A DNA stretch of 64,000 nucleotides. It comes from Narthecium ossifragum (lineage: Eukaryota; Streptophyta; Magnoliopsida; Dioscoreales; Nartheciaceae). Location: contig OY986969.1 in the NCBI GenBank assembly GCA_963920575.1, positions 14,896,615 through 14,960,614 on the forward strand, in the 5' to 3' direction. Under the pieces are notes generated by a model that made no database searches, was not told where the DNA came from, and saw only the letters and a list, made by a program, of their open reading frames with translations. Shown piece after piece: positions 1 through 64,000 of the stretch (the stretch's first letter is position 1; each line of letters starts with the position of its first letter). Made by a program: the position numbers and the translations under genes.

Positions 1-320
1 GAGAGATGCGTAGGTTGTGTTGCGGGGTGTACGGTCGGAGAGGGGAAAGTATGGGTTGTTGAGATATCAAAGGAGGTGGTGGAGGTGGTTGTCCCTATGG
101 TGGAGGTGGCAACAGCTGGTAGGGAAGGTAAGGAAATGTGACTTTAGAGGGTCGACTGCTTGAACCGAATATCAAGCAGCCTGCTCTGATACCAATTTGA
201 TGCCAGCTGGCTAAGAAGGAGCTAACAAGGAGAGGGGAGGGAGGAAGGAGGAAGAAAGAACCAGGGAGAATGAGGAAGAGGGAGAGGGACTGGGAGAGAG
301 TTAGGAGTAGTGTCATCAGG
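1..320 (-). mobile_element. LTR end, primer site and leader of a Ty3-type retrotransposon, minus strand
   Basis: Read on the minus strand, a partial LTR (about 320 down to 198, ending GGCATCA) is followed by a tRNA-Met primer binding site TGGTATCAGAGC (complement of 183-194) and then non-coding leader toward position 1. The LTR part matches the reverse complement of the plus-strand LTR at 1020-1331 over roughly 110 bp, so both belong to one family in opposite orientation. The copy is truncated near 320, where plus-strand pol sequence begins. Confidence 0.7.
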
Positions 321-404
321 AATAATGGACGGGTTATGGTAAGCAACTTGATGCCGGCTCTCATAAATTGCAGGCTCGTAGCGTTGGACCTTTCAAAATA
401 TTGC

Positions 405-1022
405 ATAGGGTCGGATCAAATGCTTATGTTATTGGCATCCCCTGATTATGGTATTAGGTCGACCTTTAATATTGAAGATCTAGTTGCTTACCATAACCCG
501 TCCATTATTCCTGATGAACCTTTCACTACACCTCTCCCTCCACCAAATGGCCCCACTATCCCAAACCCTACTCCTTTACCCCTGCCGACCGCACAACCAT
601 AGTTTATTGATGCTATTTTAGATGAGAAGCTAGTTTCTACCAGCAGTGGCGGTACTCAGCGTTTCCTGGTTCGTTGGCGAGGGCGTCCAGACAGTGATGC
701 CACCTGGATCACCAGAGAGGAGTTGCAGCAGCTTGACCCGTATCTCTTGGAGTACCACCACAGCCACACCTTTGCCCCAATTACCACATCGAGTTCTTCC
801 CCCCCTCAAGGAGAATTGGTGCGGACACCAGATGTGCGCCGCCCATTACCTGTGTCTACAGGTGGCGCCAGGGTCTCATCCAACCACCCTCACTATGGTT
901 GGATGATTACCTGTGCTATAAGGATTCAGCTTTCACATGTTGACTTGGATCTTTTGACGCATTTTCATGACCATACTCACTGCACTCGACGGGGTCGAGT
1001 CCCTTCACCCTGGGAGAGTTGA
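405..1022 (+). pseudogene. C-terminal pol remnant (integrase end plus chromodomain) of a Ty3 chromovirus
   Basis: The integrase tail reads NAYVIGIP in one frame and, after a frameshift near 445, STFNIEDLVAYHNP in another. That second frame continues through a proline-rich linker to a TAG stop at 600-602. The same frame resumes directly after the stop with a chromodomain at about 610-760 (ILDEKLVS, RFLVRWRGRP, DATWITREEL) and runs on to a TGA that overlaps the start of the LTR at 1020. Chromodomains at the integrase C-terminus mark chromoviruses and are thought to steer integration to particular chromatin. The frameshift and the stop make this copy inactive. Everything upstream of about 400 is missing, replaced by the inverted LTR piece. 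Confidence 0.8.
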
Positions 1023-1331
1023 TGCGGACACCACCTATTTTGAGTCCTAATCCCATTTTATTAGTCTTTGTATTTGAGCTTGAGTTTTGTTGTTATTTGG
1101 ATTGAGTCCATTTGAGTCTGTATTGGTTGAGTCGGTTCCCTTACTCTATAAAAGAAGACCTAGTTATGTCTTGAGATATTATTATTGATGAATGAAAACT
1201 GATATGCTACTCCCTCCCTGACTCACTCCTAGTCCCTCTCCCTCTCCCTCCTCCTTCTCCATGGTTTTTTCTTCCTCCTTCCTCCCTCCCCTCTCCCCCG
1301 CTAGCTCCTTCTCAGCCAGCCGGCGTCGACA
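1020..1331 (+). repeat. LTR of the chromovirus, 312 bp
   Basis: It starts TGATGCGGAC right after a purine-rich tract (GGGAGAGT, likely polypurine primer) and ends GTCGACA, giving TG...CA termini. A TATA box lies at 1147-1154. It is followed at 1332 by TGGTAGCATCAGAG, which resembles a tRNA-Met primer site with two extra bases; that would be unexpected after a 3' LTR. Confidence 0.75.
1147..1154 (+). promoter_or_regulatory. TATA box of the chromovirus LTR
   Basis: TATAAAAG sits 127 bp into the LTR, the position expected for its RNA polymerase II promoter. Confidence 0.6.
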
Positions 1332-1741
1332 TGGTAGCATCAGAGAAAAGCAAAACCATTTTTCATGTGTCAACACATACTTGGCACAATATGTTCCACG
1401 TGGCAATTATGCATGGACCGTATATGCCGAAAAGGCAATCTCTGAGTGGAATCTTACTATATGAACTTGCATCTATACTTCCAAAACTTTGTGACTACAC
1501 AGTTGGAATAAGAATGCCTATAGGAATAAGGATGAATGTGAAAATGGGTGATTGTACGATGATTCGACAAAACACGTCCAAGATTCAATTCTGCCAGATT
1601 TTCATATTAATGGAAGACAACATAGAAAGAATCTAGCATATCCACTGCCATAAATGATAAATAATCAAAGTTGAATAACAAGATACTAGGTTGATCATGA
1701 CTAAAGTGAGGTAATGAGGGGAGAAATTGAGATTATAAGAC

Positions 1742-4700
1742 CTTCAGAAGCTGCTGAATAAACTGAGATACATCCTTGCCCCCGATCGGAATAGATTTGA
1801 TACTACTGCCAATCACATAACCATCCACGACAGGAACCACATGTGTACCTCCGTCTCCAACATCAACTACAACACCTGTCATTTCACACTGAGAGAATAT
1901 ATTGATCAACCAAGCAGAAAATAAGATATGATACAATATCACCATATGAAGCCAAAAAAATCAGAAGAAATTAACAGGCTACAGGCAGACTAATAAATAC
2001 TTTAGAAAATTTAGAAAGACCATCTAAATCTGCTGCAAATAGATAAGTACCAAAATCCCAATGCCACAGCTGAAATGAAGCGACATATATAAGTGAACTG
2101 TACTAACGGACCTTGGAAGTGGTATATCCAGCAGCAAGGGCAAGAACAGGCTGAACTGCTATATAGAGTCCAGGCACATTAAATGTCTCAAACATAATTT
2201 CTCCAGTGTATTCACGTTTTTCAGGAGCAGTTAGTGGGCTCTCAGTAAGAAGGAAATAGTGATCTTCCGGGTCACAACGCAAGTAATTAAAAATACACTG
2301 TTGCCAAAATCTTTCCATAGCATCCCAATTGTCTACCTGTAAAAGTGGAATGTGATGTATAACTTTCTTAATAATCACACAAGCGTGAATTCCATGAGAT
2401 GGACATCTTACCTGACCATGATTAATAGGATAACTCAGATTGTATGTGCTGCTAGAGCGAGACCTCGACAAAGCCTCCTCTCCAATGAAAAAGTCAAGAT
2501 CAGCCATCACACCCGCACTGTGTTGTGCTAACCAATTTCCCTTACTAGAACTTCTAGACTGGTTTAGAAAAGATTCATTGACAGCCACGACAGTGGGGAT
2601 GATGAAGCAAGGCTCAACATTACCAGCAAATCCCATTTTGGTATACCTGAATCAAAGAAATCACCAGATTGCTTCAACACAATGCCAGCACGAAAATCCC
2701 CATATTATTAACCACTAAATATCCCAATATGCAGGCTCTTGTAAGGAGAACATGAGATGTGACTTCAGGTCTTCCTCTTAAAATAAACAGCAGAGCATAT
2801 ACTCACAAGGAGTTGTATTGTGCAAGAACTACAGATACTAAGACAAAGAAACGACATGCCTATTCCTAAGATGCAGTCTCACCAATTACAAATATCAACC
2901 AATTTCCAGCATGTTAATGCTAAAAAGCAGCCTGTTAGCTGGTGACATGGTCTGTCCTCAAGAATGTTCTCATACGCACCCAAAATCAATGGTAATTAAG
3001 AGTGAAATCAATACTAAAAGCTCATACAGAGCAGTCAATATTCCTTTTTCTAACTATGAAGTGCCTCCATAAACGCTCAACCAATTTGGCTAATGTCAGA
3101 TCATAACTCCCGCACATTCAAGCAGTACCAACAGATATCATCAAAAATCTAGTCAAAACAAAAACATAAGACCAAAACTTTGATTCCACAGAACAAATCT
3201 ATCCCGTCAAAAAAATCTCTCGACATCCAGCACTGAAATCCACAAGCTGGCCAATGAAGTTAGAGGTCTATCTGAAAACTTTAGAACAAAATTAATCTTC
3301 GAGAAGAATGCACAATCAATATGAATACTCACCAAACAGGAAAGGAACATAATTACAGCAATTAAGGAATTCAAGCTACATGTGATGTGAAAGCATGCGA
3401 TGGTTCAAAAGCACAATGAAACGAATGAATCGAGCAACACAGTCCAACTTATATGGCATTGATCCTAGCACTTGACGTGTTATTTAAGTCCAAGCTCTAC
3501 GGTTGAATCGATATACTGCCAACAATGTGCTTTCTTTCAGCAGAAAATTAAGTATCCAAAGCAGTTCCCAATATCACTTATCGCAAAGGTTTATTGACTT
3601 GATCTGGTGATTTTACAAAGCACCTTACATGGAATGATGCTGAATTGAAATGTATTGGGTGTGAGACTTGGCATTTATGCCATATAAATAGGGATTTGAT
3701 TTTTGCTCCAAAATTTAAGCCAGTCATTTGACCTCCAGTAGAATATAAACTAAGAGCCGCTAGAGTGCTAGTGGTAACATGAACCATGGGGGTGTAAAAT
3801 CTTAAGGGTACAAGTCAAAACTGACTTCTTACAACAAAAATGATGACCTCATGTAGAGCAACCAAATACATGAACATCAAACATAGGCATTATAGAGCAG
3901 AAGGTAGAACAGCAACCCAAACTCTACTAAAACATTAGATTAGTAACTATGATTTTAATGTCTTCCCCTCAAATGTGCCCTGTTTTTCAGAGTAGCCTCA
4001 TGCTTATAATCGTTTTCAGCCCATTAATCCAAAAAGATTTTCATTCTGCAAACTATTTATCTGAAGATTTTGAGAGTTATAAAACATCTATCCATCACAT
4101 ATCCTTGTTATCTCCTTCCATCTTAGCTAGGATGGAAAATGGATCAGATCACCATTAGACCACACCAAATTCAACCAACTAGAATGTAGAGTAGACGTCT
4201 CTCTTGAAGCCTTGGTGAATATTAGGACCAATTAATTTTCATTTATCAGAGGGGAGCTTAAACCATAATAAAATATTAAATGTTACTGATCAGATCTAGA
4301 TAGAGAAAATTGAACTCAACACATTTCTCAAGAGAATAAAGGCGTGAGAGCAAAAGCCAATGAGACAAAAACAATCATATACTATTCATACTCGGCCCTA
4401 ACATTTTCTCCCAGATTTTCATCTTTTCCGGCCATGAAGTTTGAATATCTTTGAAGATAAAATCATTTCTAGGCTTAAAGTAGAGCCCCTCCACCAACTG
4501 TATCTGGTAAACAAATTACTACAGAATTCAACTTCGATAAATGGTTGATCAGTTGAATAATCACCATCTGGAATGAATTTGAGTTTTGCTTAGGCTGTAG
4601 CTTGGCTGTGAGGAGACGTGTTTTGAATTAAATCACTATTTATTGTCATAAATGTAGAAGTCTAGCACTCCAATTCAATTCGCATCATTTTCATGTTACA

Positions 4701-5404
4701 TGCGTTGTAAAATCACCAGATCAACTCAAAACACATTTGCAATAAGTGATATCGGGGAGCTGGTGGAAGTCAAAGTTGCACCCCAAGATTACTGGACTTG
4801 TGAACTTTTCTCCAATGGAATTAATGACTAGAAACTAAGAAATTTCGTCTATCGTGATTGCAATTTCAGTCAAGATTGAGGCCCTTATTCTCTACTTTTA
4901 ATTTGCATCTCCATACATAAGAAACTAAACATGTATTTGTTGCATCAAAAGCAATATTCTGAATTGTCCATTTCTTTACATTTCCCATTTCAATTTCGAT
5001 ACCAAGCACCTTTACTTGTTTATTTCATCCGACCACAAGAGCAGCACCTACGGGCACATCATGCACTTCAATGATACTGCACACTTCTGTGTGTACTGGC
5101 TGAAACCAGTATCCTCAACTGACAACACAAGCACCTACCAAAACATCTCAAGACCACAATTTCAATAGGCCCACTAGAAATCCACTATTTAGAATGCTAC
5201 TTACGACTCCTCAAGCCACAAAAGCACATGAGCCAAAACAAAATCAGACGCGATTTTTAAAATTCTTTAGAGTCACCCAGAACAAGATCTAACCAAATTC
5301 CCAATTAATTAGCTAAAACTGTCAAAAACAAGCCACACCGAGATAGAGATCTACCCGGTCCCGTTGTCGATGACGACGGCGGGGCGAGATGCCGCAGCGT
5401 CCAT
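1742..5404 (-). CDS. ARP3: Actin-related protein 3 (ARP3), exons 1-4 of a longer gene
   Basis: ARP3 is a core subunit of the ARP2/3 complex, which nucleates branched actin filaments. Exons on the minus strand: 5404-5355 (ATG; encodes a start like [17 protein letters not shown]), 2646-2412 ([37 protein letters not shown]), 2336-2112 ([42 protein letters not shown]) and 1888-1742 ([35 protein letters not shown]). All junctions are GT-AG and the phases agree: 50, 235, 225 and 147 nt give 219 codons of the roughly 425 usual for ARP3. The first intron is 2.7 kb. The actin nucleotide-binding segments DNGTG and VDVGDG are intact and no stop is seen. The C-terminal exons are absent: intron 4 runs left into a retrotransposon at the window edge. 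They may continue beyond it or be lost. Confidence 0.93.
3562..4762. repeat. Long imperfect inverted repeat inside ARP3 intron 1
   Basis: About 140 bp at 3562-3706 match the reverse complement of about 4634-4762. The shared core is GATCTGGTGATTTTACAA, and the flanks CAATATCACTTAT and ATAAATAG also agree. Identity looks like 75-80 percent by eye, with a spacer of about 930 bp. It could be two MITE copies in opposite orientation or one larger foldback element. The rest of the intron shows nothing else recognisable. Confidence 0.6.
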
Positions 5405-5800
5405 CAGCGAACAAGCGGGGTCGAAGAGCAAAAGGCACTACGGATCCGCCGGCGAGATCCGAGATGACGAGGAGATGGTGGCTAGGGCATGGGGACATGG
5501 TACCGAGGAGATCTAAAGGGGAAGAAGGCGCGCGTGGACAGGAAGCGACAGCGGCGGCGCAGCGGTTGGAGGATCCCAATCATTGTCGGCGGATGGTGAT
5601 GCGGATGCGAGAGCGAGGGCCCCCCACCATCCTCACGGCGCTCGCTGATGCTCCGCACGGAGACGGGCGACAGGGACACCGGAACTATAGCAGATCCCGA
5701 GACCTCCTTGCCTTAAATTTTGCTACTGCCGCCGATGGGCGATAGTCTCATTGTTTCCGGTTTTTTCGCGTCTCTCTTGCGAGAATATAATATGAGCATT
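5405..5800 (-). promoter_or_regulatory. ARP3 5' leader and core promoter region
   Basis: This GC-rich stretch lies upstream of the ARP3 ATG on the minus strand. Read on that strand, a TATA-like sequence (CATATTATATTC) lies around 5783-5794. The transposon begins only some 40 bp further upstream, so the original distal promoter has been displaced. The assignment is by position and composition. Confidence 0.45.
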
Positions 5801-5832
5801 TGTTTGAGCGGAGTAAAATCTACGGGGAGGGT

Positions 5833-5872
5833 CCAGAGCCCCACATGCAAAAGACGGTTTGACTAAAAACCC
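5833..5872 (+). repeat. Left terminal inverted repeat of the MULE (diverged)
   Basis: It matches the reverse complement of 16511-16547 with roughly three quarters identity and small gaps: CCnnAnCCCCA, AAAAGnCnGTTTGA and TAAAAACCC occur in the same order. The GC-rich leader of the protease gene follows directly, mirroring the layout at the other end. Confidence 0.5.
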
Positions 5873-5929
5873 TTGCGCACTGTTTTGGGATAAAAAATCC
5901 AAACCACGCTTTCAAAGACACCTTTTCTC

Positions 5930-6369
5930 GCCTCCGCCTCTACCATCTCCCTGACTCCGGCGATCTCATCCCATCTGCAAGCTCCACCAACCATCTCGGG
6001 CGGCCTCATCCCACCTCCAAACACCACCATCGATCTCTACCCCATCGGAGGCCACCACCAGCCAGAGAGGCGACAGAGCAAAGGAAGGTATATGCGACAC
6101 CGACGAGAACCCCCTTGCTCCGCCTGGTACCCATCCTAAGCACCGTCGCCTTCCTCGGCGCCTCTGTGGTCCCCAACCTCCGCCTCGTATATACCCATCT
6201 GCGACAAAGGTTTCCCCCATTACTGGCGGAAGACCTCATCACCGACCGTGACGAACGAAAAATAAGGGTTTCACTGCCTCTGCCGACCCCGATTAACTTC
6301 TTATTCCCCAATCAAACGAAACCCTAACGAAGGGTTTCGCCGCCGCCGCTGAATCCAAGAACAGCAACG
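5930..6369 (+). promoter_or_regulatory. 5' leader region of the ULP1-like gene
   Basis: C-rich, leader-like sequence lies between the left terminal repeat and the first ATG of the protease gene. Short open frames here look incidental. The exact transcription start is not evident. Confidence 0.4.
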
Positions 6370-9300
6370 ATGGGGAGGAGGCCAAATCCAAAAACAACTG
6401 CGATAAACCCTAGACAAAAGGTAAGATATCATTTCGATTTTACATATTTCAATTGTATTTTGGATTAATTGGTGATATACCATTGTGATTCAATTGCATT
6501 TAGGGATTTATACCATTGCTATGTCATTTTTATCAATGATAAAAATGCTTGAGTGATGATCTCATTTTTATCATTGATGTGGGTTGAGATGATGTGTATT
6601 ACAACCTGAATCGATTTCATTGTTTCAGCAATTGAAATCATACTTACGGGATTATGATATAAAAACAGCAATGATTCTCATTTTTATCACTGATAAAAAT
6701 CATTCTTATTTTTATCAATGATAAAAATGGAACTTGATGATGTCGATTAAGATGATCACTTGATTTCGAAGATGTAATTTTTATCAATGATAAAAATGAG
6801 AATCAATGGTCATTCGCATTTTTATCAATGATAAAAATGAAACCTGTTGATGTGGATTGAGATGATGTTGATCATTCTCATTTTTATCAAGATATAAATG
6901 AGAATGATTGTTCATTCTTTCAAGTATTGTCATTTTTATCAGTGATAAAAATGAGAATCAATGTTCACTCTCATTTTTATCAGTGATAAAAATGAGAATC
7001 AATGTTCACTCTCATTTTTATCATTGACAAAAATGAAACCTGATGATGTGGATTGAGATGATGTTGTCATTTTTATCAATGATAAAAATGAGACTCAATG
7101 GTGACACTCATTTTTATCATTGATAAAAATGAAACCTGATGATGTTGTCATTTTTATCATTGATAAAAATGAAACCTGATGATGTTGTCATTTTTATCAA
7201 TGATAAAAATGAGAATGATTGGTCGTATTGTCATTTTTATCATTGATAAAAATGAAACCTGATGATGTTGTCATTTTTATCAATGATAAAAATGAAACCT
7301 AATGATGTTGATCATTCTCATTTTTATCATTGATAAAAATGAAATCAATGACTGCAGTTATTCTCATTTTTATCATCGTTATGTCTTTTTTTATCATTCT
7401 GATTCGTGTGTAAGATTTGAATATCTTTTTTTATCATTCTTATCGTTCTGATTGATGCCTTATTACAAAAAGCACAGAAAGTGGACAATTACCGGTCAAT
7501 TCTGGTTACAATTGTTTCAGCAATTGAAGATGTTCATCATCTAATAAAGCCTGCCCACTTGAAATACATGAAGAAAACACCATTCTTTACACTTTTCAAT
7601 GCAATCTATAAGAAGAAGATCTCAAGATCAGTTTGCACAAAGCATGATGAAGACATTGCAAGAATGCTTTCTCATTATAATTCCCAAACTGAATCATTCA
7701 GGATTGGAGGGCAGAATTGTACAATATCGAAGAATGATGTTCGTGTTATTTTTGGGCTGATAGAAGGGAAAAGGGTGATGAATCTAGCTAAGGGACCGAA
7801 GAAGATATCATCAGCCTTCATGGATAGAGTGTTCCCCGGCAAGAACCAGATTCAAATGAATAAATTGAGGGATAAGTTAGAAGAGCTGTTTAAAGGTACA
7901 ATAAAATTACAGCAAGAAGACAGCGTGAGAGTTTGTGGCCTCATTCTCCTCGGCTCCCTCTTCTTCCCTATTTCTGGACCACAGTTGGCATGGGGCTATG
8001 TGGAATTTGTTGAAAATCTGGATTCAATGAAGTCATATGACTGGAGTGCTTTTATTTTGAACACCTTGAAGAAATCACTGAATAAGAGTACTCGCAGTAA
8101 TACAAAGGCCACTGGTGGCTGCACTGCCCTAATCCTGGTATGAAATTAATTGATACAATTATGTTGCTTTTATACTAAGATGTACAAATGGATATTAATT
8201 TAGTCAGCTTCTTCATATATGTTTTTGTAGTACTGGTTTTGTGAGCTCACATACTTGATTGCACCAATAAGTAATGAAGACATCATGCCAAGGTGTATCA
8301 AGTGGGACATCTATAATTTCAAGAAATGTATCATTCCAGATGATATCAAATTAGTACAGGTGAGGTAGTGGATTTCTGTATTGTTTACATTTTTATCATT
8401 TATCTTTCCAACTGATTTATACTAATTTACAAAACAATCTTTATAGGCCAACAAGGAAAATTTAAAGTTAACGACAAAAGAGCGACAAACATATATGAAT
8501 CAATCGGAGCATAATGAAGTGGAAGGAGAAGAATGCGAAGAACAAGAGGAAGAATCTGAAGAAAATAAAGATGGTGACGATGAGGGTAATGATGATGATC
8601 AAGTGGGATTTAGTTCAGATGATGAAAATGAAGACGAATCTGATGAAGATGGATCTGACGATGAGGGTAAAGCTGCGGCCAAAGATGCATCAGGTTCTAA
8701 TGCATCAGAGGCAGAATCTGTAGAACATGATCATGGTGATGATGAAGGTGATGATGATGAGAAAGCAGAATTTGCCTCACATTCATTATATCATGATTTG
8801 GTTCATGAAAAAGGAGAGGAAATTACTGGAAATAGAAATGAAGACAAAGAAGATGAGCATATCTCAGATTCATATAAATCAGATGATATCGCGGCCATCA
8901 TGTTGGATATTAAACAACAATATCCACAAGAAGTAGATGTAAGTAGAATTGTTACATTTTTTTATCATTCATACTGTCATTTTAATAGTGTGTTTTGACT
9001 TAAAGATATATATTGGTTTATAATTCATTTTCATCATTCCATTTTTATAAATGATAAAAATATGGAACATGGGTATCCATTGATTGTTAAAATTGTCATT
9101 TTTATCATTCTCAGAATGATAAAAATGAAACGTGGGTATCAACTCATTTTCATCATTCCCATTTTTATCATTCTGAGAATGATAGAAATGGAACCTGGGT
9201 ATCAATTCATTGTCATAATTGTCATTTTTATCATTCTGAGAATGATAAAAATGAATTTCAGTATCCATTCATTCTCATAATTGTCATTTTTATCATTCTC

Positions 9301-12192
9301 AGAATGATAAAAATGAACGCGGGTATCAATTCTGTCATAATTGTCATTTTTATCATTCTCAGAATGATAAAAATGAACATCGGTATCCATTCATTCTTAT
9401 AATTGTCATTTTTATCATTCTGAGAATGATAAAAATGGTGAAAATGAACCTGACTTTCAAATTAAATTAGAACTTCTTTATGATTGAAACTATTAATTTG
9501 GAAATATAATTTGACTTCAGAAATGTGTCCTGGTTTATAATCATTGAATTAAAACTTGATTGTAGGATGAGCAGCTTGAAGTTGACGTGGAATTTGATGC
9601 TGTGTCAAATATGGAGCATCATGCTGGAAATGTGAGTATCATATTTATCATTCCTATCCAATTACATGGCTTTGGCATCTATTTATCATTTGAAACTTAA
9701 AATTTAGGTTGAAATTCATACAACTTTGGAGGAAAAAGGATTTGATGTTAACAAACAGCCTGATGGCCTTCATGACACCAACAAAAATGTAAGTGTCCCT
9801 TAATTTTAGCAATATATTTAATTTTATGTTTTGTCTGTTAAATGCACAAGTGTGTCCCTGTAGGATGATAACATAGAGATACAGCCTGATGTTGGCATCA
9901 TAGATGATTTGAAGGCAGAAATTGATAAACTGAAAAAAGATGTTATTGCTGGTAATGCTGAAATAGTTGGATTGAATGAGAAGATTGATGTGATTGAATG
10001 CGAAAGGGTGGAGCTGAGCATTGAGTTCAAGAAAAAGGATGAGTACCTTGATCAGCTGACAGTGGAAAATAAAGAGCTGAAGAATGAGATAAATAAAGGA
10101 AAAAATGTAGAACAAGATAGAGGTGAATTGGAAAGATTGCACATGCATATCCAAACTCTGACAATGGATATAGAATCTGCAAATGCAAAGATTGAAGCAA
10201 TGAAGCTGAGGATTGAAGGGCTGCAAAGGATAAAATGCAGCTAGAGATAAAGAAAAAGGACACAGAGGAAATGATGGAGGCATATAAAAATGCACAACTT
10301 ATCCCTTCTGAGTGCAAAGATCTCATGAAAGAGAATGAAAGGTTGCAAAAAGAGCTGCAAGAAAAGATTGCAAAGCTCGATGAACAGCAGTCATTTATCA
10401 ATAGTTTAAAAGAAGAAATAAGTTCCATGAAACAACAGCATATAGAAACCCTTGAAGATGCTGCAGGAAACTTTTCTCTAGATATGGAATTGATGAAGAA
10501 GGAACTAGAAGCTGAAAATGAAGCATTAAGGAAGGATCTAGAAAGTGTCAAAGCTCCAGGGCCAAATTCAATGATTAAGGGTATAAAAGGTAAGAAGAAG
10601 ATAAGAAAAAGAAGAGATGACTTCCAATACAGCACAAAGAAGAAACCGAGACTGAGAAGGTTTGCGGAAGACCTCAAGAAGTTAAAAAGGAAAAACTTAT
10701 GTAAAGGGGGAAAACACTTAAGTGATGAAGCATACCAGAAAATAGAAGCAATACTTGCAGAATCTGGCTCAAGGTAATAAGACATGCTGTTTTGTCAAGA
10801 TTCTGATTGTTGGTGTCACAATTTTTAGTCACTAACATTTCTAATACTATGCAGTGGCACAGTGTGGAGGAGCAAGCAAGATACAAACAGTATGGTAACT
10901 GCAGAATGCATAGTGCAAATATTGAATGGGGAGTACATGTCAAGCATTGTAAGTCAGTCTTACAAATATCTGAATGATAAAAATTGTTAAAATAACCTTT
11001 TTGTGTCTAGAGTGATGTAGTTGTTCAGAACAATAATAGTGCTTAAGTGATTCAATCTCATTTTTATCAATGATAAAAATGGAACCTCATGATGTTGATC
11101 ATTCTCATTTTTATCAATGATAAAAATGAAACCTAATGCTGTGGATTGAGATTATATTGATCATTCTCATTTTTGTCATTTTTATCATTGATAAAAATGG
11201 AATAAATGGCTGGTATGATAATCATTTTTATCAATGATAAAAATGGAAAAGACTTACTATAAAAATGGAAATATCCAGATTGTTGGTCTGACAATTATTG
11301 TGTTTGCAGGTCATTGATGCTTATTCAAAGATATCAAGTGCTGATAAGCACATTAGTGACAGTTGTTGGTTTATGGATAGCACCTCCTGGGTACGTAGAT
11401 ATTTCATGTGAACTTGAGCACTACTAACATCTGTAATGAGGATAACTAATTCAATGTACATGCCTCTGCAGACACTCATAGTGCAGCATAAAAATAAGGA
11501 TTACATTAGGCAAGTATGCTGCAAATTTTCTGAAGCTACTCGCCAAGAGCCGCAACTCAATGCACGGGTTTTCTTCCCTATATGCTCAAATGGACGCAAC
11601 CAAGACAGATTACCCTATCATTATACTCTGCTAGTTTTTCACACTGAAGAAGAAAAGTGGTACTTCTACAACTCAATGAAAGAAAGAGAAGAACGTGACG
11701 ATCCTTTCTTTGAAGATGCAAAAGAACTGGTTAGTAAAACACTTAGCACCTAAATTTGTGAATTCCAAATAAGACAAGTATGCAGCCTGGAACTAATGGA
11801 CATCAAATATGTTTCTAATGCAGAAAAACTGCATTGAACAAGCATCAAAACTAGTAAATATGCCGGAAGTTACCACACAAGACACAATACTACAAATTGT
11901 GAATGTCAGCGACATAGCCCAACAAGGATTTGATACGTAAGTACTTATCAGACTGTAGCTTGACAGATTTCATCTTTCATTCCTCAAGCATTTCTGAATG
12001 TTAAACATTAAACACCACTTTAGTCTAACTTTGGTTTTCAAAAAAAAACTGAACAGGACTGATTGTGGAATCTTTGTCTGCTACTATATGGAGCAGCTGG
12101 TACTATCTCAACAAATACCATCAAAGCTCAAACCAGCAGAAGTAAACAAGTTCAGGGCAAAGTTGGTTGAGAAGATTGTACTTGATGAATGA
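6370..12192 (+). CDS. ULP1-like (C48) cysteine protease gene of the MULE, 12 exons, one frameshift
   Basis: Exons: 6370-6420, 7478-8137, 8231-8359, 8447-8938, 9566-9631, 9708-9788, 9864-10773, 10855-10948, 11310-11390, 11472-11729, 11824-11936, 12057-12192. All introns are GT-AG and 9 of 11 are phase 0; the product would be about 1023 residues. Order: N-terminal domain typical of transposon ULP proteins (FRIGGQNCTISKNDVRVIFG; YWFCELTYLIAP, PRCIKWDIYNF), a Glu/Asp-rich acidic stretch (exon 4), a long coiled coil (exon 7), a basic NLS-like stretch (KKKIRKRRDD, KKKPRLRR), then the C48 domain. Its His lies in HYTLLV, its Cys in DCGIFVCYY, and a Gln that could form the oxyanion hole in AQQGFD. The usual Asp position reads Asn (FYNSM). 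ULP1 proteases cleave SUMO or similar modifiers; the role in MULEs is unsettled. One base is missing near 10226, which breaks the coil frame (GLQRIK then stop, resuming MQLEIKKKD). This is a mutation or an assembly error. Confidence 0.85.
6465..6481 (+). repeat. 17-bp perfect inverted match to the right end of the MULE
   Basis: TTAATTGGTGATATACC here is the exact reverse complement of 16570-16586. Flanks are also similar (ATTTTGGA versus ATTTTAGGG). It lies in intron 1 of the protease gene, about 600 bp inside the inferred left end. Confidence 0.7.
6525..7376. repeat. Palindrome array, version A, in intron 1 of the ULP gene
   Basis: About 16 copies of a near-perfect palindrome: arm CATTTTTATCA, one central A or T, arm TGATAAAAATG. 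Late copies recur every 40 bp or so with semi-conserved spacers such as GAAACCTGATGATGTTGT. A few copies are degenerate. The array fills most of the 1057-bp intron. Confidence 0.93.
9031..9437. repeat. Palindrome array, version B, in intron 4 of the ULP gene
   Basis: Seven copies, six with a longer arm CATTTTTATCATTCT, a central C or G, then the complementary arm. The period is almost exactly 60 bp, and spacers contain GGTATC and CATAATTGT, so this is a minisatellite whose unit contains the palindrome. It occupies the 627-bp intron between exons 4 and 5. Confidence 0.93.
11059..11245. repeat. Palindrome array, version A, in intron 8 of the ULP gene
   Basis: Four version-A palindromes, at 11059-11081, near 11105 and 11180, and at 11223-11245. 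Spacers resemble those of intron 1 (GATCATTCTC, GGAACCTCATGATGTT). Confidence 0.9.
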
Positions 12193-12807
12193 AGCAAATC
12201 TGCTGTACAATGTTAGATTAGATTGAATCACAAAGTTACAATTACATTAATTTTGAAGATTGTACTCTATTAAAGATGCATAGTTGTTGTACAGTATACA
12301 TTGATTTTGAAGTTGTAAACAAAAAGTTACAGATGTATTAGATTGTACTCCATTCAATATGTGTTTTCAATCAGTTTAATATGGCAATGATGTTTGGTTA
12401 TGATGTTCAATTGAATGGAATTGTCAGGTATAAACTTGATATCCTGTGATATCATATAATATCCTGTGATGGTTGATTCTCATTTTTATCAATGATAAAA
12501 ATGAACAGGGATCTGAAATCCAGTTAATAAGTGATGTAATAATGCAGGTAAGATCAAATTCTGTCAGATGCACATCATGTATGATCGTGATATCATGTAA
12601 TAAGACTAGAGAGATAAAATTGAGGCAACTGGACATAAGAAGATTAAATCTTGTATAGAATGAGAAAAGATGAATTTTGAATGTCAACAACTGACTCCAT
12701 CAAAATCAAAATATAGGCAACAAATGCCACTTACATTTCCAACGAACACAAAGAATGATCTACTATAACAATCATTTAGTTTCAATTCACAAATTCAATG
12801 AAGCCAT
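12193..12807. other. Spacer between the convergent ULP and transposase genes
   Basis: AT-rich sequence that must contain the 3' ends of both transcripts. It holds one isolated version-A palindrome at 12481-12503. No further gene is visible. Confidence 0.7.
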
Positions 12808-13440
12808 CTAAGGTAGTGGTTCTTTACAAGTTTTCCTATTATGATTTCCGTGGCGACCACACCGCCCACACCTGATGGTTTTAACAGCCTCACCCTTTGA
12901 TCTAATCCTCTTCTTCCTTGGCCGGCCTGGAGGCCTCTTGGATATTGGAGGTAAAATAGCTACATCTTCGGACAAATGGTCATGCTTGTAGATAGTTGGA
13001 ATTGGATAGATTGGAAATGAATAGGACTGTGCATATGTGGATTTGTGGAAATAGTTTTCCACGTAAGAGTTCAAGTCACCTCGAATCTTCATGATACATG
13101 CTATGGCATGGGAGCATGGGAGCCCATCTAACTGCCATTTTCTACAAGAACATAAGCGATTTTCTAAATCAACTGAAACAGAGGGAATTGAATCAACCTC
13201 GAACAATGTACTAGTGGAATTCTTAACGAACCACGTCCTTGCTTCATCAAAAGCAATAGATATCTTCCGGTCAATATCCGGACATAAGACCGAATTCCAA
13301 CGATCGCAGGCAACACTCCGATCTGCATGTACATACACATTGTCATTACGTAGCAATTAAACAAGTAACACAATAGAAAGGTGAAAATAAATCTAATAAT
13401 CAAGAATGTTTAAAATGAGAATGACTGCAGTTATTCATTT

Positions 13441-13710
13441 CATTTTTTGTCATTGATAACAATGGGAATGACAAAAATGCTCATTTTTATCATTCTCGGA
13501 ATGATAAAAATGAGAATGATGAAAACAAATTCATAGCCATGCTCATTTTTATCATTCTCAGATGAAAATGAATTGAAACACATGTTCATTTTTATCATTC
13601 TGAGAATGATAAAAATGAGAATAGTCTTTCATTCCATTTTTATCATTCTCGGAATGATAAAAATGAGAATCAAAAGGTCATGCATTGCATTTTTATCATT
13701 AATAAAAATG
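13441..13710. repeat. Palindrome array, mostly version B, in the second transposase intron
   Basis: About five palindromes, beginning at 13482, 13541, 13588, 13636 and 13688. Most have the long arm with centre CTCGG, CTCAG or CTGAG; the last is the short type. Spacers are less regular than in the other B arrays. Confidence 0.88.
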
Positions 13711-14451
13711 AATTCATGGATACATAATTGCATACAATATGCGTAATTACTTTCGAATTATCTCTTATCCACTGTATGTACCTGACAATTGTTACATGAT
13801 TTTGCTCCTTATCAAATCCACTATACTAGTGATAGGAAGGTGCCTTTCATTCTTAATCCATGAATTGAAGGATTCTGCAGCACTGGAGGACATCTCACCA
13901 TATCTATTTCCCAAGAAATAGGCATTTGCCCAACACTCCTTTGGTAGATTTTGCAAGAAGCTCCCAGCAATATGTCCACCCTCCACAAAGAATTCCTGAA
14001 TCTTTGAATGATAAAGATCGACCGTAGGAGCATAGGCACATTCAGCCAACTTGAATGACATATGATTCTTGAATGTACCATTGCAGCGTTTACGGCTGAA
14101 AGCATCCTTCAAATTTAGTTTCAAATGATAAAGACAATAAGCATGATGATGTCCTTGAAAAACAATAGGCAAAGCCTTTAGAAGACCAGGATTCCTATCC
14201 GAAACAAATGTCATAATCCGCTCTGGCTGTAGAATTGCTTTCAGACACTCCAAAAACCAGAACCAATTTTCTTCATTCTCAGAGTCGACAATAGCAAATG
14301 CAAGTGGATAGAGACCTTCAAAATTACATCCGATTAGGAAAGATGAAATTAAGTCAGATGCAATCACGTATGGTTGTGATAACATGTAAGTAATCCTTTG
14401 TATGAAACATAAAAATGAACATCAGTTTTATTTGGAATTGAAACACCTATT

Positions 14452-14668
14452 CATTTTTATCATTCTCAGAATGATAAAAATGGACCGTGGGTATCCATTT
14501 GTTGTCATAATTGTCATTTTTATCATTCTCAGAATGATAAAAATGAACATGGATTTCAATTCATTGTCATAATTGTCATTTTTATCATTCTGAGAATGAT
14601 AAAATGAACATGGGTATCAATTCATTGTCATAATTGTCATTTTTATCAGTCTCAGAATGATAAAAATG
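14452..14668. repeat. Palindrome array, version B, in the first transposase intron
   Basis: Four copies at about 62-bp spacing, with spacers containing GGTATC and CATAATTGT. The unit and its orientation on the plus strand match the array at 9031-9437, although the host gene runs the other way. Confidence 0.92.
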
Positions 14669-15908
14669 GTGAAAATGAGCATGAGTTTCAAATCAAATTA
14701 GAACTTGTTTATCATATATGATTGTGAATGTGATGTCATGTAATAATCCTACAAGAGAAAGATAAAAATGAACATGGGTTTCAAATCAATTTAAAACATG
14801 ATTTGCTGTAATAATGCATAATCATAAGAGATAAAAATGAAGTCTTGAGTTAACATATGCAAGTACTAAAATGAAAACCATTTTATTACCTTTGTTGCCA
14901 TCCTTGCCAGTTGCAGCCAGCAACTGTCCTTTGAATTTTGTCTTCAAATGTGTGCCATCAAGGAATAGCAGCGGCCTACAGTAATTAAACCCGTCGATGC
15001 ATGCTGTAAAAGATATAAACAGTCTTCTAAAGCGGTGAGAAACTTCATGAACATCAAGGACAATATGAGAACCAGGATTCGCATCACTAGCAGCTTGAGC
15101 ATACCAAAGTAAGTCTCCAATTGATCCATCATGGTCCATAGTCAGTAACAAACTGTTGGACAACATCTACAGGACGCGTCGTTGCATCAGTACGCACTTG
15201 GTTTCGAACTAAACTTGCAACCAAATTAGAGCTCATTCGCTTATGCCTCCACACACGACAAGCTGCTCCACATGTATGTATATTCTGAAATTTTCTCACA
15301 TAAAAAAAGCCATTGATAGGCTCATGAGTGGCATGAATCATCCAAGAACAACCAGTGTTGTCCTTATTCGGACACTGTGCCGTGACTCGAGTAGGTTCAT
15401 TCTTCAGAAATTTATAATCATAGCCTGACTCAATCGATAACTTCTGCAACGCTAGTCTAAACTCAGCCACACCACCTTCAAACATCTGCCCTACTACAGT
15501 GATAGCTTCTTTCCACCCAACAGTCATTAAAGTCTTCTTTTCATGATGACAGAAATTAGAGAGCAGTTCACACTCATTGAAATCAGAGAAATTATCATTA
15601 GTCACACAAGATCCAACACCTGTTGTACTGACAATCAAGCTACCACTATTGTCTACAACATCGACAACAATACGTTCAATACCCAATGAAACTGCTACCA
15701 ATGTCATACTCTTGAAATCTGAATTTGAAGCAAGAAGGCATCTAGGATGCTCAGGTATTGAGTAGTACATTTGAATTTTGTCCTTTGATAAATTGGTCCA
15801 GGTCCCACAAATATGTCTAACAATTGCATCAAAAGAACATCCACTTTCTACTACGAAAATGCTCGTCTCACCATCATACTTGCATAGTAACAATATCTTG
15901 CACCTCAT

Positions 15909-16500
15909 TGATAACCCTGTCGAACCACATGTCAATTAAGAATGAATAAGACACCGTGAATTCCAACGGAAATACAAAAATCAATTTGTAGATACACAAT
16001 TGCATAACATGTGATGTATGAAACTGCAATAATAAAATTGAATCGAATAATCATGAATGATTATGATGTTATGTAACACATAAGAAAGATGTGTAATCAC
16101 TGCCTCCTCGCCATCCTTTTTCAGGACGAAGCACGAGTTCCCATTCCAACTAGCTTGGGATTTTAGAGAGAGGGGTTAGGGTTGGAATGGGATCGACCAA
16201 TTTATTCCAACTAGCTCAGGATTTTAGAGAGAGGGGTTACAATTAGGATGGGATCGATAGGGAGTGAACGAGGAGGGATAGAAGTGGGAACCTTGAAGCC
16301 GATAGAGCAAAAGCGGAACGGGTCACCGAGGGACGGGAGGAGATCTCGCAGGCAGGGGGTAGAGGCGAGCTTGGAGGGGGCTGCGCCGCCACGGGGCTGA
16401 GGCCGGTCGTTGAGAAAGGGCACTCGCGGACTATTGAAGGTATACGTGTGCACCCTCGTGCAGAATATGTTAGCTAAACAACAACAACAACTAATTAAAC
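15909..16500 (-). promoter_or_regulatory. 5' leader and promoter region of the MULE transposase
   Basis: Sequence upstream of the transposase ATG on the minus strand. The GC-rich part at 16240-16450 is probably leader, and a likely splice acceptor (TTCGACAG) sits just upstream of the coding start, implying a 5' UTR intron. Two near copies of the phrase TTTTAGAGAGAGGGGTTA occur at about 16160 and 16212. Confidence 0.45.
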
Positions 16501-16510
16501 CACATTAGAT

Positions 16511-16586
16511 GGGTTTTTTATCAAACAGACTTTTAATGGGGTTTTGGGATGAGAAAGGTCTCTAATATGGGTATATCACCAATTAA
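16511..16586 (-). repeat. Right terminal inverted repeat of the MULE
   Basis: Read inward on the minus strand it contains TTAATTGGTGATATACC (exact match to 6465-6481), then CCCCATTAAAAGTC and GTTTGATAAAAAACCC, which parallel the left terminal repeat at 5833-5872. Confidence 0.55.
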
Positions 16587-16604
16587 CCCTAAAATCTATT
16601 AGAT

Positions 16605-17561
16605 TTCATGAGTTATAATCTCATTTTATATTTATATTTTAGAAAGGATAAGAAAGGAGAATATGTGACAGCTGAGTCAAAAAAAAAAAAAAAAAAAACT
16701 GTAAGAGTGGTTAGTGATATACAGTTAGGTAATTAGACGAGGACTCATTGGTTTGAGATTTTTATTTCCATGAAAAAAAGGGTTATTGTTATATTATCCC
16801 TTAAATCTTCCATAATTCACACAAGTATTTAGAACCCTGATAACATAAAAAATAGCCTGTGGGAGCAAAAGCTTTGATTTGTTTTATGTTATCGAGGGCT
16901 TTTTCGTCATTTGTGGTCGGACGGGACTTGAGTTTCGAAATCAGAGATTATTTTCATATTATCAGAATTATAAAGATTAATATGAAATTAAAAAAAATGA
17001 AGAGATTAATATGAAATTAACCAAGATAAAAATTGTTTTTTTTGCAACCGCCTCTTAAGGCTTGGAGTGCGGAAACATGTCTTATTGGCATTTACATTTT
17101 GCCCCATGTCTAATCTTTGTTTACAAAAAGCCTCCGATTGTTATAATTCTTTCAATTAATCCTATGTATTTTAACTCACTTGAGGAATAATGACCAAATT
17201 TAACCTTGATCAGACTATTTTTTTATTAATTAAATTTGGATTCGATATGAAAGTGAGATTACAACATGAGCTTATTGTCTTCAATTTTTTTATATTTATT
17301 CTAATCCATTCAAGAAATACTGACTGAACTACCATTCAGTTATCAATTCATACTTAATTGCCGATTAATATATTTTAAATCGAATCATACTCAATAAAAT
17401 AAAAATTGCAATAGAAATGTGTATTATAGTGTTTTTCTAACACAATGTTCTACAAATATTCTATTGTTGGCCGGAGAATTATCCCTATAGGGTTTTTTCG
17501 ATGAAAACCAATCACGAGGGTTTAGAACACAAATAAGGCATGGGGTTATCACAATCTTCTA
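16605..17561. other. AT-rich intergenic sequence
   Basis: No coding potential or repeat structure was recognised, apart from a run of about 22 A at 16679-16700. Confidence 0.6.
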
Positions 17562-17923
17562 TTATATAAGATCACTAGTGGTGCCCCTACCACCTGGTAG
17601 GGTAACCACCAACCCCACCCCAATAACTACCCAATAACTCACTCCCACTAAACCCCATCAACCTTATGATGTCACGTAAGCGCCACATATACGCCACGTA
17701 GGACATTCTCTGCCACGTAGGACAACCTTTCTGTCATATAAGGATGATGTGTATTTTATCATACGATTGAGTATGTCCAATCAAAGTTATACCCTGATAT
17801 ATCAGACGATCGAAATGAAATCACATGGAAGGAAGTGATTACCGAGTAGTTAGGAGAGACATGGTTAGTGTAGGGTGGTGGTTACTCATGCCATCTGGCA
17901 CAGGGCCACTAGTCTATCTTATA
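17562..17923. mobile_element. MITE-like element with inverted ends, about 360 bp
   Basis: The left end (TTATATAAGATCACTAGTGG ... GTAACCACCA) matches the reverse complement of the right end (TTATAAGATAGACTAGTGG ... GTAACCACCA) over about 50 bp with moderate identity. There is no open reading frame. Superfamily not assigned; no clear target duplication. It abuts the copia LTR at 17935. Confidence 0.6.
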
Positions 17924-18044
17924 AGGGAAGGTGGTGTTGGGAAAATCCCTCCTCATGAGAGATGTCGACAAGAGACGTCGACGAGAAGCGACGAGGACGC
18001 GCGGTGTTGGACAAACAAAGTTGAGGGAAGACAAAGAATCGATC

Positions 18045-18266
18045 ATTTGCTTGGAAATGATCGATCCTCTTCCCATGACAGAGAGCTGGGCTGGAAAGGA
18101 TCGATCCTCTGCCCTAAAAGGATCAATCCTTCCAGACGTTTTTCCCATGACAGGGAGCATGTTTTTGAATGATCAATCCTTATCCTCAAAGGATCGATCA
18201 TCTTCGGGGCGGTCTATTCCACGGAATGAAAGGATCGATCCTTTCATTTAAGGAGATCGATCCTTT
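18045..18266 (+). repeat. GATCGATC palindrome array in the copia U3
   Basis: Repeated units such as AAAGGATCGATCCTTT, AATGATCGATCC and AGGATCAATCCTT, at least eight in about 220 bp. The last ends 60 bp upstream of the TATA box. The stretch CTTCGGGGCG ... CACGGAATGAAA also occurs in the Athila-like LTR near 28695. Confidence 0.85.
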
Positions 18267-18325
18267 GTGGAATCCGGGCTAAAATCAAGGGTCCAGATTA
18301 ATCCGAGTGTGGGTTTATTAGTGGA

Positions 18326-18334
18326 TATAAATAG
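18326..18334 (+). promoter_or_regulatory. TATA box of the copia LTR
   Basis: TATAAATAG is preceded at about 25 bp by AGATTAATCCGAGTGTGG, a phrase shared with two other LTR promoters in the window (28780s and 60550s). Confidence 0.65.
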
Positions 18335-18640
18335 GGTTGGTGTGTAACCCTAATAGAGGGGCTTGATATCAGAAACCCTAGAAAGAGATCTAGGGGCTTG
18401 ATAGAAAGTAGGGCATTCTAGAGTGAATGTACATGGGAGGGTTGAGAGAGATTCATATGTGACAGTTGAGAGATCAAGTCTTGTAAATCTCCTACGTATT
18501 GAAGTTTTCTCTCTTCCCGTGGTTTTTCCTTTGTGGTAATTTGCCGGAAGATTTTTCGCGTTAAATTCTGGTGTCTCCTTTCATTGTTCTATTTTGTTGC
18601 TTTCCCGTCTTGGTTTCATCCTCGCCGAATTCCTAACAAG

Positions 18641-18655
18641 TGGTATGAGAGCCAG
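18641..18655 (+). other. Primer binding site of the copia element
   Basis: TGGTATGAGAGCCAG lies two bases after the LTR end and resembles the tRNA-Met complement TGGTATCAGAGCC with one change. Confidence 0.75.
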
Positions 18656-19260
18656 GTTCATTGGTTCAGCAGTTCGTGATGGTGGGGAAGGCCTCAGCTT
18701 CTCGTTTTGAGGTTGAGCGATTCAATGGAAGAAGTAACTTCGGCTTGTGGCAACAGCGGGTGAAGGATATCCTAGTGCAGTAGGGTCTCTACAAGGCTCT
18801 GAAGGGAAAGAAGCCCGAGTTCAAGACGGCCGACGACTGGGAGGAGATCGAGATGAAGGCGGTGAGCACCATCAAGCTCTGCCTAGTAGATGAGGTCATG
18901 TACAACGTCATCAATGAGGATACGGCTGCAGGGCTGTGGTCAAGGTTAGAAAGTTTATTCATGACCAAATCTCTGACGAACAAGTTGTTCCTGAAACAAC
19001 AGTTGTACACCTTAAGGATGAAGGAAGTTGCAGATCTGATAGAGCATCTGAAGACCTTCAATAGGATCATCACCCAGTTGCTAAGCATGGAGGTTACAGT
19101 GGATGATGAAGACAAGGTCCTCCTTCTTTTGGCGTCTCTTCCACCTTCCTACGAGCACCTGGTGATGACATTACTCTATGGGAAGGAGTCCCTAAAGACA
19201 GAAGAAGTCACGTGCGGCCCTGCTCTCCAATGCCTTAAAAAAGAGGTCAACAGATGAGCC

Positions 19261-21680
19261 TGTCACACCCCGACCCAGAAAATCCATCCAGGACGAGGCA
19301 TGAGAGTTCCTATCTCTATTCATCTTCAATCGGCGCGATACAAATGCGGAAAGACGGATAAATTTAAACAAATTATAATCCAGAGGTAAACAGGTATTCA
19401 ATTTATATAACATTAGTTGTACTATTCAATATTTGATACAAATATCTTCCAATGATAGATATAATACATAATCCCAAAAGTCCTCGAAATGTTTACAACA
19501 TGTATATTATCAAAAAGGTACAACAGTTTTATCCTCCAGCAAAACCTCAAGCGCCTCTGGATGTACTCGCACCGCCAAAGGCCAATCTCGCCGGCTCCAC
19601 AGACGAAGAACTGCCGCCTGCACCTGCAAACGCAGCCCGGGTAGGAGTGAGCGATAAGCTCAGTAGGGTTCTACTCTACGACACACAGAAGGGAGGAAAA
19701 TAACAACAATGTTGTCTCCCAGCTCAAGTCTAAGGAATACCACGGGGTTCCACGACCCCTGCCGACTACCCCAAGGATCCTACTCTTCTCAACCGACCAC
19801 GCTGGGATACATCAACCAAACACGCTGGGAGGAAACAGAGAACCAGAACCAGTAGGATCACCCTTACCCAGCAGTAAGCCACTGCCCGGGGACCATGTCA
19901 GAGGCACCGACAACCATCCTTAGCCCTTGGCCTTGGGAGACCAACACGACTTCTAAACCTCAAACATTGATCAAAGCCAGCTATCGCAAAATCCTCAACA
20001 ACAAGAGATTCGATGATACAAGATCACACCCTACTCCTGACTACCCAGCCATGGTTCGAAGGCTAGATCGGAGCTACCTGAGAGCCTCGGATCGGCGACC
20101 CAAACCATCGCCCGTCTAACCTCAAATGCCTCTAATGCACACAATGCATGAGCCTAGGCAAACATCTATCCTAGATGTCTCTACATGCCACAGCATCAGT
20201 TACAAGTTCAACAGATATACAATAGCCCTCGGCACTCGCCGGCAAGAGGCTAAGGTTCCACAAGCCCACATTAGCTAGCACTCATAGCTAGCTAACGGCT
20301 AAGCAAACAATTAAGCAATTAAATACTAACCACACATGCATTTAAAAGCAAGCCACATCATCAATTTACTCAAAGGAAATCAACATGCGATTCAATCCTT
20401 AATCTCAATGAAAATCCCTTGAAAACTTCATGAAAACCTCATACCAATCTCTCAACATGTTTAGCTATCAAACCCAAGTGAAAGCCATCCAAGAAAAACC
20501 AGAAAACACTGCTCAAGGGCCCACGGTCGATGCGACGGTCGATCCAACGGTCGACCGTGGGACCAAAACGAGGAAAACCATCGGGGCGACGGTCAATCGG
20601 TCCATCGACCGTGGGGAGCCCAAAACGGGACAGAGCCTCACGGACGATGCGGCGCTCGATCCGCTGCGGCGGTCGATCCGCCGGTCGACCGTGAGGCGGG
20701 AAGAAAAAAGGTGGAAGCCCGCGGTCGATTGATCCATCGACCGTGGGAGACCAAAATCCCGACAGAGCCTGACGGACGATGCGACGGTCGATCCGCCGGT
20801 CGACCGTCAGGCCCAGAAAGCGCTTTTTAATACTTGACGGTCGATGCACCGATCGACCATCGAGCCTTAGTCACAGTTCATCAGAACAGTGCCGGAAATC
20901 CAATTCTTTGGATTTCAAGGATCAAATCAAGTTTGAAGTTGATGAATTTTTGCAAGCAAGTGTAATTAACGATGGGGAAAACATTGGAATGAAGAGATCC
21001 CATTTTTGATGGTTAAATCTCCTATCTAGGTCAAAACGGGTGAAAACCGACAAAACGACGATAATACAGAAACCAACCGTTGAAATACTGAAAACGCGTG
21101 ATATAAATACTTCAAATCATTCACATTACAAGCACAATGAGCTACATAGCATTCTAACAAGTACTCCTATAGCGAAAAGGCAATAAACCTATCCTAGGAG
21201 AACCCGATCCTAAGATCGTGGTAGAAACACCTACTTGAGCAAGTAGGGCAGCTCCTCCACGCGTCTAACCAGTCGAGCCGCCAAGATCCGCGCTCCGAAA
21301 GCCGAGTCTCCAAGCCCTAGCTCAGCCGAAGGAGAGAAGGAGAGAAAACGACAGTAGAAGAGAAGGAACGAGAGAGAAAGGGACATGGCTTATATAGAGA
21401 CCCGGACCGATCTCAGCCGTCCGATTCGATCTTTCCCGATCGAGCTCCGATCTTCCGATCGGACGCACCCTAGAGATTCTAATCAAGCACATACATCAAT
21501 CCAAGGCCGTATGTGAAACGCGGGTGTGAAACCGACCACCAGAGGGCATATTTACCAAAATGCCCCCGGGGTCCAAATCGCCATACGATCGCCCGATTGT
21601 ACCCGATGCGGAACCAAATCAACAGGAAACCGGCTCTCGACCCACGCAGTCGAGCCAGGTCGGAGGGACGGGCCCTCACA
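19261..21680 (-). mobile_element. Solo LTR (2420 bp) of the TGTGAGGACC family, target duplication GAGCC
   Basis: Plus-strand ends are TGTCACACCCCGACC and GGCCCTCACA. The flanking 5-mers GAGCC (19256-19260 and 21681-21685) are identical, and the gag reading frame rejoins across them. Read on the minus strand it starts TGTGAGGGCC, has a TATATAAG box near 21389 and a CT-rich leader, so the sense strand is minus. The large size and CACACCCCGACC ends recall Del/Tekay-type chromovirus LTRs; that family name is inference. Confidence 0.9.
20515..20870. repeat. GGTCGATC palindrome array in the solo LTR
   Basis: Tandem variants of ACGGTCGATnnnnCGGTCGACCGT interleaved with the phrases CAGAGCCTGACGGACGATG and CAGGCCCAGAAAG. 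High GC and strongly self-complementary. The same phrases recur in the copia LTRs at 50732 and 53591. Confidence 0.9.
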
Positions 21681-22232
21681 GAGCCTATCTCAGAGGCACA
21701 TTTGGTAGAGAGAAAGCGCTTGTATGGGAAGGATGACAAGATCAAAGGAAAGACAGTCACTTGCTACTACTGTGGGAAGGAAGGCCACATCAAGCGGCGA
21801 TGCATGAAGTACAAGGACGATATTGCTAATGGGAAGGTCAAGGAGGATGATGAGAAAAACAACAACGTAGTGACACTCGATAGTGACGTGTGTGTCATTA
21901 CGGGGGAGCTTCCGTACTAGAGGTACGATGGGGGTTCCGATCGATCGAAGCGATCGGAAAGGGCGAGTCATGCGGTATGATGGCTCAAATGGTGGCACGA
22001 CAGAGTGTATGAAGAGCGAGTCATGCTGTATGATGGCTCGAATAGGTGGCATGACAGAGTGTATGGAGGTCCGAGTCTTGATTGTGACATCAAGAGTTCG
22101 ATGGGGTCGATGGAGTCTTCAAGAGTCATGAGGCGCAATGACTTGAAGAAGCGCAACACAAGAAGAGTGCAATGTCCGAGCTAGTAAGAGCTCGATGGGG
22201 TTCTGGTCTCTCGTGAGTAGGGAGGGGGAGCT

Positions 22233-22392
22233 TGTTGGGAAAATCTCTCCTCATGAGAGACGTCGACGAGAAGCGACGAGGACGCGCGGTGCTGGACAAA
22301 CAAAGTTACAAGAAGACAAAGGATCGATCATTTGCTTGGAAAGGATCGATCCTCTTCCCATGATAGAGAGCTGGGATGGAAAGGATCGATCC
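22233..22392 (+). repeat. Truncated 3' LTR of the copia element
   Basis: Starts TGTTGGGAAAATC after a purine tract and matches the first 160 bp of the 5' LTR, then diverges inside the GATCGATC array. Confidence 0.85.
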
Positions 22393-22662
22393 CATGACCG
22401 TGCTAGGGGCACGTGCCACCACATCGAGTATAACTATATCTATAAGCTAAGGGGACTAATGGGGATTTTTTTTGCCAAATAAGACTCCCCTGTTAACATT
22501 TGGCAATCCAATACCTCATGCCCTAATTTTCTGTTGAATAGGACTCCAAACTTCTCAAATTCCCAAATTACCCTTGTCTACACATGCATGGGCATGGCCC
22601 ATGTGCAACGTAGAGTAGAACCCTACTGGACATTGTTGCTCACCCTAACTGAGCTTAATGCA
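22393..22662. other. Retrotransposon-derived sequence left of a solo LTR
   Basis: No ORF. The end (GTAGAACCCTACTGG ... GCTCACCCTAACTGAGC) resembles a conserved phrase near the 3' end of the TGTGAGGACC-family LTRs (compare 47200 and 56900), so this is probably LTR debris. Confidence 0.4.
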
Positions 22663-25067
22663 TGTCACACCCCGACCCAGAAAACCCATCCGAGTCGAGG
22701 CGTGAGGGGAAACCTACACTATTCATCTCTAAGTGGCGCGATACAAAGCGGAATTATATAAAAACTTAAACAATTTATAATCCAGAGGTAAACAGAAATT
22801 CAATTCATATAACATCAGTTGTACTATTCAACATTTGATACAAATCTTCTAATGAAAGAATATTCTACAATAATCTCAAAAGCCCTCGAAATGTACATAA
22901 TTTACAAAATCTGCCAAAAGTACAACAGTCATCCTCCAGCAACCTCAAACACCTCTGGATGTAGTCGCGCCACCAAAGCTGATCCGCCGGCTCTACTGAA
23001 GAAGAACTGGCGCCTGCACCTGCAAACGCAGCCCGGGTAGGAGTGAGCGATAAGCTCAGTAGGGTTCTACTCTACGGCACACTGAAGGGAGGAAAACAAC
23101 AACAGTGTTGTCTCCCCGCACAAGTCTAAGGAATGCCATGGGGTTCCACAACCCCTGTCGACTACCCCAAGGATCCTACTCTTCTCAACCGACCACGCTG
23201 GGACACATTCTCCAAACACGCTGGGAGGAAACAGAGAACCAGAACCAGTAGGATCACCCTTACCCAGCAGGAAGCCACTACCTGGGGACCATGTCAGGGG
23301 CACCGGCAACCATCCTTAGCACTTGGCCTTGGGAGACCAACACGACCTCTAAACCTCAAACACTGATCAGAGTCAACTAGCGTGAATCCTCAAAAGACAT
23401 GAGACTTGATCAACAATCACACCCTACTCCTGACTACCCATCCACGATCCTAAGGCGAAATCCGAGCTACCCGAGAGCCTCGGATTGGCGACCCAAACCA
23501 TCGCCCGCCTAACCTCAAATTCCTCTAATGCATACAATGCATGGGCCTAGGCAAACATCTATCCTAGATGTCTCTACATGTCACATCATCAGTTATAAGT
23601 TCCATAGATATACAATAGCCCTCGGCACTCGCCGGCAAGAGGCTAAGGTTCCACAATTTCTCATTCGCTAGCACTCAAAGCTAGCTAATGGTTAAGCAAT
23701 CAACTAAACACTTAACTACAATCAAACATGTATTAAATGCAAGTGAAACCATAGATTTGTCCAAAAAGGAAACTTACTCTAATCAATCCTCAAACCCGAT
23801 GGAAATCCTTTGAAAACCTCATGAAATCCACATACACACATCCCAACAAGATTAGATACTACTCACAACTCAAAACCATCCAAGAAAGACCAGAAAAATC
23901 AAGTTCAAAGGGTCACGGACGATGTCACGGTCGATCCGGCGATCGACCGTGAGACCAAAGTGAAGAAGACCAAGGGCGACGGTCGATCCACCCATTGACC
24001 CTGAGAAGCCCAAAACCAAACAGCGCCTGACGGTCGATGCGACGATCGATCCGACGGTCGACCGTCAGGTAAATGGCGAAAAGGAGAGGACCCCACGGTC
24101 GATCGATCCATCGACTGTGGGAGTCCGAAATCCCGACAGAGCCCGACGATCGATGCGACGGTCGATCTGACGGTCGACTGCCAGGCCCAGAAAGTGTAAA
24201 ACAACACTTGACGGTCGATGCACCGATCGACCGTCGAGCCTTGGCACAGTTCATCAGAACAGTGCCGAAAATCCATTTCTCTGGATTTCAAGGATCAAAT
24301 CAAGTTGAAATAAGATGAAATTTCGCAAGCAAGCGTATTTAACAATGGGGAAGCCAATGGAATGAAGAAATCTAGTTTTTTACGGTTAAATCTCCTATAT
24401 AGGTCCAAATGGACAAAAACTGACAAAACGGCGATAATACGGAAACCAACCGTGAGAATACTGAAATCTCAACGTAGGAATGCCGGAATTGAACAACATC
24501 ACATATACAAGGAGCTACAAAGCATTCTAACATGTATTCCTACAGCGAAAGCACATGAAACCTATCTTAGGAGAACCCGATCCAAGGATCGAGGTAGAAA
24601 CACCTACCTGAAGAGATAGGGCAGCTCCTCCACGCATCCCCCAACTCCGATCGCCGGAAATCGCTCCTCGAAAGCCATTCCTCCAAAGCCCTAGCACCGT
24701 CGGTTGGAGAGAGAGGAAGAGAGAATGACTGGAGAAGAAGAAGGAAAGAAAGAGAGAGACGAGAAGGGGTTTAAATAGAAAGTTGGAAACGATCCCAGCC
24801 GTCCAATTCGATCTCTCCCGATCGAGCTCCGATCTTCCGATCGAAGGCGCCCTAAGGGTTCTAATCAAACACATACATCAATCAAAGCCCATGTGTGCAA
24901 CGCGGGTGTGAAGCTGACCACCAGGAAGCATATTTACCAAAATGCCACTGGGGTCAAAAATAGCGATGCGATCAACCGATCGCATCCCAAGGCCAACCGA
25001 GCCAAACCACAAACCCAGACCCTCGACTTAACGCGGTCGGACCAGGTTGGAGGTACGGGTCCTCACA
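22663..25067 (-). mobile_element. Second solo LTR (2405 bp) of the TGTGAGGACC family
   Basis: Same family and orientation as 19261-21680, with ends TGTCACACCCCGACC and GGGTCCTCACA. Flanking 5-mers are ATGCA (22658-22662) and ATGTA (25068-25072), a target duplication with one mismatch. Short open frames inside are shadows of the GC-rich array. Confidence 0.88.
23913..24240. repeat. GGTCGATC palindrome array in the second solo LTR
   Basis: Same unit types as 20515-20870, at the equivalent position. Confidence 0.88.
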
Positions 25068-25344
25068 ATGTAGTTCCTTCTTTTTTAGGAAGATGCCGTT
25101 GCATGTCAAGGTGATCGAGGTCATGGAGCTTCGAGGAGTTTTACACAACTTTATTATAATTTTATATTATGATGTACAAATTGAGGTATAACATGATGTA
25201 TTCGAGGATAGAATTGTATGATCATTAATCCAGTTGTATTTGAGAAATGTTGTAATATTCCTTAATGTAGATGTTGAGGAATGTAATAATTAATTATTTA
25301 CTGTTGTGTCATTGTATATGAAGTTGTAAAATTGTAAATTGCTC

Positions 25345-25418
<74 letters not shown>

Positions 25419-25860
25419 TGTAGGCCCTACGTGTGGCCTAGCCCTACGTGAGGCTTGTGGTTAAACTAAGGGAGTCATGCCCCTTGGGATGTTTAGATAA
25501 TTAAATGGGCCGAGGGTGTGTCATAGTTAATGTATATTGTAACTGTTGTGTGTTGGTTGGCCGGGTGATATCCCCGTTGTAGCAATTTTTGGTTGAGGGC
25601 TATGCATGCCGTCGTAATGTCGGAATTTAGATTTAAACGTGTAGTTGCTTGTTAATGGCATGTAGGTGCTGTTGTGTTATTGTATTATTTCATTGTAGTT
25701 TAGATCTCTATCTGCTTTATGTTATGTTTAGCCTCTGGCAAGCTTGAGTCTATACCTAGCCCTGTATGATGTATGACATACTATTGCTTGTCCTGATCTA
25801 TTAAATATGCGTGTGAGCATTGCATGCATTTGTTTGCATTAGAAGCATAAGGTTAGGATA
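25068..25860 (+). repeat. Body of a plus-sense TGTGAGGACC-family LTR, fragment
   Basis: The part at about 25540-25860 (GTTGGTTGGCCGGGTGATATCC, TTGCATTAGAAGCATAAGGTTAGG) parallels 56130-56410 in the LTR at 55028. It is interrupted at 25861 by another LTR start. No gene. Confidence 0.5.
25350..25416. repeat. (AT)n microsatellite
   Basis: About 33 uninterrupted AT dinucleotides. Confidence 0.97.
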
Positions 25861-26068
25861 TGTGAGGACCCGTTCCTCCAACCTAGTCCGCCCGCGTTAG
25901 GTTGAGGGTCTGGTTTGGTTGGTTTGGTTTGGTTGGCCTTGGTCTTTGATTGGTTGATCGCATCGCTGCTTTTCGACCACTAGGGAAATTTGGTAAATTG
26001 CGTTTTGACAGTCGGTTTCACACCAGCGTAGTGCACACACGGCCTTGGATTGATGTATGTAATTGATT
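25861..26068 (+). repeat. 5' end of a TGTGAGGACC-family LTR, truncated
   Basis: TGTGAGGACCCGTTCCTCCAAC through the conserved GCACACACGGCC block, then cut off by the fragment starting near 26069. Confidence 0.7.
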
Positions 26069-26702
26069 AGTAACTTATCTTTTGGATGAAAGCCATCGAG
26101 TTGGAATAAAAAGCTGTCACCATCCACATCCTCTCCATCTTCTTCTTCCTCCTCCAAAGATTGTCAAAAAGATGAGAAATTTGGCTGAAATAACCCCTTT
26201 ATATAATAGAAACCCTTAATCCCAGAATTAGGAGTTATAGTTGAACTTGAACTCTAATTTCCCTAAATTCCGGGTTGATGACATTATCAGAGCGATCCAT
26301 CGGACTCAAATCCGATCCACCGCTCTAGTCGGTCTAACTGGGTCATTAACTGCCATGTCATTAATTAATTTCTTCAGCTTTTCTCTCAATGTTCCATACT
26401 TCTGGTTTGATTCGAACACTGGCGCCAATGTATACCGAAACTCACCAAGTCCTCAACATGAAAGTTGTAGATCTTGAAGTTTGCTTTCATATCTCAGAAT
26501 TTTAGAATATTTAGAGATTTATTTCCAAACAGTCGATGAAGCAGCCTTTTTGCAGAATTTACTGATTTTTGGCCGAATTTCTTGTATTTCTTCTCAAATC
26601 TTACTTAAACCTGAAATCAAACAATAGGATATCAAATACACCCACTCTCAGTCTAACAAAGGTAATTTAAGGGGTTTAATTAGAAATAATTAGTGACTTA
26701 TC
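26069..26702 (-). repeat. Fragment of the TGAT...CA gypsy-type solo LTR family
   Basis: Closely matches 47955-48602 throughout (GGATGAAAGCCATCG, CTGTCACCATCCACATCC, AATAATTAGTGACTTATCA). The sense strand is minus, with a TATATAA box near 26197. The other half of the LTR is missing. Confidence 0.8.
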
Positions 26703-26895
26703 AGTCACTCTTTGTTTTTGAGACTTCTTTACCTTCAACAGTTTTCATACGAAAATATGGTCCATCCTCTATTACCAACCAAGCTTATTAATCCATTAAT
26801 TGAATGAAAATTTCCATCTTGGTCTTCCAATACGTATAGTTCGTTCCATTGAAGTCTGGTGGTCTATTGGTAGCTTGTCCCTCTCTGTTTTCCAT
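26703..26895 (-). pseudogene. Copia gag start, fragment
   Basis: On the minus strand the ATG at 26895 opens MENREGQATNRPPDFNG, with NYTYWKTKMEIFIQLMD. Two TAA stops replace the residues before AWLVIEDGP, and the frame continues to VEGKEVSKTKSD at the junction near 26703. It is homologous to the gag at 51897 and lacks everything after the first 65 codons or so. A primer site (TGGTATCAGAGC) lies at about 26946-26957. Confidence 0.82.
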
Positions 26896-26959
26896 CTCCA
26901 GATAGGATCCTCTACGGGTTGTTACACCACTAAAATAGAGACCTAGCTCTGATACCAAT

Positions 26960-28048
26960 TGAAGGTCCAAGCGGGGGGTGAATTTGACTCTTTTCGAAAA
27001 ACTTGATTAATGGAAAAATCAGATAGGAGAGATCGAATACCTTAAATGATTGTAAATGAGATAAAACTAAAGTAAATCAGGATGCAAGAATTGTATGAAA
27101 GAAGGGTTAGAGAGATATCACCGATTTTATAGTGGTTCGACCCAACTCTTGGTCGACGTCCACTTCTCTCAAGGTCCTCCTTGAGGTTCCACTACTTGCA
27201 AATCTTTACAAACTTCCTGGTGCTTGATAACCTTACAATCACAGCCAATAGCTATTGGATTACTCTCAATGCATTTTTTCACACTCGAACAAGATTTAAA
27301 AAGGTTGTAGCTCAAAGGAAATGAGTAGTAAACTCTTGCTTAGACTTACTCAAATGATCTCATAAATATCAATAATCGTTATGAAAAGTTTACAATAAAG
27401 AGCTACTTATATCTAGCCTTCAACGAGCTCTAAAAGCACCTCCAACGGCTCCCTGCAACTCTCCAACGGCTAGTGTTTTTACTCTACGCGTTGCTGGCGG
27501 TCGATCCATGCATTGTCCACCACATCGACCGTCATGTACAAAAACTCAGCCTTCTTGTGCCGCGATCGATCCACCCATCGACCGACGTATCGACTGTGAG
27601 TCTCTGTTGTGAAAAATGCTTCCCAGGATCGATGCTCCAATCAACCGTTGTTTCTTCACTTTCCATCATCATACTCCAGGGTTGACCGCCGCATTTCTGT
27701 CGGATCGTCCGTGAGCCTACAACATTTAAAACCACAAAATCCAAAGGCCACGGACGACCGATCCATCTACTGTCGCAACGACCGTGAGGCTCTGTCAAGA
27801 AAATGGACTCCCAGGGCTGATGCTCCGATCGACCACGAGCCAAGTTTGGTGCATCCACCGTGCTACCCCGCGGTCGATCCATGGATCGGCCGTCGCATTC
27901 CCATGGTCGATCCATGCATCGATCGTCAGTACAATAATTCCCCAAATATTGAATTTAAGGCTTCCAATTAAAAGGGTAATAAATATTAAACATATATTTT
28001 ATCATTTAGTGTATATTGACATCATCAAAACAAGGTTAGGATCAACAC
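26960..28048 (-). repeat. Copia LTR, minus strand, family of the 50732 element
   Basis: Read on the minus strand it begins TGTTGATCCTAACC with TTGATGATGTCAATATA, as in the LTRs at 50732 and 53591, and ends CCTTCA just before the primer site. TATATAAG lies near 27412. It contains a GGTCGATC array. Confidence 0.82.
27490..27930. repeat. GGTCGATC palindrome array in the minus-strand copia LTR
   Basis: Degenerate GGTCGATCCATGCAT and CGATCGATCCACCCATCGACC units, upstream of the TATA box in the sense orientation. Confidence 0.8.
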
Positions 28049-29098
28049 TCTCCTTTTATGCAAATTGATATATTTTATGTTATGAATACTAGTATGCTAG
28101 TAGGTGACTTTCAGATGGATTTCCTGTGAATTTATCGTGAATTTCTCGAGAGAATAGGCTTGGGTTTTCTATTTACGAAAATGCTATCTTGGGTGAATTT
28201 CCTCGATTACTCTGATCAATGTTATGTAGCATTTCTTATCATGTTACATATATGTGTATTTGTAACTCGGATCAAGCTAGTATATTTAAATGGCAAGTCT
28301 CATGCTAATGGATTGGGTTTTACATACTTATTGTTATACCATGTGTATTCCTTCGCCGATTTCATGTACTTAAACGCTTACTTTAAATTATAGCTCTTGA
28401 AGTCTAGTTTCTAGAGAATTTTACGGTTCATGATTCCAAGTTTTCTAGAGGAAGTTACGGCATTTTTAGTACCAATGGCGTAATCTGAATGTCAAAAGAG
28501 AAAGTACGCAGGAAAGATGATCGAGCTTCTTCCTCTATGAAGATCGATCATTTATTCACCAGGAGAAGACAGAGAGCTATGTTTATTCGGATTGATCGTT
28601 TCCCTTAAGAAGATCGATCATCTTCGCAGTTGAAAAAATTGAGAAAATCGACGATGCAAATGATCGATCATCTCTTTTGAAATGATCGATCATCCTCGGG
28701 GCGTGACACTTCTACGGGATGAAATGATCGAGATCTTTACCCCTAAAAGATCGATTTTTATATAGCTGCTGAGCAAAATGAAGAGTGCAGATCAAATCCG
28801 AGTTGCACACTTTTGAAGGCTATAAAAAGGGGACTTAGGGTTATTGAAGAGAGTTTTTTTGGAGGACTTTTCTGGAGCATCTGGAAGAGAGGAAGCTGTG
28901 TTAGGGTGTTGTTTTCTTCGTCTTTCTTTCTTTATTTTTCCTTGAACACTTTTGTTATTGTCATAATGAACATGAGTGGCTAGTTTCTTTTCTAATGTAC
29001 TGATGTAGCCTAACAAAATCATTCTATGTTATTGAATCATGCTTATTTAATCAGTTTATATTCCTTATTTCATTCATTATTATAACTGAGACCTTAAA
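28049..29098 (+). repeat. Athila-like gypsy LTR, 5' part
   Basis: Matches the reverse complement of 39683-40860 (AAGTCTAGTTTCTAGAGAATTTTACGG, GAGTGGCTAGTTTC, ATAACTGAGACCTTAA). U3 has a GATCGATC array at 28505-28755 and a TATA box at 28821-28828. It breaks off at 29098, and the same family resumes at 34379. Confidence 0.75.
28505..28755 (+). repeat. GATCGATC array in the Athila-like U3
   Basis: Units such as AAGATCGATCATTT and AAATGATCGATCATC. It includes CATCCTCGGGGCG ... CTACGGGATGAAATGATCG, similar to 18197-18238 in the copia LTR, and ends about 66 bp before TATAAAAAGG. Confidence 0.85.
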
Positions 29099-31299
29099 TG
29101 TGAGAACATGCCCCTGTACTCCTGGGTCGACCGCCTGGGTCGGGCCTGTGGCTCGTTGTGAACCGCAAGGGTAATTTGGTAAATTATGCCTTTGCGGTTT
29201 GTTTCACACCCGCGTGGTGCACACACAACCCTAGGTGGGCTTGGGATATGAGGATCCAAGTTTGGGTGTGAGAGCTGGTCTATAGGACAGTTTCTCAACT
29301 TCTGGGCGATGGTTGACCATTGCTGGTCGATCGCTCGATCGACCGTGGTGGATCGAGTCGACCAACCAACTTGGGTGACGGTCGATCTGGCGGTCGACCG
29401 TCGAGTAAGGCGGTGGGTTTTCTGAGTGGATGGTTGCCGTTGGTCGTCGCTCTCTGTTGTCAGAGGTGAGAAGAAAAAATTTTCTTCTGACGCTTATCCT
29501 CTTCCTCCTTCCTCCTTCCTCCTTTCTTCTTCTTCTTCTTCTTCTTCTTCTTCTTCTTCTTCTTCTTCTTCTTCTTCTTCTTCTTCTTTCTTCTTTCTCT
29601 TCCGCGGCTCTGTTTCCCTTCTCTTGTTCCGGCCGCGTGCTTCCTTCCCTTCGTTCTCCCTCCTCCAGTCATCAAATTGAGTGCTTGAGGGCTCATTGGA
29701 TTCTTGGCAGTGTGAGAAAGATCCGTGGCTTGGTTTGAAGCTGGTTTAGTGCTCGAATAGCAGGGATATAGCCAAGGTTTGCTTAGTTCGATAGGTTTCT
29801 TCCTACATGGGTTAAATATGGGTTTGCTCTTAATCTGGCTGGAAGATTTGGGTGCCCTTGATGTTGATAGGTGCGTCTAGGCTAGCTTGATTGCTGGTTT
29901 GAGTTCCATGAAATTTTGATGGAGGTTTTAGTAGGAATTTGACATGTTTCTTCTAGGCTTTTCCGGTTTTTGTTGTTCTTGAAGAACAGCTGGCTTGCGG
30001 CGTGTTTTCCGGGCTGTAAATGCATGATCTTGATTTAGGATGAACATGAGAGTTATAGATCCTTGAGTCTACTCTCAGATCATATAAATTGCTATGAATT
30101 GCTATGATTTTCCTTCGGATGGGCTGCGTTGCAGCATTTATAGAAAATTAGTGATGTTAATGGTTTTGATTAGCATTTTCCCGGTAATCGAGCCATCGGA
30201 TATTTCTCAGTTTTGGATATGTCGATCCCAACATGTTTACACGCGTTTTTTCTAAGTTGGATCTCGAATCTAACGTCATTTGGACGTCGGATTGACAAGA
30301 TCGCTTAGCCTCTAATTAGGGGATCTTGATGATTAAATAATATTATATGTTCATATGTGTTTTCGGGGTTGCTTCCCGTTGCAGGGGTTCGCGGTTGACG
30401 GTCGTGGTACCGTCGTAATGACGGGACACGTTGCGGATTGGCTGGCAACGGTCGGTGGTATCGCTGTAGCAGTCCAGTTGGACTTGTTTGTTATCTTATC
30501 ATATTGTTGCATGGTTACCTCTTTACTTGTGCATGATCATGGCATGCATATTGGTGTACATTAGATGCATAGTGATAGGGCGTGGGCAATAGGTTGATCG
30601 CCGATCCAAGGCTTCGCATAGCTCAGATTTAACTCTAGGACCATGGCTGGTAGCGTGGTCCAGGTTTGAATGGTAGTATTCTGTCAATCTTGATGATAGG
30701 CTTAGATGACTTGAATACTCTTGTTGCTTGAGGCATAGAGGTCATGTCGGCCTCGAGCTAGGTGCTGAGGGTGCAGCCGGTGTCGTCGTCTCATCCTTGG
30801 GCAGAGGGTGTGCCTGCCCGACAGAGGCTTTTCCTGCCGAGACACTGGTGGGGTTATGGGACCCCGTAGCACACCTAGGCCTAGCTTGGGGGTGACACTG
30901 TTGTGTTTCTCTACTCTTTCTGTGTGTCGTAGTGTAAAACCATACTAAGCTTAGTTGCTCACTCCTACCCGAGCCACGTTTTGTAAGTGCAGGCGTTAGC
31001 TCTTCTTCGGTGGCCCCTACCGGGCAGGTGTTTGGTGGCGCGGCGGCCTTTGGCGGTGCTTGAGGAGCGGTGATCATTGTCTGTAACCTTTTTATTTAGT
31101 TAGCCTCCTACGGGAGTATGTTGTATAAATATTAACCCTTTTGATGATTTGAATTTATTTTATTATATCGTTGAGCTTTGAAATTATTGTTAAATAATAG
31201 TGCTTATGAATTGTTTAGGGGAACTAGTAAGCTAGAGGGAACCCTTGCCAAAATTATTCCGCATTTAGTTAGGTTCCGGTTCGCGTCCCCGACCCGGTT
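29099..31299 (+). repeat. TGTGAG-family LTR, variant, 3' end truncated
   Basis: Starts TGTGAGAACATGCCCC and is colinear with the LTR at 45358-48886 (GGTTTGTTTCACACCCGCGTGGTGCACACAC; TTCTTGAAGAACAGC; CACCTAGGCCTAG). A small GGTCGATC array lies at 29322-29402. It ends at 31299 inside the CGACCCGGTTG phrase. Long open frames here come from the TTC repeat. Confidence 0.8.
29523..29590. repeat. (TTC)n microsatellite
   Basis: About 21 TTC/CTT triplets in the pyrimidine-rich leader part of the LTR. They generate serine, leucine and lysine homopolymer frames that are not genes. Confidence 0.96.
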
Positions 31300-31670
31300 G
31301 TGATGAGAATGCAAAATGTCATATTTTTATCCCTCAATGCCTAGTCTTCTATGCTTATTTGATACCTAAATGTACTCATTAATCCTATATTTTGATTTAG
31401 GATGCAGTCGGAGTCTTTAATTGCAAAACGAAGCTAAATGGACAATTCTGGACAGTTTTGACATCAGTTCGTGATCTGAGCATAACTTTTTCATCCAAGC
31501 TTTGATTGGGATGATTCAAGATATTATGGAAGAGAAAACAAGATTTCTACAACTTTCATGTTTTGCATTTTAAGAGATTTTGGGTGGTAGCATCAAAGAA
31601 ATTGAAGCCAGAAGGTCCGAACAAGATTGCAAAGAAGATGGGTCAGATTCAAGGATCAAATTCTAGTGCA
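31300..31670 (+). repeat. Start of a TGATGAGAATGC gypsy LTR, fragment
   Basis: Matches the first part of the LTR at 59820 (GAGAATGCA, ATATTTTTATCCCT, ATTTTGATTTAGGATGCA). It is cut off where copia sequence begins near 31671. Confidence 0.75.
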
Positions 31671-31834
31671 ATCTCTCTAACTCTCATCTCATATCACTTG
31701 CTTAAATATAATATCTGCTCTTATCTTTAGCAAGCATATGATTTAATTAGACTCCTATTTTGATTTCTTTAATTGATTTTATCGTATAAAGCCTTAGATA
31801 ACCCCCTCCTCTTAAAGCTTCAATTGGTATCAGA
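31671..31834 (+). repeat. End of a copia LTR and primer site
   Basis: GTGCAATCTCTCTAACTCT through CTTAAAGCTTCA matches the LTR end at 51670-51832. TTGGTATCAGAGCTAGG follows at about 31826. Confidence 0.75.
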
Positions 31835-31886
31835 GCTAGGTCTCTATTTTTGTGGTGTAACAGCCCTTAGAGGATCCTAAATCAAA

Positions 31887-32720
31887 ATGAAAATCATAGA
31901 GGGATAATCTACCAATAGGCCACTCTACTTTAATAGAACAAATCACACCTATTGGAAAACCAAAATGGAAATTTTCATTCAATTCATGGACTATGATGCA
32001 TGGATGATAATAGAAGATGGAGATTCTATCCTTTTAAAAATCATTGAGGGAAAGGAAGTTCCAAAAGCTAAGAATGAATATACTCCTACTGATTTTAGGA
32101 AACTTCAAGTAAATGCCAAGGCTAAAAACTTTCTATTTTGTGCCCTTAGCCTTGATGAATTCAATAAAATTTCTGCATGTAAAACGGCTAAGGAAATGTG
32201 GGAAAAACTTGAAGTTACCTATCAGGGAACAAGCCGAGTTAAGGAGTCTAAGATTAGCATGCTTGTTAATGATTATGAGCTATTCTCTATGAAGGATGAT
32301 GAGAATATAAATGAAATGTTTACTCGCTTTACCGATATTATAAATGTTCTTGATTCTCTTGGTTAAAGCTATTCTAATGATGAGATGGTAAGAAAGATCC
32401 TTACGTGTCTACCTAAGACATGGGATCCCTAGGTGACAGCAATCGAAGAAGCTAAAGATTTAACTAAGTTGTCCCTTGATGAGCTAATGGGTTCTCTCAT
32501 GATATATGAGATGAACATGGAGAGGAGCAATGATGGAGAAAGAAAGAAAAAGAAAACCATTGCTTTCAAGTCAACATACAAAGATTCATCTGACTCAAGC
32601 GATGAAGATGATGATGAGGAGATGCAAAAGATCACAAGAAGAATCCAACGAATCATCAAGAATCAAGGAAAGAAAAACCCCAAAAGTGACAAAAGGAAAC
32701 TCCTCTTCTTACTTAAATAA
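31887..32720 (+). pseudogene. Copia gag pseudogene, family of the 50732 element
   Basis: The ATG at 31887 gives MKIIEG, then a stop, then STNRPLYFNRTNHTYWKTK. In the same frame come NAKAKNFLFCALSLDEFNK, EMWEKLEVTYQGTSR and NEMFTRFTDIINVLDSLG. Further in-frame stops follow: TAA after DSLG and TAG after TWDP. Then LTKLSLDELMGSL and an acidic/lysine-rich tail. It ends before the zinc knuckle at about 32720. It is clearly homologous to the better-preserved gag at 51897-52949 and is not functional. Confidence 0.85.
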
Positions 32721-33893
32721 AATTAGTAGACAACAACTGGTGAGATTTTGAGCCTTTAGACTGACACATTCATATCAGTCTCACTATTTTCTTTCATGAG
32801 AGATATTCTTCCATGGATTTGTTTCTCTAGAAGTTGCCTTGATTCTATTTGAGGTCACATTGACACATGCATACATGAACATGAGTAAGACCATTTTTGT
32901 TATAAGCTACGTAAGCCAAATAGCCTAGCTTGTAATTCATTTTTCTTTTGCTAAACTCCTTTCAAACACAATGCCTTTACCCAAGCCGTAGAACTAGTGG
33001 AGCATTATCCATCATTATGATATGTATGGGTGTGCAAGTTTCAAGTGTGGGGGTGGTTGGATTTGTAGTATGGCTGTGATTGAAAAATTGGAACATGGAA
33101 CATGTTTTCATTCTCAATTCGTGAGTTCGACTGTCTCTGGAAAAAAAAACAAAGAAAAAATCAGAAAAGGAAATGAAAGAAAAGAAGAAGAAGAAAAAAA
33201 AAGCGGAGGAAATAGTTTTTCATATTACAAAGTGTTCATAATGCCTCCTAATACTCCAAGAAAGGGGTATGTTTATGTATGATTTCTGCAAAGGTGGAAG
33301 TTTTTTAAAAAGATTGTTCCCTGCTGCAATTAAAAAAAAAAAAAATTCTTTGAGCAATCTCTTTGTCAATGCAGCGAGGTTACATGGGTTGAGTATTTTG
33401 TGGCTAAATTGAAGAAAGTTGTTGAATGGAGTGATTGGTTATACATATCTTATTGATGCAATTTGCCCCATTACTTCTGTTGGCTTTTGAGCTACATTCC
33501 CAAATATTTCTCACCTTGATCCTAAACCCTGTTATAACCCTTGGAAGTCCTTATGATCAATGTTATGCTTGTGATTCTAATGGTGGAGAATGAGAAAATA
33601 TGCAAGCCTATAGTAGATCATTTTCATTGGAATGAATTTGAGTGAAACACATACCCTTAAAACACATGAGAGTTGAGTGTTAATTTCCGTGAGGGTCTAC
33701 TTATTTGAGTTTTCTCCATCTTCAAGTGAAAATGCTTACAGATTGATCTTAGGATGTTCATGAATATTTGTTCATGATATGTTATGAGTTTTGAAGAAGT
33801 TGGTTGTTCTTTGTTGATGGCATTGCAACCTTGATATTCTGAGTGAGTTGCATTTTAGTTTTGCCTGAGGACGAGCAAAGGTTAAGTGTGTGA
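32721..33893 (+). mobile_element. 3' internal non-coding region of an Athila/Tat-like retrotransposon
   Basis: The phrases TTCAAGTGTGGGGGTGG (about 33038) and CTGAGGACGAGCAAAGGTTAAGTG (about 33865) are of the kind found between pol and the 3' LTR in Athila/Tat elements. No coding frame is evident in about 1.2 kb. Confidence 0.55.
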
Positions 33894-34378
33894 AAGGTTG
33901 CTTACCCGGTTACCTGGTTCGGCTACATGCTCTCCAGGCAAACACCGACACCTAGGTACCCCGGGTCTCACAACCCAACACCCTTAAAGGGCCAGCGTCC
34001 TCGCTGGCACAATCTGGCTAACAGACCTACATCCTACTCTGATACCATCTGTAACGGCCCCCGTCGTCCAGGGCCACCCAGGGTCTGCGGGCTCTGTCCA
34101 GGATGTACCCGAGGGCCCCGCCCAAAACAATATTGTCCGCTTTTGGCTCACCGTAGATTTGGAAAAACTTCCCAGCAGGTCACCCATCGTGCCAACTTCG
34201 AGCAGGCTTAATATTAGAGTTTGCAGACGGATCACTGCCATCAAGGCTTTAAAACATGTTTTGTCTTATAAGAGTTACTAATATACTTATTATCTATGTG
34301 GGGTTGGTTACCCGGTTATCTGGTTCGACCACATGCCCTCCAGGCAAACATCGACACCCAGGTACCCCGGGTCTCACA
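33894..34378 (-). mobile_element. Cassandra-like TRIM retrotransposon, 3' LTR truncated
   Basis: On the minus strand: a 5' LTR of 329 bp (34378 down to 34050, starting TGTGAGACCCGGGG, ending GGCCGTTACA), then a tRNA-Met type primer site TGGTATCAGAGTAGG (complement of 34033-34047). About 60 bp of internal sequence follow, then the first 78 bp or so of the 3' LTR (33972 to 33894). No coding sequence. The LTR contains a 5S rRNA-like segment, the hallmark of Cassandra TRIMs. Confidence 0.8.
34165..34210 (-). other. 5S rRNA-like segment in the TRIM LTR
   Basis: The minus strand reads TTAAGCCTGCTCG ... GATGGGTGACCTGCTGGGAAG. Plant 5S rRNA has TTAAGCGTGCTTGG ... GGATGGGTGACCTCCTGGGAAG in the same order, but about 10 bases between them are missing or changed. 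Confidence 0.75.
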
Positions 34379-34921
34379 AGAAGTATTATAGATTTCTTTA
34401 TTTGAGATTGGGTGAGGGTTCATTCCCTAATCTTGCAGGATCTACGAATGAATGAGTTTATGTCAAAGCCGGGTTCAAGGTAAGTCAATTCTTGGTTCAT
34501 AATTGTTTTTCAAAGCTTAATGGATTCTTGAATAACACTCAGTTATGGGTACATTAGCAAGGGTTAATTGAGGGTATTTGGTGAAGACCGCGATCAAACG
34601 GATCATCATACCGGAAGAACCAACCCTTGGAATTAAACTGAGATTTCGTTGATTCAATGTATAGAATGAGGATGTTATGGTGAAATCGGAACCTTAGTTT
34701 TCATCTATTATATTTAAATTGTTTTCTTATTTCGGTATTAGATCTTCTATTTTCATTACTTCGTATTTCTTACTTCACTTTTCTTATTTTCTTTACTTTC
34801 CGTTCTTCTTTAGTATTTAACTCTAATAATCTTTATAAATCTCTGTGGGTACAATACTCGTCTTAGTGCTATACTGATCACACCGATTCGTATACTTGCG
34901 AGATATAAAATTTATTCATCA
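34379..34921 (+). repeat. 3' part of the Athila-like LTR
   Basis: Colinear with the reverse complement of 39683-39900 and 37593-37921 (AGTTTATGTCAAAGCCGGGTTCAAG, CTTAATGGATTCTTGA, GTATACTTGCGAGATATAAAATTTATTCATCA). It is probably the continuation of 28049-29098. Confidence 0.75.
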
Positions 34922-35435
34922 CGTCCCTTATAGGCTTGGCATCCTCTTCCAGCATAATACGATGCATGCACATTGTAGGACTTACTCCTTTAATATCTGC
35001 AATTGTCCGGCGTATTGCAGTCTTATGCTCCCTAAGAACTCTCAATAATATTTCCTCTTCTAATGGAGTAATGCCAGAAGCAATAAACACAGGAAGGGTT
35101 TCATTCTCATCAAGATATATATATTTTAGATTACAAGGAAGAGGTTTTAACTCAAGCTTTGGTGGGGAGACTGTTGATGAAACCATTTTAGAATGAGGGA
35201 TGTTTAGCATGTCTAACCGAGATCCACTAGGGGGGTATGGCTGCAATACCAAAAAGGCTGCCATGATCTCCATTGCTCCATCATAATTGTGCAAGTCATC
35301 CTCCACCATTATCAATGCCGCTTCCAATGCAGTCTTAACTTGCTCCTGCATTAAATTAGAAAATACCAATGAATCTAAGACATCTTTTGAGAAACAATCA
35401 AAAGTGTTAGAGGGATACGACATAGAATCAAACAC
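34922..35435 (-). pseudogene. Athila-like pol: start of the reverse transcriptase region
   Basis: The minus-strand frame reads LELKPLPCNLKYIYLDEN, LPVFIASGITPLEEE, LLRVLREHKTAI, TIADIKGVSPTMCMHRIML and EEDAKP. This is the stretch just before the RT palm domain in Athila/Tat pol. It stops at 34922, where an LTR of opposite orientation begins, so the catalytic RT is gone. One or two frames break it from the protease part to the right. Confidence 0.85.
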
Positions 35436-35495
35436 TTTAAATTAAAATAATTTTACCTAGGGCTGTCATGTTGAGCTTACCATCCTGCACATTAA

Positions 35496-35957
35496 TCATA
35501 GTCTTGGTTGTAGCCATGAATGGACGTCCCAGCAAAATAGGTAAATCTCTATGAAAATGTCCACTACAATGTCTAATGGATACTTAATTGAACGATTTGC
35601 AGGTTGTAGAGACATAGTAGTAGGTTTTAATTGACTCACACTTAACTGAAGAAAAACAGAGTAAGGCATCAAATTAACACTAGCTCCTAAGTCAAGCATT
35701 TCCTCCTCTATTTTTATATCACCAACAATGTTAAAACTCCCTGGATCCTTGAGCATGTGTAGCAGCTTCCTTTGTAGCGCTGAGCTTATCATCTCTGAAA
35801 CCATAACCTTTTCATGAGGTTCATAGTTATGCTTATACGTACTTAATTCCTTGAAGAATTTTGGAAAGGCTGGCATGTTCCTGATCACATCAAGCATTGG
35901 TAAGTTCACATTAACCTTAGATAGAATATCATAAATTTCAAAATATAACTTATCCAT
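35496..35957 (-). pseudogene. Athila-like aspartic protease region
   Basis: The minus strand reads PGSFNIVGDIKIEEEMLDLG then ASVNLMPYSVFLQL, LKPTTMSLQPANRSIKYP and DIVVDIFIEI. The DLGAS motif is the retroviral-type aspartic protease signature in this lineage. Upstream, MPAFPKFFKELSTYK is the usual linker. The end is frameshifted relative to the RT part at 34922-35435. Confidence 0.85.
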
Positions 35958-36265
35958 TTTGGTTTTCTTTAAGCAGCTTGGAAAAGCAACTGAAATTTCA
36001 CATATGGCGCAGGAGTGCTGTGATGAACCTTGGGAACTGAAATTGCTCTCTTTTCATGCTCAAAAGTAGATGTGGCCAGCAATGGCCTTTTAGAGAGGTC
36101 CTCCCTCTCGACTTCCTCAATTGTATCATCAATACACTCATCAGTAACTTTAAGATTAATCTTATTATCAATTATCTTACCTGAACGAAGAACTGTAATT
36201 GATTTTGTTTACTCAGGTTGGCTTGAAAATTTGCATGGAATATGGGCTCTTATAGCATCCGCAAG

Positions 36266-37543
36266 CTATCCCACTTGAACTTCCAACTTCCTAATGGATG
36301 TTGTAGCATTGTTCAGTGCTGCTTCATGTTGAACAATGGCCGAATCTTGTTGTTCCTTCTTTGAGTCTATCTTCTGCATAAAAGCTAACATAGTCGCTTC
36401 CAAAGACGACTTAACATGTGGGTTAGATTGATTAGCAGTGGGCATAGTAGCATTAGCAGTATTTTTCCTTGAAAAATTCGGATGCTCCCTCCAACCAGGA
36501 TTGTAAGTATTTCCAAAAGGATCAAATCTAGGTCTCGGGTTGTTGGAATTCATGAAATTAGCTTGTTGTTGCACATACTCAGGAAAATCACTATCAGAAG
36601 GACATGAGTCAAACCTATGACTAGTAATATTGCAAATTGAACAAACGTCAACCAGTTTGGCTTGTGTGGACATCATCACATCCATCTTCTTGTTGAGGGC
36701 TACGATTTGCCTTGCCATATCATCGTTCTGGTTCAGCTCATAGATGCCTTTCGATTTATTCCTTGTATCTCTTTGCTGCAAGTTCGATCCAACATCTCAT
36801 AAATCTCATATGCCTATTCTGGTGTATTTTGGAACATTGCTCCACCTGCAGCATTATCTGCCATAGTTTGACAAGGAAGGTTTAGTCCATCATAAACAAT
36901 ATTGCATCTGATTTTCTAAAGAGTAATTATGATGGGAGCATTGCATCATAAGCATCTTAAATCTATTTCATGCTTCATGGAAGGGTTCTCCATAAGCTTG
37001 CTGAAAATTTGGAATTTGCCTCCTCAAGTTGGTAGTCATGGCATGAGAGTAAAATTTACTGACAAACTTGTTGTAAATTGAATCCCAATCAGTGAGTGAT
37101 TCATGAGGCAATGACATCAGCCATCTCTTCGCTTTATCCTTCAGGGTATAAGGAAAATATCGCATCCTCAGTTGATCTTTAGTAATTCCACCTAGAGAAA
37201 AGTTCTATATAGTAGGATAATAATATTTCACAAAAGTCAGTGCATCTTCAGAGCGTAAACCATGAAATTTAGGAAGCATAGAAAAATGTAGATTTTTTAG
37301 TTCATAATTTCTAGCCTCGGTTGGTAACGTGATGCACAAAGGTGAGGTAGAAATAGTAGGCCTCGCATACTCCTCCAAAGGACGTGCATTGTTATTAACC
37401 TGCATTTTCTCTAGTTCCTTCTCTTGAACTTCTATATCTGGTGTAGACATGCTACCTTCGTTAGACCTCTTCTTCCTCCCAATTTGATCTTCTTTATCGT
37501 TCAAGGACAGCAACTTTTCTTTCAATGATCGACGACCTTGCAT
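36266..37543 (-). pseudogene. Athila-like gag, broken into several frames
   Basis: On the minus strand: an N-terminal part ending at 37205 (ARPTISTSPLCITLPTEARN, NLHFSMLPKFHGLRSEDALT), the Retrotrans_gag fold at 37165-36968 (MRYFPYTLKDKAKRWLMSLP, KFVSKFYSHAMTTNLRRQI), and a C-terminal part at 36781-36266 with a CxxC...H...C knuckle (CSICNITSHRFDSC) and NTYNPGWREHPNFS. Frames change between the parts and several stops intervene. The gag lies between the primer site and the protease, as expected for a minus-strand element. Confidence 0.85.
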
Positions 37544-37568
37544 TCACCACTAATAAACTTTAATCAAA

Positions 37569-37586
37569 TCCCCGGCAACGGCGTCA
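37569..37586 (-). other. Primer binding site of the Athila-like element
   Basis: The minus strand reads TGACGCCGTTGCCGGGGA, one base from TGGCGCCGTTGCCGGGGA, the site common in Athila/Tat elements. It lies 6 bp from the LTR end. Confidence 0.85.
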
Positions 37587-37921
37587 TAAACTTGATGAAT
37601 AAATTTTATATCTCACAAGTATACGATTCGGAGAAATCAATACAGCAGCGAGACGAGTATCGTACCAACAAATATTTGCAGAGATTACCAGAGTAAAAGG
37701 CTAAAGAAGAACAGAAAGTTAAGAAAGTAAGAAAGTGAAGTAAGAAGCAAGAAGTGCGGAAAGTAATATATCTAACAATGAAGCAAGAAAACGATAGAAA
37801 TATGAGAGATGAAGACTAAGGTTCCGATTTCACCAACATTCTCATTCTATGCATTGAATCAGCAAAATCTCAATTTAATTCCAAGGGTTCGTTCTTTCAA
37901 TATCATGATGATTCGTTCGAT

Positions 37922-39682
37922 TGATAGCTTGAGAACGTGTCATTAAATCCGATGCAAACTCAATCAAAAATAAAATTTATAAACCCTTATTCAAAATACT
38001 AAACTATGGGATAGAATAGGGAGGAAATACGGGATCGAACCATAGGGAAAACTTTGATTACGAAGGAGAAACCAGAATTAAATCTCGAAACTCTAAACCT
38101 AAAGCGAAAATGATTGATTTGGGATTTTAGAAACTGATTAATTAAAACTAGTTAAGAAAGCAATGTAAAAAGATTGAAATATATTAATAAGAGAAAACCT
38201 AGGGATTACTCAATCCACTTTAGTTTCAATTCCTGTATTCTCTAATTATCCTCTTGTTTTCTTATCTAGATATTATAGATTCATAGTTTCTTAAGCTTAC
38301 ATGAATCCCTAAAATAAGGTGAGTGTTTTTCAAAGGCATAATTTATCTTCGATTAGCATAGATTGTCTTCGGGGTAACCTTAGCACAACATATCATCACT
38401 AAGTATAAAACATCTCATCGGTTATTCACAAACCACATAAAAACCATCTTATAGATCTCTACTATCAATCACCGAAATCAAGTAGGTCTAAAAATACGTC
38501 AAGGAACTCTGTTCCCTCAACTCTTTTATCATTAAAACATATCTATAAGATCATGTCCAGAAAAAGAACACAAGTATCAAACTAGAAAATACAAAGAAGA
38601 TCTACTAGGGTGTTTGGTTGCTTGTATTAGCTGATGCATGCATGAGCTAATGCAGACCAGTGTTTGGTTGGCCACTGCAATAACTGATGCATGCATTAAC
38701 TAATACAAAAGGTTGTTTGGTTGGCCACTGCATTAACTGATGCATGCATCAGTTAATGCAAAAAGGGCCTCAAATGCTGCATTAGCAAAAACAGTCATTT
38801 TGGCCGTTTTTGCTAATGTAGCATTGCATTAGCAGATGCAATGCAATGCATTGCTTTAATAGATGCAATGCACTGTATTGAGCAATGCACTGCATTAGCT
38901 AATGCAAGCAACCAAACGCCCCCTAAAGCTTCATGAGATCCCTAAGTATAGAAATTAGCCACTCATCTTTGTGATGGAAGCCATAGATTCGATGAAGAAC
39001 GATTGGGATTCACGCCGCGACTCTATCTTCTCCAGAAAATCTTCCAAACCCTAATTCTCTCTTTTCTCTATGGGGACTTCCAATTTTGGGCCAGCAAACA
39101 CCTTCTTATAGGTGTATTCTCGGAATTAGGGTTATGGCTAAATTGGACTCCTACTACAACTCGGATTCCTTGGATTAATTCCTGGCTGTCCTATTCTGGT
39201 CGCAACTGGATCCAATCAAGCCAGATTTTTGAAATGTGCTCAACATGAAAGATGTAGATTAGGAAGTCGTCTGTCCTATCCCAAAGATTTGACATTATTT
39301 TGACTTATGTGGATTAGTTGGCGAATATTCTCCTGAACGTCGACGGACCAGTTTCCCAGCATCTGTTTATCTTCATAGCCTTTAAAACTGGTATTAATTT
39401 GTCAGGAATCTTGCAAAATGTCCAACATGAAAGTTGTTCGTCTTGATGTCTTCTAAAGGTCCTCCAAATTTAAGGAATTTAGAATTTAGCTAGAGAATTT
39501 GACGAATTCTTTTCAAACTGCCAACGGAGCGGCGTAATTTCCACATATTAGTCTGTTTCTGTATTTTCTAACTTGAATCTTCATTAAACCTGAAATCAAC
39601 TAACAAACTATCAAATATATACACTCTCGGGTTAACAAATGTAAATTAAGGGGTTTAAGTATGAATATTTAGTGACTGATCA
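37922..39682 (-). mobile_element. Solo LTR of the TGAT...CA family nested in the Athila-like LTR
   Basis: Plus-strand ends are TGATAGCTTGAG and GTGACTGATCA. It is homologous throughout to 47299-48602 (GCAAACTCAATCAAAAATAAAATTTATAA; AAACCTGAAATCAA). It carries a MITE at 38608-38922. No clear target duplication remains. Confidence 0.75.
38608..38922. mobile_element. Harbinger- or hAT-like MITE, about 315 bp
   Basis: Inverted ends GGGTGTTTGGTTGCTTG and CAAGCAACCAAACGCCCC, flanked by CTA on both sides (38605-38607 and 38923-38925), suggesting a 3-bp duplication as in PIF/Harbinger. Inside are two copies of GTTTGGTTGGCCACTGCA and many GATGCATGCAT and TGCATTAGC phrases. It has no ORF. Confidence 0.75.
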
Positions 39683-40860
39683 CATACCGCAGTGTCACCA
39701 AGTATCCTTAACGAATCCTAACTAATGAATCCATAGCTAAGTGTCAATCAAGAATCCATTAAGTTCTGAAGAACAATCATGAACCCCGAATGTCTCCGCT
39801 TGAACCCGGCTTCGACATAAACTCATGCATTCATAGATCATCTAAGAGTAGGGATAAACCCTCACCTAATCTCACACCAGACAATCTACAATACCTCTAC
39901 TAGCCAAATAAAAGCATTAAGATCTCAGTTATAATAATGAAGGAAACAAGGAATATAAATTGATTAAACAAGTTGACTCAATAACAACAGACTAAACATC
40001 GGTACCTTAGCAAGGAAATTAGCCACTCATGTGCAGTATGTAGACAACCAAAGTGCTCTTAGGAATCATATTATAGCAAAGAATAAAGATAGAAAACAAC
40101 TCTCTACAACTTTCACCTCTCATCGTCTCTCAGCTGCCTTTCTCCCCCTTCTATAACCAGTCTTTCTTCTTTGCAAACACCGCCATCCCCACAGGAAATT
40201 TTCGTACTGAAACTTGATGCCCAGTTTTCTCCATTCAAATAATTCTTTTTGGGAAAGTCATCAACAGGAACGTTGTAGGTCCTCTTAGCTTTCCGCGGAC
40301 ACCAAGATCACCCAATTTGGAAATTTGTAATAAAAGTTATGCCCAAAATATCGAACACTATTCCATAAAATCGGAGGATGGATTGTCAAAAGATGCATAT
40401 TAACTTCCTTATTTCAATTAGAATTTGGACTTTAGTTATCTTTCCATATCCATCGACCTCCGGCCTCTTCTGGACAATTGTTAACCAATCAACAATTGAA
40501 TTGACACCAAATATAATTGGCATGTCATGAGAATTCGGTATTACTTTCAGCACTACACCATTGGTACTAAAAATACTATAGCTTTCTCTAAAAAAATTCG
40601 AAATCACAAATCGTAAAATTTTCCAGAAACTAGACTTCTAGAGTTTTCTAATCATATATGGTACATCATCTAGTTCTTGATGACCAGGTATAGTTTACTA
40701 TTCGAAGCTGACCCATCTGCACATGTAGTTCATTTGACTTCCAATTCAAGATGCAACTTTTAGTAATCTTTTCACCTTCTTTGCTCCTTTTATCTCCTAT
40801 TTCTTGCATTTTTCAAACATGTTATTGAAGCAGCATAGAGGTGTACAAACAGTACTAAAG

Positions 40861-41463
40861 AGGTTGATTAAGGTTGACGAATCCAACAATTGGGCTGGTT
40901 ATAAGGCTGTTCAGAGTGTGATTTTATGCACTCATTAGTAGACTTAGCTTCTGCAGGCCGGACCTGCATGTATCTTAGTAGAAGACTCTTTGTAATCTTA
41001 GGAGTAGGACTTAGCTTTCGCAGGTCAGACCTGCATCCTTGTACTGTTGTCGTCAACTGCAGCCTCTTGATCCTTGTAAGTGATCGACAAAACCGTCCTC
41101 GGTGCCGTTATCCGTAATTAATAAAAAAAATTATCTTTCGATGGAGCCGATACCGGTGCCTTCAGATTAATTATTAGTGTTCTTTCTCCTTTTTGTAGTG
41201 TGTATTTTCGCTTCAAAACACCCTCTCTCGTAAATCGAAGAGGTTGGGAGAGCTCACGTCCCTATTCATCAAGATTTAAAGTGGTTTTGCTGATCTGGAT
41301 GAAAACTAGCGCGAACATTTTTGGCATGCCTGATGGGACCCAGTGTGCTTTGAAGTTGTGCCAGATGATGAAACGCTAAAAATTTTAGGCCAAAAAATGA
41401 CTTGGCGGCATCCTGTGAATGATCATAGGAGTCCAACAATATGGAGAAATGAGTTTATGAGTA
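40861..41463. other. Unassigned repeat-like sequence
   Basis: Contains two near copies of GACTTAGCTTnnGCAGGnCnGACCTGCAT (40945 and 41008). Probably retrotransposon leader sequence; no gene recognised. Confidence 0.35.
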
Positions 41464-42361
41464 ATGACTAAGGACATGTATATGATACTTCATCACGGCA
41501 AAGAGATAGCCATTTTCGTGGCTGCACAAATGGGTGGCGAAATGAATATTTTAGGCCAACTCAGGACTATACTACGAATGAATTTTGATACCATGGCCAA
41601 GAGCATATGCTTTATAAATGTCCAAGGCCAAATTTGTACAGTGATGGTGGGATGAATGTCTTTGAAAATATTGACCAAGGAGCCATCCCTTACACATCAT
41701 CATGGCCATCAGATAACTATTTCGATAGTTGGACGAATGATTTTGAAAAAAATGGCCAAGGACCTATCTCTTACATATCATCATGGCCAACAAATTGCTA
41801 CCTTGGTGGTTGGCTGAATGAGTGGAAAAATAAATATCCTAAGCCAACCCAAGAGTGTGCCATGAATGAGTCTAATATAGCTCGTGGTTTGGCTTTGCAA
41901 GCAACATTTAGGCAATACTTTTTATGCATTATTGCGTGAATTAGAAAAGATATTAGAGAAGAAATTAGAGAAGCGAATGGCTCATGTGTGCACAGTATAC
42001 TAAGGCAACGATGGAAGCCCAGCCCATTCCCTTACCTATTGTAGCCAAGGATGATATATTGCATAATCATCCTGAATTTCTTGAAGAACAAATGATGGAC
42101 ATTTATTCACAAAATATCGGCACAAAGGCGGAGCCGTTGAGTCATTTGACTCATAAGAAACCATGCATGGATTGTTTGGACCATGATGGTCAAAGGGAGA
42201 AGGTGGTACTTGATAAGAATTTCTCACCAAAACCAGTGAGAATGGAAGTGGCCACAGATGATTCAATAGGCCAAAAACCTCTAACATTCAAGTTGGAGAT
42301 GCATGAAAAAAATTTAAGTGATGAGGTTGAGATGGAAGATTTAATGAAAGAAAAATCCTAA
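41464..42361 (+). pseudogene. Decayed retroelement-like reading frames, family not recognised
   Basis: Reading frame 41607-41939 contains an internal repeat: YTSSWPSDNYFDSWTNDF and, about 30 residues on, YISSWPTNCYLGGWLNEW. The same frame upstream (GHVYDTSSRQRDSHFRGC, NEYFRPTQDYTTNEF) has one stop. A further open stretch at 41984-42361 ends DEVEMEDLMKEKS. The setting and style suggest the gag or pre-gag part of a retrotransposon, but no known domain was identified. Confidence 0.35.
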
Positions 42362-42712
42362 GTGATGAAATAGATGAAATCGTCCTCATCTTTCGACTCC
42401 AACATAGCCAAAGAAATTTCGGCATAATTTTCACATATGACCTCCAAATAGGTTGCTTTCACTATCGTTGGAAAGTTTATTCGAAAACCTACAAGTTTGC
42501 TAATGAACAGGAGTTTTCGAAGAGACCGGGGGCGGGGGGATGTACACCAAGTTTTTATACCCTCTGTTTGATGGCAATTTCATAAATAGATGAAATTGCC
42601 ATTTAATTGTCATCATCTCTCGACTCTGACATGACCAAAATTTTTGGCCATAACTTTCACATACGGCCTGTTTTAACTATCATTGGAAAGCTTATTCCAA
42701 AACCTAAAAGTG
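42362..42712. other. Non-coding retroelement-like sequence
   Basis: Two similar halves (TTTCACATATGACCTCCAAATAGG ... GGAAAGTTTATTCGAAAACCTA near 42430 and a variant near 42655) show a degenerate duplication. No gene. Confidence 0.35.
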
Positions 42713-43018
42713 TGGGGACTTGTACCTCAAAGCTAATCCGACCGTGTTAGTTCAAGTGTTTGATTTAATTGGTTTGGCTTGGTTGACATTATTGAATGAC
42801 CGCGGGTGATGGTTGCAACTCCAAGGTTATTTTGATAATTTGCCCTTACGGAGTTGGGTTTCACTCGTGTTAGAACACACGACATTGAGAGTGGTGTATG
42901 TGGTTGCTAGACCTCAATTTGGGCCTTTAATGTTTTCATTATGATAGTAGTTATCCCTATAAACCCCACCCCAAGAGCTTTAGATCCCCCCCCCCCCCCA
43001 CCCACCCCCCCCCCCCCC
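42713..43018 (+). repeat. TGTGAGGACC-family LTR start, running into the assembly gap
   Basis: TGTGGGGACTTGTACCTCAAAG ... GACCGTGTTAG ... CACTCGTGTTAGAACACACG follows the conserved start of this family. A C-rich tract (42987-43018) precedes the Ns. Confidence 0.65.
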
Positions 43019-43218
43019 NNNNNNNNNNNNNNNNNNNNNNNNNNNNNNNNNNNNNNNNNNNNNNNNNNNNNNNNNNNNNNNNNNNNNNNNNNNNNNNNNN
43101 NNNNNNNNNNNNNNNNNNNNNNNNNNNNNNNNNNNNNNNNNNNNNNNNNNNNNNNNNNNNNNNNNNNNNNNNNNNNNNNNNNNNNNNNNNNNNNNNNNNN
43201 NNNNNNNNNNNNNNNNNN
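43019..43218. other. Assembly gap, 200 N
   Basis: Exactly 200 undetermined bases next to a C homopolymer tract. Frames crossing it are meaningless. Confidence 0.99.
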
Positions 43219-43320
43219 CCTCTCATTCCTCTCTCACCAACTCCGTCTTCGATGACCTCGCCCAGACGGTGCGCGTGCCATCTGCCACGCCCGACGACCA
43301 GCCGATGACTGATTTCACCG
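43219..43320 (+). CDS. Possible exon of a host gene, protein not recognised
   Basis: GC-rich open sequence directly after the gap: one frame reads SHSSLTNSVFDDLAQTVRVP then SATPDDQPMTDFTE, followed by a consensus-like donor GAG|GTAGTG at 43321 and a T-rich, intron-like sequence. Composition and the donor suggest the first coding exon of a plant gene whose start lies in the gap. No acceptor or second exon was found in the next 2 kb, so it may be a captured or truncated gene fragment. Confidence 0.4.
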
Positions 43321-45357
43321 AGGTAGTGTTTTTTTTTGAGTTTCTTGGGATTTTTTTTTGTGGAGGGTTGGATTGTCATATGCTAGGTTTAGTGTTCACT
43401 GATTGTATATGCTAGGTTAGTGTTCTGATTGTCGATGATATTTCAACTGCAAGAAAAGTTTTTCAAATGCTAACGACAAAGTACGAGAACCTGGTATATG
43501 CATGTGATACAGAGGAAAGTAGATAAATCTTTGTCAATGCCACTTATATATGTGCTATCGCTGTTTTAATTTTTGTATTCTACGAACAGTTTTTGAAATC
43601 CAAATAGGTGCATTTCGGTATTCATATCGTGTAGTGTATGTTTGTAACTAGACGTTGTTGTCTTCCCTCCTAATATTCATGGAACATTGTTTTGATTTTA
43701 TTTTACTTGCTTGCATGCTAAGATGCTAAGATGCTGCAGTAAATCCAAACAGATTGTTTTGATTTAAAAAACATGCTAAGATGCTGCAGTAAATATAAAT
43801 AATTTTATTTTACGTGCTTGCATGGAACATTGTTTTTGAAATCTCATCTTTGTTGCTGCCGTAAATAGTCTGAGTATCAACTTTTTCAAAATATAAATAA
43901 CATGTACATTCTGTAATTTGAGTTGATAAAACTATGCTTTTGTCCAAGATATTTTATCCTAGACATCATCATTGCAGCAATAATCAATCAGCAAATAAAG
44001 AACTCATTAGTATGTCAAAATTTTCACCACAATGCAAGGTATAAATTGTTCGTCTAAGTGCTCTTTATGGGGATTTGCCCGTCTAAGTGCTTTTTATGTC
44101 GTTTGTGGGGCTGTACTTGAGGAATGTTATAGAATTGTTTCATTTAGCTTTCGGTACAAGGGAGATTTTGTCAAAATTTTTGTTTAAAAACCCTAAATAT
44201 TTTATGTTGTATTACGTAAGTGTCGGTGTCGTAGGCACGAGCATTGACTAGTCTTATATGTATATCCAGTGTGATAGAACACCACTAACAAATTGTTCAT
44301 CTTGTGCTTTAAAATTAGAATCGAAGAGTCCCCACAGAGTGCAAACTGGTTAACGTGTGACAATTCAGTGAGTTTATGGCATGCAAATGCTGTTTTGTTG
44401 TATGATAAAATCCTGTATGATTACCCACTCATTTATACAAATCTATTTCTCTACTTTTTTAGTCTACAAGTTTCAAATACTACATTAATTTGTTGTCCTT
44501 ATACTTTGAATGTGGTCAAGAATTCGAGCAGAGTGACCATTTTGTAGCCCTTATACATGATCATTGCGGATGAATCTCCAATGATAATTAGACGTGTTTT
44601 GTTGTATTTTGACCTTTTATGATAACTATACATTGTGGTTTTGTTAGTTAGAATACCGTAGCAGTGAGATTGAAACTGCCATTTGGTTCCTACAGTTTCC
44701 TCCATGGCATAATTTCTGCCTATCAAATTGCGCTGTAGAATAAGGATCAATGTTGTTGATGATACACATGGTGAGTCTAATGTTAGCAGCAACAAGTGCT
44801 GTTCTGCATCTACAGTTGAGTGCCAATGTCCACTAGTTTATGCCTAGAAGTACACCTCGTTTTTTAATTGAGCTTGAGGTCGAACATCCTCGGGCTCGGC
44901 TCCATTAGCTTCAAAAGCTCGATTAAGTGTTTTTAAACAATATATTTTTTTAATTCTTTATATAGATAGTGGCTCAGCTCGATTAGGCTCGAAAGTACGA
45001 CTCGACAGTTCGGCTTTGAGTTTCAAGAGCTGAGCTCGAGCCAAGCTTTCTTAAAAATAATCAGAAATTTAAACTTATATTTTATCATTCAATACATATT
45101 GGCATCATCAAAACAAGATTACGAACCAATAATAATATTATTGTCGTATGTGAGAGTGTCTAATTAGCACCCAAATTATCTAATTAAATAATAATATTCT
45201 AGTATTCTAGTATTATCTAATTAAATAATAATATTCTAGTTGTAACCTCACCAGGGAAGGTGGTGACCACATATCATCGATTCATCCTCTCTACATGACA
45301 AACCAAACAGGGGATCAGGTTGCATCATATGATCACAAAGGCAAACCAAACAAGGGA
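43321..45357. other. Intron-like and intergenic AT-rich sequence with retroelement scraps
   Basis: No exon was recognised. Around 44860-45055 there is a GCTCGA/GAGCTCGA-rich stretch, and 45062-45120 resembles the start of the copia LTR at 28048 in reverse (ATATTGGCATCATCAAAACAAG). The last 70 bp before 45358 (AACCAAACAnGGGATC) are related to the flank after 48886. Confidence 0.5.
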
Positions 45358-45589
45358 TGTGAGGATCTGTCCCTCTACTCCTAGGCCGACCGCTTGGATC
45401 GGGCCCATGACTCGTTGTGGACCGCAAGGGCAATTTAGTAAATTGCGTCTTATCGGTTTGTTTCACACCCGCGTGGTGCACACACAAACACTATGTTTGA
45501 TTTATGTGTTTGCTAGAACCCTAGGCATACTTGGGATCAAAAGATCCAAGCTCGGGCCCGCGAAAGCCTGTTTTTAGGGCAGCTGGCGG

Positions 45590-45755
45590 CCCATGTGCGA
45601 TCGGTCGCTCCTGGGAGCGACCGATCGCATCTGTGTCGGTGGTCAGCGCGACCGACGTGTCAGGATAAAGACGCGAACCGACTTAACCCGGCCCAGTCCG
45701 ATCGATCGGTCCGGCCCAGTCCGACCGATCGGTCCTGGGACCGATCGATCGGACT
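45590..45755 (+). repeat. CGATCG-centred palindromes in the solo LTR
   Basis: Includes CGGTCGCTCCTGGGAGCGACCG, CCGATCGATCGG and GACCGATCGGTCC, all highly self-complementary. Confidence 0.85.
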
Positions 45756-47298
45756 CGAGCTTACAAGTAGTCCGAGACCTCCTCTGGTTTTTCCAGTTTG
45801 TTTCTCTTCTCCTTCCCTTCCGTTCTCCCTCTTCCGACCATCTTTTTGAGTGCTTGAGGGCTTGTTGGATTTGTGGCAGCGTGAGGAAGATCATTGGCTT
45901 AGTTTGAAGCCGGTTTGGTGCTCGTACAGCGGGGATTCAGCCGAGGTTTGCGTAGCTCAGTAGGTTTCTAGCTACATGAGTTTATTTTGGGTTTTCTCTT
46001 AATCTAGCTGGTAGATCTAGGTGTTCTTGGTGTTGTTGTGTGCATCTTAGTTATCTTAATTTCTAGTTTGAGTTTCATATGATTTGATTGAGTTTTTAGT
46101 AGGATTTTAGCATGTTTAAACTCGGATTTTTCCGATTTCTTTGTTCTTGAAGAACAGCCGGATTACGGCGTGTTTTTCGGTCTGTACATGCATGATCTTG
46201 AATTATGATGAACATGAGAGATGCATATCTTTGAGTCTACTATCCGACCCAACCAGTTGCATATTTTTTTGATTTTCCTATGAATTGTTATGATTTTCCT
46301 ACGGATGGGCTGCGTTGCAGCAATTAAAGGTGATTAGTGAAGTTAACAGTTTTGATTAGTGTTTTCCCAGTAATCGAGTCGTCGGATGTTTCTCGGTTTT
46401 GGATATGTTGATCCCAGTATGTTTTCCTATGTTTGACTAAGTTGGATCTCGAAGCCGACGTCGTTTGGATGCTAGATCGATGAGGTCACTTAGCCTCTAA
46501 TTAGAGGATCTTGATGATTAAATAATATTATTTATGTTCATCTGAGTTGTCAGGGTTGCTTCCCATTGCAGGGCTTCGTGATTGATGGTCATGGTACCGG
46601 CGTAATATCGGGACCCGCTACGGATTGGCTGGTAGCAGTCGGTGGTATCGCGGCAGCAATCCAATTGGACTTGTTTGTTATTTTATCATATTATTGCATG
46701 CTTACTTCTTACCTGCGAATGATCATAGCATGTATTTTTTATTGCACATTAGATGCATATGGATAAGGCGTGGGCGATGGGTTGATCGCCGATCTGAGGC
46801 TTTCGGGTAGCTCGGATTTAGCTCTAGCGTAACGGGTAGCTTGGTCCAGGTTGGATGGTAGTATTCAGTCGATATCGATGATAGGCTTAGGTGACTTGAA
46901 TACATGTTGATCGATGATTTTAGAGGTCGTGTCAGCCTCTAGCCAGGTGCTGAGGGTGCAACCAGTGTCATCGTTTTATCCTTGGGCAGAGGGTGTGCCT
47001 GCCCGATAGAGACTTCTCCCGCCCCGCAATGTCTTCATCCTGCTGTACTAGGTGCTTTCGGGATGGGCCTAGTTCGTTAGGATGACCATGGTTGGATACC
47101 TAGAGACACCGTTGAGTTATGGGACCCCGTAGCACACCTAGGCCAAGTTTGGGGGGCGACACTGTTGAGTTCCGTCGTTTCTATGTGTTGTAGTGTAGAA
47201 CCCTACTAAGCTTAGTGCTCACTCCTACCTGGGCTGAGTTTTGTAGGTGCAGGCATTCAGTGGCCCCTACCGGGCAGGTGTTTGGTGGCGCGACGGTG

Positions 47299-48602
47299 TG
47301 ATCGCTTACAAACGTCGTCGTTAAAACGTTGTAAACTCAATCAAATATTAAATTTATAATCCTTAATCAATCACTACACTACTAAGTAGGAATAGCTGTG
47401 AAGTCGGGAGTCGATCTACAGGGAAAACGTTGGAAATCAAAATCAATTCTCAAAACCTTAAAACTAAGGAAAGGAATCAAAGATAGAATAGAGTTATCTA
47501 AACTAATAAAGAAAACAAATAAAAGGTTGATGAATTCGAATCAATGGAGTAGTTTACTTAGGAATTACTCAATCTGTCCTAGTTTCGTTATTAGTCTTCT
47601 CTAGTTATTATCTTATTCCCTTCTCTCAACATTATCGATCATATGGCTACAAGCTCACATGAATCTCTAAAATAAAGTTAATGTTCCCAATGGTATAACC
47701 TATCTTCGCGTAGGATAGCTTATCTCAATGGCAAACCAATAACTTCATCAAAACCATCTCATAAATCTCTACAATCAATCACAGAAATCATGTAGGACTG
47801 GAAGTACGTCAAGGGAACTCTGTTCCTTCAACTCTATTAACAATAAAACCATATTCATGAGATTATGCATCGAGAAGTTCACAAGAATCAAACTAAAGAA
47901 AAACCAAAACTACACTAGGGTTTTATGATATTCCTAAATACAAGAATTAGCAACTCATCTTTTGGATGAAAGCCATCGGGTTGGAATAGGAAGCTGTCAC
48001 CATCCACATCCTCTCCGTTTTCTTCTTCCTCCTCCAAAAATTGTCAAAAAGATGATTATTTTTGGCTGGAATAACCCATTTATATAGTAGAAACCCTTGA
48101 TCCCGGAATTAAGAGTTATAATTGAACTTAAACTCTAATTTCTCTAAACTCCATATTGATGACATCATCGGAGCGACCGATCAGACTCAAATCCGATCCC
48201 TCGCTCAAGTCGGTTTGACTGGTCATCACTGCCACGTCATTAATTAATTTCAGCCTTTATCAAATTTCATTTGTTATAGATTCAACTTTGCTTCAAAACT
48301 GGCGTCAAGCTATAGAGAATCTTACAAAGTCTTAAACATGAAAGTTGTAGCTCTTGCAGTCTTTTTTCATCTCCCTGAATTTCAGAATATGTGGAGTTTT
48401 GTAAAATATCTGGTGATTTATTTCCAAATAGTTGACGAAGCAGTCTTTTTGCATAATTTACTGATTTTTTACCGAATTTCTTGTATTTCTTTTCAAATCC
48501 TACTTAAACCTGAAATTAAACAATAGGATATCAAATACACCTACTCTCAGTCTAACAAAAGTAATTTAAGGGGTTTAACTAGGAATAATTAGTGATTTAT
48601 CA
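47299..48602 (-). mobile_element. Nested solo LTR of the TGAT...CA family, 1304 bp
   Basis: Plus-strand ends TGATCGCTTAC and GTGATTTATCA. Flanking 5-mers are CGGTG (47294-47298) and CGGCG (48603-48607), a duplication with one mismatch. On the minus strand a TATATAAA box lies near 48090. Same family as 37922-39682 and 26069-26702. Confidence 0.85.
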
Positions 48603-48891
48603 CGGCGTCTGGCTGTGCTTGAGGAGCGGTGATCGTCATCTACACCCCTTTTGTTTAGATAGTCTCCTACGGGAGTGTGATGTATATAAATGTATCCTTT
48701 TAGATTTTCAAATCTTTTGTATTATATCTTTTGATGTTGCTAATTATTGTTAATTTTAGGTACTTGTGAAATGTTTAGGGAGACTAGTAAGCTAGAGGGA
48801 ACCCTCACCAAATTTATTCCGCATTTAGTTAGGATCCAGTTCTCGTCACCCGGCCCGGTTGGGCCTTCGTAGGTCGGGATGCGACAAGGGA

Positions 48892-50329
48892 TCAAGGTGC
48901 ATCACATGACCCATGCTTCAAACAATCAAGCAACCAAACAGCAGCATCCTATGGCTGATGCATGCATCTCAGGATGGATGGGATGCATGCATCCCACGAT
49001 CAGGGTGCATCAGTGATTCAAGGAACCAAATGCACCCAAAAAGTAAATTCCACTTTTGAATTTTTTTATGGGACATATTAGTGGTTTAATTAATAATATA
49101 AAATGCATTTAATATTCACTTAGCTTTAATAAATTACTTAATAATATAATAAGATATATAATATGATAATGCATATAATTTAATTAATAATATTATCTTG
49201 TTTTATTAAATTATGATGAATATACTCATCTTAACTTCTGAATAACATATTCGACATAATCAACATGAATATATTATAATAGAGTATAATATTACCACCC
49301 CGCCCATCCTATTCGACGCCTCTACAGGCGAATCCCTCTCCTATCAACGCCCGCTTATTTTTCATCTCCGGCAGACGCCCGCTTATTTTTCATCTCCGTC
49401 AGATGCTCACTTATTTTTCATCGTCGACAACGATACCCACCCGTCCTCCATCAGGTTGCATGGCTCGGTAGTGTTGAGGGTGTTCTGGCAGGTGCCGTGG
49501 CCGCTGGCGACGTACATGTGCCTCCACCTATAGTGGACATCAAGAATGATCGCATCGCCACATAGCATAGTATGGTGATATGGCATGGCCATATCATCCC
49601 CAAGAAGACCCATTTATTTTAATATAATAGTATTAATTTAATATATATTTATTAAAATAATATAAAATAAAAATAAATTTTTGCATGATGTCGACCAATC
49701 ATGATATAAATGTTTATGAGATTACAAAAATATTTGCACGTAGAAAAACAAACATGTACAAAAATTTTTATACCCTCACAAAATGTTTCTATGCACGTAA
49801 AAATGTTTGCGCTGGTTGGCTGCGCATCGAGTTGTGCTTGTTTGGCCGTGGGAAGGTGTTGTGTGTATACATGATGGCGTCGTTTTGCTCTCGTTGAAGG
49901 TCACAAGTTGGTGAGCCTTCAGATTGTCGAGAGTTGGGGCTATTCACCGGCTTGTGGTGAACTCTTTCCCCTTTGTTTCTGAGGGTGCTCGGGAGAGCAA
50001 AAGTTCCATCGTATTGTTGTTTGTGCACCTATATGTTTGAGGAGCTTCTAGATTTATCACCTTCGCATGATTGCCGAGTTTGGACTCGATGTTTGTTCAG
50101 GCGGTCTTGATCATGACTAGCTTGTATGATAGTGTCTGTAGAGTAGAATGAGTCGGGGACTCAGTTGGAGGAGTCAGGAGCCCGAGATCCCCAGTGTATT
50201 GCCTTAGAGTGCTCTAGTTCCCGTTGTGAACGTCTCCTCTCGATGTGCTCGGTTTTCGGGGGGTCGAATAGTGATGCATCGAGTACGTGTCCGTTACAGC
50301 GCTTCGCAACGTGCTTGTCAGTTGAGAGT
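48892..50329. other. AT-rich and decayed sequence
   Basis: The first 140 bp (CAACCAAACAGCAGC, GATGCATGCATC) resemble MITE sequence split by the solo LTR at 45358. 49050-49300 is very AT-rich. The open frames around 49407-49613 and 49700-50160 match nothing I recognise; the latter part may be decayed gypsy pol. Confidence 0.4.
49347..49430. repeat. Three tandem copies of a 28-bp unit
   Basis: Units begin ACGCCCGCTTATTTTTCATC; the third is diverged. Confidence 0.85.
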
Positions 50330-50615
50330 TTTCCCGACATTCTCAAGGGTCAGAGTTCGCACCAGTTACTATCAGATGAGGATTCAGGATTGCGATATCC
50401 CGAGGGGGATATTCCAGGCTGGGTATAGTTTGTTGAAGTTCACATTCATGTCCTACGGACCGGCGAACGCGCATGCAGCAGTTGTAGGTCCGATATAGAG
50501 GATCTTCAGACCGTGCCTTGATCAGCTTGTGACAGTCTTCATCAACTACATCTGATACCTATCGCTTATTAAAGAGAAGCATGAGCACCATTTGAGGATC
50601 ATGTTGCAGTTGTCG
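50330..50615 (+). pseudogene. Ty3/gypsy reverse transcriptase remnant, left half
   Basis: Frames read SSHQLLSDEDSGLRYPEG / YYQMRIQDCDIPRGIFQAGY, then KFTFMSYGPANAHAAVVG, FRPCLDQLVTVFINYI and EKHEHHLRIMLQL. These correspond to the RT blocks around YHQLRI, MSFGLTNAPA, VFIDDI and EEHLRIVL. The catalytic YxDD-type block has become INYI and stops occur. It is cut at 50616 by an LTR and resumes at 59321. Confidence 0.75.
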
Positions 50616-50849
50616 TGTCACACCCCGACCTAGAAAGCCCATCCAGATTGGGGCGTGAGAGTTCCTACTCTATTTAATCATCACTGACGCATTTATAATA
50701 AAAATAAGACATCTAAATTAACAATTGATATTGTTAGCCCAGATATTGTTTTGATGATGTCAATATATATTTGATGATAAAACAATGATTTAATATTATT
50801 ATCCCTTAATTTGGAAAGCATTAAAATCATATTTGATGAGTTTTGTACT

Positions 50850-51267
50850 GACGGTCGATGCGACGGATGATGCATGGATCGACCGTGGGATATGGCGGTT
50901 GATGGAAGGATCGACCGCGAAAGCTGACAATGGGAATATAGGCGACGGTCAATGTCACGGTCGATGGGACGGTCGACCGTGAGGTGTGACGGTCGATGGA
51001 CCGATCGACCGTGGCCTATGTGACTTGGCTCGAAGGAGCGACGGTCGATCGGTGCATTGACCCTGGGAAGAGGTTTTCGCAACAGAGCCTGACAGACGAT
51101 GTCACGGTCGATGGGATGGTCGCCGTGAGGCGTGACGGTCGATAGGCGGATCGAATGTGGCTCAAGGAAAGCCTGGCGGACGATGCCATGGACGATTGGT
51201 GGATCGACCGTGGCTCAAGGAAAGCCTGGCGGACGATGCCACGGACGATGCGACGGTCGACCGTGAG
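50850..51267 (+). repeat. GGTCGATC array in the 5' LTR
   Basis: Units of GACGGTCGATGnnACGG and GGATCGACCGTGG type, with GCCTGGCGGACGATGCCA phrases. It is about 60 bp longer than the 3' LTR array through internal duplication and ends 83 bp before the TATA box. Confidence 0.9.
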
Positions 51268-51349
51268 CCCAGAAAAGAGCCGTTAGAGAGCCGTTGCAGG
51301 AGAAAGAAATAGCCGTTGGGAGGCTATTTGGAAGGGTTGGAAGCTCAGC

Positions 51350-51357
51350 TATAAAAG
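51350..51357 (+). promoter_or_regulatory. TATA box of the 5' LTR
   Basis: TATAAAAG; the same box is at 54169-54176 in the 3' LTR. Confidence 0.7.
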
Positions 51358-51896
51358 AGAAAGTCCAGCAAACTTGCCAAGGACTTAGAGGGAGCTAAGG
51401 GATTATTGTAATAATATTCTAGCAAGTTTCTATCTCGTATTAGTGAGCTAAACCTTTGTAAAACTACTTCAAGTGTGAAGTAGACTTTGAGAGAAATATC
51501 CAATAGTGAGATTGGAGAGGTTGCCAAGCACCCGTAAGCTTGGTGGATAGATTGCCAAGCACCCGGAAGCTTGGTGGACAACTTGTAAGAGGTCTTGCAA
51601 GTAGTGGAACCTCAAGGAGTGCCTTGAGAGAGTGGACGTAGGCAAGGTTGGCCGAACCACTATAAAAATCCTGGTGCAATCTCTCTAACTCTCCTCTATC
51701 CTTCTATTTAATTGCTTAATTATCTGCTCTTATCATTGCAAGCATATTACTTGATTAGAATCCTCCTACTCAGTTTTCCTTAATTGATTTTATTGTTTAA
51801 AGCCTAAGATAAGCCCCCCTCTTAGAGCTTCAATTGGTATCAGAGCTAGGTCTCTAATTTTGTGGTGTAACAACCCTTAGAGGATCCTAAATCAAT

Positions 51897-52949
51897 ATGG
51901 AAAACATAGAGGGACAATCTACAAATAGGCCACCATACTTCAAGGGTTCAAATTATACATATTGGAAGAATAGAATTGAAATATTTATAAAATCCATGGA
52001 TTATGAAGCATGGATGGTTATTGAGGATGACCCAACTATTCCTACCAAAATTCATGAAGGAAAGGAAGTGCCTAATGCTAAAAGTGAGCTCACCCGTACT
52101 GATTTGAAAAATCTGCAAGTCAATGCCAAAGCCAAAAATTTCTTATTTTGTGCCTTTAGCCCTGATGAATTTAATAGAATTTCAGTTTATAAATCGGCTA
52201 AGGAAATATGGGAGAAGCTTGAGATAACTCATGAAGGAACTAGCTGAGTAAAGGAGTCTAAGATTAGCATGCTTGTTAATGATTATGAATTATTTTCCAT
52301 GAAGGAGGATGAGAATATAAATGAAATGTTTACTCGCTTTACCAATATTATAAATGTTCTTGATTCTCTTGGTAAAAGCTATACTAATGATGAGAGAGTA
52401 AGAAAGGTTCTTAGGTGTCTACCTAAGTCATGGGATCCCAAGGTGACGGCAATCGAAGAAGCTAAAGATTTAACCAAGCTGTCCCTTGATGAGCTAATGG
52501 GTTCTCTCATGACATATGAGATGAACATGGAGAGGAGCAATGATGGAGAAAAGAAGAAAAAGAAAACCATTGCTTTCAAGTCAACATACAAGGATTCATC
52601 CGACTCAAGCGATGAAGATGATGATGAGGAGATGCAAAAGATCACAAGGAGAATCCAACGAATCATCAAGAATCAAGGAAAGAAAAATTCCAAAGGTGAA
52701 AAAGGAAACTCCTCTTCTTACTTAAATAAATTTACTTGCTATAAGTGTAGGAAGCCCGGACATTACATGTCGGATTGTCCAAAGCTCAAATCTTCAAAGA
52801 AGAAGAAGAAGGGCAAGGAAGAAAGTGACTCGAGCTCTACCTCCGAAGAAGAAGAAGAAAAAGAAACTGTAAATCTTTGTTTAACTGCATTCGGAGTAAA
52901 AGAAGATGAAGTTGACAAGTGGAGGCACAAGGTATTTAAAGGAGGATAA
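51897..52949 (+). pseudogene. Copia gag (UBN2-type) with zinc knuckle, one in-frame stop
   Basis: About 350 codons. It starts MENIEGQSTNRPPYFKG with NYTYWKNRIEIFIKSMD. The gag core follows (NAKAKNFLFCAFSPDEFN, EIWEKLEITHEGTS, MLVNDYELFSMKEDEN, NEMFTRFTNIINVLDSLGKS, RCLPKSWDPKVTAIEEA, LTKLSLDELMGSL). Then come an acidic/lysine-rich hinge, a CCHC knuckle (CYKCRKPGHYMSDC), and a Lys/Ser/Glu-rich tail ending HKVFKGG-TAA. A single TGA at 52245-52247 replaces what is CGA-like (Arg) in the homologue at 31887 (GTSR). Gag packages the element RNA. The reading frame is otherwise intact, so the stop may be recent or read through. Confidence 0.9.
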
Positions 52950-53590
52950 CAATATGGGTTAAAGGTAATGGAGGTATGTCTTAATTTTCGATATATGTCT
53001 CCTCCATTACATCTTCTTATTCCATTTTTTATTTAAAAGAAATTTCATGCTTTAAAAATGGTTTAAGAAAGTATTTTATGTGAAGATTTGATTACTTTTT
53101 ACAAATGACCATTTTGATTGTAAATCTTCGTTTGGTATATTGTTTTGAGATGATTTTAAAACCTTCTATTTGTTTCTCCTCAGAAATGTTTTTGTTTGTT
53201 TCTTCTACCCCCTCTACCAAATCTTTTTGATAATGTCAAAGAGGGAGAAATATTGTGATATCAGTTTTTGAAAGCTCTTAAAACCTTATATTCGAATATT
53301 TGAAATCTTTTAAGGATTTACTGATGATTTCATGAAAATAAAATTTACATTCAAATATCATGTCTCATGGTTCTATACAAAGAGGTACATATGTCATATT
53401 TTGTACTTTCATATCTTTTAACCTAAACTCAAGTCTGAGATATCTATTTAATGACATATGACTTGCATGCCTCAATGAAATTCACTTTAGAACATATTTT
53501 AGGAGGTAAATGGATGCACAAATTAAGAGGGAGCTTTCAAAGTTTTATCATCACAATTTAAAAGGTTGCCATCATCAAAAAGAGGGAGAT

Positions 53591-54661
53591 TGTTAGCCCA
53601 GATATTATTTTGATGATGTCAATATATATTTGATGATAAAACAATGATTTAATATTATTATCCCTTAATTTGGAAAGCATTAAAATCATATTTGATGAGT
53701 TTTGTACTGACGGTCGATGCGACGGATGATGCATGGATCGACCGTGGGATATGGCGGTTGATGGAAGGATCGACCGCGCAAGCTGACAATGGGAATATAG
53801 GCGACGGTCGATGTCACGGTCGATGGGACGGTCGACCGTGAGGTGTGACGGTCGATGAACCGATCGACCGTGACCTATGTGACTTGGCTCGAAGGAGCGA
53901 CGGTCGATCGGTGCATCGACCCTGGGAAGAGGTTTTCGCAACAAAGCCTGACGGACGATCTCACGGTCGATGGGACGGTCGATAGGCGGATCTACCGTAC
54001 GGTGCGACGGTCGATTGGTGGATCGACCGTGGCTCAAGGAAAGCCTGGCGGACGATGCCACGGACGATGCGACGGTCGACCGTGAGCCCAGAAAAGAGCC
54101 GTTAGAGAGCCGTTGCAGGAGAAAGAAATAGTCGTTGGGAGGCTATTTGGAAGGGTTGGAAGCTCAGCTATAAAAGAGAAAGTCCAGCAAACTTGCCAAG
54201 GACTTAGAGGGAGCTAAGGGATTATTGTAATAATATTCTAGCAAGTTTCTATCTCTTATTAGTGAGCTAAACCTTTGTAAAACTACTTCAAGTGTGAAGT
54301 AGACCTTGAGAGAAATATCCAATAGTGATATTGGAGAGATTGTAAGGTTGCCAAGCACCCGTAAGCTTGGTGGATAGGTTGCCAAACACCCGGAAGCTTG
54401 GTGGACAACTTGTAAGAGGTCTTGCAAGTAGTGGAACCTCAAGGAGTGCATTGAGAGAGTGGACGTAGGCAAGGTTGGCCGAACCACTATAAAAATCATG
54501 GTGCAATCTCTCTAACTCTCCTCTATCCTTCTATTTAATTGCTTAATTATCTGCTCTTATCATTGCAAGCATATTACTTGATTAGACTCCTCCTACTCAG
54601 TTTTCCTTAATTGATTTTATTGTTTAAAGCCTAAGATAAGCCCCCCCCTCTTAGAGCTTCA
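53591..54661 (+). repeat. 3' LTR of the gag-only copia element
   Basis: Near-identical to the 5' LTR. The array is at 53709-54083 and the TATA box at 54169-54176. It differs mainly by array unit losses and an 11-bp difference near 54340. Confidence 0.93.
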
Positions 54662-55027
54662 GATATGGGGTCAAAATGATTCAAAATTTTCTGATACAAG
54701 ACTAAACCTCAAATATCATATATAAACTATCTGAAATTTCTTGCAGAAAGAAATTATACATCTATCATCGAAAAAAGAAGTGACTGGACCCCAACTCCTC
54801 AAGTTCCTCAAAAGCCGACGTGCCACCATGTGTCTGTCCAGAGGGTGTTACAGAAGAAGAGCTGACGCATGCACCTAAAAAACGCAGCCGTGTAGGAGTG
54901 AGCAATAAGTTCAGCAGGATTCTATACTATGACACTCACAAGGGAGGGAATAGTAAAGACCCAGGTTCCACCTCATCTCTAGGGGAAACACACGTCACGC
55001 ACACCACCTACCCAAGGACACGCACCT

Positions 55028-57342
55028 TGTGAGGACCCGTACCTCCAACCTGATCCGACCGCGTTAGGTCGAGGGCCTAGCTTGGTTGGTTTTGGCCCGG
55101 TTGGCCTTGTTCAATGATTGCTTCGATCATTGCAACTCCAAGAGTATTTTGGTAATATGCCCTTGCGGAGTTGAGTTTCACATATGTGTAGTACACACAC
55201 GGCCTTGAATTGATGCATGTGATTGTTTAGATCCTTATAGGCCTTCCCATTGGAAGATCAGAACTCGATCGGGAAAGATCAAAATGGACGGTCGAGATTG
55301 AATCTCAGCATTAGTATAAAATCCTTACCTTCTCTCTGTCTCCCTTTCTTTCTCCCCGCGTGGCAGCTTTCACCTTTCGTCTCCTTTACTCGCGATCCAG
55401 CCGCCCTCTCCTCTCTCCGGAGCTTCTTCTCCACTGTCGCCGGTCGCTGCTCCTCCCCGAGCTCCCTCACCTCTCTTGAGTTCCCCAACCTCCTCTACCC
55501 TCAAATCTGACCCTCTCTCCTCCTTCCCTTTCTCCTGAGATCATCGAAAACCTCTTTTCCTCGCTAATCGACGAGGTCCACAGGCCACCTCGCGTCGCCT
55601 CTCCGCCACCGCCAAGCTCCAGCGCCCGGGATAGCGTCGGGAAGCTTAGATCCCATCTTCTTCGAGCTCTCAAGTAGGGTTTCCTACCTGAATCTTCGAT
55701 TCAGTTCCTAGGTTGGTTGTGATCATGATTGTGGTTTTATCCTTCCATCATAGAGATGCTTAGCTTGCTTGATCTTCAACTGTTTAGAACTATTAGCTTT
55801 TGGGTTTGATTCGAGAGTTTTCAATCGGATGTTTGTGGATTTCTTTCCCTTGCCATTCTTCCCTGAGCTCAGATCTCATCTGAGCAAGGTTCAATCACAC
55901 CTTGAGATGCGTTGATCAAAGCGCTTCCTGGATTTTGGTTTTCAGCCCCTGAATCTGTGCATCAAACCAGCTTCTGGTCGAAGCTGGTGCTATCCCGTGA
56001 GGAATCTCATGAAGCCTTCATCGTGAAGTTTGTGGATCTTTGGATCTACTTTCAATTGCCGCTGGTTTCATAATTTTCAGATTTTCCTACTATTTATGAT
56101 GAATTGTTCCCTGATCTGCGACGAAACTGTTGTGTGTTGGTTGGTCAGGGTTGTATCCTCGTTGTACCAACTTGCGGTTGACGGTTATGGACGTTGTTGT
56201 AATGCTAGATTTTGATATGTTGGGTGTTGTTACATTTGCGTTGCTGGATAGATCTTTAATGCTTTGAACCCTTGCTATATTTACCCCTTTGGCTAGCTGT
56301 ATGCTATGCCTAATCATGTTTATTGATATGTCATTCTATTGCATGCTTATATGTCTTTATTTGTGTCTGAGCATTGCATGCATATTATTTGCATTAGAGC
56401 ATAAGGTTAGGGCGTGGGTGAATAGGGTCTTCGTTGATCCGAGGCTCTCGGGTAGCTTGGATCTAGCTCAAGGACCGTGGTTGGGTAGCAAGGACTAGGG
56501 CGTGATTGTAATGTTATTTGATTAATTATCATTCAAGGATTATTAAGTAGTCGGGTTGGAATATTATATTGTTTGAGGTTTAGAGGTCATGTCGGTCTCG
56601 AGCCGAGTGCTCAGGTGTAGCCAGTGTCCGGTTTCTTTGTCTCTTGGGTAAAGGGTGTGCCTACTCAGCAGTGTTGGTTCCCGCCTAGCAGTGTCGGTTT
56701 CTTGCTTGTGAGATGGCACTGTTGGTTTTCTTCCTCGCTAAGGGTAACCTAGTATGTGACCAGTTCGGCTAGAAGACCATGACTGATGCATTTCAGAGAC
56801 ACACGGTGGGGTTATGGGGCCCCTGTGTACACCAAGGCTTTGCTTGAGGGCGACACTGTTGTGTTCCCTCTCTTGTGTGAGTCATAGTGTGGTTTTCCTG
56901 CTGGGCATTGCTGCTCACCCTATCTCGGCTGCATCGGCGATGCAGGTCGTTCTTATTCAGGTAGTTGCAGCATTGGATACGGTACTCTCCTCGGTGGTGC
57001 ATGAGATCGAGAATATCATTAGTTTATCTTATTCAATTGATGTACATCTTTAAGTGTATAAATTATAATCTGAAGGAGAAATGTATTTGTATTCCAATTT
57101 GATGTAAATTGATCAGAGATTGCTGTATTTATATTCCAATTTTATTTAAAAATTAATTGAGTCTTGTAGCAGTTAGTTTTGTATTTTGACTTGATGATAG
57201 GATAGTTTAAATTAATTACGAATATTATAATTGTACACAAGGTTTTAAAGAGAAATGTATAGAGGAGACTCTCACCGTTTGATTTTAGATCTAGGACCCT
57301 CACGCCCCGGACCGGATGGATTTTCTGGGTCGGGGTGTGACA
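55028..57342 (+). mobile_element. Solo LTR (2315 bp) of the TGTGAGGACC family, plus sense
   Basis: Starts TGTGAGGACCCGTACCTCC and ends GGTCGGGGTGTGACA. Flanking 5-mers CACCT (55023-55027) and CACAT (57343-57347) differ by one base. TATAAA at 55315-55320 is followed by a pyrimidine-rich leader. It is inserted in the opposite orientation into an older LTR of its own family. Confidence 0.9.
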
Positions 57343-59320
57343 CACATGATGACCTCTTGTACTGTCAACGGCCGTCCCTCTCAACCAAGCGTACCGGCAT
57401 CGAAACAACGGGGGTAGGACCCAGGGTGATACGTAACTCCCCCTAACGATGAAACTGAGACTGAGCCTAGAACATATGATGACCTCTACACCTCAATCAA
57501 TATAATTTATAGCCGACTAGACATTAACCTCAAATCATCAGATTATTATAACATATTAAATCTTAAACATTGCTACCAAGCCTCGGTCTTAAGGCTAAAT
57601 CCGAGCTGCCCGAGCCCCCAGATCAGCGATTGACCCATTGCCCACGCCTAGCCTAGAAATGCAACTAGTGAAAATAATTTATGTATGATCATACGCACAG
57701 ATAACAGTTCAAACATGCAACAATATGTCAAGTATTATAAAAGACTAGGCGCAACACGCAGCTTGTCAAGGGTGCACTTAGCAAGGGTCTAGATAAAGCA
57801 GATAAACAGGCACTCAGGCCCACAAACGGGATACAACCCCGGCTAAACGATCAAACAGCTAAGGCAACAATATTTTAATCAAAGCTGAGGGCATACTCAA
57901 GGACCATTTTTTCTACACAACCAAGGGACACACTTCTCTTAGTTCAACCAAAAGCCACACATGACCCCACCAGATAAAATAACATATATCAAGAATAACA
58001 TTAAAATAGTCGATTTATTGAAATCAGACCAACTATACTGCAAACTTCGAAAAAATCCTATATTTCAATCTAGATGCCCAATTGACCTGAAACTTGATAT
58101 GCCCACTCAACAGCAAACATCAAATCACATATCCAAAAACCGAATCAATCGGATAAACAAAATTATATCAAAACCTATAATTTTGGAAAAAAATCTAGAT
58201 TCTGTAAATGATGCATAATTCCTTTAAAAATAACTCGAATTGAAACCAAACTTCTCAGATCTCTTCCTAAGATCATTAAGATCATCTCAGCCAAGAAAAA
58301 ACTTAATCAAACAATTAAGTACCACTTAATTACGCTAATTAAGCTAACTATCCTGTTTCAGCACTGACAGACCATGTAATTTACTAGAAATGCTACGTAG
58401 CTCAAAAAATCATGAAACTAGTTGCAGTTGAAAGCTAACTCATAAATCTCCAACTTTCATGTTGAACAATAACTGCGATAATCCACGTACAGCTCAAAAA
58501 TCATGTTAGAACACCGCTATTCTACTTAAACCAAAAATCCAGAAATTAATATGATGAGATCTTGCTTAAATCCACATCAAATACAAACCAAATCCTACCA
58601 AACTCTTATCAGGTGTTAAGCAAACCCAAACACATCATCTAGCATACTTTAATTGAAGAAGCAATCAACTAATCACTAAAGAACATAAAAAACAAGCTAA
58701 ATGATGAATCCTACCTTACTAAGCTAAATCCACGTTTAATTCTCAATTAAACCGTGTAGAGTAGATCTAGATCAACTCCCCTCCATCCTGTCAAGCTTCC
58801 CAAGCAATTGCAATGGTCCCAATCTATGGATCAGTGGAGAGAAGAACATGGAAGAAGAAAAAGGGTAACAGAGGCGATCTGCGGGCTCTTATAAGCTCTC
58901 AACCTATCGATCACCCCATAGGCCGATTAATTGTCCACGTCACCAATTGATCATCCAATGTTGGTTCAGTGTCCTTATCCAGACACGTCACGGTGGTCTG
59001 ACGTCAAGCCCGATCGATCGTCTAGAGATGATCCATCATCCGAGGCATGGTAGCTGTCCTAAGGACAGCTATCGCGCTTGAGCTCGTATCTTTCGATCCC
59101 GAGCTCGCCTAGGGTTCTAACAAGCATAAATACAATAGATAGGGCTATGTGTGCACTATGCAGGTGTGAAACAAACCGCCAAGGTGTAAATTACCAAATT
59201 GCCCTTGGGGTCCAAAAGCAACAATGCGATCAATCAGTTCGCGTTCGACACGGAAACAAGCCAATAGGGCTCGACCCCGACATACGCGGTCGAGCCAGGT
59301 TAGAGGAACAGGTCCTCACA

Positions 59321-59480
59321 TGCCTAGTGAGCACCAGTGTTACGAAACTTCTCGAGTTTGGCTGGATATTCCAAGAGGTTCATCAGAGACTTCTCTAGAG
59401 CCGCAGGATTGTTGACCAGGAATTCAGTTTCCCCGTTTGAGAGGATGCTTGCAAGTAGGTCCTCTTAGTGTTGAGGAAGT
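59321..59480 (+). pseudogene. Ty3/gypsy pol remnant, right half
   Basis: Reads EHQCYETSR, then in the next frame LAGYSKRFIRDFSRAAGLLT followed by RNSVSPFE. This matches the region after RT (LGLAGYYRRFIRDFSRIAAP). It continues the remnant at 50330-50615 with loss of about 45 residues between. Confidence 0.7.
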
Positions 59481-59819
59481 GGTCGACTAGTGCGTTAGTC
59501 TCGTTTGATTCGGAGCGAATTGTGAGTTGTCATATTTACCACAACGTCAATGCCTTTAACGGTGATAGCAACTGGGAGTCACTGAAAGGTTTCGACGTTT
59601 CGGGTAGATCACCTTCCAGGTTAGGCTAATGCCATAACTGTTACCTCGAGCAGATAGGCCAGAGAGTCTAGAGCAACTTTAGCGACAGTGATAGCCCGCA
59701 GTAGCGAAAGTGAAGGCAGTTATTCCAATCAAACAACATTACTTTCCACACAGAGGAAGTCAACATTTCGGTCCAGAGTGATGATGATGTGAAGCGATGA
59801 CGTGAACCTTATGGAGGTG
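59481..59819. other. Decayed sequence, probably further gypsy pol
   Basis: No clear domain; frames are short and broken. Confidence 0.3.
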
Positions 59820-60169
59820 TGATGAGAATGCATAATGTTATATTTTTATCCCTTAATACTTAGTCTCCTGTGCTTATTTAGTTCCTAAATACACTCATTA
59901 TTCTTATATTTTGATTTAGGGTGCAATGGAAGTCCTTAAGTCGAAAAGAAGCTGAAAAGAGTGCTTGGATCAACTTTAAAGATTTATCTGTACCTGCTCA
60001 TGAAGAACCAGAGGATGTGCCATACATGGTTGGAAAGCTCTTGAAGTCTAAATTTTGGAGAATTTTACGGTTCGTGATTTCGAGTTTCCTAGAGGAAGTT
60101 ACGGCAATTTCAGTACCGATGCGCAGTCTGAATGGCAGAAAGGAAAATAAGCTGGAAGTCCGAGCGAAG

Positions 60170-60518
60170 GTCCGATCGATCGGACCTGGCAAAACCGTGA
60201 CAGAACATGTAGTTTTTGGCTGAACATGGTTCGATCGATCGAACCATCACTCCTATTGAGCTAGATCGATCCGACTCCTAGAGTTGGATCTATCGGACTC
60301 AAAAATAGCCTGAGAAGGTGGATTTTTATGCATCCGATCGATCCAGCACTTAAAGTTCGATCGATCGGACTTGGGAATTAAAGTTGACAGAACGTATGCT
60401 TTCTAAAGGAGCAAAGTTCGATCGATCCATCCATCGATCGGGCTCGGGCGTGAATAGAAGTTAAAGATTTTAATGAGACTGATCGATCCAGCATCCAACG
60501 TTCGATCGATCGGACTTT
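60170..60518 (+). repeat. CGATCGATCG palindrome array in the Athila/Tat-like U3
   Basis: Units such as GGTCCGATCGATCGGACC, GGTTCGATCGATCGAACC and AGTTCGATCGATCGGACT, eight or more in 350 bp. It ends 57 bp before the TATA box. Confidence 0.88.
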
Positions 60519-60574
60519 CCCAGTAACAAAAATCAACGATTGTGATCTAATCCGAGGGTGGATACAATTGAGGC

Positions 60575-60583
60575 TATAAATAG
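60575..60583 (+). promoter_or_regulatory. TATA box of the Athila/Tat-like LTR
   Basis: TATAAATAG, preceded by TGATCTAATCCGAGGGTGG, as in the LTRs at 17935 and 28049. Confidence 0.65.
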
Positions 60584-61479
60584 GACTCTTTCTAGGGTTT
60601 GAGGGGGGATTCTTGGACACTTTTGGCTACTCTTTCTCCTCTTTTATATTTTTTCTAGGTTTTCTTTTGCTTTATGAAATCTTTTGGAGGATTGTTCTCG
60701 ATGGCCCTGCGTGGCTAAATCTTGATCCTTGGTCGAGGAGACTGAAACCTCGGAATCAATGAAACTGTGAGATCTAATTTATTTTTATTGTTCAGTTTAT
60801 ACATGAGTATTGGATGTTCTTCTGAGATTAAATCTTCATGATTACCTTGTCTAATTGCTAGGAGGCCTACTAGTTTATTATTCATGGTGATCTACTGCTA
60901 GGTTTGATATCAAATCCGGAATTGTTTGATCCCTCTAATCCGCGAAACAACTAGGATCTAATAATTTACTGCTGATCAGATCTTGTTAGATCTTAGGAAG
61001 AATATTCAACTAGATTAAATGCAACCGCTTGTGCTTGTGTTGTTTAGCTTCATCGATCTCCCTATTCTTAACGCTGCTACTAGATTAAATCTACAGCGCT
61101 TGTCTTAGGTTGTCTAGTAGTTAGGGTTGATTAGATCGCTTGTTTCTAATTAACTATGATCGAGGAGAGCTTCGAATTGAATTCGGACGATGAATATTCA
61201 TGGTATAAATTGATTGATACTTGCATCTATGATCAGTTGTTGGATTCCGATGGTGGATGTTGACTCAGACCAAGGTTTGTTCTCTTGATTCAACTCATTT
61301 CTTCGCTTTAGATTATTTCTTTATTATTTTTCCTCACGTTTAAAACCCCCCATCTTTGTTCACTAAGCACAAAACACGACTGGACACTCTTCGTGGGATC
61401 GACTCGTACTCGCACTACTACATTTATTTTAACGAGTATTGGATTTATTTTTGAGTGCCTGCGACAGCACATCAAATTT

Positions 61480-61497
61480 TGGCGCCGTTGCCGGGGA
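61480..61497 (+). other. Primer binding site TGGCGCCGTTGCCGGGGA
   Basis: Exact match to the site typical of Athila/Tat elements, five bases after the LTR end. Confidence 0.92.
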
Positions 61498-61593
61498 GTG
61501 ATTCGAGTTGATTTTTGTGTTTATTGTGATCTTTATTTTCATAAAAAAAAAGAGTACACCAAGCAGCTGATCTTAACCTAACAACCCCCCAGC

Positions 61594-63108
61594 TGTCACG
61601 GGCTGGAGTCCATGACATGACCATGGCACGAGGGATCTTGAAGATGGCATGGCGAAAGTTGAAAATGGCACGGCGGACCGAGCCAAAGCAGAATTTGGCG
61701 AGCCATGAAGGGATCCTATCGAGCAAGATGCGTGTCAGTTGAAGTTGACACGTGGCATGGCATAGTGCAGTACACCAAGCCATGGGCAACATAGAAACAC
61801 CATGATCGCACGAGCAAAAGTCCTTGAGTGAGGCTAGACGACATTTCCCCAAAGATGGCGCGTTGAATTCTGAGCATGGCACGACGGACCGGGCCAAGGA
61901 GGAAGACGGCACGCCAGGACGCGGTGCGGTGCGAGCCGGCAGAGCATGACGCTCGCAGGAGCAAGTCAAGCGAGCGGGCGCGCACCAAGGCGACCAAGAT
62001 GGGCGTGTGGGTCGATCATGACGCGTGCAGCACGCGAGAGAGCGTGCGCAGCGCGTGCGTGACGTGCTCAGGATGCCCAGTCCTAGTTGGACTAGGACTT
62101 GGCTTGCCTAGGCTGATGTGATAAGTGCTAGAGAGCAAGCCACTTGGGCTAATCACCTAATTCCACTTGGGATGGAAGCTCCAAGATGGATGACGGGGTC
62201 AGAAACGGTTTTGACATGGAAGAATTTCAAGATGGTGCGCGACTCCGAGTCGGACTAGGGGGCGACACGCCAGGCGGAGTGGATAGGCCTTGGAGGACGA
62301 TCCAGCCGAGCAAATTCAAATGTCTCGCGTGCATTCGACTTGAAATAGGTGATAACATGGGGAATATGAAGTTTGGCATAGGGAAAATTGCTGTTGGCGT
62401 GGACGAATAGGAAGGAGTCCTATTTTGAGTCAAGTTGTGATCATGGCTATCTTAAAGCAAGTCTTAACTCATGTAAGAGTCCAGATAGGCTAGGGTGCTT
62501 TGTAAAAGGTGGATTGCATGATGGGATATGCATGAAGCCCATGACTTTGACTAGGACTTCTTAGGAGTGGCTTGTTGGAGCAAGCCAAGGACTATTCCTC
62601 TGTAAAAGGAATAGGGCGGCTAAGGTGAAAGGGAGAGTCATCAAGGGGATAATCAAGGCTTTAGCTAGACATTAGGAACATCTAGGCTATAGGCTAGCTC
62701 ACGGGTTGAGCAACCCAAGCGTTGGGTTTTGGAGTCGTCGTCTACATCGGAGTGTGAGGCGAGATTCTGGGGTGTTGGGGTGAGAGTTTCTTGTATTGAG
62801 AGTGATTGTACTCCACCGGGTTGGGGGCAAGAGAAGAGTGCCTTGTAATCATTGGTCAATAAAGGAATTGGGATCTCATTCCTTACCCATATTCGTGTGA
62901 GTCTTGTGTGTATACAAGGCGAAAAAGATTGCTGATCAAGAGGTGATCGGGCTGCCAGGCGGAGTGCACAGGAGGTGCACAGATGCCGTGCAGACGACGT
63001 GCGAGCGGCGAGCAGGGTGCACGGCTGCGGTGTGCAGGGCTCAACTAGGAGGTCACTTGGCGCACAAGTAAGCGAGAAAATTTTATACCCTTATTTTTCC
63101 CGGTGACA
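61594..63108 (+). mobile_element. Solo LTR, 1515 bp, target duplication CCAGC/CTAGC
   Basis: TGTCACGGGC ... CCCGGTGACA has inverted TGTCAC/GTGACA ends. Flanking 5-mers are CCAGC (61589-61593) and CTAGC (63109-63113). AATAAA near 62860 suggests plus sense. It is rich in GGCACG and GATGGC phrases. The family does not occur elsewhere in the window, and I see no coding frame. Confidence 0.85.
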
Positions 63109-63113
63109 CTAGC

Positions 63114-63334
63114 CCCCCCCCCCCACCCACCATTGCCGCTTCTTTCCTCCAGCCGCCATCTAGACCGAGAGAGAGATCTCTCCGATTCCTTCCTCTCTCT
63201 CGATCGGATCCGTCGCGATCGCCGAGGGATCCAAGAGCTCGCTGCTTGTCTACCCGTCGCCTGCGAGGAGGAGAGAAGGGATCAACGTCGACGTGATCGA
63301 CGCCGCCGGTGGGGGAAACAATTAGCGATCGGAA
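63114..63334 (+). promoter_or_regulatory. 5' leader exon of a downstream host gene
   Basis: C tract, then a GC-rich leader (CTTTCCTCCAGCCGCC, GAGAGAGAGATCTCTCC, CTCTCTCTCGATCGG) with no ATG, ending at a consensus donor GGAAG|GTGAGCG at 63334/63335. This is the usual look of a plant 5' UTR exon before a leader intron. The coding part would lie beyond the window. The upstream solo LTR ends only five bases away. Confidence 0.55.
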
Positions 63335-64000
63335 GGTGAGCGGCCTTCTCCTTCCTCTATTTCTTTCTTCCTGACCGCGTCCTTCTCCTTCTCACCGTGT
63401 TCTTCGACGGGTTCCCTTGAACGATGTTGTTGTTGTTTGATTTTTTTTAGTAGATCTAATGGGATTCCAATCGATCGATATTTGATATCTTTTGGATCAA
63501 ATCCTCCTAGTTTGGAATAGAAATCGATTGTTCCCCTCTCTTTGTTTTTGTGGATTTTGAGGATTGGACCTTGTGGTTGTTGTTAGATCATCTTCTGATA
63601 TATGAATTTTATTAGTTGCTTCTGGTCGAGAGTTGGGATGATTCAAATATATCGAGTTCCTGAGTTTTAGTTTTCAGATTGTTGATTAATGGCAGACCGG
63701 ATGGGATTCTTAGTTCAGATTATGCTTGCTGGTACCTTTTCTTTGAAATTGCTTGTCTTCTGGGTATGCATGTAATGTGTTTGATGTTATGCTTCTTTGC
63801 CGTAGTAGCTTTGGTTGGGTTGGATTCCTCTGTTTTTCTTTTCGATTCATGTAGGGATTTCAACTGGTTATTGCTTATGTAGCAGGGGATTTGGTTCTTC
63901 CCTATCTTTGAGCTAATTGTTCAATGTCTGCTGTGATGTATTGTGGGATTGAAGTGTTATTGATTTCTCCGTTGATCTTTAGTAGCTCGGATGAAAAGTT
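63335..64000 (+). other. Probable 5' UTR intron of the downstream gene
   Basis: T-rich sequence starting GTGAGCG, typical of long leader introns in plants (TTTTTTTTAG, TTCTGGTCGAG, TGATTTCTCC). No acceptor with following coding sequence was seen before the window ends. Confidence 0.45.

Follow-up and report, generated by a model that had tools for sequence, protein, structure and literature searches.

A MULE in the 64-kb window (the whole stretch of DNA analysed here) carries arrays of a short word in its introns and intergenic spacer and in none of its exons, mostly arranged as convergent dyads. The word is retained across the element's family, including gene-less copies, and three related MULEs in the same genome carry arrays of other words. 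On balance, these arrays are probably the targets of an element-encoded anti-silencing system of the VANC kind, with the protein of the element's Ulp1-domain (ULP) gene as the predicted binder.

The element, its genes and its arrays

The MULE is of the non-TIR type, and its ends are common to nine sibling elements. It is flanked on both sides by the 9-bp target duplication TAAAATCTA, and its left and right ends are unlike each other and are not inverted repeats. A 9-bp target duplication was clear in 5 of the 8 elements displayed with a true left end, one in poly-T (siblings E4 and E6 are not included in this count); a clear one was not found in siblings E1 and E2. The main features are:

5823..16590 (about), + strand: whole MULE, ~10.77 kb
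5889..5901, + strand: left subterminal box, GATAAAAAATCCA in the window copy and GATAAAAAACCCA in most siblings
6370..12192, + strand: ULP gene, 12 exons
6370-6420, 7478-8137, 8231-8359, 8447-8938, 9566-9631, 9708-9788, + strand: ULP exons 1-6
9864-10773, 10855-10948, 11310-11390, 11472-11729, 11824-11936, 12057-12192, + strand: ULP exons 7-12
12808..15908, − strand: MURA-like transposase gene, 3 exons (15908-14890, 14315-13782, 13322-12808)
16510..16522, − strand: right subterminal box, GATAAAAAACCCA read inward (TGGGTTTTTTATC on the + strand), inverted relative to the left box

The ULP gene is given as a splice model in which all internal splice sites are GT..AG. From N- to C-terminus its protein consists of a PMD/DUF1985-like region, an acidic stretch, a coiled coil and a Ulp1 domain. 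In a sibling copy with an open frame, the Pfam match to Peptidase_C48 (Ulp1) scored 28.6 bits (cut-off 20.7); the PMD match, at 33.2 bits, fell just under its cut-off of 34.9, and the DUF1985 match that it overlaps (20.8 bits, E 3.9e-4) fell well under its cut-off of 35.1. The transposase has DBD_Tnp_Mut (47.6 bits, cut-off 25), MULE (42.4, cut-off 27.6) and SWIM (33.8, cut-off 19.6) domains, and near its end the sequence GRPRKKR, which we take to be an AT-hook-like motif. Both frames are broken in the window copy, and siblings with an open frame for the ULP gene or for the transposase gene exist. Sibling E9 (L028-L029) has an open transposase frame and ~3 kb of extra DNA within ULP exon 4. 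With ~7900-8000 candidates scored for each protein, one homologue was found for the ULP protein vs 129 for the transposase, a gap that may be due in part to poor annotation of many-exon genes.

The exact half-site CATTTTTATCA occurs 66 times in the window, 37 times forward and 29 times in reverse, and all 66 copies lie between 6525 and 14668, inside the MULE. Pairing of half-sites with at most one mismatch per arm gave 37 rows, or 34 distinct dyads after merging three alternative pairings. A 23-bp pattern allowing up to 3 mismatches had 22 matches, vs 0.01 expected from 100 dinucleotide shuffles; with this expectation and with genome controls of 0, a chance origin of the palindromes was rejected. 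None of the 66 half-sites is exonic, though 5139 of the element's 10767 bp are coding; this test applies to the window copy and uses the GT..AG splice model for the ULP gene and the limits of the transposase exons. The half-sites are distributed over five introns (29, 11, 8, 8 and 7), the intergenic spacer (2) and a short sixth intron (1), as follows:

6525..7375: array 1, ULP intron 1, 29 exact half-sites, short dyads
8388..8398, + strand: lone exact half-site, ULP intron 3
9026..9437: array 2, ULP intron 4, 11 exact half-sites, 62-bp unit
11059..11245: array 3, ULP intron 8, 8 exact half-sites, short dyads
12481..12503: single dyad, intergenic spacer
13482..13710: array 4, transposase intron 2, 8 exact half-sites, long dyads and one short imperfect dyad
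14452..14668: array 5, transposase intron 1, 7 exact half-sites, long dyads

The first array begins ~700 bp into the element and the last ends ~1.9 kb short of its right end. Spacing in array 1 is close to one half-site per 40 bp across 6926-7350. An initial annotation of the window had reported about 37 palindromes at up to this density, in five introns and the intergenic spacer, with none in exons and none noticed outside the element. The placement and the density were borne out, the lone half-site in the sixth intron being an addition; the figure of 37 is that of the forward half-sites, whereas the palindromes number 34.

The dyads of array 2 are mostly of the long form, CATTTTTATCATTC nnn GAATGATAAAAATG, and the 61-bp unit of array 5 is related to that of array 2. 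These two arrays have in common a duplicated stretch of ~266 bp, made up of array plus flank (9222-9484 vs 14451-14715; 84-90% alike in sibling comparisons). Found in a ULP intron and in an oppositely oriented transposase intron, it is, to judge from the sequence, a case of intron-to-intron copying within the element. Elsewhere in the window, an unrelated short unit with ACGGTCGAT or GACGGTCGATCC forms small tandem arrays at 20523-20554, 24029-24061, 50953-51013 and 53804-53873, and 38631-38907 is occupied by tandem repeats that contain the words GCATGCATC and AATGCAATGC and are self-complementary in part.

The subterminal boxes bear on what might bind the half-sites. The ends of sibling E2 have a 13-mer in common, 66/67 bp in, and a length of 12 was reached by 5 of 5000 shuffle pairs. 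At both ends, 66 or 67 bp in, the box GATAAAAAACCCA has GATAAAAA in common with the half-site. In post hoc tests with one sibling's ends, 2 of 20000 shuffle pairs had GATAAAAA in both ends with matching orientation and distance, and 37 had it in both ends at any place. At the left end of L001, the box occurs in an inverted copy, which creates a larger palindrome.

Such boxes would fit either a terminal target of the ULP-gene protein or a transposase site. If the latter, the half-sites might be transposase-binding or transposition cis-sites that multiplied from the subterminal boxes and that aid synapsis, excision or transposase-driven hypomethylation. The AT-hook-like tail of the transposase would suit this role. 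Two reports offer precedents: Muta1, a MULE of Aedes, retains 12-bp subterminal repeats in gene-less copies (PMC5225508), and maize MURA lowers methylation at the terminal repeats of gene-less copies (PMC10398659). We nevertheless regard this origin as unlikely, as the arrays, found in introns of the ULP and transposase genes alike, are not subterminal and reach distances of several kb from the ends; a derivative without any half-site and relatives with different words, both described below, also speak against it.

Retention of the word in siblings and gene-less copies

Across the 379-Mb genome, exact matches to the short palindrome number 761, against 0 for its reversed control, and those to the long palindrome 81 (control 0). 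The initial annotation had considered the repeats confined to one MULE, which is wrong because the palindrome belongs to the whole MULE family, siblings and gene-less copies included. The refuting outcomes that the annotation had named, many copies in unrelated intergenic DNA or close relatives without arrays, were for the most part not seen: the palindrome goes with this family and not with unrelated DNA.

Nine further elements share both ends with the window MULE. They were picked among the long-palindrome matches listed (the first 100), and were thus chosen by their palindromes. The ten elements, which include three internal-deletion copies, hold 42 to 72 exact half-sites each, and 64 kb of their flanks contains none. 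Arrays were found at matching places in all six full-length siblings examined. Of the 260 convergent neighbour pairs (up to 70 bp), 167 have an offset of 11 bp between core starts, 91 one of 19 bp and 2 one of 62 bp, and 516 of the 627 core sites in the ten elements belong to convergent dyads.

Among six aligned elements, four of the five array introns are gap-rich (4-21% of pairs gapped), and in the fifth there are none. A comparison of six of the ten elements, which excluded the deletion copies E3, E4 and E6, the inserted E9 and intron 1, showed half-sites to be just slightly less variable than the rest of the non-coding positions (p 0.05-0.39 across six choices of reference). Constraint on the half-sites thus appears weak among these siblings, which are young copies. 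In E3 (L016-L017), an internal deletion fuses the ULP intron 4 array to a transposase intron array; this deletion makes the arrays look like points of recombination.

A right-end word of 21 bases is found 97 times in exact form in the genome and 138 times when up to 1 mismatch is allowed (control 0). In C1:0-9.4 Mb, all 10 palindrome clusters among the matches listed have a right end at a distance of 0.5-3 kb (exact in 8 cases, with 1 mismatch in one and with 3 in another), and a palindrome cluster is present at all 8 exact right ends. Ten further exact right ends, taken in even steps through the 97, all have 7-33 half-sites within 2.4 kb; two of these loci (L040, L045) are copies that retain portions of the full element. 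A search with an asymmetric palindrome yielded 160 matches, of which those listed form 64 clusters on C1-C6 (96 of 100 matches listed, four on C7 having been dropped). Thirty-six of the 64 are within 4 kb of a listed right end, vs 0.24% expected for each, where the right ends listed were 55 exact ones on C1-C6 and three with 1 mismatch. Within this group, 35 clusters are on the inner side and 34 have the same relative orientation. When 9 of the remaining 28 clusters were sampled, six had a right end at up to 2 mismatches, and in three the 2.4 kb examined did not contain a clear one: L052 has a partial right end, L054 a 4-mismatch candidate, and at L049 none was found.

No coding match to either gene was found in 23 gene-less pieces (2.4-3 kb each, not all of them whole elements). 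Outside the arrays, 16 of the 23 match the window element at E<=1e-20, solely at its ends; seven have no such match, and two of these (L043, L044) have the right-end word in exact form because they were selected for it. L031 consists of both ends, an array and a DUF674 fragment (E 1.3e-12), which is a captured host gene fragment; it provided the one Pfam match among four filler fragments scanned from L031 and L033, the other three having none. With a host fragment between MULE ends, L031 resembles Pack-MULEs; unlike them, it additionally keeps a dense array of the family word. Elements of ~0.7 kb with two right-type ends also exist, three by position (e.g. C7:22621158-22623471). One of these two-right-end elements, L034 (C1:27022150-27023050), has no half-sites and no array; it is an inverted-repeat derivative that lacks the array.

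In the gene-less loci the word is kept and its layout is looser: of 508 core sites, 206 belong to closely spaced convergent dyads, with the rest in tandem or farther apart (23 pieces; L034, L040, L045 and overlapping loci excluded). Core-start spacings cluster near 11, 19-20, 22-23, 31-35 and 41-46 bp, perhaps near multiples of the helical turn.

This layout is relevant to the idea that the arrays work through RNA hairpins or DNA cruciforms, for instance by giving rise to small RNAs. The predicted RNA fold of array 1 has an energy of −326.9 kcal/mol, where 20 shuffles averaged −198 (z −23.7), and VANC target regions overlap RdDM targets in Arabidopsis (PMC10398659). However, any palindrome folds, and fold energy alone therefore says little. 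Within 5800-16700 no Rfam family was found at gathering score, and the word of one related MULE, L057, runs almost entirely in one direction. The hairpin and cruciform options raised in the initial annotation fare less well because most gene-less core sites lie outside close dyads, and we consider such roles highly improbable.

The same loci speak to a further alternative, in which the arrays are neutral or selfish minisatellites that expand by slippage, hairpin-primed copying or gene conversion and ride along with the MULE. The tandem organisation, the gaps in four of five array introns, the ~266-bp duplication common to arrays 2 and 5 and the weak constraint among siblings are what such repeats would produce. 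Yet full and gene-less elements keep one and the same word despite their different spacers and layout, the array is kept at 10 of 10 sampled right ends although the filler DNA has been replaced, and three related MULEs have arrays of other words. We judge this explanation to be rather unlikely. In its narrowest form, minisatellite growth in one copy alone, it is rejected by the arrays of siblings and gene-less copies.

Related MULEs with other words

A search with one transposase exon, in which 150 of 1203 candidates were scored, gave 13 close copies and then relatives from ~77% identity down. Three relatives, L055, L056 and L057, have 68-70% identity in that exon, with transposase parts 49-71% alike. 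None of the three contains an exact half-site. All three carry arrays of other short words, two words in all, mainly in intergenic and intronic DNA. (The exons of the relatives were delimited from tblastn matches, and chance may account for some occurrences of the 7-base word described below.) Since three related MULEs have such arrays, array growth is recurrent in the clade. The expectation that related elements keep the arrays thus holds for the six full-length siblings, at matching places, and fails for these more distant relatives, which have other arrays instead. Because comparable non-coding places hold different words in elements whose transposases are this similar, the relatives also count against the half-sites being transposase sites.

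In L055 and L056 the word is CTCTTTT/AAAAGAG, found in the DNA that separates the ULP gene from the transposase gene and within or next to transposase introns, and L055 has an additional cluster upstream of its matched ULP exons. The transposase of L055 has 60-69% identity, and its ULP protein has 26-29% over two of three matched parts and 49% over 45 residues in the third. L056 (reverse complement) has a long insertion at ~3541-6854, with a 692-codon open frame, that splits the transposase gene. The word of L057, TTTTCTCTCA, lies beside the transposase gene and in its intron, in one direction in 47 of 48 copies; a ULP match was not found in L057. At 5749-8877 of L057 the word is part of 20-bp and 65-bp tandem units. 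The L057 16-mer GGGTTTTCTCTCAATG has 648 exact genome matches (control 5), which are clustered. Among the 100 matches listed, on C1-C3, 1 of 20 L057-word clusters starts within 10 kb of a listed transposase match, and the other 19 have no listed transposase match within that distance.

A proposed VANC-like anti-silencing system

The initial annotation knew of no description of intronic arrays such as these. Word arrays in MULE introns are nevertheless of a known kind, as several sources make clear. In VANDAL MULEs, VANC proteins bind short words that form tandem arrays in introns, in intergenic DNA and in non-coding DNA at the termini (Hosaka et al. 2017, PMC5735166); VANC21 binds YAGTATTAY and VANC6 other words, in non-coding tandem arrays (PMC5735166). 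They remove DNA methylation from their own family (PMC5735166, PMC10398659). Related VANDAL families have other words, and their arrays gain and lose units fast (PMC5735166). Ulp1-carrying VANC genes do likewise, according to a review (PMC13317346), and another review notes that TE-encoded PMD proteins have been proposed as counter-silencers (PMC8616336).

The Arabidopsis elements VANDAL21 and VANDAL6 resemble the window family in having a MuDR-type transposase with a second, fast-diverging gene (PMC5735166), degenerate ends (PMC6446971) and, in non-coding DNA, arrays of short words that differ between families and change quickly in repeat number (PMC5735166). Unlike them, the window family has mostly dyads, in which 11 or 19 bp separate the core starts, whereas the VANC21 motifs are described as arrayed in one orientation; its second protein has a Ulp1 domain with DUF1985 under the cut-off, and binding and hypomethylation are predicted here. 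The Ulp1-carrying non-TIR MULEs (Kaonashi/KIU; ULP-MULEs of melon, grape and rice) likewise combine a transposase, a Ulp1-domain gene and non-TIR ends, and motif recognition in the non-coding DNA of their own kind has been reported for them (PMC13317346); the palindromic word differs from these, none having been found in the available part of their description (PMC13317346). Among foldback-type MULEs (Muta1, Tm1), Muta1 is similar in having short repeats, variable in number and kept in gene-less copies (PMC5225508); its repeats belong to long terminal inverted repeats, unlike the internal arrays of the window family.

The anatomy of the element resembles that of VANC MULEs, and we therefore take the half-site, (C)ATTTTTATCA, mostly in convergent dyads, as the family-specific target word of the ULP-gene protein. 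This protein, with its PMD/DUF1985-like region, acidic stretch, coiled coil and Ulp1 domain, would bind the arrays across both genes, and binding would leave the element's DNA unmethylated and expressible. Because the protein is proposed to act in trans, gene-less copies with ends and array would be protected and mobilised as well. Arrays would grow and shrink through repeat gain and loss, and would be found in non-coding DNA because multiplication of the word there breaks no protein. Binding sites are thus the best of the roles first suggested for the repeats; the favoured binder would be the product of the second gene, and neither the transposase nor a host factor.

In favour of the VANC-like reading count the link between word and family, the retention of arrays in gene-less loci, the different words of the three relatives, the low identity of the L055 ULP protein next to that of its transposase, the single ULP homologue vs 129 for the transposase, the gap-rich array introns and the published VANC precedents. 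Several observations run against it. The DUF1985 and PMD matches fall under Pfam cut-offs, and the siblings have mostly dyads where VANC21 motifs run one way. Constraint on half-sites is slight, the fifth array intron is gapless, and the siblings are young and were picked by their palindromes. L034 lacks an array, and three of nine sampled clusters lack a clear right end. The GATAAAAA core in both ends is explained equally well by transposase binding. Two of the three relatives share one word, and confinement of words to their families is an assumption.

A broader version of the VANC-like proposal is offered tentatively, and we hold it with some doubt. The two non-matching ends and the dyad array might make up the whole cis kit, with the array serving as a pass word read by the PMD/DUF1985-like plus Ulp1 protein. 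Passengers would persist only with an array, and families would avoid cross-activation by having their own words, some of them palindromic and read by dimers.

Palindromic target arrays inside a MULE were not found in the literature searched, in so far as its text was available; Muta1 has a 10-bp palindromic terminal motif (PMC5225508). The palindromic word and dyad layout are apparently new, and so is an array that passengers with captured genes retain as nearly the sole interior feature they have in common. The occurrence of at least three words among related MULEs of a single genome also appears to be new.

If the proposal is true, sequence-specific anti-silencing reaches beyond the VANDALs of Arabidopsis to a MULE family whose target word is palindromic, and MULEs that have lost their own genes and captured others remain active by keeping that word. 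At least three words and diverged second genes in one genome would make the co-evolution of protein and word directly testable, and the words would be short candidates for directing the loss of DNA methylation to chosen sites in plants.
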